Positions 1 through 64,000 of a stretch of 64,000 nt of DNA are shown piece by piece. This stretch comes from Combretum micranthum. Lineage: Eukaryota; Streptophyta; Magnoliopsida; Myrtales; Combretaceae. The notes under the pieces are model-generated. The model was not told where the DNA came from. It did no database searches and saw only the letters and a program-made list of their open reading frames with translations. The stretch is from NCBI GenBank assembly GCA_024138025.1, contig JAMXBD010000094.1:496001-560000 (forward strand). The letters run 5' to 3'. Within the stretch, counting starts at the first letter, position 1. The number at the start of each line of letters is the position of its first letter. Position numbers and translations under genes: made by a program.

Positions 1-1010
1 CATCCTTTACCCTAATCTTATTAGGGTTTAATTAATTTTATTCAACAAGGACATGCACCATATAAAACTACGATTTTATTTTAATTATTATTTATTAATC
101 TTAATCTAGTTTAGATTAATAAATAATTAAATTATTCCTAATATGGTTATTCAAAATAACCCATGATCCAATTCATTATTCTTTGCGTGTGACCTTGTAG
201 GTTCACTTAATGTTAGTAGCAGCCCTTAAACACATTGTAAGGCTTACAAGACATAATCGGTCTCTAGCAAGACATTATGCCTACCTAAATCAAGTGAAGG
301 TCGATGATCTGACTCTACCTATTAATAATCAATTATTTAGTCCCTTTGTCACGTGATATCTTATGATGAAACATAATATGTGGATCAACACACACTTATA
401 TTGTTTAATCATCTATTTCTTGAATCCAAGTTTGACTGACTTAAACAATGACATTGATAACTCTTTATCAATTCATTTGAGCACGGCCATGCATCTCCCA
501 GTCTTACTCAACAAGGAGCGCAAAAGATATCTCTCTCAATTTAATGAAAGGGACAAATTCTTTCATGAACACCCATATTCCTCCGCATAACTTATTCCAT
601 ATCCAAGAACGATCTTATAATCACCCGATTAAAGATGATAAAGAACTGAATTAAACATGGAGCTTGCTATGTAGGAATCTGTGGTGTCATCAGGTCAAAG
701 GACTTAAATAACCACTGTAGTGAGAAATACTTATCATATTGATCCATGTAGTATTCTCATAATTGGTCATTCCAATACAATGTACTCTTACATATATCTA
801 TGTGCTGGAACGATATCTTATATCCATGATCAGTAAAACATGACCATCATCCAGCCCACATACTAATCTTAATTCATTATTATTCCATATAATAAACGAT
901 TATGGATAATTTTAAATAAAGTTATTTTTTCCTTTTATGGTTTTACTATTAAAGTCACATACTTCAACGACATAAGGAATAATATATTTACTCATGGAAT
1001 TATTTTATCA
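1..1010. other. AT-rich repeat-like DNA, no gene
   Basis: No convincing coding sequence is present; the 75-codon open frame at 363-590 has no recognisable domain. The moderately complex, non-microsatellite composition looks like an old LTR or internal part of a retrotransposon running off the left edge, but no terminus, primer site or coding motif is visible. This is an inference from texture only. Confidence 0.3.
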
Positions 1011-1213
1011 AAGTAAAAAGACCAATAATAAACCTTGATAAAAAGAAATGACTTATAATATAAAGACAATAAATATCCAAATGACATAAAATCCATATGG
1101 TCTAAGACACATTACTAGCATAAACATCAATTCAAAATAATTGTTAAAATAACTCATCAAATATGCAATTTATATTTATTTCCATAAATATAAATCACAT
1201 GAATATGCAATTT

Positions 1214-1218
<5 letters not shown>

Positions 1219-1244
<26 letters not shown>
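1219..1244. repeat. (AT)n microsatellite
   Basis: An uninterrupted run of about 13 AT dinucleotides in intergenic DNA. Confidence 0.95.
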
Positions 1245-2718
1245 CAATAGAATGAATATGTGATTTCTATACCATACCTTATAAATGAGAATTTTCTCTA
1301 AATTTTTTAGTCAAATGACATGTTTTACATGCTATTTACTTGAAGCTTAAATCGTATTTTTAAAATTACAATCTTAATAAGTTATTTTTGTAATTTAATT
1401 TGATCTAATCCTATTTTAGTTTTTTTAAAGGTAAACAGTAAATAGTATTTACTAAACCTACCCTTCATTCTCTATCATATGAGACTAAACATCAAATAGT
1501 ACGGAATCAGGAATCTGATAATTAATTAGTAACAAATAGTAAAATTATGCACAAATTTCTAATAGGTGAAGGGCATTTAAGCCTAATTTACTTGAACCAT
1601 TAAGCTCTAACCTATTCACATTCTTTCAAATTTCTCCAAATTTATAAGTAAGTCCAATTTTTGCCCAATTTGTCAATTTCATATTCATTGTACTGATTTT
1701 GCAATTTGATTTGTTAATTTTGTGAATCTAAAAAATCTCCCAATTCTTCTTTTGTTGAACTTGCAAATCGGGTGATGATTTGCATGATTGGGTTTTCGCT
1801 CAGAATGATAAACCTTAAAACTGACAATAACTCTTTAATAAATAATATGATTACAATTTTGGAAATTCACAAATAATTAACAGTGTCAAAAACCTAAACG
1901 TATGAGGCTTGAATCACCATTGAAGAGTGGAATAACAAATAGGAAGTAATCATATATGATGAATGTATATTACTACTGAATAAGATATTATGAGAACAAT
2001 GGCCTTATGAAAGAAAATGACGAACACCATGAATTAAAGTAAAGAAAAGACTTCAATTAATTCATGGGTAAGGTGTCAAACTATTCACTAGTTACTCAAG
2101 TTTAACTCGCCTTATACTCATTACATAAAAGAGTTGAACTTAAACTCAAAATTAAAGTTATACAAGTAGGCTAACCCATCCTACTTTAACTCAATCTGTA
2201 GATTAAATTGATTAGCTTTGTTATGGGTTAAGATTTTAGGTTTGACCAACGCTACCACAAGCTTGTGGATTATATAAGTCAAGCTACCATCCTACTAACA
2301 TAGTATATAAAATATAATATGTTGGTATTTGATAAAAAAAAAAGTTTTATTGTAAGTTTCTAGAATTTATTTCTTGTTTATAACCTTGTTGGTTATAATT
2401 GCCTAAATAAGGTCGAATATAAAATAACTACCAATCTATAGCACTAAAATCATGATTTTGATACGAAATATGAAGATTTACATATATTATATGTAAATCA
2501 CATGTTATAGTCATGATATACCTATTAGGGCAATTGTTTTTTTGGAGGATTTAAAATTTCCCAATAGATGTAAAGTGCCCCAATAACCTTTTAGGGCTGG
2601 AAAAAAAAAAAAAAACACATAAAAGCTAATCGTGTTGTGTGTGTGTGTGTAAACGTGATTTTGCAATATACTTTTGTAATTTTTTTATTTAACCTATATT
2701 TTGGTAATTTTTTGAAGG
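1245..2718. other. Intergenic, nothing recognised
   Basis: AT-rich sequence with short A runs (2335, 2600) and a short GT run near 2636-2650. No open frame with a recognisable domain and no element termini were seen. Confidence 0.6.
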
Positions 2719-3124
2719 GTTAATTATAAAACATGACATGTATTTTGACTAATTTGTAAATGCATAACCTGTGTTATCTTTTTTTACAATTAAGTGATCT
2801 GAGTTTTACATAAAAATTGTTAATGTTATTAATTTACTATTAAAGGGAATGTGTTATATTTTTATTGGTCTTAAAAATTAATATAATAAAAATAATACTA
2901 AATAAAAATAAAAATAAAATATTAATTTTTCAAATGATAAATTTGAAAAAAAAATGTAAACTTAATTTTCATAACCAATAAAATATTGCTAAGTGTCATT
3001 TTAAAAATTATTAAATAATATTGACACTTTTATATGAAACTTGAGTTACCTAATTGTCAAAAAAGATAATATAAGTCATGTGTTTGTAAATTGATCAAAA
3101 AATAGGTCATGTTTTTGTAATTAA
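2719..3124. mobile_element. MITE-like inverted-repeat element
   Basis: The left end (GTTAATTATAAAACATGACA) and the reverse complement of the right end (TTAATTACAAAAACATGACC) are alike, and the similarity continues about 50 bp inward. The interior is AT-rich and non-coding. A comparable half-unit lies near 36640-36720. Boundaries are approximate and no clear target duplication was seen. Confidence 0.5.
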
Positions 3125-3134
3125 GATTTTTTTT

Positions 3135-3420
3135 AAAGGGATAATGACAAAAATAATACTTAAACTTTTACAAAAAGAACAATTAGTATTGGAATAAAGT
3201 TTTTGTTGACTTTTTTTCACATCTTAAGTGTGGTTTTGACAATTTTAGTAATAAAATAAACTTTTTGTGGACTTTTTTCATACCTGGTTTTACTTGCTTC
3301 AAGTACGAAAAGAGTCAATGAAAATTTTGTTCATCTATAAAATTGTTTAAAACTAAACTTCAAGTACCTAATTGTTTTTTAAGAAAAATTCAAGTATTAT
3401 TTTCATCATTAACTCTTTAT
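3135..3420. mobile_element. MITE-like inverted-repeat element
   Basis: The left end reads GGGATAATGACAAAAATAAT and the reverse complement of the right end reads GAGTTAATGATGAAAATAAT. Both continue with a degenerate 'acttgaac...aattaggta' motif that recurs in other short elements of this window. Non-coding, with approximate ends. Confidence 0.5.
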
Positions 3421-3918
3421 GCTAGAAGCATTGACTTATACTGGTATTCTAGTACTTAAAAACAATAAATGCTGGTTATTTAATCTAAATAAAATTGGTT
3501 TTCTTTAATTTTACAACTAATATACATTTTAAAAGGAAAATGTGAATATTAAAAGAGAACATAGAATACTTTTGTCCATATTACCTAATCAATTTATTAA
3601 TTAAATAAAAAACTAATTTGATGGTAGTCAGAGTTCAATAAATAGCTAAATAATTAACTACTCTCTATGATTTATGTATAACACTAAAGTGGTATGTAAT
3701 ATAGGGTATGTGAATTATCCATTATTCATTTTTCTTTTTAGCACAAGCCAACTTGACTCACAACAGTCCAGCCCTCTTTAACCCTATGTTAAGTAAGTTA
3801 GGTTAGAAAATATGCACTTTTAAATGTATTGAAATTTTTAAATTCAAACCTTCTTATTTTTTCCCCGAGTTGATCAAGTTGGCTTGCACCATTTACCCAA
3901 TTATATTTAAAATAAAGA

Positions 3919-4165
3919 TTAATGTCAAAAATGATACCTGAATATTCATAAAAAGTTCTCTTAGGTATTTGAAGTTTGAATGTAAAAAATTTAGTACTTG
4001 AAATAAGTTTTTGCGTATGCTTTTCCAATATGATTAAATTTTAATTCAAGTAAGAAAAATGTATGTGAAAAATTGCTTCAGCTATTAAATTGTTTAAAAC
4101 CAAATTCAAACACTTGATTGAACTCCATAAGAAAGTTTATATATCATTTTTAATATTATCCCTAA
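3919..4165. mobile_element. MITE-like inverted-repeat element
   Basis: The left part (GATTAATGTCAAAAATGATA) matches the reverse complement of the right part (GATAATATTAAAAATGATAT). It belongs to the same loose family as the element at 3135-3420. The open frame inside it is a chance frame. Confidence 0.45.
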
Positions 4166-4328
4166 AATAAAATTGGTTTATTTAAATAAGTTTAGTTCAA
4201 GCTTCTATATAGACTTGCTAAAAAGCTTGTGAGTTAGCTTGTTTATATTGTTAACTCATTATTTTAAGCAAGCTTGCAAGTCATAAATCTTTTGTTTTCC
4301 TTTCTACTTCCATTCAGCGACGTTCATG

Positions 4329-4365
4329 ATAATGATAATAATAAAATAATAATAATAATAATAAA
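4329..4365. repeat. (AAT)n microsatellite
   Basis: Imperfect AAT/AATA trinucleotide run. Confidence 0.85.
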
Positions 4366-4723
4366 AAAGTTAAACATTGTTTATTATTATTAGTTTTTCC
4401 ATTAGTGCTTGACATGTGGTATAATCTGATTAGTGCAAATTATTATTCTAAAAGTAAAAGAGGTAATGCAAACAACCTTTCTGCAACTCATATGGATATA
4501 TATGTAATCATCTGTTGCCTAACTGGACGCAGGGTAACTTTACTTTGGCCCATGTACTAGAGATATTCCCCTTACTTGAGGTATCGTGGATGTAGTGGAA
4601 CAAAGAGATGTCAAATTCTAATAGTCCGCAAGCATTAGCTCTACCTAGAAACCAGATGATCTAGTTGTACCTTCTAAACTGTAGTGCTAATCTATATGTG
4701 AAAGGAAAAAATAACGGTATTAG

Positions 4724-4990
4724 TACATAAAATTTGATGAAAAGATTAATTAAATACTTGAACTTTAAAAAGTTTAATTTCATATCTAATTAAACTTTAT
4801 TATGTCTTTAAACACTACCTCACTTAATCTTGTCTCTTTAAGTAATATTCATGTATCAGGAAAAGATTTAATGATGTTAAGTAGAATAGTGTTTAAATGC
4901 ATAAAAAGTTTAATTAAATATAAAATTAAATATTTTAAAATTTATATACCTAATTGATCTTTTTGTTAAACTTTAAGTACCTAATTCAAC
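4724..4990. mobile_element. MITE-like inverted-repeat element
   Basis: About 70 bp at each end are imperfect inverted copies: 'ttaattaaatacttgaactt' on the left against 'ttaggtacttaaagttt' in the reverse-complemented right end. Non-coding interior; ends approximate. Confidence 0.45.
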
Positions 4991-5351
4991 TCCTATATGA
5001 CCATTCTTACTGTCGCCCTTGCTTTTGCACTTTGTTTTCTTGCTTTGATGTCAAGTGGATTAGGTAGGAATAGGGAACAAGGATTAAATATTCTACGATT
5101 AATAATAATAATAAAAAAAGATAATTACTTTTGGCAAAGAAGGTCAATGGATGCAATTGGGAAATGTACTGTTCACAATAAGTGTGAATTTTATTTATTC
5201 ATTTTTATTGATATTAGGTATGGAAATTAGCAATCTAGATATTTGTGTTGATGTGACGTGGATCATGATACTTGTGTAGTTAATCTATGAGAAAACATGT
5301 TTAGAGAAAGTGTTAATGATAATAGAATAAGGGGACAAGGAGTTGTTGTCG
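4991..5351. other. Intergenic, nothing recognised
   Basis: AT-rich. The 77-codon frame starting at 4997 opens with a hydrophobic stretch, but it has no recognisable family, no splice context and poor downstream composition. It is treated as chance. Confidence 0.5.
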
Positions 5352-5645
5352 CATTTGATATACGAAAATCGTCCAGAATGAATAGATTAGAATCGAAGGA
5401 ATGGAATAGAATGGAATCAACAAGGGAATAATAAATCCATAGCATAAATACATAATGGAAAGGAGAATGGAATCGCGATTCCGCCTTCTCAAAGGCGGAA
5501 TCGAATTCCACCTTCTCAAAGCCGGAATTGTCAATTCAAAGGAATCGCGATTCCACCTTCTTATGACTCTTCCGAACATAAGAAAAGGAATGGAAATCAG
5601 AATCGCGATTCCATTCCGATCCATTCTTGCGTACCAAATAAGCCA
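5352..5645. mobile_element. MITE-like element with repeated palindromes
   Basis: The arms are rich in 'ggaatggaat', and the right end (reverse complement 'atttggtacgcaagaatgga') resembles the left arm. Inside, the 14-bp palindrome GGAATCGCGATTCC occurs twice (about 5468 and 5541) with a one-base variant near 5601, alternating with 'ccttctcaaaggcgg'-type segments. It resembles the element near 10368. The overlapping frames on both strands reflect the symmetry, not genes. Confidence 0.5.
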
Positions 5646-5845
5646 TATGATTGCCTACTGAAGAAAAGCGTCCAAATGGGTTGCAGTAGATGAATTTGTG
5701 AGATAAGAGTTGTCCTAATAGCGCTAGATGTAGTGGCCTTGACTTATGAGAGGAATCTAATGCATATAATATTGGAAAAAGAAATAGAGATGAGCATGAT
5801 TGAAAAAAAAAGAGGGTGTGGAGGCATTAAACTTTGTTATAAATA

Positions 5846-6212
5846 GGAAAATGTCAAGTTTGGTAATATTTTGCCAAATTTTTATTTGGTATATAAACTT
5901 TAAATTGGTTAATTTAATATCCAATCAAACTTTTTACGACTATTTTTATTACCTCAATAATAGTCTAATACCTTTTGTTTTGTTCTTTAAAATGACAAAT
6001 GTAATTTATTAATGCTAGATAATGTTAGGAGAAATAGTAAAAATTAATGATGTGTTACCTCTTTTACGTTAGCAAATAGAGAAAATGGTATTAAACAAAT
6101 AGTAAAAAATAATCATGAAAATTTTAATTGGGTATTAAATTGACCACTTTAAAGTTAAAGTATCAAATTGAATTTTTATGCAAAATCTAGATACTAAAGT
6201 TGACATTTACCC
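5846..6212. mobile_element. MITE-like inverted-repeat element
   Basis: About 90 bp at each end are imperfect inverted copies ('aatgtcaagtttggtaatat' against 'aatgtcaactttagtatcta'), with a shared inner 'ggttaatttaatatccaatc' motif. It is the same family as the element inside CHLH intron 1 at 16168-16682. Ends approximate. Confidence 0.55.
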
Positions 6213-8417
6213 TTCAAAGTAATATTGGGATGCCAATACTTCATAAATTTATTATATTTTTCTGCAACATATGTTTTTTGTAATTTTACATAAAATTGCA
6301 CTTTCATCTAAAATTTCAAAATCATAAACTGTATGCTTCATAAAATTAATTAAAAACTTTATAATTGCATTGAAAACGAAGATTATAGAGGATTAGATTT
6401 GGATTCTAGGTTCTACAGCCAGTGATGACTTAAGTTCGACTCTTTTGGCTAATTGACATAGATAAGAGAATTGAGTTTATAAAATTAGGATGACTAAGGA
6501 AATTTAGTATGATCGGCTTGAGCAAGGGTCGTTGACCAAACATACTTGTTTGCTCTCAACCTTTTTTAAGGAGCTCATGCACTCAAATAAGTGTCTAAGA
6601 GCCCAAGAGCCTATGTAAGAACCTATCAATAGGAGTTCTCATCTCACCTATTGATAGTTAGTACGATTTGACAGACGTCATTAGGAGCAAGCTCTATAAA
6701 TACCTAGAGCTTCTTTTCATTTGATGGGTCAAGAAATTGATAGAAATGTGGTTGTGTTGCTAAATACTCTCATAAGAGATCAAATAGAACTCGGAGTAAA
6801 AAACACACATGCTCTCTTATAAAACAATGAGGTTGATGCTATATAGTCCCTCCATTTGTCACTAGTGCATTTTAGCTCCCTAAAACCGTCTGCTCCTCCT
6901 CCCTACTTTCTTACTCAGTCATTCGCTGTGTATGTTTTCATGTCACTCTTCCGAGACTATATGTAACGCGAGACACATGTTGTATGTATATGACCAATGT
7001 AATCGAATCCACCACATTGCAGAGATTGATTAGATTTATTGTACATACAAATAGGTCGTGTGGTATATGTAAACTAATGGATTTTATTGATTGATACAAA
7101 TTCAAGACTTTGAATTTCTTATTCAATCTCTTGAATTAAGAATGCCATTCTTTTGATATCTTCTCAATTTCTTTTCTTGGGTAAATTGCTAAAGTACTTC
7201 TATGGTTGCTTAGTCTATGCTCAATCTTGTTTTTGAAATTATCCATTTCAACCCCAAAAAAAAAAAAAGTGCAATTGGACTCTTTTATAACCATTTTCCC
7301 TTTTTCATAATTATTTTAGTAAATTTTTAAATTATTTTATGATAGGAAAGAATAAGTTAAAAATGCTTTTTATTTAATAAAAATTTTTGAGTTTATATGT
7401 GGGGTTAATGTTGCATTGGTCTATAAACTTTGTTTCATTTTTAAATTAACAACCTAAATTTTTATATTACTAATTTCTATATCTGATTGAACTTTTGAAG
7501 AATAATGATATTATATGTGTCAATTCAACCTAAAATTATCTACTTGATTTTTTTTCCTGACCAAATATAGATGACTATATATTCAAAATGATTATTTTAA
7601 TGAAGATTTTCCACTTAAATGCATGTAAGTAACAAAAGCAAAATTTAGTAAGACCGAGTTAATACAATTGACAGTCCATAATTGTTAAAAAATCATATAT
7701 TCTAAGTAAAATATCTTTATAAAAATAATTGGTTAGATGTAATTGGTCAAAAAAGCCAATTAAACCAATAGCTCAATAAGGAGTTGACATAAATAGTGTA
7801 AAGAGATGTTCAATCATTGAATAATTTTAAAAAGCTTGGTTCAAACCTTAATGAATTGAACCACATTCAATAGTTCGTGATATAAATTGAACCGCTTTAA
7901 ACTTAGTTTTGTTTATTTTTCTTTCATTTGTTTCGAACCGCTTTTTAAAACACCTTATTTGAACTAATACTACTAATAATTATCAAAGTTTCCACAATAT
8001 ATATCAAAATTGAAGTCAAAACATTTGTCAGATGCATTTTATGTAATAGGAAAGGCACACGAGTGATATAAGCAACGAAAGGGAAAAGAAAGTTGTAGGG
8101 TATGAAGGTTGAGATTCATATGAAAGGAAAAAGAAAATATTAAATAGGGTAGAATGAAAGGTCAACAAGATTATAAATAAAAAAATCACCAATATTTTAT
8201 TCTTTCAATTAGAATTGGTTTCGTTTGGTTTGATTTATCTCCTAGATCAAACCATAAATCACATGAAACCTCCTCAAACTGAACTATGAACCAAATCGAA
8301 CTATTAAAAAATTGGTTTTGCAATTATATGGTTTGATTTTGTTCATGGACATAACCCTACTAAGATTGTTGATCTGAAATTGCCAATAGTTAACTAAACA
8401 TTGAAATTTATAATTTT
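6213..8417. other. Intergenic, nothing recognised
   Basis: AT-rich and without convincing coding potential. Short open frames, such as the one at 6938-7126, show no domain. Confidence 0.6.
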
Positions 8418-8422
8418 AAGAT

Positions 8423-10226
8423 TGTTGGTTTTTCTCAATATTGTTTTTTATGACAAAAAAAAACAATTAAGTGATCACTAATAAATTTATTAAGTGTGCA
8501 GTGCTTAAATTTAAGTATGATCAAAGTTGATTTATGAAAACGTTTTTCAAAAGAGATTCAACTCAGAAAGTATTTTAAAAAGTGTTCGGAAAGTTTTTCA
8601 AGAACAAATGAACAGTCAGAAGGTAAATCACTAGTTTACAAGACATTTATAATGTTCATAAGGTAAATTAGAGAGTAAAACTTCCTATGCGAGTTTCATG
8701 AATAGATTTGAAGAAATTGGATTTTCTATAATTCTTTATGGATTTGAAGACCCAGCTCTAAAATTGAATGTATTTGGGTAATACATTCAATTATGTTTCA
8801 CATAGTTGGTTTAAATATCCATGGGAATTCAAGTTTTTATTGGATTATGGATTACTCTTAAGTTTTTAACTTTTGACCGCACGTTCAAGTTCAACTTTAA
8901 GACATTCAAGATTAATTTCGTTTTACAAACTGAAATCAGTTCAAGACTATCAAAATGAAAATGTTTGTCTATTAGGTTGTGTTTTAACAAGACACTGAAT
9001 CTAAAATCACGAAGTTTAAAGACAGCAAGAAGAACTCAAAATCACGAAAGCTAAAGACAACTAGAGGATTTCAAAATCATTAGATTTATGGGCTGCAAAG
9101 ATATGGGAGACAATTTGTTTTTCAAATTAAACAATATCAAAAGATGTTTATCCTTAAGTAGATGAAATTTATGGGATTTTCATCAACAATCGAGTTTATC
9201 TTTACAAGTTGGAAATTTTCGATTTGAAGAAGATAATGAATAGTAAGATTTTGTCTTATCTTCAAGGGATTTTGATACGTTATTTTTAGAGAATGATTTG
9301 AATTCATAAAGTTCAAATCTTCAAGACTCATCCACAGAAGGTTAATATCTCCAGCAGGTGCACAAAAATCGGAACAAGATCATCTTGACATTCAATTTCT
9401 TATCTTATCCAAATGAAGCAGGCGTTTTGAAGGAGAAATATCAGGAATGAACCTTATCCTATCCTAACCGTTGAAGATACTTCTAGCAGAAGGTTAAATA
9501 GAAGAAAAAGGGGAAACTTCGATAACAATAATAATTAGCTCTACTTTTATACAAACTCTATAACTGACTTTTGTGTTAATCATTGTTACTCTATTGCCAT
9601 CGTTGTACTAAAACTGAGAGGAAATCTTTATTTCTTATTGCTTTAGTTTTCTTGTGAGAGATTGTAAAAGGAGCGAGAGTGACTTTCTTTCTCTGTAGAT
9701 TAGTAAATAACTTGAGTGAAGCTAGATAGGCTAAGTAGAGTGATTGAAGTTCATCGTAGTTGAACAAGCTAGTACCTCATTTCTTGATTGGCTAGTGGAA
9801 CATACCGGTATGGAATACTAGGTTCGGCTTGGAGCTGGATGAGAAGATTGACGCTCGAGAGAACATCTATAAATCGACTTTACACTCTTCTCTACCTTAT
9901 CTCTTTGATTTCGTGCATATTTAGTTGTTTGCTTTTGTTGCATCTTACACTCAGAGACTAAATTAAAGAGTAATTGGAAGTTTATTTTCTAATCAAAGAC
10001 TAAATCATAGAGTAATTGGGAAGCTCGACTTTAAACATTTACTCAACTTAAGTAAACTTATTTTATCTGAATTTTGATTAAAGTTATTGGTGGTTAAGTT
10101 TGTTGTTTTCAAGTGAGTTTAAAAGCCGTTATAATTTGATTAACTAAGTAGTGTGAATTTGGTTGAGTTTTTGAAAAAGTGAAATTTTTATTAAATAACC
10201 AACTCACCCCCTCTTGGTTACTAACA
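8423..10226 (+). mobile_element. Solo LTR, probable Ty1/copia (SIRE/Maximus-like)
   Basis: The 1,804-bp unit starts TGTTGG and ends CTAACA, the expected TG...CA inverted termini. It is bracketed by the 5-bp direct repeat AAGAT at 8418-8422 and 10227-10231. No primer site, coding region or second LTR adjoins it, so it is a solo LTR left by recombination between the two LTRs. The opening ('tctcaatattg' followed by 'attaagtgtgcag') and the near-terminal 'cccctcttggtta' resemble LTRs of the SIRE/Maximus copia group. That assignment comes from memory of the family and is less certain than the structure. Confidence 0.8.
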
Positions 10227-10367
10227 AAGATTAAGGATGGTAAAAGAAGGGATTTTTTTTTGGCATTTTCTTTGCCTTTTTTACTTTTGATTTTTGGTGC
10301 TTTGATTATATTTTTCCACAAAATTAAAAAATATAGTTATAATATATAATTTTTGAAACTTTTATGT

Positions 10368-10725
10368 CATATTTGTTATGCAGGAATTGATTCAGAATAG
10401 AATTATGATTCTAGGTTCCATTCCATTTCTCATGTTTGATGCAACTTTAGAAGCTAGAACATGATTTCGGCTTTGAAAAAATTAAAAGGCAGAATCGCTA
10501 TTCCATTCCAGCTTTATTAATTGCATGCAATATAATTATTCTTTTATCTTATTACATATTCATAACTTGTATTTATTGCTATGGACATTTTTGACAAATA
10601 CATCATATAGCCATACCATTTGTTGCATGGATACTTCTAAATATAGAAATGGATTTGTCATTCTAGAACCCATTTCATTTCAATCTATTATATTCAAATC
10701 ATTGTGGTGTACCAAACATGACATT
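10368..10725. mobile_element. MITE-like element
   Basis: The left arm ('atatttgttatgcagg...ggttccattcc') and the reverse complement of the right arm ('catgtttggtacacc...gggttctag') are loosely inverted. Composition and the 'attccattcc' motif recall the element at 5352-5645. Ends approximate; the 80-codon frame inside is not considered real. Confidence 0.4.
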
Positions 10726-13700
10726 AGTGTTTTAGTAACTTTCATTTATATACCTTTTTATTTATAATACTTTTCAATATACTACTAAATTTATTATATA
10801 TTATTGGTTCTTTTCATTTCTCTTTGTGGGAGTTCAATACATGTCTAGGGTTCTGTGAAAAAATATTACCAATGTACAACTCTGATGAAATTAATTACCA
10901 ATATACCATAGCAAAATTGCGTTTAAAACACAGGATATAATAATTTACATGTAAATCGTAGGAATAAAACAGGATATAGGGTTTATATACCTTTGCTAGT
11001 AATCACGATACACGACTTAATCACATATCCGATTGCTAATCGCGATATGAATGTTTTTATTTGTGTGTAAATCACGTTTTGTAAATGCGATATTTATGTG
11101 AATATCATGACTACAATACACGATATATAATATACCTTATAATGTTTGTATATCCTGATTTATACATGCGATTTAGCAACCGTATATTGGTAATTATTTT
11201 ATTTTGACCTTAAATAAGTAATTAATTTCAATTAGAATTGTAAACATGAATTATTTCCTCTTTGTGGTTTTCATCCTTTCACTTTTATTTTCACCTATTT
11301 TTTTCTCACTTTCACTCTCTCTCTCTCTCACGCATATTATATATATATATATATATTTTTTTTTCCCATTTAATTTTAATTTTCTTTTCTCCCAATTATT
11401 TTTCCTATCTTTATTCTCAAACTGCAATTCTAAATTTATCTTTCACAATGTCCTATTCTAATGGTAATGGTTTGTTCATTTCTATCTTTATCTACAATGT
11501 TTCGGTCTTATATATATATATATATATATATCTTATGCTCCATCAAAGGGAGGTATGCAATATGCATTAAAAAAATTATCTATAACATCTGTTATTCCAG
11601 GTTGTAAGTTTAATTTTAAATTTAACATCATTTATATACTTGAATTTTGAGAACTTTATTTGATAAAACACACTTTATTATTATATCTACTTTGCATGTA
11701 AATCTGATTGTAAAATTGTCTACTTTATTACTCATACTAAATCTTTGAAAACATATTTTAATAAGTGGCATATAAAATATCTCATTTTTACATTAATTAC
11801 CTCTACACCCTTTCTTTTTTTTAATACATTTTTATATCCTTACTCAATCATTACACAATCAATTAGGAAGTTATTAATTTTGAAAGTTTAGGTATTTAAT
11901 ACATCTTATTTATTAATGTTATTTTTTATTTTGAAGTCTTTTTGTAATTTGTAATTTATAACATGTGGTTGTTTTACACATTTTGGAAGTTTTAGGTATT
12001 TAGTACATCTTAAATATTAATCTCTCTCTCTCTCTCTCTTTTTTCATTTGAAAATCTTTTTATAATTTGGAATTTATAATATGTAGTTGTTTTACAATTG
12101 CAATGCTTAATTTTACATTATTTTATGTAATATGTTTTAAGTATGATCCATTGAGATTTATAAAATTAAACTTTTGATTATTTCAATATATTGATATTAC
12201 TCTTTTTTTTTTCAATACGATGAATATAGCTACAGGAGTAGCATTTAAATCACATGATGGTTGTTGGTTTATGATGTTTTCTTTACCTATTAGAATTTTT
12301 TCTAAATCAATTTTGCTTATGCATCTCTTACTTTTTTCCCCTAAATGAATGGTTGCAGCTTTTAAATTTTACAAAAGATTATTGCAATATTTAGGTTGTG
12401 TAATTTAAAGTGATGTAACTCTAGACATAATACTTTTGACTTTGATACCTGTCCAATATGCAAAGCTCTTTATCACTTATACATTTTCTCTAATTAAGTT
12501 AAAATGAGGGTTGTGACTTTTAAATTTTATAAAAATTATTGCAATGTTTCTTTTTTTTATTTGGAACTAATTATTGTAGTGTTTGGATAATGTAATTTAA
12601 AGTGGTGCAACTCTTGAAATATCACATTACATTTTCACTACTTGAAGTATTACAACACTTCATACATTACATGATGTTTATCTAAATATAAATGCATGCA
12701 TAGTACAAGATTTTATCACTTTTCTTGCTTTAAATCTCATAATATTACCTTTTATTTTGTATTTTTTAAATATTATTTTTTTTTGTAATATTTATATTTA
12801 TTACATTTTTATAAATAAATTGAATATAACTAAAATTGTAATCCACATATTGGGCTTGTAACTAGTTAATAGAAAACTGAAAGGATTGTGTATTGTATAT
12901 TTAACAGGCTGAAATGCTTCTAGAAGACGAAAAAATATTATATTTTCTAGGGCATAAATTCAATACTCGAATAATATATAAGGCTCATGGTCCAGCGGAG
13001 TTCTCTTCTTTTGTGAACTCCACTAGTTTTGCTCAATCAAGAACAATAACAAAATTGCATCTTTTTGAAAGCAACACTTCTTGATGCAAAAACAAATAGC
13101 TAGCTAGTCCAGGAAAATATGTGAGGAAAATGATGACAGATATTTTAGAAAACTTTTATAAAACACCAAGAGAAACAAAACTTTTCCCAGACACTTGCAT
13201 CTCTTATGAAATCTTTAATATTTGTGGCCAATGGCCGTTAATAGTATCCTATCAACATGCTAACATCTAAAAATTGGTTGGATGTTGAGCTGATTTGTTT
13301 ATTGTAAATAAGGCTGGTAACTCTGTTAAGACACAATAATATAATTAGAAAATAAAAATATAAAGATCACACAATCAGGAAATAAAAACCACAAAATTAA
13401 TACATATAAAGATAATTATATTATGAATTTATTTTTTTGGTACTAACAAAAATTTAATATAAAATAAAGATGTGAATATGACTGAATTACAACTTTAATT
13501 TCAATTCATTGTAATATATATACTGGAGATAATTTCTGTTATACAAATATCAATTATAGAAAATTAATTATCAAAATACTAATGTAATATCGTATGTAAT
13601 AAATGCGATATAAATTAAAATTATTATATTATATGTAATAAATACACTACAATGATGTATTTATATAAATATTTTTATATAATTAATATTTTGGTTTTTT

Positions 13701-13930
13701 TTAAATAAAAGTGATATGGATTTCACCTATTTTTTAGACCGAACATTATTAGATTCAATTAACCCACCAGCTAAATGAACAAAAAAAAGAAGTATCACAG
13801 GTTACCCAAAAGGAGATAGCTAGCTACCCACAGCTCTACCTGCTTGGTATAGACATAGCAACCTGGCCCCATGATATTCACAACTAAAATCAAATCCTTT
13901 TCACCGAGAGACACAAACCCATCTGAAAGA
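10726..13930. other. Intergenic, microsatellites only
   Basis: Very AT-rich. Contains (TA)n runs at about 11335-11356 and 11509-11531 and (CT)n runs near 11310-11330 and 12022-12040. A weak inverted-repeat pair spans about 10880-11210. The frames at 11246-11570 are translations of the microsatellite tract. No gene recognised. Confidence 0.6.
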
Positions 13931-14224
13931 ATCTATACGATGAAAACTAGACTGAGAGAGAAAAATCTATCAAGTGGAACTCCTATCCTTTTCTCTCTCA
14001 TCATCCACACTTGCCAAACACACTCCACTGTGGCAGTTCTTTGAAATCCAACCCAACCAATCAGAATCCACACAACACCATCATAATAACTCAAAGGGAT
14101 AGATAGATTACTCACCCCCAAGCCTGCAGTACCCTTTTTGGCATTTTGTTCCAAACACTTCCAAAGCAAACTCAGCCTCAAGAAACAATTAACTTTACAT
14201 AACTGTCTCAAATACCCCTCTTAC

Positions 14225-14230
14225 CACGTG
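14225..14230. promoter_or_regulatory. G-box (CACGTG) upstream of CHLH
   Basis: A perfect palindromic CACGTG inside CCACGTGTCC, about 350 bp upstream of the CHLH start codon. G-boxes bind bZIP (HY5) and bHLH (PIF) light regulators, and CHLH is a light- and clock-regulated gene in other plants. A CCAAT motif lies near 14056. The motif is seen; its use here is inferred. Confidence 0.5.
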
Positions 14231-14579
14231 TCCACTGCTCCTCCACTAAACCGCAAAAACCAACGGTCTGACTTTCTCATTGTACAGGAAATATGAATAT
14301 TTAATATTAATAACTGTCTCTTTTGCTTCATCTTCTTCTATTGCTATACTACAATACACAACCCCAACATAATACTTTTGCTTAGCTTGGGAAGTAGCTA
14401 AAAGAAAATCAAAACCCCATTGCAGAGGAGGTAGTAAAACATATTTCTCCTCCATCTATCCTTGTAAAGCTGTCTTTTATCTGTTTAAAGTTTTGTTCTT
14501 TTTGTGATTTTTTCACCACCCAATTGAAGAAACTAAAAAAATTTTGGGTTTTTTGCGAATACTCAGAATTTGATCAAGC

Positions 14580-17500
14580 ATGGCTTCTTGTTATCTTCAC
14601 CATTTACACTTCCAGCATCAAAAAGTGACCAACTTTCATCTATTTCCCAAAAGCATTATTTCCTCCACTCGTTTCTTCCCAAGAAGACCAACCCCAGCAC
14701 AAAATCTCCCATGAGAGTGAAATGTGCAGTCGTAGGTAATGGATTATTCACTCAAACCACACCCGAGGTTCGGCGTATCGTGCCGGAAAATAACCAGAAC
14801 CTCCCAACTGTCAAAATTGTGTATGTAGTCCTAGAAGCACAGTATCAATCATCTCTCACGGCTGCAGTACAAGCTCTTAATAAGAACCAAAGGTATGCTT
14901 CTTTTGAAGTTGTTGGTTACTTAGTTGAAGAGCTGAGAGATGAGAATACATATAAAACTTTCTGTAAAGACCTTGAGGATGCAAATATCTTTATAGGGTC
15001 TTTGATTTTTGTGGAGGAGCTTGCTCTGAAAATTAAGACTGCTGTTGAAAAAGAAAGGGAAAGACTTGATGCTGTCTTGGTTTTCCCTTCAATGCCTGAA
15101 GTTATGAGGTTGAATAAGCTGGGTTCCTTTAGTATGTCACAACTTGGACAATCAAAGAGCCCATTCTTTCAGTTGTTTAAGAAGAAGAAGTCTTCTGCTG
15201 GATTTGCTGATAGTATGTTAAAGCTTGTTAGGACATTACCTAAGGTTTTGAAGTACTTGCCTAGTGACAAGGCTCAAGATGCTAGGCTTTATATTCTTAG
15301 TTTGCAGTTCTGGCTTGGTGGTTCTCCTGACAACTTGCAGAATTTCCTGAAAATGATTTCTGGCTCATACGTTCCGGCATTGAAGGGAACTAAGATCGAG
15401 TATGCTGATCCAGTTTTGTTCTTGGATAATGGAATATGGCACCCTTTGGCTCCCTGCATGTATGATGACGTTAAAGAGTACTTGAACTGGTATGACACAA
15501 GAAGAGACGCTAATGAGAAGCTCAAGGATCCAAATGCACCTGTGATTGGGTTGGTTCTGCAGAGGAGCCACATTGTTACTGGTGATGAGAGTCACTATGT
15601 GGCTGTCATTATGGAACTAGAAGCAAGGGGTGCTAAGGTTATACCAATTTTTGCTGGTGGTCTTGATTTCTCAGGGCCTGTGGAGAAGTACTTTATCAAT
15701 CCAGTTACCAAGAAGCCCTTTGTGAATTCGGTGGTCTCCTTAACTGGATTTGCTCTTGTTGGTGGACCTGCAAGGCAGGATCACCCCAGGGCTGTGGAAG
15801 CACTAAGGAAGCTTGATGTTCCTTATACTGTTGCACTGCCTTTGGTGTTTCAAACAACAGAGGAGTGGTTGAACAGCACTCTGGGGTTGCACCCAATTCA
15901 GGTAGCTCTTCAAGTTGCACTTCCTGAGTTGGATGGAGGCATGGAGCCCATTGTTTTTGCTGGTCGGGATCCTAGGACTGGTAAGTGGACTTTTCTCTTT
16001 GGCTTCTTTTACACATCTTAATGAGCTTCAAAGAAATGCACCACATAATCAAGTGACTTCCCACAATTACTGTAATACAATTTCCTTTTAGCCTAGATGT
16101 TTTAATAGTTAACAATCTTTATAAAAGGCTTTAATCATTAGCAATCATTCACTACAGCAATATTAGAGGGTTAATTTCGCTTTTGATACTTGAACTTTTT
16201 CCAAATGTACAATTAACTATCAAACTTTAAAGTAGTCAATTTAGTACCTAATCAAAATTTTCGCATCCATTAATATTTTCTCTCTAATTTTGTTAGCTGA
16301 GCTAGCCTTTGAGTGGATAAGGAAGCGATATGTGATAAGTAACCAATGAAAAATTAGAAAATTGGACAATTAAGCAAGCAAATAAACACGCCATTATCTA
16401 ATCAAACAATTAAGTAGGCATGTAACTCCAAGCAACTTTAATGTATGTGATAATTCAATTGCTTAATCGTATAATTTTCTAGTTTTTCAATTGGCTACTT
16501 CACATGTGTCATTTCCATATTTGCTAGGAGTACCAACTTAACGAACGAAGTTAACTTAATCAACTGAGGTAGTATTAATGAACACAAAAACTTTGATTAG
16601 GTATTAAATTGACTACTATGGAGTTTAGGTAATTAATTGTACATTTAGGGAAAGTTCGAGCATCAAACGTGACATTAACCCCTTTGTCAATTACTGAGAA
16701 AGAAGGTGGTAACACCTAGTTCTTGCTGGTTTTGAAATTGTCAAATCCTAGTCTCTTGCTTCAGTGCCTATAACTTTACCCTGTTTCTTCTAATACATTC
16801 GATGACTGCCAAGAATAATCTCCAAAAAACTGCAGGTAAATCACATGCCCTTCACAAGAGGGTTGAACAGCTTTGTACCAGGGCAATTAAATGGGCTGAA
16901 CTAAAGAGGAAATCCAAGGTACTTGTGTCTATGCTTGTGTTTTCCATACTCTAAACTTTTTCCAGAATTTTTTATTTATTTTAAATTGTGTGTTTTCCTC
17001 TGGAGTTATCTCCACTATAAAGAAAGTTAATACAGTTTTCCAGGCAATCTTTGCACCAGATCCTTTTGTAGTAGCTCAGATGTGACCAAGTTACCATTAA
17101 GTGCAATAATTTGGCATGACCATAATAATGTTCTAGGCAGTTGCCAATTCTTCAGAAGGACATGCTTCTGCTTGATATGCACCTGGAAGCATTCACATCA
17201 CAGATGCAACCAAATATTAAATTGACTCAGAAGGACCCTCATCATGAATGGATCAATCAAGCATACTATTTATTGTAGCTGATGTACCTATTATTATGCT
17301 AAAAATAAAAATTGCATTTCATAGGTTAAAACCCCTAATATATACCTTTGCCAATAAGAGTCCTTGGTTGGAATGTGCATAATTGGACCTTCTCTTTGCC
17401 AAATTCATACTGCTATGTGCTGGATTAAAGAGTTGTATGAAAAGTGTCATTTTAAAGGTAAGGAGGACCTCTTTTGTTGAATTCCTTTCTTATTATCCTC

Positions 17501-20500
17501 AAATCTTTGGGTTGCCTCTCATGGTCCTCGAGGTTAGTGACACCTCCTCCAAATGTTTATGGATAATCACACTTGTCTGACTAACCATTTAAATGTTTTA
17601 TGAAGGAAAAGAAACTTCATACAACTAACTATACCTGAGAATCTACGGATGAATATGATTTAATTACATGTGGATAGTTTTGCTTGCTTGTGCTTAATTA
17701 CAGAAACATGAGAATTAATGCTTACCATAATTGTTGTTAACATGGTTATGTGCCTTGATGCTATAGTTCAATTTTTCTATTTATAAATATTATTTTTTCA
17801 ATATAAATATACTTTCTTTTAATTGGTGATGTGATGTCATGAAACTTATGCAGGTAGAGAAGAAGCTTGCAATCACAGTGTTTAGTTTCCCTCCTGACAA
17901 GGGAAATGTTGGAACGGCTGCTTACCTCAATGTCTTCGCTTCCATATATTCGGTGCTGAAAGATCTGGAGAAGGATGGTTACAATGTGGAGGGTCTTCCA
18001 GAAACTGCAGAAGCTTTGATCGAGGATGTAATCCATGATAAAGAAGCGCAATTCAACAGCCCAAATTTGAACATTGCATACAAGATGGGTGTCAGAGAGT
18101 ACCAACACCTTACTCCTTATGCCACATCACTGGAGGAAAACTGGGGAAAACCACCTGGTAATTTGAACTCTGATGGAGAAAATCTGTTGGTATATGGGAA
18201 ACAATATGGAAATGTGTTCATTGGTGTTCAACCCACATTTGGTTATGAGGGTGACCCAATGAGGCTACTTTTCTCCAAGTCAGCTAGTCCTCACCATGGC
18301 TTTGCTGCTTATTACTCATTTGTGGAGAAAATTTTCAAAGCCGATGCTGTTCTCCACTTTGGTACTCATGGTTCACTTGAATTCATGCCAGGAAAACAGG
18401 TAGGAATGAGTGATGTATGTTACCCTGACAGCCTAATAGGGAACATACCAAATGTATACTATTATGCTGCTAACAACCCATCTGAGGCTACTATTGCCAA
18501 ACGTCGGAGTTATGCCAACACAATCAGCTATTTGACCCCTCCAGCAGAAAATGCTGGGCTTTACAAAGGCCTCAAACAGCTAAGTGAGCTTATATCCTCC
18601 TACCAGTCCCTCAAAGATACAGGCCGCGGTCCACAAATTGTCAGCTCTATCATCAGCACCGCTAGACAATGCAATCTAGACAAGGATGTGGAACTTCCTG
18701 AAGAAGGGCAAGAGATTCCAGCAAAGGAAAGAGATCTTGTTGTTGGAAAGGTCTACTCCAAGATCATGGAGATAGAGTCACGTCTTTTGCCTTGTGGTCT
18801 TCACATCATTGGTGAGCCTCCATCAGCCATGGAAGCAATTGCTACATTGGTCAATATTGCTGCACTTGACCGCCCAGAAGACAATATTTCATCACTCCCA
18901 GCCATTCTTGCTGAGACCGTTGGGAGAGACATAGAAGATGTTTATAGAGGAAATGACAAGGGGATTTTAAAAGATGTTGAGCTTCTTCGTCAGATAACAG
19001 AGGCATCACGTGGTGCTATCACTGCATTTGTAGAGCGAACAACCAACAAAAAAGGACAGGTTGTTGATGTTGCTGACAAGTTGACCTCTATCCTGGGGTT
19101 CGGGATAAATGAACCCTGGATTCAGTACTTGTCAAATACAAAATTTTACCGGGCTGACAGGGAGAAGTTGAGAGTACTGTTTGAGTTTCTGGGAGAATGT
19201 TTGAAGCTTGTCGTTGCTGACAATGAATTGGGAAGCTTAAAACAAGCCCTGGAAGGTAAATATGTTGAGCCAGGGCCTGGTGGTGACCCAATCAGAAACC
19301 CCAAAGTTTTGCCAACAGGAAAGAACATCCACGCACTGGACCCACAAGCTATTCCTACAACAGCAGCAATGCAAAGTGCAAAGATTGTAGTGGACAGATT
19401 GGTTGAGAGACAGAAAGCTGATAATGGAGGCAAATACCCAGAGACAGTTGCACTTGTACTATGGGGAACGGATAACATCAAAACCTATGGTGAGTCCCTG
19501 GCTCAAGTTCTGTGGATGATTGGTGTGAGGCCCATAGCAGATACCTTTGGACGTGTAAATCGTGTTGAACCAGTTAGCCTTGAGGAACTGGGAAGGCCAA
19601 GGATTGATGTCGTTGTCAACTGTTCTGGTGTTTTCAGAGACCTCTTCATCAACCAGGTATGAGCGCTTCAATCAACTTATTACAATTACATTTATCTGCC
19701 ACACTTATTTTAACACATTCGGCTCTCCAATACCAAACTGAGGCAAAGGCTAGACATTTGTATCCAAATTCAATGAATGCTACACTGTATCTTTCATGAC
19801 TAAAAGTTATTAGCCATGCACCAAATGCAATTTTACTTGCCCCATATCAGTGATCAAGTACTTCCTGTGAACTAAACTATTTAATCTGTACACAGATGAA
19901 CCTGCTTGACCGAGCAGTAAAGATGGTTGCTGAGCTTGATGAACCCGAAGAGCTGAACTATGTGAGGAAGCATGCTCTTGAGCAAGCCAAGACACTTGGT
20001 ATTGATGTTAGAGAAGCTGCTACCCGTGTCTTCTCAAATGCATCAGGCTCCTATTCCTCCAACATTAATCTTGCTGTGGAAAATTCCTCATGGAATGATG
20101 AGAAGCAGCTTCAGGACATGTACTTGAGCCGAAAGTCCTTTGCATTTGATTGTGATGCCCCAGGTGCAGGAATGAATGAGAAAAGAAAAGTTTTTGAGAT
20201 GGCTCTGGCCACAGCTGATGCCACGTTCCAAAACCTGGACTCATCTGAAATCTCACTCACTGATGTCAGCCATTACTTTGACTCAGACCCAACAAACCTT
20301 GTCCAGAACCTGAGGAAAGATGGGAAGAAACCCAGTGCATACATTGCTGACACTACAACTGCTAATGCCCAGGTAGATATTGTAGAATAAAATTTTATCA
20401 ACTTTCCATCTTCACTTTTCTGGTATAGATGCATGCTTGTCATTTGTTTAGTTTTTGAAGACTCCAGTAGAGCTTGCCACTGCTAAACATAATTCAACAT

Positions 20501-20887
20501 TTGATGCAGGTGCGCACACTTGCTGAGACAGTGAGACTGGATGCACGCACCAAACTGTTGAACCCTAAGTGGTATGAGGGAATGATGTCCAGTGGTTATG
20601 AAGGTGTTCGTGAGATTGAGAAGAGATTAACAAATACTGTTGGTTGGAGTGCAACCTCAGGCCAAGTTGACAACTGGGTCTATGAAGAGGCTAACACCAC
20701 TTTCATTCAAGATGAGGAAATGCTAAACAGGCTCATGAGCACAAACCCAAATTCGTTTAGAAAATTGGTACAAACCTTCTTGGAAGCCAATGGACGTGGC
20801 TATTGGGAGACTTCTCCCGAAAACATTGAGAGGTTGAGGCAATTGTATTCTGAAATTGAAGATAAAATTGAAGGGATTGACCGGTAA
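14580..20887 (+). CDS. CHLH: Magnesium chelatase subunit H, chloroplastic
   Basis: The large H subunit of Mg-chelatase binds protoporphyrin IX and, with subunits I and D, inserts Mg2+ in the first committed step of chlorophyll synthesis. It acts in the plastid and is the GUN5 retrograde-signalling protein. Five exons fit consensus splice sites: 14580-15980, 16836-16918, 17854-19656, 19896-20372 and 20510-20887. Together they give about 1,380 residues, the family's usual length. A serine-rich N-terminus of about 50 residues looks like a transit peptide. An N-terminal DUF3479 region is followed by the CobN/Mg-chelatase domain, with the conserved [15 protein letters not shown] near residue 665. 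The protein ends in EDKIEGIDR, as in the family. Oddity: the ATG at 14580 (MAS...) goes out of frame after three codons, because one T seems missing at about 14586-14590. From codon 5 onward the exon matches the family. This is either an assembly error or an inactivating lesion. Confidence 0.95.
16168..16682. mobile_element. MITE-like element in CHLH intron 1
   Basis: Two imperfect terminal inverted repeats of about 100 bp ('gggttaatttcgcttttgat' against 'gggttaatgtcacgtttgat', then 'gtacaattaa' and 'agtagtcaatttagtaccta' shared in order) enclose about 300 bp of non-coding DNA. It lies wholly within CHLH intron 1, away from both splice sites. Same family as the element at 5846-6212. No clear target duplication. 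Confidence 0.65.
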
Positions 20888-21412
20888 TTAGAATGCAAGG
20901 AAATCAATTCTGCATGTGTAATTTATTGCATATATAAAACCTTGGTTGATCCTTTGACATTGCTGGCCGGCATATGCATAGGTTTAACTTCCAGCTAAGT
21001 TTGTGACATGTCTTTGGTGTACAATTTTCCATCTGTGATCTAATTCATTCCAGGGGTTTTTTTTCTTTGTGCTAAACGTGGAGAAAAGTTCCTTAGCAGC
21101 CCTCTGAAAGCCAGGATTTATCTAATCATAAGAACTCCTTGACTCTGCTAAGTAGTTAATCCTAAGTAGTTAATACTGCAACACTGATTTCTTATGGACT
21201 GGGGTTCAAAATAGATATCAAATGCTGTATTATATCTTGCTAACAAGTAAAGCAAGAAAATTGTCTGCAGCTGCAAGATCTGCCTGCTAAGTTGATTACA
21301 TGATAGGGGCAGAACCTCAAATAAGTTGAAGAACAGGGAGCAAGCAACTCCAGGTTTTTCTGTTTTCACCCCAATTATCGTAGAAGAAGCAAGGGTTTCT
21401 ATTGGAAATGAT
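20888..21412. other. CHLH 3' flank, no gene
   Basis: Presumed 3' UTR and downstream DNA of CHLH. The minus-strand frame overlapping here shows no domain. Confidence 0.5.
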
Positions 21413-21421
21413 ATATATTTA

Positions 21422-21751
21422 GGGTAAAATGCAAATACACCCACTAAACTATAAAGGTGGCGCAGATTGACTTCCTGAACTTCAAAAGTATTGTTTTGAT
21501 CCTCTATAATTATCAAGAATTTGGAATTGAGTTCATCACGTCCTATTCCTAGCCTATCCGTACAAATCCCTACAAGTCCTCATACAAAATCATGTACAGA
21601 TCCGTATAAATCGCACAGTGAATTTTTGTACTTTTTTGACCAAATAGTGCAAAATAGATTTATTTGCAATTTTTTTTATCATTATAGGAGTCCGAAACCA
21701 TACTTTCCACATTGCTCTTATAGTTTAGGGGGGTGTTTTTGTATTTTTCCC
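21422..21751. mobile_element. MULE-type MITE with 9-bp target duplication
   Basis: A 330-bp unit with termini GGGTAAAATGCAAATACACC and, reverse-complemented from the right, GGGAAAAATACAAAAACACC. It is flanked by the 9-bp direct repeat ATATATTTA at 21413-21421 and 21752-21760. A 9-bp duplication is typical of the Mutator superfamily. The AT-rich repeat could partly be chance, because a TA microsatellite follows at about 21760-21780. Confidence 0.65.
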
Positions 21752-21760
21752 ATATATTTA

Positions 21761-22596
21761 TATATATATATATATATATATTAATCTTAAAACAAAAGAA
21801 AGTAGACTCAAACCTTCAGAATGCCACAGCTGATGCAATTTTTGACTCTTGAAACAAAAAAGATGAAATACTAACATGGATTTTATATATAACTCGAAAA
21901 CAAAGATAGGTCCTTTTCTTAGAGGCATTTCCATTGATCTACTTATTGACATGGACTGGTGTCCCACACCAATTGAAGATTTACCAATTTCTATGCGAGT
22001 AATATATGGATTCTGATTCTTCACCTCAAATGGTCCCATCATCGGTTTTATTATTAACACAAGAATTGGTATCCCAAGTCAATAGTAGATTCACCAATTT
22101 CTCCATAAAGCCGGCTATAGCTATCTTTTTTCCTAGGTAGAACTTCCCTAAAATTTGTGTAAAGGATATGAAAACCTAGCCAACAACCCAGCATTAGCAA
22201 AAGAATGGAATAAAACAAATCCATGTGGGTAAGGAGTTCAAAACTCATGATCTGGTTGGATTTGTATAATATAATCTAAATATAGTCGAAGAAGTTTCTC
22301 ACTAAACGATTTTCCATATATTCACAAGGAAGTTAAGGAATGAGAGACATTTATATTTGGAGGAATTTCCAATCAGTTAATGAATCTTACAAGATAAATC
22401 TACAAAAAGAAAGGGAATATAATAGCATTCCCTCTAATCACGGATTGGGATAAACAAAAAAAGAACGGGGAAAAAAAAAAGGAAAATTAGACTTCTGACA
22501 GTTAAGGAAGCAGCAGTCCATATATTTGACACACGTTTCTTTTCTTTGTGCAATTCTTCTGTATCCAATTCCTTTTAACCTGACAGATGTACACCT
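21761..22596. other. 3' flank between convergent genes
   Basis: A (TA)n run to about 21781, then AT-rich DNA up to the stop codon of the minus-strand STELLO-type gene. It presumably includes that gene's 3' UTR. The minus-strand frames at 21758-22248 have no recognisable family. Confidence 0.5.
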
Positions 22597-24362
22597 TCAA
22601 AATAATTCCATCAAGAGTGGATCACCTTCAGCCATTAGCCTAATCAATTTAATAAAATCCTGTTCGGTGGACACATTGCAAGGGTGAACCGCTGGTACTT
22701 GAGCTGAATAGAATGTTGAATTGCTAGGTGGCAGTTTTCTCTCATAGATCATTGTGCTGAAGATGGGGTCAAAATTTTGAGAAGAGTCCATTGACAAGAA
22801 GAACATGGGCATTGCAACTTTGTAGTGGATATTCAGATCACCCACTAAATTAACAAGATCAACAAAGTCCCCAACAAACCGTCTTGGAACATAGAGTACC
22901 TCAGAGTTGCATATCGTCAAACTCTTCTCATCAGCCACTGCTGCTTTGTAGCTAACTTGAAAGTGAACTGACATTGAACTTACCACTTTCTGTACCAGCT
23001 CTGCCTGCTTTACAAACCATTCTTTGTTGCCATCGGTGGAGACAGTGGTCCAAGACTTCGATACCTGAATCCCTCAAGCAAGTTAGTTAGAGCTTCCATG
23101 TCATTGAAGAAAGCAAAAACACAGATAGGCATATGATACTAAAAACAAAAATTGACCAGAGCTACATGGATACAATTTTTCAGCACAAAATGTCAAAATG
23201 GATTATTAATTGAGTCAAGATAAATGAACAAGGGGGTGGTTACTGCTCCTTGATTGCTGGAAGCTAAAAAATTCATGCAATCATAAACTGGAAAATCGTA
23301 AACTGCACCATTATCATGAAAAAATGAAGACTAAACAGCAACTGTTGAAAACAACTAATGGTATATGCCCCTCAAGCAACTCTGGAACCATGTTTTATTA
23401 CTAAAATTAGCAGCTCAGTTCAGCATCTCGCATCTTCATTGTGATTTACAATCATTGATTTAACTTTGACCCAAAAAAAAAAAAAAGAAATCCTCAACTA
23501 AATCAATATCGCATTTTTCCTCCTAAAAAAGGAACCAAATAGAAATTATTACCTTATCAGTTATCCACAATTTAGTCTTGTCTGCCTGCAGCAAATTCCA
23601 GTAATTAAGAACCGTATTGTCCTGAAGGAACAAAAACCCTTCTGCGCTAGCATATTTATCAAATATTGAGGGAAGTAGCCTGCACAACAAAATAAGATAG
23701 CATAAGCTATGTGCTAGACTGTTCTTATGAAACTCTAAGTCCATAAAGGCCAGCTAACAGGTACAAAAATGCATATGGGCTATGTTAGGCTTCAAATGCT
23801 AAAAGCAGCATTTATAATAATATTGATAGAAGAAAACAAGTGAAAGTACCACTCATTTTGGAGAATTGGGATAATATCAAGAAATTATCTCAAAGGCTCA
23901 AAGGAACTCCTTGCAAGGTTTGGCATTAGTTTTAACAATTTAAGTAATTTAATGATGATCCTATATTAGCCCAAATGTAGTTGTATTTTCATATCTTTCT
24001 ACTCCTTAGTATTCCCTAAGGGCGAGTGTTTCAAATGTTGCATCTCATATTTCGAGCCAAGCATAACCAAAATCTCATAGAAGGATTTTTAAGTCAAGCC
24101 AATCAAATTATGGGGAAAGCTCACTACTATACTAGAACAAGACAGTAGCAGCTTTATAACACCTCATCGAAAAAACAAGTTAGCTATAATGTAAACCTTT
24201 TTTCCAACAATCATGTGACAGAAGTTTCCATACAAATGGTTAATCGAAGTAAAAAATGCGTAGTTACATTTCTATACCAGCTGCATAGAATTAGCCAACT
24301 TCAGAAATTGCAAAATTCAACATGCCATTACTCCAGCAATTGCAAAGGTTTTTTTTTTGGGT

Positions 24363-24396
<34 letters not shown>

Positions 24397-26789
24397 GTGT
24401 GGGTGGGTAGGAGGAGGATAAATAAGGAAAAAATTATAAACATGGAGAAAAACCGTTTCCTATCTCTTCTTTCTCTTAGAGACTGGTAAGAGGCCAACAG
24501 GTGAGCAATCTCAAATAGATTTAAATATGTGACACAACAAGAATTATGCAGACCAGAGTATGCACTCTAAAATTTCCATAACTTATATCAACAATTTTTG
24601 TGAAAGTTTCTTTTCAAGAGAAAGTAACAGCTTAAAGTTGATCCTTCAACTTCATCTATTTTACATCCAAATTCTAAGTACACAATCTTCAAGTCGGCAA
24701 TTAAAACACATATACGAACAAGGAGGCAGATGTGCAAAATGATTGTGGGGTTAGTTCCCAACGACAAATTTTTTTTTCAAATTAGTTCCCAATTATTACT
24801 CTAATAGGTTGTCAACAGTGAGCCAATGTTGAAATACAAGCCTCCTTACGTCTTTGGAAAGCAAACTACCATAGAAAAGATTGCACAAGCCCACCTTTTC
24901 CTTCATTTCCAAGTTAAATTCTTACACGTGGTTGAAAGTGCCATTTTGCAGTTATATTATTATTAGGTAAATAAATAAAAATCATGCAGAAAGCTACACA
25001 GGTATATGTAAGAAAGAAATAAATATTTTCTTTTCTACAATCGCATTTTTCCTTAAAAAGTTGCTTGATGAATAAGAACTAATAACGTACTTGTACATCT
25101 GATCTAAGTGGCCTTCTTCCACAGCAAGATCGGGATTCTTCTGATCTGCTAAAATGACCACAGTTTTGAAAATCCGTCCATAAAGTAATCTCCACTCAAG
25201 AGCTGTGCGCTCTACAGGACCATGACAAAACATAATGAGCACCACATTCCCAAAATTCTTTCTCCAACGAATCAAATTACCGATCTCGTAATTGACTGTT
25301 CCTGTTTCTTCTACTCCCAAATGAACTGATGGCAGTTTTTGAGGGACAAACTCTTTCCTATCTCCATGGCCAATGCTTGCCCGTGGCCTGCCCAATTCTA
25401 ATGACATTAATCTTGGTTGTTGGTACCCAACAGCAAGCAAGTCCTGAAGCCAAGCAGCAGTAAATTTTACATCCTTCTCAGTCCAAAAACCCTCCTCTGC
25501 CATAGTGTAACTCAGCTCAAGAATCTTCTCAAACAACCTATGCTTGCTAGATCTCCATCTAATTAGGAAGTCAACCAACCGCCCAACATTAATATGAAGA
25601 TCCTTCTCATCAGCAAAGGGGTATGCCTCTATTCTATCATAGCGATGGACTGTTGGAGGATAAACTACAACATACCCACCAATTTCCCACAATAATCTCT
25701 GGGCCCAATAACCCCTTAGCACATCAGAAGCCATTGTACTTACAGAGACAGGAAGCATCAAACCCCAAAACGCAGAGGAATGGTAGATGGTATTAAATGA
25801 ATTAAGAGGCACCATTAGACCTTGTGGCAAAGCCACTTTAGGGGCACGCTCATCAAATCTTATATCAAACGCTTCCAGACCCGGTTTTCGTGTTAAGTAA
25901 AATACTGAATCCACATCTGGCAGACCATTGGAAATACCTTGCTGAATATATTGCTTCCCACCAAACACCTCAGTATAAAATTCCTCATGAGCAATTTCAC
26001 CCACATTTTCCAAGGGCAATCCCCTAGGCCAAACGGACCGCTGTCCAAAGTGAATATAGGGGTTAATAACCGTTCTATTCGGATTATCATGACTATACTG
26101 CAATATAACATCTTGCCTTGCCCTCTCACCCACCAATTCAACATCAAAATGCTTCCCTAAATCCCCATCAATCACCTCTCCACGATCATCAGCATCAAAA
26201 ATCTTCTTCGCACCGTGTTGGATCGCGAACAAATATCCAACACTCTTCCTCACGTATGAATCATAAGGCAAATAATCAACAGTTCTAAATCCCAAAGTAG
26301 CTTGCTGCTCCAATGACAAAAAGATCACTCCTTTCAAGCTCCAATCACTAGGGGTCTTCGAATTACCAATTGCAAGGACCTGCCACCCCTTGATCTTACC
26401 AAGACGTTTTAGCGATTCCGAGGGATAATCCGAAACAGACACAACAATCCACTTTCGGATCGGAAATTTGCATAAGGAGATGCCTTATCAAGTATTGGTG
26501 GGATTGAATTCCACTTGATTTGAGGGAACTGGGGCTTTTGGAGGTTTTGGGTTTCAGCTTTTTCAAGACATAAAAAAGCAGCGCTATCACCAATATTGTG
26601 GAGGACAAAAAGGATAGCAACAGTAACTACAAGGATCAACAAAGTTATAATCTTGTAGGAATTCCCTGACGCCCATGTTGTGAAATCAAGGTTTTTGGGT
26701 TCATGGAATCGATTAGGATTCAAACTAGGCAATGTCCTGATCTGGGATTTTGGTGATTTAGGTGTTCCATTTCGCTCTTGGACCAACAT
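22597..26789 (-). CDS. STL: STELLO-type Golgi glycosyltransferase-like protein (DUF288)
   Basis: STELLO proteins are Golgi type II membrane proteins that help assemble cellulose synthase (CESA) complexes. They have a putative glycosyltransferase domain (DUF288). Three exons with consensus splice sites: 26789-25091, 23679-23553 and 23064-22597. The start is set at MLVQER, as in the family. A membrane segment lies at about residues 45-65 (IITLLILVVTVAILFVL). The catalytic-type acidic motif DADDRGEVIDGD and blocks such as SVGYLFAIQHGAKK and EFVPQKLPSVHLGVEETG follow. The C-terminus is AEGDPLLMELF. The exons sum to 2,294 nt, one short of 765 codons. The missing base is at about 26452-26456: GAAAGTGG appears where the family needs a Lys-Trp-Ile-Val frame, so the reading frame breaks in exon 1 and is right again on either side. 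This is an assembly indel or a recent lesion. Confidence 0.93.
24363..24395. repeat. Homopolymer of 33 G in STELLO intron 1
   Basis: An uninterrupted run of 33 G on the + strand (C on the transcribed pre-mRNA), preceded by a T run and followed by TGTGTGGGTGGG. It lies in the 1.4-kb first intron of the STELLO-type gene. The exact length is unreliable for most sequencing methods. The 'glycine-rich' and 'proline-rich' frames here are translations of this tract. Confidence 0.9.
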
Positions 26790-28874
26790 TTCATTAAACC
26801 CCCACAAATCTTAAAAACACACAAACACAACACACACAAAATTTTCAAATACCCCCCTTTTTTCCTAACTCTGTTTATGTAAACTTACACGAGTCAAGTT
26901 GAGTTGAGCTAAGCTGAGCTAAGTCTTACCTAGTCAATTGAGAACTTGACTCGATGAAGCATCAAAAAGGTGGAAAATTTTAGTTTGGGAGTGTTTTTGA
27001 GGATTTTGTGTATGGAAAGGGGGGAGTATGTATGCCGACAAGCGTTGGTTGAGGTTTCTTAAGCTTCAATGTAACTGCTAGCAGTAATGATGATAATTAT
27101 AATAATAATACTAATAAATAAATAAAAGTGAGTTGGGGGTTTTTTTGGTACTACAGCCTGCTGCTGCTGTTGTTGTTGTTGTGTCGGGTGTGGTGTCTCT
27201 GTCTTGATCTGTATGGCTTCTCTTTCTTCTTTGGCTATTCTGGTAGTTTCAATTATGATTATTCTATTTAATTGCTGAGAATTGGGTTAGTTGGATTGTC
27301 TAAATAATTAGTTAGCTAGCACTGGGACTGAGGTTACTTATAGTTTTAATATTTTTATCCAATATGCTTTATTCATATTTATATTAAAAATATTTATAAA
27401 ATGAAATATTACTATGAAGGGATTAAATTCTATTTTTGGCACAATATTGATCATATTGAACTATTGAATATAAGCACTTATGTATATGTGTAAATATATA
27501 TATCTACTTCAAAAGAAAAATGCAGAATAGTTCAAAAGATATGATGCACATTGCACAGAACCATTGGCCCAGACACAAATAAGGTCCAGAGGGCATGCCC
27601 CGTGGCCCAAACAAAAGTTTTAACGCTCCTGAAGTGGAGAATCAAATTCGGGAACATTAGAATACATATCAAAATTTACTTTAGTTAGTGTTAGGAATGT
27701 AGAATACATTCGAATCATTAAAATAAATATAATAAGTATTTTATTAAGAATTTTAATAGTGTCTTAGTTATAGATCTAAGTAAGTAACCACGTAATTTTC
27801 CTTTTTAAGCCAATCTTCAACATGCAAAGAGATTTGCCTCATTGTTTCCATGATTCTCATGATATGAAAGGGAAAGAGCAATTCCAAGATCTTCGAGGGG
27901 ATTCTTTTAGTTTTTTTATTAAATTATTATATTTATAATGTATTTTATTTTATATAAAAATTTCTCTATTAATCAGTAAAGAAATTTCTCGTTGAGTTGC
28001 GGCCTTACATAAAGAACAATAAACCTCAATTCAATAAATAATATCTTCAATAAAAAGCAAACATCCTTATTTCATCTATATTAGAAGATCTTAATCTTGG
28101 CATAGTCCGTTAAGGCATGTGTAGTGGTGTTGACGTTCACCCCATAGTGTAGGCAAGATATATTACCTCGTATCCCTTTCTTGTTCAACATATTCTTTAA
28201 TAATATATAGTGCAACAACCTTCAAATAAAGAATCGAATTCACAATGTTGCAGTCGCCTTTCTTAAATCAAAAAGCTGAGCTCTTCAGCTTAGATGAGTT
28301 ACTTTGCTTACAAATTATGACTTGAAGTAATACTCCAAAACATCCATTGAAGATAAATACAATGTGTGTGTGCACATACATAATATAATGAAGATGAGCA
28401 AAAGAATAACATGATATTAAGACCATAAAAAATAAACAGTCATCCATACCAAAATTCATTGGCATACTGATGATAAAAAATAAACCATACAAACAAATAA
28501 TAATAAGCTTAATAGGTCCTTTAGCTATATACAAACGAATAAGCAAGTCTCTCAAAACAAGATTTCCACACTACTTAGCCTTTCATGCCTAAATTAGAAT
28601 AAAAATACACTCGAGAATGAGGTTCTTCTCTAGTAAGCTGATCAAATGAGACAATAGAAGCAGGTTCTTGCGTGCCTCTCACAGTAGCAGGGGCTTTATA
28701 AGTAGGAGTTGAAATTGAATGAGCAGAACTTTTGCATTAAAGGCTTCCATTTATTTTCATGTCTCTCCCCTGTGGTAAGGTTCCTTTTGCCCTCTACGGG
28801 GAGGCCTAAATGGCCAAGTTGGTTGAGATCTAGGTCAACATAAACAACCCTAATCTCTTCTAATAGAGCTAAGG
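26790..28874. other. STELLO upstream region and intergenic DNA
   Basis: Presumed promoter and 5' UTR of the minus-strand gene. Contains an imperfect TGC/TGT trinucleotide run near 27160-27182 and an AATA-rich stretch near 27095-27125. No further gene is recognised up to the LTR element at 28875; the frame at 28268-28555 is treated as chance. Confidence 0.5.
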
Positions 28875-29637
28875 TGATGAGGATCTGATAGCATCAACAT
28901 TAGAGCCGATTAACTTCAAGTCCAACAATCAATTTCAAAGAGTTGCAGTCCCATTTATTGTAGTTTCAATGATAAAAACACGAGTCAAGCAAACCTCTAA
29001 AATCGTTTGGGATACGAAGGATTAAAAACTTGAAGAATTTGAGCTGCAAGAGGCTGTACGTCGGCCCAAAGTTGCCAATCTTTATTTAGTTTTTGTGTCT
29101 TTTTGAATTTCTTTATTTTTATTTTTTTAATAATATAGGGATTAATTATAATTATGTTTTCAGTTACGTTATCAGCTACAACTGCCACAATTATGGTTTT
29201 TTTTTAGTTACGTTATCAGTTACGTAACTGCCACAATTATGATTTTTTTTAGTTACGTAACTGCCTTGTAATAGCCTATGTATTAAGGATAAGGTCAGAG
29301 AAAAATCATATTACATAATACAATTTTCATTGTGAAATACAATTTGAGAGAAATCCTTTCTCTTTGAGTTCTTTTGAGAACTTGGAATTTCTTCAAAAAT
29401 TTGAATTATTATTGAGTTCATCTTTATAACAAGGTTCTAGGTCGGTATATCCAACAAGGTCGTGATCATCATATCAAGGTCCTTTGGGTTACTCAACCAT
29501 AGGGTCGAGGTCGATTCCATTTTATCATACCAAGGTTCGTGGAGTTTCAGATCTAGATCTGAATATTTCATTGGTCAAGGTCCGCCTTCTTGATTTTAGA
29601 GTCTAGAAAATTCAAGATCCGTACCGAGCACATATCA
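28875..29637 (+). repeat. 5' LTR of the compact element
   Basis: A 763-bp direct repeat of 30745-31503. It contains internal near-duplicate segments with 'agttacgtaactgcca' around 29160-29270 and a candidate polyadenylation/termination region near its end. Confidence 0.9.
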
Positions 29638-29640
29638 GAT

Positions 29641-29658
29641 TGGTATCAGAGCTCTAGG
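29641..29658 (+). other. Primer binding site (initiator tRNA-Met type)
   Basis: TGGTATCAGAGCTCTAGG, three bases after the 5' LTR. TGGTATCAGAGC is the standard plant LTR-element primer site complementary to the 3' end of initiator tRNA-Met. Confidence 0.85.
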
Positions 29659-29890
29659 TTTTCTAAGAATCTACATTTAGTTCGATTAGAGGTAACTCAA
29701 GTCGTTCGTATCTTTAATTGTCTTTTGGAAAAAAAAAACAAAGAAAAAAAAAAAAAGAAAAGAAAGAATTCAGATAAAAAAATTTTGTTTTTTTAATATT
29801 AGAGATTGATTGAATTTTAAGGAAGAAAATAATTTGATTTTGATTTGTGGTTTTCAAATCTAGAGTTTAAGTAAAAAAAAAAAAAGATGA

Positions 29891-30895
29891 ATGAATTCAA
29901 ATATGTTGAGGATGAATGTTGATGAGATTTCAGGTAATCCTAAATTTTATTTTAGATGCAGTGTGAATAATAGTGACAGGGCATGCAATGTGGAAATTGA
30001 CAGTAGATGTTGTGCAATTTTTCTTACCACTTTGTTAGTGAAAAAGTTAAAATTGGAAACTTTGAAGCATCAAACACTTTACAAATTACAATTATCAAAA
30101 GGGTGTGAAGATATTCAAGTGACTGAGTAGGTTATATTTTCTTTTTATATTGGAAAGTACTGTGATGAAGTACTATTTGATTTGGTACCAATGGAAACTT
30201 GTCATGTTCTTTTGGGGCAACCATCGCATTTTGATAGGAAAGCCAAATATGATGAAAATAAGGATCGTTATTCTTTGGTTTTAAACAACAGGCGATTGAA
30301 TTTAGTACCCCTCAATCCATTGGAAGTTCACAAGGATCAGTTGATGACATCGAAGCAATTCAAGAAAGACAAAAAGAAAAGAATACTCAAGAAAATAATG
30401 AGAAAGATGAAAAGAATAAAAGTGAAGAAAAGAGTGAGATTAAAGAAAAGAGCGATTAAAGAAAGAGCGATAATACCTGAGAGCAATGAGAGAAAAGAAA
30501 TTGAGTGTGAAACACAAACACTTGAAAGTGATTGGATAAAAAAAGATAATATATTTTTTTCCACTAATGAGTTTTACCATTCTTTTCCAAGTGAGATTAT
30601 TTCATCATTGCAGGAATTTAAGGAATTGTGTCCTTGGAAAATTCTAGATGGAATTAATCATCAAACTGATTTCCTCCCTCTATTAAATCTAAAAGAATCT
30701 AAGAGCGAAGATTCGAGGACGAATCTTTTCAAAGAAGGAGGAAATGATGAGGATCTGATAGCATCAACATTAGAGCTGATCAACTCCAACTCCAACAATC
30801 AATTTCAAAGAGTTGGAGACTCATTGGTTATAGTTTCAATGATAAAAACACGAGTCAAGCAAACCTATAAAATAGTTTGGGATACGAAGGATTAA
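29891..30895 (+). pseudogene. Decayed gypsy protease/pol remnant
   Basis: Two frames in phase (29891-30130 and 30182-30895) are separated by an in-frame TAG at 30128-30130. They match the retropepsin region of plant gypsy polyproteins: LKHQTLYKLQ and VPMETCHVLLGQP followed by FDRKAKYDENKDRYS. The catalytic Asp motif reads DSR instead of D-[ST]-G, so the protease is dead. A lysine-rich linker follows, then the very start of the reverse transcriptase region (INHQTDFLP). This is fused directly to the terminal pol segment SRTNLFKEGGND that runs into the 3' LTR, so the core of pol has been deleted. Confidence 0.8.
30731..30744 (+). other. Polypurine tract
   Basis: AAAGAAGGAGGAAA, an all-purine run directly before the 3' LTR. 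This is the expected plus-strand primer. Confidence 0.85.
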
Positions 30896-31503
30896 AAACT
30901 TGAAGAATTGGAGCTGCAAGAGATTGTACGTCAACCCAACATTGCCGGCCTTCATTTAGTTTTTGTGTCTTTTCGAATTCTTTATTTTTATTTTTTTAAT
31001 AATGTAGGGATTAATTATAATTATGTTTTCAGTTACGTTATCAGCTATATAACTGCCACAATTATGGTTTTTTTTCAGTTACGTTATTAGTTACGTAACT
31101 GACATAATTATGATTTTTTTTAGTTGTGTAATTGCCTTATAATAGCCTATGTATTAAGGCTAGGGTCAGAGACAAATCTACAAAATACATTTTTCATTGT
31201 GAAAATATAATTTGAGAGAAATCCTTTCTATTTGAGTTCTTTTGAGAACTTGGAATTTCTTTAAGAATTTGAATTCTTGTTGAGTTCATCATTATACCAA
31301 GGTTTTAAGTCGGTATATCTAACAGGATCGTGATCATCATATCAAGGTTCTTTAGGTTACTCAATCATAGGGTCGAGGTTAATTCCATCTTATCATATCA
31401 AGATTCGTGGAGTTTCAGATCCAGATCTGAATATTTCATTGGGTCAAGATCCGCTTTAATTTCTTAGAGTCTGGAATTCAAGATTCGTGCTGAGTACGCA
31501 TCA
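30745..31503 (+). repeat. 3' LTR of the compact element
   Basis: A 759-bp direct repeat of 28875-29637, followed at once by the target duplication copy TAAGG. Confidence 0.9.
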
Positions 31504-32710
31504 TAAGGTCATCAGTTTTTCTACCTTAGCCCAATTGTCTTGTTGACCCAATAATCTTCCAATACCTTATTGGCCACATTCTTTAGGATGATCTCTCCAT
31601 TTTTAATTAGGCAACGGCCTTTCTCACTGCTTCCTCTCATTATCAAGCTCGCTATGAAGCTGTAAAGACCCGGCCCACTAAATTCCGAGATTTAGAGTAC
31701 CGGGTCTCCAACCACATATAACATTTTCACATTGTATGTAAGGTTGTCCTAAACTAACAGTTTATGCAAATTGATTGATTAAATCTACTAAAACTTTATA
31801 AATAACTTTTAACAAAACAAGATTGCTAATAAAAACAATCTACACGTATATATACATCATATGTACAAAGTTTAGTGTCAATACAGGACACTACAAAATT
31901 TATAAGTTTTCTTAATACAAAAAGTAACCCTAAGAGATCTTAAGGTCTTTACATCTTAGGCTTATCTATCAAGCTTTCTATACAAAGACTTTTGCTTTAA
32001 CAAAAGCTTCTCCAAAAATCCAGGGTGTTCGAGTCCTATTCATCCCACTCATCCATGAATTTCTCAAAGTCTGACCTGTAACCTAAATCATCATATAACT
32101 CGTCTCCATTTCCCGCAAAGCAGCAAAAGTGAGCCAAAAGGCCCAGTACACAATAACAAAATACAAGAACAAGTTATCAAGCCAAACTTAAATAAAATGG
32201 AATGCATCAATGGACAAGTGATTATTTATTGAGTTTTCTTTTACAAAACAACAGGAGGGTATTCAAACCCCGGGATCACGCTCTGGGAATTTAGGGGTCC
32301 TGAGTAACAGCAGCTGCTCAGGGGGTTGATATAAGTAGTCCGAATACTTATATCTCTTATATTTATTCCATAAAAAAATAGCTTCATTGAGGATTCAAAA
32401 GTCGTTGCCCGACTCTACTTAAACTCAGTCCATAACATGAGCCTAGTTCACAAGTTCCTATAAACTTTGAACTAAACCATGGTATTTCCCCCTAAGTTTA
32501 AGTAAACGTTACTCGGATACTATTCCCCCTATCGGCTACCTACTTAACCAAAATGAATTGCTATTGCATCATAGCGTACCATTGCACCATGGTAAAGTCA
32601 TTGCATCATGACTTAGGTTAAGTGCCTAACTAACATGTCATTGCATCATGACAGGTTTGCTGCTCCTCGGACCAGATTAAACAGCATAATAGACATTCAG
32701 TTCATCAAAA

Positions 32711-33032
32711 TTGTCACACCCTGCCCCCTCAGGCGACGGCGATGTGATGCCAGAGCAGACAACCACCGCTGGCCTAGCTCAATTGGTAAGAGGTGCTGCC
32801 TTTGGGGCAGGCAAAAGCCTTAGGTTTGGGGTTCGAATCCTAGAGGCTGCAAACTGAGTTCAACTCTGCCTAAGGTAACAATACTTATAGTGCCCGTGAT
32901 ACCCTGCGGGGCATGTGTTGGTTGGGGTCACCATGATGCAATGGTGGTGTCGACCATTACCACGAGGGGGCCAACGGTGGTTGTCTGCCCTGGCATCACA
33001 TCGTCGTCGCCTGACGGGGCGGGGTGTGACAA
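32711..33032 (+). mobile_element. Inverted-repeat unit enclosing a tRNA-like core
   Basis: A 322-bp unit with about 58-bp near-perfect terminal inverted repeats. The left end reads TTGTCACACCCTGCCCC and the reverse-complemented right end TTGTCACACCCCGCCCC, continuing through GATGTGATGCCA and GCAGACAACCACCG with about four mismatches. Inside lies a pol III-type promoter: an A-box-like TAGCTCAATTGG at 32775-32786 and a perfect B-box GGTTCGAATCC at 32830-32840, at tRNA-like spacing. The acceptor and T stems pair poorly, so it is not a functional tRNA gene. AAA on each side could be a 3-bp target duplication. Confidence 0.6.
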
Positions 33033-33498
33033 AAACATTAAGCTGAATTGAATTAAATCAAATTAGGAATGCCTAATCCTAACAAACAATAAACAAGCTA
33101 TTGCGTACCTGAACCCGATAGTATATCACTATACTTACTCAGAGAGGAACTAACCGAAGAACCTTTAACTGAAATAAGAATATCAAAACAATCAATAATT
33201 GAATGTAGAATTCATATCTATATATATATATATATATATATCACAATCCTAGATTAACTATACAAGGAGATTCAATAAGCTTTGCATATAGTTTTAATAT
33301 CTAATTCATGCATAAAACATGTTTATCTAGCTTTTATAATCATTAGGAGACCATATATGAAGTAAGGATTGAAGATTAAAGAAGTTTGAATTTGAAAAAC
33401 TCAGGGGATATGCGGCCTTCCTACACAGGAAAAATTTGAATGAACGTCGGCAACGTGGGAAATATACACGCCGGCGTTTCAACTGGCGTTAAATATTT

Positions 33499-33715
33499 TG
33501 ATTCTGTTTGCGTCCAACACCGCCCATACGCCGGCTGCGTTGAAGCCCTAATGGCCGACTTACATTTTGAAAAAATAAACGCTAGCAAAGTTTTCTTGCA
33601 AAAGCCGGCGACATTCGAAGCGGCTTTAAAAAAATTGATTATGTTCACTTCCAACACCGCCTTTACGCTGGCGACGTTGAAGTGCCAGATGCCGGCCTAC
33701 GTTCAAAAACAGACC
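33499..33715. repeat. Imperfect tandem duplication, GC-rich
   Basis: Two copies about 138 bp apart share 'gattctgtt...tccaacaccgcc', 'tacgccggc...gcgttgaag' and 'atggccgac...tttgaaaaa' in the same order. The CpG-rich 'gccggcg' content stands out in an AT-rich area and lies inside the probable solo LTR. The 112-codon open frame here is a by-product. Confidence 0.6.
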
Positions 33716-34727
33716 TATTCGAAAAGAGTTTATTTCCCTTGTTTTACTTTACAAATTTCTAACCTACAATACTTTTAGTCCTTCTTCAAGTTCATTTTTA
33801 GCTTCATATACTATTTCCTATCCATAGTAATCAATCCTAACAACTTAGAACATTAAAACAACACATTAAACCACTTCAAATCCCATTCCACTCATCCTCA
33901 ACTTCAACTACTCAAATCAACATTATTCCTTCCCAATACTTCATATAACTATTACAACACATAAACAAATCACATAAAAACAAAACACAATCCAACCTAT
34001 CTCAATGCATGAAAGACTCATTCTACCAAAGATCTCACATAGATACTATAAGAAGGAAATAAAACAAAATCTATACTTGTATTAACTTACATGAGTAAGC
34101 CTTAGCTTGGAAAGATTTTTTATTCAATAAGCTTGGTGTTATTCTTTGGTTTAGGGCTTGTAACTTGGAGGAAAGAAAAAGATAAAAGGAAAGAAAGAAG
34201 AGGGAAATTCGTATGGAGATGGAGGGCTGCCAAAAGAGGTCTTAATTAAGCAAATTTTGGACTCACTATCATCTTAAGTTTGACTTTTAAGGTATATAAG
34301 ACTTTGGGTTGAATTTGGGTTAATTTGGAGCTCATTTGGGTGCAATTTAGGCATGAAAAATGGGCTTAATTTGAGTAAAATTTCTGTCAACTATTTCTTA
34401 AACAATTCAAAAGTTGATTTTATAAATTTAAACATAACACAGACATATTAATGCATAAAAGACACAAATATTAATTATACTATACACACATTAATATATA
34501 TAAAACAATGACATTAATTTCATTACACATGCAAAATAACACATTTGTAATATTCAAGATATACTAACTTAGACACATTTAAATTATTACCAACTCATCT
34601 ACTCCAATATTAATATTACCATACATGACTCTCATAAATCAACATACTTATATAATTCAATAATTAAGACAAATAAAACATATACATGGAAGTTAAATAG
34701 AAATTAAAGTTAGATCATTTTAGAAGC

Positions 34728-35151
34728 TTAGCCTCTCGAACACTTTGATTCTCCTTCATACATATCTCCTTAGCCTACACATCTCCTGGAGCCTTTGTAG
34801 CCTAAGCTAACCTTGACTTTAGATGTTGCACCTATTCTTTTAACCGTGGATTTTTTAGGAAATGTAAATCTCCATCATTGGCATTATCACCAATTTTTAT
34901 ACAAATTTCATGTAAGAGCTAAACTCTTATAATGCTATAAGTGATTACACTCAACATTGTTGTTGTGAAAATCATGCCCATAATGTAATTACCAAAAAAA
35001 AAAAAAAATTATTTGATTTTCTTGCAACTATTTATATTTTCAATTTTACAACAAAATTTGAAATTACTAAATGCCATACCTAATTAAACTTTTATTTGTC
35101 AAATTTATGACTCAATCTCTCATCTTATACAACTTGTACTTTTTTTTTCCT
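34728..35151. other. Intergenic, nothing recognised
   Basis: AT-rich spacer between the probable solo LTR and the next inverted-repeat element. Confidence 0.5.
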
Positions 35152-36449
35152 GGGGTCAATGTCAAATTTAGTATCTGAACTTTACTAAAAAACTCAATTG
35201 GGTATCTCAACTTTCAAAAATTCAATTTTAATACCTAGTTGAACTTTTCTTGGTTAATTTTGGTACCTCGTATAAGTCCGTTTCCTATATAGATGGATGA
35301 CCCAATCCTATCACACATGAAGACAAAAATAAAATAACAAATTCTAGAGAGAGAGAGAGAAGAGAAGAAGAACACGACGAAGACGATGAATTTCTCTCGA
35401 AAAGCAAGACTTCATAGGTAGTCTTCAACCTCAATCTCTCTCTCTCTCTAATTAGTCTCTCTAAAAGCTAAGCTCCATAGCTAGTCTTCAACCTTTGTCT
35501 CTCTCTCTCTCTCTAATTTGTCTCTTTAAATGCCAAGCTCTATAGCCAATCTTCAATCTCAGTCTCTAATTTCTCTCTCTATAAGCCATGCTCCATAGCC
35601 AATCTTCCCTCTAATTTCTCTCTCTAAAAGCTAAGCTCCATAGCTAATCTTCATTAGATAGATTAAACAAAATGTTGTAACTTCATCATTCCTAGAAATC
35701 ATTTGCACCTCAACCTCCATTAACCAAGCAGTACCGACCCAATAGAACCACATCCAATCACTATGCCAGTGTCAATCCCAACAAGCGAAACGCACGTCGA
35801 ATTCCATTGACCTCTATCATTGACTAAACCTAAACCAAGTTTCGACTCAATCATTATTGCACAACACCCAAACCCATTGAGTCATCTTTACAACTAAGGC
35901 AACCTCTTAAGGTAAGCCATTTCAGCAAGCCCCCATAGATTCACCAAGACACCTTGACACCCTTTCACCATTAATAGGATTTAAGTGTCCCTATTCTTTT
36001 GTTTTACTATAGGTGAGCCATTTGAGTTAAGTCTTTGGATTCTGCAACTTAACTGAAAAACACAAAATCTATTATAATTTCCACAATTGCATTTTTTTAT
36101 TTTAAGGTTTCAACTTAAAATACCTCTCTACTGTTAATTTGTAGGTGAACATGACAGTTTAGGTGGGTTAGGTTCAAAAGAGTTGAAATATAGGCATGGT
36201 CATTACTTTCATCTTTGTCGTTGTCTTCATCATCTTCTTCTTCTCTCTCTCTCTCTGAAATTTTTATTTGATTTTTGTCCATGTGTCATGATATGATTGG
36301 GTCATCCATCCACATCAAAAACGGAGTTATACAAGGTACTAAAATTAGCTTCAAAAAGTTCAATTAAGTACTGAAATTAAAGTTTTGAAAGTTCAGATAT
36401 CTAATTAAATTTTTTGGCAAAGTTCAGATACTAAATTTGATATTATCCC
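35152..36449. mobile_element. Long inverted-repeat (foldback/MULE-like) element
   Basis: About 1.3 kb, with terminal inverted repeats starting 'gggtcaatgtcaaatttagt' on the left and, reverse-complemented, 'gggataatatcaaatttagt' on the right. Similarity extends at least 190 bp, through 'gatgacccaatc', and probably further into mirrored GA/CT-rich 'gaagaagaa...cgacgaagacgatga' segments. The interior (35400-35660) has four to five tandem copies of a roughly 60-bp unit ('aagctaagctccatagct...cttcaac...ctctct'). The flanks TTTTTTCCT and TTTTTTCTA agree at 7 of 9 bases, suggesting a decayed 9-bp duplication. No transposase frame. Confidence 0.6.
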
Positions 36450-37003
36450 TTTTTTCTAATTAGCAATTGGCATGACATGGTTCTAAAGGTGATGAAAGCA
36501 GTAAATTAAAGAAGAAAATTATTATAATTAAATTTATAAAATCATTTTGTTTAAAGCTTGATGATTTAACTAAAATTATATGGTTCTTGACTGGAAGTTT
36601 ATAGGATTAAAGCATAGTTATTAAAAAGCTAAAAATAATTAGTGTTAATTACAAAAACACTATTTGTGTCTTGGTTCATTTATAAATACATGACATGTGT
36701 TGATTTTTTTAACAAATAGTTTACTTGAGTTCAATTCAAAAGTGTCGATATTAATTTAATAATATTATAATAACACATGTCAATATATTACTGGTCTTAA
36801 AAAGTCAATTTTATATTTTCTTTCATTTTTTAAAATAATTTTTAATATTTTATTTATTAATAATTTATTAGATTAATATTTTTAAACTAATAAGATACTA
36901 ACATGTAATTTCTCATAATATTTAATAATATGAACATTTTCTATTTTACAAGCACACAGTAAGGTTTTTCACAATAATAATAATAAAGGTCAGTTTAACG
37001 AAT

Positions 37004-37232
37004 CGGTCTGTTTGGATGGTCTGTTATTTATCTGTATTTGTATCTGTATCGAAACGATATGTGTAAATGTAGTCGATTTGTATTAATATTTTATCTATAT
37101 TTGATCTATTTAATCTTTTCATGAGAAATGCCAACTCTTTTTTATTTATATCTATTTTTTAATAAATAATTTATTAAAATTTTATTTTAAAAAGTGTCTA
37201 TATCTGTCTAGAAAATCTAAACAAACAGACCC
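37004..37232. mobile_element. MITE-like inverted-repeat element
   Basis: The left end CGGTCTGTTTGGATGGTC and the reverse complement of the right end GGGTCTGTTTGTTTAGATT are alike. The interior is rich in 'tatctgtatttgtatctg'. A related end-like sequence (GGTTTGTTTAGATTGTACG) sits at about 39759, just left of the large retrotransposon. Confidence 0.5.
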
Positions 37233-39234
37233 CTCACATGAAGATGCAATGAGGAATGTGCAGATCCTTAGGTACTGCTTGGAAATAGTTTGAGATGGCT
37301 CGGTCCTGTTTCCATGGTTATGGGCCCGTGACATGCCGTTTTTTTTGGTAAGTTGGGTGGGTCTGGGTTGGACCGGGCCTTGTTCTCTGTCTTTGTTTCC
37401 TTATCTGAAAAAAAATGTTGTAATCATAGATAACCATATGAACTTGATCTGTGCGATGGCAGGTGAGGGGTTCTGGTTATTTGATGCTGAAGTACGACCT
37501 GCAAAATGAAGGCAGAATTTTACTTTTGGTATTGATTGGAACAATGGGACCGGGAGGCAACGTTCGTGAGCCATTCTTTATAAAACAATGAGAGGACTGA
37601 GGAGTGAGGAGTCTATGCATGGTTTGGCCAGTGTGTCTATCCGCGTAGGTCATTTTCTTTTGCTGTCTGTCTGGAATAAGCTAGCATGGTCGCATATGAT
37701 CTGACTTCGAGTATATATAACGTATTTCATGGATTTATAGACGACCACATTGTATCTCAAAAAAAAAAAAAACAGACCTGGACGTCTATGTAACTTTGTC
37801 ACTCGTCAGTGCTAGCTGTCACTTATGCAATCGGGTTATCTATTTTTCGCGATTAAATTCTTTTCCTCATTTAACAGCATAGATTAAAAATATAATCCTA
37901 CTGAAAATAAATAAATAAATAAAAAGAAGACCTATATGAGGCCAAAAAAAAAGAAGGCAATTACAACTTTAAAACATGCAGGAATCATCCTAGGATAGCT
38001 GGATATTCACTATGTCAATAATTAGCAAATCAAGCAAGTACTGAGTATACACTAATTATGTCACCTACGTGTTGATTATAATTGATGAAGGCACAGGAAC
38101 ATATCCAAGTTTAAAAGTTAAAACAGTTCATTTGCTTTGAAATCTATACTGTTGGGAATTTAAAGGAAACGGATGCATTGTGAGACTTGTGAAATTTTTA
38201 ATTGCATGTTTATTGTATAAATTTTTTAGGATAGTTATCCAATAATCTATCAACATTTTTCATATTTTTATAACTAATACATTCACCAATCTACAAAATT
38301 TATGAGCCATTTAGTTATATATTTTCTAAATTATATATTTCTCATGAAGACAAACATCATGAACCTAATAATAATATAACTATAAACAATTTATCACGTG
38401 ATAATATTAGAAAACTTGTAATTATTATACGATCTAGCAAATAATACAACTTATTGATTAACCACACAATGCCTTTATAAAATTATATTCTATCATAAGG
38501 TTTAAGATCTCGTATTTGAAATAAATGACAAAACCTAGTTCATTGTTGTATTTTTATTAATATGAGAACATCTTATATTTAAAAAAAAAATGACAATAGC
38601 AAACTAAATTTCAAACAGTTTTGACTCAAACATAACTAGTCTAAGAAATGGATCATTTTGGTATATCTTCTCGTAATTTTCTACAACTTATCTCCTTAAG
38701 ATGTTATTAAGTATAATCAATAGTTAAGATAATAAGATAGAAAATAACATGGAAATGATATCATAAGACATATGAAGTGGTTAGGTAATATCAACCATCT
38801 ATTTGTAAATTGAGAAAAATTGAAAAAGGAAAACTTGAACGAATCCAAAGAGATTATTCTTCTTCAATAGCTAAATAAGCTTTGGTCTTAAACTTGTTTT
38901 AAAAATATTATTTTCTGGTATGTTTAATAATATTAATTAAGAATTTTTATAGTATAGATATGAGATACTTTACAATATATACCATGTATACGTTAAAGTA
39001 TATGTTTTAGATTGGATATAAGACTGAAAATGCTGTATGGTCTACCTTATAATTGTAAATAAGGTCCCAAATTTTAGGCCCCTTTTGGAATTCACTCAAC
39101 CAAGCAGAGCGAATCTTATGCGTGTGTGTGTGTGTATCGGGGGCTAATTGAGCTGGTAAACGGTTAAGACTTTTTAACCACTAAATCAAAAATTACTTAT
39201 TTAATGTTGACATAGTATGTACTATCGGTTTTTA

Positions 39235-39265
<31 letters not shown>

Positions 39266-39824
39266 TTCCCTGAAAATGAGGATAGTGCTTACCTGCGCTA
39301 CCCGAGTGGAAAAAAAAAAAAAAAAGAAAAAAGGAAAAATGTAAAGAGAGAGATAACGAGCTGTTTGGTAACCGATCAATACAATAACCGCCATTATTTT
39401 ATTATATGATTTTTTTTTATTTCTACTTTATAGTATAATTTTTTGATATCAAAAGAGGGGATTCAGTTAAAAATATTATATATTGATAAGCTGTTAGCAG
39501 TATAAAGTTTGATCTAATAGTCCTTAAGTAGCAGCAGCAGCTCGGGTTTTATAGCAACCCCAGTACGCATCTGAAGCAAAACCAAAAACTATAATAAGTT
39601 TTTAACATATTTTAGAAAAAGAACAGAAGATAGACGCACACAGGTATAGAGTCTTGGAAAACAAAATCGGACATGCCACTGCAGAGTCATTGGGCCATTT
39701 CACAGTGCGGTTGGCTTCTCTAGCCGTCTATTATTTAGCTCGGAAAGAGTATCCAACAACTTGGTTTGTTTAGATTGTACGTATTGTGTTTGTATTTGAT
39801 CTATATTTATAATTTATTTGTATC
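37233..39824. other. Intergenic, nothing recognised
   Basis: AT-rich, with short A/T runs and a (TA)n microsatellite at about 39235-39256. No coding region or structured element was identified. Confidence 0.55.
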
Positions 39825-39829
39825 ATATT

Positions 39830-40481
39830 TGTGTGGGTATGAATCCGGATGCAACGATCACGTGCGTGTCGCGTGACTATCGCGCTACGCGTGACCTAGG
39901 GAAACAACACGTGATAGGATGATCAAGAGAGAATCGTGTAGGGAGGAGGAGTAGGCAATCTCAATAGGCTCTAACACACGTGTGACAGGTAAGGGAGCTA
40001 AATAGCATCAACCTCACTGAGTACTATGGATTCGTGTATGTTCTTGAGTAAATTAAGTGTTTGATTCACCAAGACGGAAATCCGGCAGCACGACGGCGTT
40101 TGTCCAAGATTTCACCTCGTCCAAATGAGGTAAGGACTAAGGTATTTATAGAGAATCCAGCTGCCGATGTCGTCCGTCGGATCCGACAGACGACCAACGG
40201 CCAGGATGAGTCCCTCTCATTATGGATATGAATATGGGCTCCCTTATGGACCCAAGCCCATCAAGGCCTTCATTGTAATGTGTGTGAGCCAATTTGAGAA
40301 AGGTTGGAATTGGGCAGGCCAATTCCAACGGGCCCTACTCCAAGCCTTCCATACCAAAACTCCCATGATCATCCCAATATAATTGGGCCTAACTCTTTAA
40401 GCCCTGTCACATTAGCCCAGAGAGTTAGATCCAAATAAGAATTAGGCTCAAGGCCTTTGTAAGCAGATCTGTACATCTACA
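39830..40481 (-). repeat. 3' LTR of the Tat-type element
   Basis: 652 bp. On the + strand it starts TGTGTGGGTATGAATCC and ends GTACATCTACA; it nearly matches 56721-57369. In element orientation a TATA box (TATAAATA, 40150-40143) lies about 340 bp before the LTR end. Confidence 0.93.
40143..40150 (-). promoter_or_regulatory. TATA box in the 3' LTR
   Basis: TATAAATA on the minus strand, in context CTCTATAAATACC. The same motif sits at 57031-57038 in the 5' LTR, where it would drive the genomic transcript. Confidence 0.6.
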
Positions 40482-40494
40482 TTTTGCCCCCTGA
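40482..40494 (-). other. Polypurine tract
   Basis: On the minus strand CAGGGGGCAAAA lies directly before the 3' LTR start TGTAGATG. This is a purine-rich plus-strand primer typical of LTR elements. Confidence 0.7.
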
Positions 40495-40951
40495 CCAAAG
40501 TCCTTCGGGTTTCATCGGAGGGGTTTGGGCATTATTTCAAGCACTTTCGAATGACACAAGTTTCATCTAGCGCATGTGCGCTATAACTTAGCTGCACTGC
40601 CGCTTGGTGTGTTAATTTCTTAATGGCTTGTAATGTAGGAATCTGGTGCAACATCGTCAAATGATTGAATTCTTTTGAGAGATATTCCTATAGTATCATC
40701 TAATGAGCGTATTGTCTCATATTATACCATCCCTGAAACAATATTGTATCGGCATGTTTTCCTTTGTATATGAATTCATCTTCCGCTTCTGTTCCATATA
40801 AATGATCCTTCTCGGCGAGTTAATTTTACTTGCGTTTTATGGAGTCTTTGATCATACTTAACTTATTAGTCTCGACTTTATACTTGATAGAGTATCACCA
40901 AGCTAATGGATGCATCATACTACCACTTCTTGTCCAATAAATATTGCAACG
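40495..40951. other. Internal non-coding part of the element
   Basis: Lies between the polypurine tract and the BIG-like fragment. No recognisable gene or repeat. Confidence 0.5.
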
Positions 40952-42303
40952 CCAGTCCCTATGGATTGCAGCATTGACAAATTCCTCACATTTGCTAAAC
41001 CCACCAAACAAAACATCAGCCAAAACGCCTATAGTATCAAATGCTTCATGGAGATCGCTGGCAGAATTCATATCATCAAGCCAAGAGAACAACTCCTTGG
41101 AGAAACCAATCATTTCTTTGATGTTCATCAATCTCTCCTTCCTTGCGACTTCCCAGCTTTCAACACTGTCATCTCCTGATTCAGAGGACGTTCCTTCAGC
41201 TATAGCATGAGTAGTGGTTGCTGCTCTTCTAAACTTAAAGAATCTCTGCAGCTGCTCTATCAAACCAGTATAAACAAGCATTTGTCGTATCACAGACAAT
41301 ATGTCATTTGTTTCTTCTGTAGGTTCTGCAGAATCTTTTCTGCCTGCGATAGCTGCTGTATTGCTAGGTACCCAAGTGGACCTACCATGAGAATGCTGCA
41401 TATAGGCATGATATATTCCTCGCTGCAGGAAGGAGCGGCGATGTTAAAGCCAAGAGTCATAAGACTCCGATAACAGTGAATTCTCCATCATAAACTGGAC
41501 CGTCTCCTCAGTTCCTCCAGAGGATTGTGCTCCAGGAGGTGTCGATGGTCTTGACTCTGATGTTGAAGATGCCAAGTATGTTGATACAGCTTTCGCCATG
41601 GTACGACGCATAGAAGGACTGCCTTGATCAAGGAGGTGGCATCCCATCTGAATCATAAATGGCAAAAACCGGGAGTTGCTTTCCTTTCCACCACCTCGAC
41701 TTTCAGAACTGAATGATGCCCTAGTTACAAACAGAGCTAGCATCAGAACAATGTCATAGGTCGCTGTTCGGATTGTATAGCTACCAGTACATTTCACAAT
41801 GATTCGATTGTCGGTGAACTTTGTCTCAGATTTCAAACTTTCAAGTTTCATCCTGCTGTATGGAACCTCAGGAGAGCTGCAAGCAACGCAAGGCTCACTC
41901 TCAAGGTGGTAGCCATCAAATTCAACAAGACCACTTAAAGTACTGTATATACGTGAGTTTGGATGATTGGCCAAGAGTTCATTTTGTGAACGAAGTGATA
42001 AAAAAAAAAAATGCCTCTTACAACATCAGCTATCAGGAATTGGTTCACAATATCCAAGCCATATTGCTTTGAATTTGCATCAGGAACCTTTCCTAGTAAT
42101 CATGTGATAAGTTCTGTATACTCAACAATATTTTGGCCATATATTGGGAGGGCCTTAATTTTCTGAAACAATGAGATTAGCAAAGCTTCAGAATATAAAG
42201 TATGATGAATATACCAGCCATCATTAATTGGTCCAACATGGATGCAAGTAGATAGTACTGTCACATAGATGATCCCATTTGGCTTCCCAAACGCCCAAAA
42301 CAT
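40952..42303 (-). pseudogene. Captured fragment of BIG (UBR4-like giant protein)
   Basis: Minus-strand frames match the plant BIG/UBR4-like calossin family, a roughly 5,000-residue protein involved in auxin transport. Matching blocks in order are GPINDGWYIHHTLYSEALL, HPNSRIYSTLSGLVEFDGY, KLESLKSETKFTDNRIIVK, TYDIVLMLALFVTRASF, GCHLLDQGSPSMRRTMAKA and VYTGLIEQLQRFFKF. Defects: a break in the poly-A/T run near 42001-42011, a direct join of CTGSYTI to TATYDIV that skips the protein between, and a TAA at 41446-41444 where the family has Gln (WLQHRR). Similarity stops near 40952. It is a small, dead piece of the gene inside the retrotransposon. Confidence 0.85.
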
Positions 42304-42442
42304 GAGCTGTTAAACACAGGAACTTTGCACATGTACTCTGTTGAATGCCATAGGCCAGCTACCTTGAACCTAGAGTCTGGTCTCAACACGAAGGTTATAA
42401 GGCTATTATAAAGCAACAATCCTTTGATCACCTTGGAACATT

Positions 42443-42680
42443 TTTGAAGGCCTGTGCAAGTTTGCTAAGTATCATAAGTTTGCAGTCCGTGGAACCCTCA
42501 GAAGTAGGGATCTACTTAACTCTGTGAATGTTATACGCTCCATTGGCTTCAATTGTGATGAAAAACACTTTGCTACAGCTAGCTTCAACTGACTACGATG
42601 GAGCAGTTCAGATATGGGATGTAGGCACCGCTCAGGTTTTGTCACGATTTATAGAGCACCGGAAAAGAGCTTGGTCTGGA
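42443..42680 (+). pseudogene. Captured fragment of a SPA-type WD40 protein
   Basis: The plus strand encodes [29 protein letters not shown] and DEKHFATA. After a frame change it encodes [20 protein letters not shown] and EHRKRAWS. These are the start of the C-terminal WD40 domain of SPA proteins, partners of the COP1 ubiquitin ligase in light signalling. The protein between the two blocks is missing and the frames do not agree, so it is a deletion-bearing remnant. It lies antisense to the retrotransposon, opposite to the BIG- and PPR-like pieces. Confidence 0.85.
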
Positions 42681-44476
42681 TTCCCATTATCAGCATGAAT
42701 TCGATAGCAATCTAGAGAGGGGAGTGAATCAATGAAGCAGCTGAACACCAAGCCTAACATCAGTTCAACCACGCGATGGCCGAGCAACCCGTTATAGTGC
42801 AGATCATACATAACAAAATGCCCGAGCTGTTTCTTAGGATGTCGAGCAGCTGTAGCAGAATGATTGCTCCCACAGTAATAGCAGTTGAGCAACCATGTTG
42901 GCCAAGTTAGAGCGCCTATCGAGTATAGTGTTCTAGAATAGAACACAAAGTATCAGCCATGCCAAGTGCTCTAATTTCGCCCCCGAACACATAGTGTTAC
43001 ATTTTTTTTTATGTTGATCCATTGCTCAAATCCCCCGCTGCTGACACCTCATCTATTAAGTCATGATTACCATCTGACTCGTGCTATGAACCATAATTAT
43101 CCTCCTCAAGTGTACCAGCAGGAATATAAAGCTTTTCTCCTTCTCTGGAATTGAGAAGGAACCCAAAGCCAACGAAATGATCTGATCATCATTCTTGCCT
43201 TATCCTCTGCGTATTATGAGAAATTTTCTCTTTACATTCATGATATTTTCGACATCATTGCTAAGGCTGTCCTTGTTCCCATGTTAATTGATACACTTCT
43301 CAAACAAGAAGAGAATCAAAATCAAAATGGAGGGTACATATGCTCATGCAGACAGTCCAAGATCCTCATCCTCTCCTCCCTAACCTTGTGCAGGTTTGGT
43401 AGCGTAAAACCGAAGGAATCCTCATGTTCCTTTTGCCATGATATGCTATTACTGACTCGAGACAAAACCGTCTATGACACGCATCTGATAGTTAGTTCTC
43501 AAATTTCAACAGCACTGCTCTTTCGCATAACAATAACAAAGGGCTTCATAAGTTCATTTTGAAAATTGAAGTTAGCAAGTTCTTTCTCCTTCTAAAAAAA
43601 TTTCATTGAGAGCTGGAGCAAGGAATCCACACAAGCCGAATGGAATTCATGTTACAGGGCTTCAGAAAGCCTTCCTTCCATCAAGCAATGCTTTTGCTAA
43701 TGCACGGCCTAGCAATTATGGCATTCCAGTTGCCTGCTGCAGTGGGTGATCCGCTTATCTTGTACTGCTGCTGCAGTGGGTGGCCGGCTTATCGGTGTGT
43801 GTTCTTCTGAAAGCTGCAGCTTTCCTCATTTTTTTTTTTTTTTTGAAAAACTAATGTGCCTTGCTGCCAACACACATATCTGCCAAAGCTGTCATAATAT
43901 TATACTACTTGGGACAGGTGTCATAATTTGATAGTTGTAGTACAGCATATTGCTTCATTTGCTCCAACACATAAGATATCTTTTTGTTTTCTTTTCACAA
44001 TCCCTGCCTCATTTGTCCACATTTTAATCCTTGTTATTATTTTTACACAACTCTATATATACATATCACCATTTTCTTCCTTGTATGTCTTCACTGCCCT
44101 TCTCTTTTTCTTATCTGTCTTCTTTTCATTTCATTTTCATTTTTTTTTTCGTAGAGCTCTATTATTACAATTATGGTAGAAGACAAACAGCATAAAGATT
44201 TTGTTTTCTGCACTTCAATGACCCATAAAATTTTTTCGTTCCATCTCCTATTTTTGTAATCTTCAATGAGTGTTGCAAAGCTTTGGTGAGCTTGATTGAT
44301 CCTGCTGTATACAGTCGTTATTAGTAACTTGCAGGTTATTCCATGTTCTAGCTTGAAGAACTTTATGTTATCCATATGCCGCATCTGCAAGGAGGAATAG
44401 GGTTATGATAAATACACATGTCTGTGTCGATATAGGACTATAATGTTGATAAAATTGCATCAGCTGGTTCATGAAT
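42681..44476. other. Element interior, origin unknown
   Basis: Moderately GC-balanced sequence unlike the AT-rich intergenic DNA, with short broken frames on both strands (for example minus 42946-42632 and plus 43281-43562). The texture suggests more captured genic or UTR sequence, but I recognise no family. Short GCTGCAGTGGGTG repeats occur at about 43736 and 43770. Confidence 0.4.
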
Positions 44477-45215
44477 TCATTTCATTAAATTGACATCTGT
44501 GATGATGTCCAAAACATGTTCTGTCCCGTGTTTGTGCTGCATTGAATCGAACACTTTATCCCTGTATCGACAAGTCCAATCCATTTTTATAAGTGCTCTT
44601 GTTCTCTCAATATCTTCCCATCTTCCAGCATCAACATACATGCTGCAGAGTAATACATAATATCCACAATGATTTGGTTCTAACTCAAATAGGTTTTCTT
44701 GCAGAAATTTCTCCAAGTTATACATTCTTGTGGATCCTACAAGCCCCAAGAAGAGAGCTCTAGATGACATAATCGGGCTTCATCTTCATTCCTATGATCA
44801 ATTCATAAGCCTTGTTGAGATGTCCACCATGTCCAAGGAGATCTACAATGCAACCATAACACCCAACACCAGGTTCTATATTATACTTGCCTCACATTGC
44901 ATTGAACCAGTACCATCCTTCATCTACTAAACTAGCATGACTGCATGCCGTTAAGACATTAGTAAATGTGCCATCAGGTTTCTTGCTATTGTTAATCATG
45001 TTTTCATAAAGAAGAACAGCCTCTTTTCCACTTAGCATATACATGTATCATCTCATTCCATGTGATAGTATTGCGAAAAGACATTGTCTCAAAGATCTTC
45101 CAAGCACTATCCACATCATCCAATTCACAATACATGTTAATGAGGGCAGTCCCCATGTATACATCAGTTAGACGTACAATTTTTATAATCTGAGTATAAA
45201 CTTATCTTCCATTAA
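44477..45215 (-). pseudogene. Captured PPR-protein (E-class) fragment
   Basis: Minus-strand translation gives typical pentatricopeptide text: [62 protein letters not shown] and [17 protein letters not shown] followed by [15 protein letters not shown], the usual E-motif end. PPR proteins bind organellar RNA for editing or processing. Several in-frame stops and at least one frameshift (near 44690) interrupt it, and similarity ends soon after ALIK. It is a decayed fragment. Confidence 0.85.
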
Positions 45216-45479
45216 ATGCCTACTTGCTTGATTGGAATGCTTGCTTGTATTTGCTGATATTAAATGTGAAAAACAATTTTCGCAATGGTATCCTGGTTTG
45301 TTCCTACTTTGAGATCATTCCAAGAAAGTTTTATTGGTTCTTGACGGATCTTCATCCTTTGTATTTGTTGCTACTGTGCCTAAGTGTAGATCAGTAAGTC
45401 ACAGTGCAAGAGTAGTATCTTCAAGGTTGATTTCGACCTTGATTCATTCCAACTTTACCAAAACCCATAACATAAAAAT

Positions 45480-46185
45480 TAAAGATCTTTCCCTTAGCTT
45501 TCTATAGGATTTTGAATCACCTCAAAAGGAGTACGGGTGAGAGAAATATCCACAATTTACTCAACCCAATCGAATCTGTGAATCAGAACATTTCACTACA
45601 TATCCCGTATATTCATAGCTAATTCTGTATTGATGCGTCATGAATCCATCAAAATTCAAAAAATGAAAGTTGTAATTCTTTCTTTTAGCTTTCCAAGGAA
45701 TTTTGAATCACCTCAATAGGACTTCTCATGAGAGAGATATCCACATTTTCGCGAACTTCGTCAAATCTGCAAGACCAGGGATCTTCACTGTCATGCAGCG
45801 ACTTTATAACAAAAAACTGTATCGATTCGTTTTGAATCCACCAAAACTCAAAACACAAAAGTTTTAGATTTCCCTCTTAGCTTTCTAAGGAATTTTGAAT
45901 CACCTCAATAGGACTTCTCATGAGAGAGATATCCACATTTTCGTGGACTTCACCAAATCTGCAAGACCAGGGATCTTCACTGTCATGCAGCGACTTTATA
46001 ACAAAAAACTGTATCGATTCGTTTTGAATCCACCAAAACTCAAAACACAAAAGTTTTAGATTTCCCTCTTAGCTTTCTAAGGAATTTTGAATCGCCTTAA
46101 ACGGAGCTCATATGAGAGAGATATCCACATTTTCGTGAACTTCACCAAATCTGCAAAACCAGGGATCTTTGCATTCATTGAAACA
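45480..46185. repeat. 192-bp tandem repeat array
   Basis: About four copies of a 192-bp unit. TTAGCT(T/A)TC... starts at 45494, 45685, 45877 and 46069 (spacings 191, 192, 192). Copies 2 and 3 are nearly identical and the first and last are diverged. Each contains TTTTGAATC(A/G)CC, GAGAGA(G/A)ATATCCACA and ACCAGGGATCTT. The array lies in the 3' non-coding region of the Tat-type element, where this lineage often carries such arrays. Confidence 0.9.
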
Positions 46186-46489
46186 ACATTCTTTCTTCAC
46201 GAAAATATTGGTATCAAAACCATTTTTTTTGCTTTCCCTCAATAAGAGCTGCCAATATCCACATTTTGTGTGTGCTTTTTATTATATATGGTCAGCATGA
46301 GTGAAACCTTTCTTATTTGTAAAACTAACTCATCTCATTTTCTTGTAATGCAGGGCTCTAGATTGAAGTATTGAATCTCCACCGCGTATCTTCTTGACTT
46401 TGCTTTTGTAAGCATGATTTTCTTGTTTTATGAACTCATATTAATGTCATCAACTATTAATGATTCTTGCGTTCAAGAAGAATACTCAA

Positions 46490-46490
<1 letters not shown>

Positions 46491-46520
<30 letters not shown>

Positions 46521-46532
46521 CGCATTCATCAT
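46491..46532. repeat. (CATCATT)n short tandem repeat
   Basis: About five copies of CATCATT/TCATCAT between the 192-bp array and the plant-mobile-domain gene. Confidence 0.85.
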
Positions 46533-46579
46533 GTGTTCCATTCATTCATCTAATGACCACGGTGCCTCATGATTTTTAA

Positions 46580-46830
46580 GACGAAGCTCTTTGTTGTCCA
46601 TGTTCCGACCGCATAAATGGCAATCTTGAGACCATACACTGTACGATGACACTCTCAGCCGTCCGCGTCCCAAACTTCATGTGACAATCTTGGAACCGCA
46701 CATTGCGTCCGTGTTCCATTCCTCACATGATGATCTTGGCACCGCACCGCTATGAGAGAGGCTCTCCTCGGTTATTTGTGTCTCACTTGCCCGTGCGACG
46801 ATCTTGGAACCGCACCACTATAAGAGGAGA
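46580..46830. repeat. Degenerate repeats upstream of the antisense gene
   Basis: Four loosely spaced copies of a motif like GA(C/T)(A/G)ATCTTGG(A/C)ACCGCAC, with interspersed 'agaggctctcctcgg'-like segments. They are placed where the promoter or leader of the plus-strand plant-mobile-domain gene would be. Confidence 0.55.
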
Positions 46831-47046
46831 CTCTTTCTTATCTTGTGCACCCAGTCATTTGGTGAATGAATGAGATACTCCGGTAGCCGATGCACTTGTT
46901 GCATATGTCTCATGTCACATATTTGCGTTCATGATATTAGCATCTCTTTTGATCTTGTATATGCATATAACTCCTTTATCATGTAGGTGTGCATAAAATA
47001 AACATCTTGAGGATGGTGAGGGAAAATAGAAAGGGTCGATCTCGCA

Positions 47047-49846
47047 GTGGCAACCATAGACAAAAGTAATGAAATATTGGCGAATTCAGGTCATGTGCCG
47101 AAAGTTCCCTTGCCACGTAGTAAATGGCTTGATGCTACCATTCGAAATGATTTTTTCTGGAAAGATATCAAAAAGAGGGATTTGTGTGCTCATCCTCCTA
47201 AAGATGGTGAATTTCATTTCATCCAACCAGAGCCCCGAGTAAGCGATAGGAAGAACATAGATGAGAATTCCATTTTACGTTTCAGAAATGAAAGAAAGGA
47301 GCTTCCCCTTTCAGAGACAATGTTCAGTTACCCAAAACAGATATTGCAAGGATGGCAGTCATGGGTATATTACATTGTAAAGAATTCTCATTATAGGTCT
47401 CGTTTAGAAAGTGCAGGGATCAATTTTGCTATATGGATTTCTTCTAAAATGGTTATCCGTTCTCAAAGTGTTGAAGCATGGCGAGCTGTATTGGCACGTT
47501 GGAGTACATGTACACATACTTTTGTGACATCATGGGGTGAGATTACTCCAACCTTAGAAGATGTGTGCACATTGCTAAGTTTCCCTAGTTCTGGGTCAAC
47601 TGATATTGTCACGGCTGAGATTTCAGAAGAGGATGAAAAATTGGTGGAAGTACTAGAAGCTGATAGACAAGAAGCGAGAGACAGTCGTAGACAAGCATCA
47701 TTTTGTGCGTGGATAAGACATTTTTTTGAGCACGAAAGGACTCGATCCGAAGGCCCCCGGTATGGATGCGAGTAAGTATGCGTTCCTTGCTTTGTTTATT
47801 TATGCTTGATTGTCATCACTTCAATCTAACCTTACTCATGACTTACGATTCATTTCAGGCATGAGTTAGAAGCTTTCATCGCTTGTTGGTTATCCATGTA
47901 CGTGTTTCCCGGCGGGCCAGGAAAAGGTGTCAGTCCGCGACTTTTTAACTTGGCGATTCGTCTTGCTCGTGGAGAACGAGTTGCCTTGGCGCCTTTTTAT
48001 TTAGGGTCTTTATATCGGCGCTTGGACCTTTATAGTGAGACTTCAGTTCGATCAAAGGGGCGATATATCATCGTATCAAATGTAGATTTGGGATTTCTAC
48101 ACTTGTTTTTCAGCGAACATTACAAAAGATATCCAGGTGTACCTGTTGCAAAACCTGATCCTCCTGAACCTCGAGCTTGGGCTTGGGTTGATAGGAAGCC
48201 TTTGGGTTCATTACTTGATATTATAGATGATGCTCATGAGGTCGACTTTCGCCCTTATACAAAGGAATTGGAGGGATATGAGTGGTGCACAACATATTAC
48301 CCTTCGGGTTCCAAGACCTTAGTGAATCTGATGGAATGTGGTGAGCAGCTTTCTGAAGCTGAAGTAGTATATGTTCTCTGGTGTACACCTCGAGGTTTGC
48401 CTGCGCTTCACGATTGGTGTGATTCTTCTACTGAATTCTTGGAGCATAGAGTAATGTTGTACTCACCTCATCGGGTTGCACGTCAGTTTGGGTTTGATCA
48501 AGGTGTGCCTCCTATTGTGGCTATCGACACAGATTTCAATAGATGCTGTGAGGCAATTAGTCTTGAGAAACGCCATGAGCTCTATTGTTCTGTCAGACAG
48601 ATGTTTTTTCCATCTATCAATCGCTCCGGTGTTGCATCAAGTGGATGGTTAACGTATTGGACAGGGTGTCTTGAGGCATTCAAGAAATATACTCTTTCAG
48701 CTATAGATGACAGTTTGCCAGAGTCGATCATTTATAAGCATGAGTTCCACTTTCAACTTCCGAAAGATGACAAGAATAACACTTCAGGAAAAGCGGTGAT
48801 TGGGCGGACCATGCCTCCTGCATCAATCATCAGTCAAATCAAGCGTCCTCGCCTTTGTGAGGTATTAAATCTTGTTACTTAAGCTGTCTATATTATCGTT
48901 TCTTTACATACTATTGATATGTCATTAACCATGGTTTCACTCCTTTTTTTCTTTTCAGGACGAGTTGAGGACAAGCCGAGTCACAAGCCAAAGTGAGGTT
49001 AACAAAAATATTTCTGGCGATGGAAACGCCAGCACTTCTGGAATATTTGCTTCATCTAAGTCTTCTTCGCCGAACACTCACCCTTATCCCAATCGATATG
49101 GTGTTGGGAAGGTATTGCAAGCAAGAGGTGATAATACATCTGCTGTAGTGATTGATGATGATGATGATGATGATGATGATGAGGACATGGCCGGTGAGGA
49201 GCAAGCTTCTGACGACTTTGGAAGCGACAGAAGCGATCATGGAAATGAAAGCATACAGGAGGAGGATATTAATGCATATGCAGAAGCGTTGGCTGCAGAG
49301 ATTCACGGTGAGGGAATTGATGATGTCCCTTGTAATAATGCCTCCGAACCCCCGGCACATCAGGATACTACTCTTCCAAATAATGAAATACCAGAGCAAG
49401 TTGGAGGGGAGAACACGCACCCGCATATGATAACTTCGGGGGAGAGTGTTTCGTTTTATGAATTCCTGGTCCCCCCTATTTACTTGGAGTCATTAAAGAG
49501 GTTGCATGCACGTGATGGGGATTTTTGGGCAGGATCAATTTGTCCTGGTTCCGAAGTCACAAATGCTATGGTTGTGATGTTAGGTCGGGCGTGTATGCTG
49601 CTAGGTAGACCATGGAATTCATTTTCTTCAGCTGACTTGGAGTTATTGGTACAAGCTTTTAATAGTGCTCGTGCCTTGGGGTTTAAAATTGATAGCTTGG
49701 AGAGTGTTGCTAGCAAGGCACAAAAGGTATTGCACCATCGACCATTAATCCAACGTTACGAGAGGCTCAAGGCTGAACTTGAGGCGACACAACTCGAATT
49801 GGAGAATTCTCTTGAGGGTCTTGATACTGCTTCTATAGCAGAATAG
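47047..49846 (+). CDS. Plant mobile domain (PMD) protein, antisense in retrotransposon
   Basis: A three-exon gene on the strand opposite gag-pol: 47047-47771, 47859-48861 and 48959-49846, with GT-AG introns in phase, for about 870 codons. Exon 1 and exon 2 carry the aminotransferase-like plant mobile domain: ARWSTCTHTFVTSWGEI, TLEDVCTLLSFPSSG and SPRLFNLAIRLARGERVALA. Exon 3 has a (GAT)n-coded run of Asp, an acidic region and a C-terminal helical stretch ending LEGLDTASIAE. The start is unclear: 47047 is GTG, and the nearest ATG (47013) is one base out of phase. PMD proteins occur in plant transposons and in host genes such as MAIN, involved in silencing and meristem function. Tat elements are known to carry antisense extra frames. 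Its role here is unknown. Confidence 0.8.
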
Positions 49847-50346
49847 ATTATTGCATTAAGTTATGTAACTTCATGAACTTTGTCTTTGTTTTGTTTCATG
49901 TTTCATGCACAATATTTCACATGGTGCTACTTTCTCTTAGTTTTGTTCCCTTCACTTGGTATCGTATCATAGTACGATGAACTCGTGCGCTTTACAGAAT
50001 GTAAGATTCATGTGTAGCGGCACATTATATGTTATGACTTTGCGCGTTTAAATTATTATTTCTTTCGCGAGCAAAGGCTTCTTGATTTCATAAGAATTCT
50101 CAAGGGGGTATTACCCACTACTTGATTTCACAAGAATTCATATGCATGTATTATGCCACGCGCTTAGTAAATTTGAACTATTACAAGCTGCATGAATGAA
50201 TGAACGAATGTCGCGCGTATAGGAGACAAGTCTCTTACCAAGCAGCAGCAACATATAAATATAATGTATAATGAAATTGATCGGTGAAAGAATCATGTGA
50301 AAGCAAGCCCATATTATTCAAGTCATCATCATCACTGATCATGCTA
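49847..50346. other. Convergent 3' ends of the PMD gene and pol
   Basis: 500 bp between the stop codons of the plus-strand PMD gene and the minus-strand pol. Presumed 3' UTRs and terminators of both; 'agaattc' segments are repeated near 50090-50135. No further frame. Confidence 0.5.
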
Positions 50347-53300
50347 TTACATGTGAAACTTCTTTACATATTGAAAATTTATAGGAGCCGTAATAGCATC
50401 AGTCTTTGGATTGAGGAGCTTGCAATACCCGCTATCATGGACTTCATGTATAATGAAGGGACCTTCCCATTTTGGCGTGAACTTTGGCGCAGGTATACTT
50501 CGGCGCACATGCTCGGCTGCACGAAGTACAACATCACCCACTTGAAATGACCTTTTCTTCACCAACCGATCGTAGGCCATACCAAGCTTGTGTTGGTAGT
50601 TGATCAAGTTGTTTTTGGCCATATCTCGTCTTTCATCTAAGGCTTCCAAGTCTATTATGCGTAAAGCATCTGGCTCAAGCTCAGCATTGATCGCTAATCG
50701 TGCTGAAGGGATCAGAACCTCTATAGGCACGACTGCTTCGGCACCATATACTAACGAAAAAGGTGTTGCTTGTGTTGGTCGCCGCTTTGAAGTCCTGTAA
50801 GCCCAAAGTGCTAGGGATAGTTTATCGTGCCATTCTTTATGGTTATCGTGTACCATACGACTCAGAACCTTTAAAAGAGTCTTGTTCGTAGCTTCCGCTT
50901 GGCCGTTGCCCTTAGGGTAATAAGGGGTTGACTTTACATGATCAATACCATATGATTCCAACAGTTGTCGAACATGTGAATTGATGAAAGGAGTGCCATT
51001 ATCTGAAAGGATACGCTTTGGAATCCCGAATCGGCATATAATGTTCTCCTTGATGAAGCTTGCAACTATTGGTCCTGTCGCCTTCTTTAAAGGAATGGCT
51101 TCTACCCATTTAGTAAAACATTCAGTTCCAACTAGGATCCAAATACAACCTCTAGATGGCGGGTGAATAGGACCGATTAGATCAAACGCCCAAGTGTGGA
51201 AAGGCCATGGTGTTGTTAAGCTGTGAAGTGCAACTGCAGGAGCATGAATCACATCTCCATGTTCTTGGCAAGGAACGCACCGCTTAACAAAATTGGAACT
51301 ATCTGATTCCATGGTTGGCCAATAGTACCCCATGTCTAGTAGCTGATAATACAACTTCCTTGCGCCTTGGTGCTCACCGCATTCTCCAGCATGTACCTCG
51401 GTTAATATCTCTTCTGTTTCAGGAGATGTAATGCATCTGAGAGGCTTTCCCATGAATGAGACTCTATACAACTCATCCTCATGCATTAGGTACTTGCGTG
51501 CCTTCCTTTTTACTAATCTGGCATCCGTACTATTAGTTGGTAACACGTTATTCTTCAAATAGTCAATGTACGGACGACGCCAATCTCCAGCACTTGCGAC
51601 AAAATTACATTCTTTTGCATCTGGTAACTCAGAGCACTTAGGACAATGCATTTGCATCTGAGATGCATCCTTAGCCATTGAGGGCCAATAATACCCTGCA
51701 CGTTGAATGCGACGATACAAAGGGGGTCCTTCTTCCCCACACCAGATTTTATGATACTTGTCTAATTTTAACCGAGCCTGTTTCGCGCAAATGCATCGCG
51801 ATAGAACGCCCTCCGGTCCTTTAAAGTACAAAGCGCCATTGATACGAATAAAATTCTTCAAGGTTACGATGGAGGCCGCATTGGGTTGCGCTAATTGATT
51901 CTTGATACCAACACGCCAATCATCTCCTGTTTCATCATCTTCCTCCAACAATTGCAAGGTTGTGCAAGGAATAGTTTTCTTGATAACTTTGACATCTAGG
52001 CTTTCATCTGAAGCATGCATTGGAATCTTAGATGCCAATGTTGCCAATGCATCTGCGTAACGGTTCGTAGATCGTTTGGTATGTTCATACCTTACGACTT
52101 CAAACTTCCCAATTAGAGCCTGCACTGCAGCCCTATAAGGCGCAAGTGATGGCTCCTTGAGGGCATATTCACCATTGGTCTGCTTAATGATCAAATTCGA
52201 ATCGCCACGAATACACAAGTGGTTTGCTCCAGCTTCCAAGGCAAAGACGATCCCGAGTAACAATGCCTCATACTCGGCTTCGTTATTAGTGCAATGAAAG
52301 TCAAGTTTGAATGCCAAAGGTATTTCTTGGCCATTAGGTGATGTTAATACAACTCCTGCTCCCCACCCTTGACTTCCTGATGAGCCATCAAATTGAAGTG
52401 ACCATTCTCCTTCTGTTTCGATCATGAGTGAGTCCTCGTGAAATTCTGCTGGTATAGTATCTGTGATCACATCTTCACTTTCGTTCGGAAAATGAGCCAA
52501 GAGATCAGCTAAGGCCTGTGACTTAACAGCTTTAGGAGTCTGTATTGTAATGTCGAACTCTCCAAGAAGCAACAACCATTTTGCAATACGCCCAGACAAT
52601 GCTGGTCGTGACAATAAATACTTGATAGGATCTGACCGTGTGACAAGGTTAACCTTATGTGCCAGAAAGTAGTGACGTAATTTTTGAGTTGCAAACACCA
52701 GCGCGAGACAATGCTTCTCGCAAGCTGGGTATTTGACCTCACTTCCTTGAAGTGAGCGACTCAAATAATAGACCGGGCGTTCTTGGCCGTCTATTTCTTG
52801 TGCAAGTAAAGCTCCGATTGATCTGCTGGTAGAAGTGAGATATAATATCATCGGTACTTGCTTCACAGGCATAGTCATGGTATGAGAAGAAGTGAGAATT
52901 CCCTTAATTCTTTGAATCGCATCTTCATGGACTTGTTTCCATTCAAATGCAATTCCTTTCTTCATAAGTTGATGTAAGGGATGCGAAATCTCTGCAAGTG
53001 CAGGCATGAATCTCCTAATATATGAAACTTTCCCCATGAAAGTTTTCAACTCTTTCAAAGTAGTTGGCGAGGGCATAGACAATATAGCTTGTATTTTTGC
53101 AGGATCAACATCAATTCCCTTCCTATGGACCACGAATCCAAGGAATTTTCCCGAAGCAACTCCAAAGACACATTTCAAAGGATTCATGCGAAGCTTATAC
53201 AATCGACATCGTTCAAAAACCTTCCGAAGATGGACCAAGTGGTCCGGTGCATGTTTTGATTTCACGACTATGTCGTCCACGTAATCCTCCATGAAATCAT

Positions 53301-54054
53301 GCATCATATCGTGAAAAATGGCTGTCATTGCCCTTTGATAAGTAGCACCAGCATTCTTGAGTCCAAAGGGCATGACAGTATAATAGAAATTCCCAACAGG
53401 CGTTCGAAAGGCAGTACGCTCAGCGTCTCCAATCGCCATCTTGATTTGATTATACCCGCTGAAACCATCCATGAATGAAAATAATTCATGTCCTGCCGTG
53501 ACATCCACTAAGGTGTCTATATTTGGCAAAGGGAAATCATCTTTAGGACAAGCCTTGTTCAAATCACGAAAATCCACGCAAACCCTTATTTGACCATTCT
53601 TTTTTCTAACAGGTACGACATTTGCGAGCCAAGTAGGGTGCTCGATTGGTTTGATAAAGCCTGCATGAAGCAACTTCTCAATTTCATGTTTGATTTGAAC
53701 CTCAACCTCAGGACGGAAAACTCGTTGTCCTTGCTTAATAGGAGTAGTGCCCGGGGCGATATTTAGTCTGTGCACTACAAGACTAGGATCTAAACCTGGC
53801 ATCTCATCATATGCCCAAGCAAACACGTCCCTATATTCTCTCAACAAATCAATGAGAGGACTTTTAACATCTTGCAACAAACCTTTGCTGACAAAAATTG
53901 GCCGCGGCGACTCTCCTGGTCGCGCTAGATCCAATTCCTCAATTTCTTCATTCTGTGGCTTTATTTGATCTTGCATTTGTTGAGGGGCGGGTTGAATTTC
54001 TTGAATCGGTACAGGGTCTGAAGAAGAACAAACTTCCTTAGACCCTGGAAACCG
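50347..54054 (-). CDS. Pol polyprotein (RT, RNase H, archaeal-type RNase H, integrase)
   Basis: The frame is open from the codon after the Gag UGA (54054) to the stop at 50347. The first ATG is 26 codons in (53976), giving 1,209 residues from there. Reverse transcriptase shows FMDGFSGYNQIKMA and the catalytic YVDD. RNase H1 follows (PVYYLSRSLQGSEVKYP), then a second archaeal-type RNase H (LQFDGSSGSQGWGAG, NNEAEYEALL), the Tat hallmark. Next come two zinc-finger-like H2C2 regions and an integrase core with all acidic residues visible (AFDLIGPI, LSDNGTPF, NGQAEATNK). All catalytic residues that could be checked are present. It has no good start of its own and shares the Gag frame, so expression probably depends on UGA readthrough. 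Confidence 0.93.
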   Translation of the reverse strand, partial: RFPGSKEVCSSSDPVPIQEIQPAPQQMQDQIKPQNEEIEELDLARPGESPRPIFVSKGLLQDVKSPLIDLLREYRDVFAWAYDEMPGLDPSLVVHRLNIAPGTTPIKQGQRVFRPEVEVQIKHEIEKLLHAGFIKPIEHPTWLANVVPVRKKNGQIRVCVDFRDLNKACPKDDFPLPNIDTLVDVTAGHELFSFMDGFSGYNQIKMAIGDAERTAFRTPVGNFYYTVMPFGLKNAGATYQRAMTAIFHDMMHDFMEDYVDDIVVKSKHAPDHLVHLRKVFERCRLYKLRMNPLKCVFGVASGKFLGFVVHRKGIDVDPAKIQAILSMPSPTTLKELKTFMGKVSYIRRFMPALAEISHPLHQLMKKGIAFEWKQVHEDAIQRIKGILTSSHTMTMPVKQVPMILYLTSTSRSIGALLAQEIDGQERPVYYLSRSLQGSEVKYPACEKHCLALVFATQKLRHYFLAHKVNLVTRSDPIKYLLSRPALSGRIAKWLLLLGEFDITIQTPKAVKSQALADLLAHFPNESEDVITDTIPAEFHEDSLMIETEGEWSLQFDGSSGSQGWGAGVVLTSPNGQEIPLAFKLDFHCTNNEAEYEALLLGIVFALEAGANHLCIRGDSNLIIKQTNGEYALKEPSLAPYRAAVQALIGKFEVVRYEHTKRSTNRYADALATLASKIPMHASDESLDVKVIKKTIPCTTLQLLEEDDETGDDWRVGIKNQLAQPNAASIVTLKNFIRINGALYFKGPEGVLSRCICAKQARLKLDKYHKIWCGEEGPPLYRRIQRAGYYWPSMAKDASQMQMHCPKCSELPDAKECNFVASAGDWRRPYIDYLKNNVLPTNSTDARLVKRKARKYLMHEDELYRVSFMGKPLRCITSPETEEILTEVHAGECGEHQGARKLYYQLLDMGYYWPTMESDSSNFVKRCVPCQEHGDVIHAPAVALHSLTTPWPFHTWAFDLIGPIHPPSRGCIWILVGTECFTKWVEAIPLKKATGPIVASFIKENIICRFGIPKRILSDNGTPFINSHVRQLLESYGIDHVKSTPYYPKGNGQAEATNKTLLKVLSRMVHDNHKEWHDKLSLALWAYRTSKRRPTQATPFSLVYGAEAVVPIEVLIPSARLAINAELEPDALRIIDLEALDERRDMAKNNLINYQHKLGMAYDRLVKKRSFQVGDVVLRAAEHVRRSIPAPKFTPKWEGPFIIHEVHDSGYCKLLNPKTDAITAPINFQYVKKFHM

Positions 54055-54057
54055 TCA
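54007..54057 (-). promoter_or_regulatory. Candidate stop-codon readthrough signal at gag-pol junction
   Basis: The Gag stop TGA (54057-54055) is followed at once by CGG. Seven nt after the stop begins a hairpin: CAGGGTCT (54047-54040) pairs perfectly with AGACCCTG (54019-54012). Above a single A-C mismatch, AGGAAG (54038-54033) pairs with CTTCTT (54026-54021) with one G-U, leaving the 6-nt loop TTTGTT. CGGT (54054-54051) could also pair with ACCG (54010-54007). UGA-CGG plus a stem-loop about 8 nt downstream is the published type II readthrough layout of several plant RNA viruses. Pol continues in the same frame for over 1,200 codons. Confidence 0.7.
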
Positions 54058-56676
54058 TAAGAGATATACTCTTCGCCCATCCTCTCTAACATAACTTTCA
54101 ACAGCGTCAGCTTGCTTGTTCTTCTTTTTACCTCCTCGACAACCACGCATTTTTCTCTTCTTTTGTTGACCCTCTTGAATTTCTTCCCAAGTGGGTAATG
54201 GTACACCTGAAGCTCTAGCAATAGCTGTCTCACCTTCATCCGAGTACTCATTGAAGAAGGTAGATTCAATGAAATTTGCCTCATCGTGCTCGAAGGGATT
54301 CTTTGTAGCAGGAATAAATACATCCTTCCCTTTCCAATGTCCTTTGATACATTGATGCATCGTTGATGGCACTAAATTGTGATCGTGCAGCCATTTCCTA
54401 CCTATCAAGAGGTGGTAGGACACAGGCGCATCAATCACGTGAAAAGTAACACTACCACGGATAGGCCCAATCTTAAGATCAACATTAACTCTTCCAATGG
54501 TCTTTGTTGTAGTATGACTAAAGCCATTAACTGAAATGGGTTGCCTCACCAAACGACGATAGTCAATACCGGCAGCTTCAAATGTAGTCTTAGGCATGAT
54601 GTTGAGAGAAGAACCAGCGTCAATGAATGTCCTCTTAACTGGATAGCCATTAAGTGTGCCCTCCACATATAATGGTCGATTGTGATTTGGACCGTCTACA
54701 CACATATCTGCATCAGTGAACAAGATTGCATTTTCATGCGCTCGAGCCATTCTTTTGACTGGCTGCGCTGCACTACACTCGGCATATTGTCCCTCGGAAA
54801 TTTGCGCGAGCATAGTTGCTGCTGCAAGCCTTGCCTTCTCATCAAAGCCAAGTAGATCAAAGAAATTTCTAAAATTTGAAGTCTTCAAAAGCGCCGCAGC
54901 AATGGGTGCACAATCATTTTCCTCAATTACATGTTGTTTTCCTTTTGTGTTACTTGCCTCAGTAAGTGGTGTATCACTGGCCTCGACCATGGCAGGATCA
55001 TGAATAACGACGTTGACAGCACCACGCTGATTGTTATGGGTTGGAAGTGGATTGTTCCTAACATCATTATTTTCAATAACAAGCTCTCCACTCTGCACTC
55101 TTTCGTTGAAAATTCTCTTCAAAGTAAAACAATCCCTAGTAGGATGGCCTACAATCCTGTGGAACCTACAAAACTTGGGATCATTCCTCTCCTCTTGAGT
55201 TGGTAAACGCTCTACCCTCGGGAGCTTAAGATTTCCATCTCTCAACCATTGATCGAGCATAGCATGCACTTTTCCCATCGAACAAGGATATGTTGGCACT
55301 TCCTTTGTTCTCTCACGTCCAGACTTTTCAACTCTTCGTTTCTTCTCATCTTTGGGATCCTCACTTTGAGTTGCATTCACAGACGGTCCTCTTTTGTTAA
55401 AATTCACGCTTCCTCCTCTCTGTCGCATGACAGAATTATTAGTCCTTCGCGCATTCTCAACCAAAGTGGAGAATGAGGCTAAAGAGAGATTTTCCAGGTG
55501 TACCGCATATTCGGTGAACATGCCTTGGATGCAAATTTTCACCAGCTCTCTTTCGTCACATATGTCTTGGATGTCTAGTGAACGTTCCCTGAAACGCTCA
55601 ATATAATCCATCAAGTCTTCCTTGGGCTTCTGGCGAATCCGTCCCATATCAGTCAAGGTCACTCGTTCCTGTGTGGAGAAGAACTTCTCTAGGAACATCT
55701 TGCACATAGTTGCCCATGAATCTACTGATCCAGGAGGAAGGTTAACGTACCATGTGTACGCTTTCTCTGTAAGGGACTTAGAAAATTCTTTCAACTTGAG
55801 ATCATCATCAAATCCGTAAACCTCTAGCGTTTCAATGAACTTCAACAAATGTTCCTTGGCACTTCCTTTCTTACCATTAAATAGCATGAATTTGGGACTC
55901 ACATAGTCTTGAGGGTATGGCTTAGCAGCAATACGTTGATTGTATGGGAGTTTGAGATCCAATACTCCCACATCAGACTTAGCTTGTATTTCCCTCAAGT
56001 ACATGTCTAGATCTTCCTTTGTGACGAAAGTAACTTTAGGAGTTGAAGTAGTAACTTCAACTGGTGTAGCAGGAGTGACAGTCTGGAGTGGAGTTGTATT
56101 TGGTTGAGCAGCAGGTCCACCAATGACAATCTGTGGCGTAGTCTGTGAGGATGAAGATCCTCCGGGTTGAACATGTACTGTAGGCTGGGAAGTTGAGGGT
56201 CCTCCTAGCTGAATTCCAGTGTTCACTACCTGAGGTACAGGCAATTGCGTAACTATAGGCTCCAACGGAGGGGCTTGCTCCCTACTTCCAATAGTGTCAT
56301 GTTCAGGAGTAGGAAGAGGATCAACAGGTCGAGCAACTTGAGGTGCCTGAGAAGCGCGTTGTTGCGCAACAACAACAGGGTTCGACGAAGTCGCACCTTG
56401 TTGCGTAGCAGCAATAGCAGCTATTCCAGGCAGGTACTGAGCAAATATTGTCATGAATTGTTGGAATTGTTTTGCAGACTCTTGCATTGATTGATTGACT
56501 TGTTTGGTATTTTCTTGCACAGCACGCAAGATCGTAGCATTGTCTATTTGAGCACCAGCAGGTTGGTTCACATCCTCAAGTGCTGGCATGTCATGTTCAG
56601 TAGCCTCGGGATCAACATTAAGTTCTTGAGTTGTACCCTCAGTGGGATCGGTAGGTCTCTTCCTTGGAGGTGCCAT
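54055..56676 (-). CDS. Gag-protease polyprotein
   Basis: 873 codons starting MAPPRKRPTDP. The open frame extends further upstream into the primer site, but this ATG is the first after it. Order: a Gln/Pro-rich N-terminal region with a coiled-coil-like stretch, a retrotransposon gag capsid domain (KPYPQDYVSPKFMLF, KEHLLKFIETLEVYGFDD, YTWYVNLPPGSVDSWATM), a CHHC-type motif (FCRFHRIVGHPTRDCFTLKR), and a retropepsin domain with FIDAGSSLNIMPK. The active site reads D-A-G instead of the usual D-[ST]-G. The C-terminal tail is Lys/Arg-rich and ends at the TGA of the readthrough candidate. No stops or frameshifts are visible. Confidence 0.92.
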   Translation of the reverse strand: MAPPRKRPTDPTEGTTQELNVDPEATEHDMPALEDVNQPAGAQIDNATILRAVQENTKQVNQSMQESAKQFQQFMTIFAQYLPGIAAIAATQQGATSSNPVVVAQQRASQAPQVARPVDPLPTPEHDTIGSREQAPPLEPIVTQLPVPQVVNTGIQLGGPSTSQPTVHVQPGGSSSSQTTPQIVIGGPAAQPNTTPLQTVTPATPVEVTTSTPKVTFVTKEDLDMYLREIQAKSDVGVLDLKLPYNQRIAAKPYPQDYVSPKFMLFNGKKGSAKEHLLKFIETLEVYGFDDDLKLKEFSKSLTEKAYTWYVNLPPGSVDSWATMCKMFLEKFFSTQERVTLTDMGRIRQKPKEDLMDYIERFRERSLDIQDICDERELVKICIQGMFTEYAVHLENLSLASFSTLVENARRTNNSVMRQRGGSVNFNKRGPSVNATQSEDPKDEKKRRVEKSGRERTKEVPTYPCSMGKVHAMLDQWLRDGNLKLPRVERLPTQEERNDPKFCRFHRIVGHPTRDCFTLKRIFNERVQSGELVIENNDVRNNPLPTHNNQRGAVNVVIHDPAMVEASDTPLTEASNTKGKQHVIEENDCAPIAAALLKTSNFRNFFDLLGFDEKARLAAATMLAQISEGQYAECSAAQPVKRMARAHENAILFTDADMCVDGPNHNRPLYVEGTLNGYPVKRTFIDAGSSLNIMPKTTFEAAGIDYRRLVRQPISVNGFSHTTTKTIGRVNVDLKIGPIRGSVTFHVIDAPVSYHLLIGRKWLHDHNLVPSTMHQCIKGHWKGKDVFIPATKNPFEHDEANFIESTFFNEYSDEGETAIARASGVPLPTWEEIQEGQQKKRKMRGCRGGKKKNKQADAVESYVREDGRRVYLL

Positions 56677-56697
56677 CACACAAGTGTTGATTTCCCT

Positions 56698-56716
56698 GTC
56701 CCCAGTGGAGTCGCCA
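56698..56716 (-). other. Primer binding site, tRNA-Arg type
   Basis: On the minus strand TGGCGACTCCACTGGGGAC, four bases after the 5' LTR. It is complementary to a tRNA 3' end ...GTGGAGTCGCCA, which fits plant tRNA-Arg. The tRNA identity is from memory. Confidence 0.75.
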
Positions 56717-56720
56717 AAAA

Positions 56721-57369
56721 TGTGTGGGTATGAATCCGGATGCAACGATCACGTGCGTGTCGCGTGACTATCGCGCTACGCGTGACCTAGGGAAACAACA
56801 CGTGATAGGATGATCAAGAGAGAATCGTGTAGGGAGGAGGAGTAGGCAATCTCAATAGGCTCTAACACACGTGTGACAGGTAAGGGAGCTAAATAGCATC
56901 AACCTCACTGAGTACTATGTTCGTGTATGTTCTTGAGTAAATTAAGTGTTTGATTCACCAAGACGGAAATCCGGCAGCACGACGGCGTTTGTCCAAGATT
57001 TCACCTCTCCAAATGAGGTAAGGACTAAGGTATTTATAGAGAATCCAGCTGTCGATGTCGTCCGTCGGATGCGACAGACGACCAACGGCTAGGATGAGTC
57101 CCTCTCATTATGGATATGGTATGGGCTCTCCTTATGGACCCAGGCCCATTGAGGCCTTCATAGTAATGTGTGTGAGCCAATTTGAGAAAGGTTGGAATTG
57201 GGCAGGCCAATTCCAACGGGCCCTACTCCAAGCCTTCCATGCCAAAACTCCCATGATCATCCCAATTGGATTGGGCCTAACTCTTTAAGCCCTGTCACAT
57301 TAGCCCAGAGAGTTAGATCCAAATAAGAATTAGGCTCAAGGCCTTTGTAAGCAGATCTGTACATCTACA
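56721..57369 (-). repeat. 5' LTR of the Tat-type element
   Basis: 649 bp, about 98% like 39830-40481 by eye. Contains the TATA box at 57038-57031 on the minus strand. Followed on the right by target duplication ATATT. Confidence 0.93.
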
Positions 57370-57374
57370 ATATT

Positions 57375-60300
57375 TATATTATATTTTTTTATTAGTTTAT
57401 AAGTAAAATGATTAATTTTTTATCGATATTTATTTCTTGATAAACATCTATTTGAATATAACAAAAATATGATGTCACAATAACCAGAATAAAATAAAAC
57501 AAATAGATTAATCAATACTAATTTTCTCCTATGGTATAAGTGAAAGGTTACCCAAATAAACCATCACGAATAATAAGTAAGCTTAAAACACAATACTTCT
57601 AATACGAACAACTATGTTAAACTTGCGACTGTCCTTCAACGCTCACAATTTTCTTAAATTTATCTCATGAAATTGTTAATTTGTCTTTAGGATTATATAT
57701 ACTTATTGAGCTTTTATCCCGCCCGCCGGCATGCTGTTGACCATCAACTACCAATTCCAAGGTATTAAGGACTCAAAAGTCACACTTAATCTTGAATCTT
57801 ATTTAACATATAAAATCAGATGGCTTCTCTCAAAAATTCCTTTCTAGAAAATTGACCATCAAATCATCATCATCATCGTCTTTGTAAAATAGAAATGAAA
57901 ATATTACCATTTTATTTCAGTCATCAGTTCAACAAAAATCAAAGTAATCCTGAGTTAAAATTGGTTTCTAATACTGTAATAAGTTAAAATATTTTATTAG
58001 AAGTTAACGTTTTCATGATTAAAATGGCCCATTTCATTGAACAATCTAAAGAATCGTCTATTATATTAAAAGGAGTAGGAGTAGTTTTTAATGTCATTAG
58101 CATTTTCAACTTTTTTTTATGTATATATATAAATACATATAAGTCCACTATTCGCTCATTTAACATTTTAAAATTCATCTAGGCATTACGTACTTACTGC
58201 TTATAATTTTTTCCGCAACCATTACTTTTACAGGAATCCAAACACACAAAAGACACTATATTTTTTTCAAGTAATCTTATATATTATTCATTCATCCAAT
58301 CATTTACCTTTTTTTTTTCATAAACTCATAATGCAAATAAAGCGTGCTATTACATGTATTATACGGAAAAAGAGGATGTATTGTTCAAAGATACGATAAA
58401 ATTCAAGGCCTAAATAATTCTCGTCCGATCATGTCGAAAACTCTTTAACGGGGTGCTGCCTGGCATAAGATAATGGGCCTGCACATGGAAAAAAGCCAGC
58501 ATTATTTCAACCCCCATTTAGGAGTACATAGAAAAGAACGTGGCCAATTGAAAAATATCTAGTCAAAATCAAAGATTAGAACATGTCACCCAAAAGCTAT
58601 GTGAAGTAAATACAAATTTTATTGGTTTCCCATTGTCGGGGAAAGAGTTCTCATCATTCATCTTATCGTATGATTATTCGCAAATCACAGCCTAATTATA
58701 CCTGGCAGCCTAGTTTGTGATGTCGGAAATCATTTATGTCCTCTTTGTTTTGTATAAAGCGTTATATTCACTTGAGAAAAATTGCAATTCAAAATAAATT
58801 AATATTGCATAAAAATGATAAATAGCAATTTACACATCAACATCTACTCATAAATTGTTGTTTAATTGTTCATTTTCAAATGTTATCATAAATGTCTCAT
58901 ATCTTAAAAATATCACCTAACAATTATCTTTCTTTATATAATAAAAATAAGGGATGTTATAGATATTTTATCTTTTATTCTAATAATTATTTTTATTTTT
59001 TTTATACCAAGTCAATATTATAATAATTATAACTTTATTACATTCAAATTCCATCCCTCTTTATTTCATGCAACAACGTGAACAAGCCGTACATTTTTAT
59101 TAATGGCCATAACCCAAGCCTGAACTTAGACCCATTCAAAATTTTCTAACTTTCTGAAAATATATCAATATATATTCTTCGATAAAAGGATAATTTAGTA
59201 AATCCTTGTGAAGGGAAGAAATTCTAGCCTCTAAAAGTCTAAAGGATTTTCACTATTAAAAATTGTTTGATGGAATGATTGGGGAGGGGTAATGTGATTC
59301 ACTTTTAGAAACGGTTAACAATTGTAACCCAATAAATCTAATCTAAATCGAGTTATTTTAATTGGATTCCCTGGCTATCTTTGTGAATGGATATAATGAT
59401 TGCAATTAGTTCTTGACATACCAGAGAATTGCGGTTGCTAAGTGTGAAATTCAACAAAGGGACATTCATGCACTGTTTACAGGAAATGGTAGCTAGTCAA
59501 AATCATCTCGTTTATAAATTCTCTTATCTCCACTTGACATGTGACATGAAGAATGGCATCTTTCATTATTTAATTTATCTTGAACTATTCCCCAGGTCAA
59601 GATTTGTTGCTTAACTATGCCAGCAAATTTACTCTATAAAGTTTTTGAAAAGAGTTATTATTGGTCATTTGAAGAAATTCCAAAACATGTGATTACTAAA
59701 CCTAGAAAATAATGTTATAATTACATGACAATAGTATGAAAAACCAAAGATCTTTGGTGGAAAGTGTAGATAATATACCAAGATTCTTGGTCTATATTTG
59801 TGGAATATTCAACTAATTTGAGTTAGTATATACCATCTTTATTATTATCATTATAATTACTATTACTATTACTTATGGTTAACTTTTGACATAACCTCAT
59901 AAATGAGTTAGTACCGTCGGGAATAATGATGGGAATTTATGAAGAGAATCTCAATGAAATTAACATATTTTAAAACTCTTTGATTGGGTAGTCAGTTATG
60001 AGGGGCATAAAAGTTAAGATCAACAATAGTGGATCGAGTCCTTGCTAGATAGAGGGCAAAGTTAATCACATTCATGTACGGGGTGCTCAAGTTTAAGGTG
60101 CACCTGGCACAACTTGACTAAGGAGGATGTCTCATAGATCTGCCATCGGTCGTTGTCTTATCTGAAAAAGTGTAAACTATCGCCAAGATCACGACTTTCG
60201 TTTATTATACACCTATAATGTAATCTTTAGCTACAGATAAACATTTCTTTAGCTACAGATAAACATTAGGGTTGAAATGAGCTGTGCCAAGTTGAGTTTT

Positions 60301-60959
60301 AAATTTTCAGGCTTAGACTCATTGATCAAATTAATAAATTTAAGCTGTGTTGGGCTTTTAATAAGTCTTACATATAATAAAGGTTCAAGCTCGAACTTAT
60401 TTAGGATTCATGAGCCTTAGATAAACTTGTTAGATTTGTTTAACTAAACAAGCTTAATCATATTTTATAATATTATATTAATATTTTAATACACGTAATT
60501 ATATATAATAAAATAATACTATAAATAAATGTTTCATGAACTCTTAACAAGATCATTCGCAAGTCTACTCACGAGTCTATCACCCCAATAGGCTTGCAAT
60601 CTCGAATAAAAGCTTGGGATCGGCTCTTTTAACTAAATGAACTTCATTTTGAATTTAAGCTTAGCTCGTTTATTAAATGAGTTTGAGTAGCTCTTCAAAT
60701 AGATTAGCTCGTTTACAGCACTAACAAACATGATGTTAAAAATTAGCTTGCAAGAAATGTGATGATGGATGGCTTGTAGCATAAAGAGGGAAATGGGAAA
60801 TTAAGATGGGATTCATCCTAAATGATAGGCATCATCAACTTTTCGTTCAAAATTAAAGTTATTCATAAATTTATTAGCCTGAAGAGAACAAATTATATTA
60901 GTTAATCATGTCTTGATTGGTTTTTATTTTTATTATAAGGGGGAAAAATAACACAAAAC
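57375..60959. other. Intergenic, nothing recognised
   Basis: AT-rich DNA with T/A runs. No frame over 65 codons has a recognisable domain, and no clear element termini were found. Confidence 0.6.
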
Positions 60960-61794
60960 AACCTCGATTACACAATGTCTAGGAAAAGCAACACCAAGCA
61001 TATCCTGAGAAATAATTTCCATTGCAGCAGCAAGAGGGTGCGTAAATACATGAAGACCCCTGTTCATATCCTTAGCAAGATTGGCAAGCTTATTCGCGAC
61101 CTAGTTTCCTTCACAATAAGTATGTTGAACAAGAACCACCCAATCCTTCTTCAACAAATCAAGAATAGAGCTCGTTAAATTTTAGTGCTTCATATCCATC
61201 TTACAAACACCTATCAACTAGTCGACTACCAGCTTATTGTTCATCGCTAGCACCACATTCTTTATATTCAACCTTCTAGTCAAACATAACCCTTCAAACA
61301 CATTTCTTAACTCCACAACATTAGAGTTGTTGTTCCCAATATTCATCACGGATCACACATCCAGCTGAAGCTCTGCCATTCACCATCTCTGCTGAACCAT
61401 CTGTGTTGACTTTGAACTAGTCAAAGTTTGGTATGTTCTATCTAATCATTACACGTTCATGGTTAATAATCTGCTTACTTTCATTTAACATAATCTCCGC
61501 ATTTGCAAAGTGAATCTCCTTGGTTTTTGCAACAATAAGTTGGTGCAAGGATCCTTCAAATACTATGTCATCATTAAAGACTTCCTTATTCCTCCAGTCC
61601 CAAAGAAACTAGCAACTAACACCAAAAAGAATTGACCACTCCATATTTTCCATCATCTCCTTTGACTGAAGCTATTAGATGAACCAATCCTCAAAAGGTT
61701 GAGTTAAGAATAATAATCTTACTGAACTAGAATGAATTTAAGCCACACTACTATTGCTTTTAAGCATTTATGAAACACATGGTCTATGTCTTCA
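60960..61794 (-). pseudogene. LINE ORF2 tail (zinc-knuckle and RNase H remnant)
   Basis: Minus-strand translation across frames shows the end of a plant L1-type non-LTR element: EDIDHVFHKCLKAIVVWLKF (zf-RVT-like), FLWDWRNKEVF, then an RNase H with FKVNTDGSA, GRASAGCVIRDE and LLKKDWVVLVQH...ANKLANLA. Many stops and shifts make it a dead fragment. Its upstream side ends exactly where an LTR-like sequence starts (61796), so it was probably cut by that insertion. Confidence 0.75.
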
Positions 61795-61795
61795 T

Positions 61796-64000
61796 TGTCA
61801 CGTCCCAAAGGGGTATCCTAAACGTAACAGTCCGCCACATGCTATATAAGACTCTCGAATTACTAACCAAGCCCTTCGGGAATCTTGTATAGATGTAAAG
61901 CGTCCCTTTACGAAAATAGAATACTCTATTCAATGGAGTTAAGAAGTTTAATATGGCATTCGATAGCTTTAGATGATAAATCAAAACACATATATAAAAT
62001 TACAAAGTCTAAGGGGCATTCCCCCGCAAAAGAATTTTAAGGTCCATTACAGTCATCCAGAGTCATTTTGGTTTCCTGTAGAAGTCTAAACAAAACCGAA
62101 ATAAACTTCTAAAGGAAACGCCTAGCTCCGGTACCTGAGCTGTAGCCTGCCTTGGCCTAAGCCAAATGAACTCGTGTTGCAACAAATAAAAACTATGGGG
62201 GCGTAAGCTAACTAGCTTAGTGAGTGAAAATTTCCATATAACAATTTCAACAAAAACATTCAAGCAAGTGATTAATCAATCAAATGAAATGCATCAAACA
62301 CGTGAATTCAACAAACATATGACCAGCCGGAAATCATATGTGGATGCAGTATGACGCCGTTTAAGCTCACGGTCAACTGAACAATAATTCGTTTTATGGA
62401 TCACGATTAACTAACATATTCGTTTTGGATCACGAAAAACCAACAAATGCTAATGCTCCATCCCCATCGTGATATGAATGAGTTCAAGTTTATAATTGAG
62501 GTCTAATAATCGATTAATCTAATTCTTTTAGGTGACCAAGTAATACTCCCAGACAATCAATTCTAGCTCCTCTCTATACAAGCAATGAATTATCACCCGG
62601 CTTCGATATTCTTTAAATTCAACTTCACATATCAACAACAGACAAATATAATTCCCAAATAACCCCATCATGCATATTCATTTTTGTCTTTGCTTAGCAA
62701 CTAGTGCAACTATCATTACAATCACAAGCAATAATTGAAATTGGAAGTAATACTCACTCGGCCATGATACGTCGGTCTCTTAGTAATAATAACCGGGAGG
62801 TAAAGATTCGTTGTTCTCGGGATCACCTATCAAATAAGAATAACCTAATGAGAACTTCACCACTTAACTAATTCAAACTATGCATCTAAATTAAATAAAA
62901 TCGTGATTCTCGCTATTTGTGGAAGTTCCAACTTAAAACGGCCATAACTTGGTCATTTTAACTCGGAATTTCGTAAATTTTATATCGATTTCTATCTACT
63001 TCGAAAGATCTATCTATTTCTAATATTAATTCCAAGTTTTGAAAACATTTAGGTCACGGAACAGACGGATCAGATCTGTTCTGTAACTTTTCCATTTCCA
63101 AGAAATTGTTTTGCACTTGATCGAAATGTATCTAGTTGATGATTTATGTGTATATAAAATATGAATGAATTCCTAATATGAGTGACATGTGATGAGTTCA
63201 ATATATGCATGATCTTGATGATTTTTGATAATGAAGCTTTAAGAAATCCCAATTCTTACAAGACTCCACAATAGTTACTTCTTAAAAATCCAATTCTTCC
63301 AATTTGGCATCTCATTAGTATTTTGGGATTTCATTCTTGGAATTTACTTGTTATCTAAATAAAAATGAGTTTCCATCATCTATACTATCCAAGACCTTCA
63401 TTTCCATATAAAAATTTACATTTTTCACTTTGCAAGTGTGTTTTTAAATAAACTTTTCACAAAAATCCGAATTTTGGAAAAATTCATTTCTTGCATGTTT
63501 CATTTGAGAAAACTTGTTTAATGCATCAAAATTTAAAGCTTTACTATATCTATTACCTAAGGACTTCATTTAACACACAAAACATGCAATTTGAGCTTGA
63601 ATACTAGGTGTTTATATAGGCATCATCTCAAATTACGAATTTAATAAACTGAACACTAACTCAAAATTTTTCATCTTAATTCCACTACTTATTTTACACA
63701 TTACTCATGTCTAAACTCATTTCAACTTGTAAAAATCATTACTTAGTGATACCTATTACTTATACCCTTCATTTTTCATGTAAAATATGAGTTTCAAAAT
63801 GGTTTCAATGGTTTTTAAAATAGGTCTTGAAGTTCATCCGAATTTTTCCTTAAGCATTTCTAACAAAAACTTTTTTCTTTTCAAGTTCCTTGTCTTATAT
63901 TCATAAAGATCTACCAACTAACATATTTATATATACAAGACTAAGCTTTTATGATCATTAATGCATGAAAACACAAAATATTCATATGAACATGAATGTC
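61796..64000. mobile_element. Probable LTR or LTR-element part, runs off the window
   Basis: Starts TGTCACGTCCCAAAGGGG at the point where LINE sequence stops. It then shows a layout like that of the probable solo LTR at 31661: a short coding-free GC-richer head followed by a long AT-rich body with 'cataacttggtcattttaac'. No primer site or coding region is seen before the window ends, so the other terminus and the target duplication cannot be tested. Confidence 0.45.

Follow-up and report, generated by a model that had tools for sequence, protein, structure and literature searches.

A UGA codon followed by a conserved hairpin at the gag-pol border of a Tat retrotransposon in Combretum micranthum: a candidate stop-codon readthrough signal

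Introduction

The 64,000-nt stretch of Combretum micranthum DNA analysed here (contig JAMXBD010000094.1, positions 496,001 to 560,000; referred to as the window, with positions counted from its first letter) contains a large, recently active LTR retrotransposon in which the gag-protease and pol genes are separated by a single UGA codon. Reading past a stop codon with the aid of a downstream RNA hairpin is a device described chiefly in RNA viruses and retroviruses. The initial annotation of this DNA proposed that Gag-Pol is made by readthrough of the stop codon, assisted by a signal of the type II class. Type II readthrough signals consist of UGA-CGG or UGA-CUA, mostly with an extended stem-loop about 8 nt downstream, and in most type II viruses the readthrough extension codes for the replicase (PMC3542737; this and the other sources given by PMC identifier are drawn on in excerpt). 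Our analysis supports the proposal, in that the UGA, the common phase of the two frames, the hairpin, and its conservation with two-sided base changes all point to readthrough. In the reading that we prefer, with a probability of roughly 0.84, Gag-Protease would be made by termination at the UGA, and a smaller amount of Gag-Protease-Pol by hairpin-stimulated UGA readthrough.

Results

Anatomy and Lineage of the Element

The element (Table 1) is bordered by a 5-bp target-site duplication, ATATT, at 39825-39829 and 57370-57374, and its two LTRs are 97.4% identical by BLAST. Its pol frame has the Pfam domain order RVT_1, RT_RNaseH, RVT_3, H2C2, and rve, in which RVT_3 presumably represents an archaeal-type RNase H (aRH). 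A second, archaeal-type RNase H between RNase H and integrase is the mark of the angiosperm Tat clades Ogre and Retand, and a frame with a plant mobile domain (PMD) is present in 57% of Ogre elements (PMC6317226). Here, a second RNase H is likewise located between RNase H and integrase, and an additional PMD-bearing frame is present, in antisense orientation. Based on these two features, we call the element Tat, probably of the Ogre clade, an assignment that is drawn from domain content. The gap or intron found between the gag-protease and pol frames of Ogre is missing, as the gap is zero and the candidate splice donors are unconserved outside close copies (see below). A tblastn search of the window with nine proteins gave no match beyond 50300-56800.

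Table 1. Features of the retrotransposon and its gag-pol junction, in window coordinates.
Feature	Position	Strand	Basis or remark
Whole LTR retrotransposon	39830..57369	-	17,540 bp; BLAST LTR pair and flanks
5' LTR	56721..57369	-	BLAST LTR pair and sequence
Putative primer binding site, TGGCGACTCCACTGGGGA	56699..56716	-	4 nt inside of the 5' LTR; read from sequence
Gag-protease frame, first ATG to UGA	54055..56676	-	Stop-to-stop open frame 56748-54055; Pfam Retrotrans_gag and aspartyl protease
Candidate in-phase intron of 216 nt (rival reading)	54018..54233	-	GT donor at -176; AG acceptor up to +40, within the hairpin 3' arm
UGA stop codon, the proposed readthrough site	54055..54057	-	Sequence
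CGG codon 3' of the stop	54052..54054	-	Sequence; unconserved in divergent relatives
Hairpin	54007..54054	-	Folding and covariation
Pol frame, 1,235 aa	50347..54054	-	RT, RNase H, second RNase H-like domain, integrase; in phase with gag-protease
Antisense frames with plant mobile domain (PMD)	47020..48882 (47020-47775, 47842-48882)	+	Between pol and 3' LTR; Pfam
3' LTR	39830..40481	-	Purine-rich tract just before, about 40482-40496

The PMD gene is split over two frames in which the PMD profile matches adjoin (6-106 and 107-301), and the 66 nt separating them could be a small intron of the antisense-carried gene. The region from pol to the 3' LTR also holds a fourfold tandem repeat at 45441-46200, its copies spaced 191-192 nt apart; tandem arrays in this region are known from Retand elements (PMC11963269). 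Outside the element, the window contains a direct repeat of about 760 nt with 89% identity (28875-29637 and 30745-31503).

The Junction and its Hairpin

The minus-strand sequence and its frames bear out the description of gag-protease and pol as one frame with only a TGA in between: gag-protease ends in CTC TTA TGA, and pol follows in the same phase with zero gap. The codon directly after the stop is CGG, as annotated, and folding recovers the hairpin reported at 7 nt past the stop, with its 8 perfect pairs and 6 more above one mismatch. In its lower stem, nt 8-15 after the stop pair with nt 36-43, followed by one A.C mismatch, the six upper pairs (17-22/29-34, one of them G.U), and a 6-nt loop. 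Folding adds a 4-bp base (nt 1-4/45-48) that the initial annotation did not list. The arrangement thus has the UGA between two in-phase frames and the extended stem-loop about 8 nt past the stop (stem from nt 8) that are typical of a type II signal.

The 54 nt after the stop have a minimum free energy of -25.9 kcal/mol, which none of 1,000 dinucleotide shuffles equalled (z -6.3; z -5.9 in a repeat run of 2,000) and which ranks fourth when all 8,211 stop triplets of the window, from both strands, are compared. For comparison, the other two UGA-CGG sites in the window reach only -6.8 and -8.2, and the strongest value among 27 UGA-CUA sites is -10.7. When the 18 codons after the stop were recoded synonymously, only 1 of 5,000 recodings folded as well, so the protein sequence alone cannot account for the hairpin.

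Occurrence of the UGA in the Source Genome

The UGA might be a nonsense mutation of one copy or of one burst of copies, with a hairpin downstream by coincidence; a private mutation of this kind had been named in the initial annotation as an outcome that would overturn its proposal. Many copies in the 1.86-Gb source assembly are nearly identical and young, so a UGA common to them alone proves little. All 40 copies scored from 501 candidates of a DNA search are identical to the query over 251 bases. A pattern requiring the gag tail and TGA gave 252 matches (reversed control, 0), and a pattern in which the stop position was left free gave 243, among the 100 listed of which 99 have TGA and one has AGA. 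Given the close relationship among these copies, the result shows fixation of the UGA in the family and does not imply great age.

More informative are the junctions reached through other routes. A search of the genome with a Fagus-like gag protein listed 58 matches, of which 32 were fetched and 20 could be mapped to the junction; among these 20, which were found by gag similarity with no condition on the stop, 18 have TGA, one has TCA, and one has the stop deleted. Both UGA and stem are present in three loci found without a stop condition (L228, L243, and L255). Further, a motif search for gag tails with Tyr-Arg-Leu or Tyr-Ser-Leu before TGA found seven places (control, 0). Four of these (L193, L194, L195, and L197) align with the window both before and after the stop, are 63-68% identical to it over the 200 nt before the stop, and have the UGA and the stem, although L195 and L197 have lost part of the hairpin 3' arm; a fifth (L191) aligns partly, and the remaining two (L192 and L196) are probably chance or remote matches. 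Since the stop position also recurs in other plants, where 28 of 30 proteins with the tail motif stop there, and the stem is kept with two-sided changes (both below), the private-mutation outcome does not apply, and we consider a nonsense mutation with a coincidental hairpin extremely improbable.

Conservation and Covariation of the Stem

We compared 27 distinct junctions. Most come from TGA-requiring searches or are close copies, so the share of TGA among them is not evidence, and the comparison concerns the stem. A first count used 15 chosen junctions, leaving out 12 for arm indels, stop loss, or near identity (L195, L197, L203, L214, L220, L229, L230, L235, L242, L243, L249, and L253). In these 15, 85.3% of cells are paired (5 of 500 shuffles as high) and 16 cells in 7 pairs have changed on both sides, a number of cells reached by 2 of 500 shuffles; the covariation score was reached by 1 of 500. 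With all 27 junctions, decayed ones included, 84.3% of cells are paired (0 of 500 shuffles; 37.0-51.0% when the stem is slid), 18 cells in 6 pairs have changed on both sides (cells, 4 of 500 shuffles), and no shuffle in 500 reached the covariation score. The shuffle controls ignore relatedness, while the slid controls preserve it. Two further measures do not exceed the shuffles, namely how many pairs have changed on both sides (equalled or exceeded by 51 of 500 shuffles with 15 rows and by 253 of 500 with 27) and how many pair types occur (188 of 500 and 362 of 500, respectively). RNAalifold predicted 9 of the 19 pairs from the 15 junctions.

The hairpin is kept with different bases in families such as L228, L255, L193, and L194, and some relatives have A-U or G-C in place of the A.C mismatch of the window. 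In 16 of the 27 junctions the outermost base pair is missing. Fold energies of divergent copies range from z -5.0 (L194) through z -2.0 (L193) to z 0.2 in L191, which is without the stem. Several divergent copies are decayed, and in L261, a member of the L228 family, the pol that follows the hairpin is in a different frame.

The Codon After the Stop

The initial annotation named a conserved UGA-CGG with compensatory stem changes, in aligned relatives, as support for the signal. The UGA and the compensatory changes are found; the CGG is not conserved. Stop and next codon read TGACGG in 13 of the 27 junctions, TGATGG in 7, TGATGA in 2, and TGAAGA, TGACAA, and TGACGA in one each, the stop being lost in the other two. 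CGG is present in the window and in 97 of the 100 listed close copies (TGG in the other 3; the pattern admitted only these two codons), and the divergent relatives have UGG, CAA, CGA, UGA, or AGA, with AGG or GGG in a Fagus-like junction described below. Some of these changes look like CpG decay of CGR. As the next codon varies among relatives, the wider signal would be the UGA plus the hairpin, and we read CGG as a feature of the subfamily of the window, where it probably helps. The type II comparison stands for the UGA and the hairpin, and is restricted to one subfamily as regards CGG.

Related Junctions in Other Plants

Three protein searches returned 158 proteins, of which 30 have, downstream of the protease, the tail motif of gag-protease (Asp-Gly-Arg-x-Val-Tyr-x-Leu or close), a count that excludes gene models skipping the tail altogether. 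Among the 30 are two ENA proteins with 82% and 71% identity to the query region. The 28 that end exactly at the motif are from Rubus, Prunus, Quercus, metagenomic Fagus-like sequences, and others; many of the 30 are gene models, so no single end counts as independent proof. Only two of the 30 differ: a Fagus gene model skips into pol, and a Fragaria gene model runs through the stop position, with leucine there and arginine next.

A metagenomic protein, P0060, reads across the junction out of frame. Together with real-frame peptides of Fagus relatives, it fits one 36-codon DNA reading with few ambiguities, from which a Fagus-like junction can be reconstructed: TGA, zero gap, and in-phase pol codons, with AGG or GGG as the next codon and one later codon (NAA) not fully fixed. 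The stop in the P0060 copy is assumed from relatives, because CGA would fit too. When the second codon is TGC, as suggested by another peptide (P0077), all 8 expansions of the ambiguous reading have a stem of at least 7 bp starting from nt 7-9; over all expansions such a stem is present in 20 of 32, and the other 12 fold otherwise. The expansion beginning AGG TGC has an outline like that of the window, with a 4-bp base, 3 nt, and an 8-bp stem from nt 8. This placing of the stem is reached by 1.2% of shuffles, and its energy is ordinary (z -0.36).

We also asked how well the peptides that follow the stop allow a stem at codons 3-5, each compared with 400 permuted peptides. The fraction of permuted peptides as good was 0.50 for Fragaria, 0.095 for Prunus, and 0.05 for Rubus (codon numbering in Prunus and Rubus was inferred by eye), and 0.23 for the window and 0.20 for the Fagus-like junction.

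Gene models of Fagus sylvatica and Prunus (among P0040-P0102) skip the stop through introns at varying sites. These introns are apparently prediction artefacts, which suggests that some public gene models at the gag-pol border hold invented introns.

Beyond these proteins, two single-protein scans of viral contigs gave no match, and an alignment scan of viral contigs kept 80 loci, all of which matched only at query residues 548-693, the second RNase H-like region. A scan of genome contigs also kept 80 loci, 76 of them matching in or around that region; the other four (L081-L084, 24-35% identity) match more of pol. A tblastn search of plasmids returned only three records, all unrelated.

Splicing Across the Stop

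Partial splicing as in Ogre would provide a different route to Pol: an intron over the UGA, with a donor at -176 or -74 and an acceptor at +40, would join gag-protease to pol, and unspliced RNA would yield Gag-Protease only. An intron that removes the stop had been named in the initial annotation as a second way in which the proposal could fail, and the window does contain good candidate sites. The acceptor ranks second of 445 and the -176 donor fifth of 323 in gag-pol by splice-matrix score, and the GT of this donor is kept in 29 of 30 close copies. Gag-protease and pol are joined by splicing in the Ogre elements of pea and Medicago (PMC6317226), the PMD frame fits the Ogre clade, and gene models of Fagus and Prunus place introns nearby, though at varying sites.

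Outside the close copies, however, the donors are not maintained. In a wider comparison of 13 rows, the GT at -176 is present in four (the window, L208, L211, and L215) and missing in nine, and a GT at the aligned place of the -74 donor is present in six. The acceptor lies in the stem and is conserved because the stem is. Further, the candidate intron is not AT-rich (57% AT and 25% T, vs. 56% AT and 27-28% T in the flanks), and the coding tail is unbroken up to the stop, with pol following at zero gap, whereas the Ogre frames are on average 274 bp apart (PMC6317226). The missing donor in the wider comparison leads us to mark splicing down as unlikely.

Separate Production of Pol

Pol could also be made separately after termination at the UGA, by re-initiation, internal entry, or bypass aided by the hairpin. 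In pol, the first ATG is found at codon 27 past the stop, and a comparable junction in the Candida element Tca2, with UGA and a possible pseudoknot, gave no readthrough in yeast (PMC2194720). Such a mechanism, however, has no need for an in-phase junction with zero gap, which is found in the window, in many copies, and in the reconstructed Fagus-like junction, and the hairpin has the spacing of readthrough stimulators, about 8 nt (PMC3542737). We consider separate production of Pol quite improbable.

Discussion

Proposed Mechanism

From the sequence features described above we infer ribosomal readthrough at some frequency, with the hairpin as its stimulator. In the readthrough model, most ribosomes would terminate at the UGA and release Gag-Protease. 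The hairpin, beginning after a 7-nt spacer, would lie at the mRNA entrance of a ribosome halted at the stop, where it could lower termination and allow a near-cognate tRNA to decode the UGA. The usual near-cognate tRNAs at UGA are those for Trp, Arg, or Cys. The fraction of ribosomes that continue in phase would then produce Gag-Protease-Pol.

Comparison With Known Systems

A UGA between gag and pol with a possible 3' structure is also found in Tca2 of Candida albicans, an element of the Ty1/copia type. Unlike the element described here, Tca2 is fungal, and its junction directed no readthrough in the yeast assay cited above.

The closest likeness in signal is to the type II signals of tobra-, peclu-, furo-, pomo-, alpha-, and coltiviruses, which share with the junction the UGA, the CGG (in the subfamily of the window), and an extended stem-loop about 8 nt past the stop (PMC3542737). 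In contrast to these viruses, the candidate signal is part of an LTR retrotransposon in a plant chromosome, its next codon varies (UGG, CAA, AGG) while the hairpin stays, and its readthrough is deduced from sequence. In murine leukaemia virus, a gammaretrovirus, the gag stop is likewise read into an in-phase pol with a 3' RNA structure 8 nt downstream (PMC9553062, PMC3542737), but the stop is UAG and the structure a compact pseudoknot, whereas the element described here has UGA, a plain long hairpin, and the protease before the stop.

Within the Tat lineage, the legume Ogre elements share the RNase H order, the PMD frame (in many of them), and the division into gag-protease and pol frames. Their frames are separated and joined by intron splicing (PMC6317226), whereas here a single UGA with zero gap is followed by a conserved hairpin. 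Retand elements with two sense frames are also Tat and carry antisense frames and tandem repeats in the long stretch that separates pol from the 3' LTR (PMC11963269); their antisense domain is TRP28 (PF04195), in contrast to the PMD found here.

Significance

Tat elements include some of the largest plant retrotransposons, and control of the Gag to Pol ratio is known for Ogre, where it operates by splicing. If the proposed mechanism is correct, the Tat lineage would have a second way of setting this ratio, through readthrough at a conserved hairpin; a plant genome would harbour hundreds of copies (252 and 243 pattern matches) of a recoding element like those of plant viruses; and an RNA structure would have outlasted its codon context. 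More broadly, we lean towards the view that a branch of angiosperm Tat elements (in this genome, Fagaceae-like sequences, and Rosaceae) relies for Pol on UGA readthrough, with the hairpin held 7 nt from the stop, the place and geometry of the stem having been kept while its sequence and the next codon turned over. One lineage would then have solved the problem of the gag-protease/pol border in two ways, by readthrough and by the Ogre intron. The conserved gag-protease tail, the UGA, and a stem at nt 8 together provide a search motif for other genomes.

In the open-licence full-text literature, as excerpted, we found no report that names readthrough between gag and pol in a plant LTR retrotransposon; subscription papers, including a 2003 survey of gag-pol recoding and a 2008 paper on Ogre splicing, lie mostly outside this scope. 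The word readthrough does not occur in the excerpted text of the 2019 survey, the 2025 Retand survey (PMC11963269), or a 2025 review (PMC12786077), the last of which gives frameshifting or two transcripts as the two main strategies.

Variation Among Copies

Twelve of the loci fetched with the Fagus-like gag protein could not be mapped to the junction (L232, L233, L237, L239, L240, L244-L247, L251, L252, and L256). One such place, fetched again as L260, contains no pol in about 1.3 kb, and L232 enters LTR-like sequence (judged by eye); some of these gag-protease copies look like pol-less, non-autonomous derivatives. Among the close copies, 8 of 30 that were fetched (L161-L190) are identical to the window copy over 2,400 internal nt around the junction, despite the 2.6% difference between its LTRs, a combination for which duplicated DNA, recombination between LTR variants, or template switching between them may be responsible.
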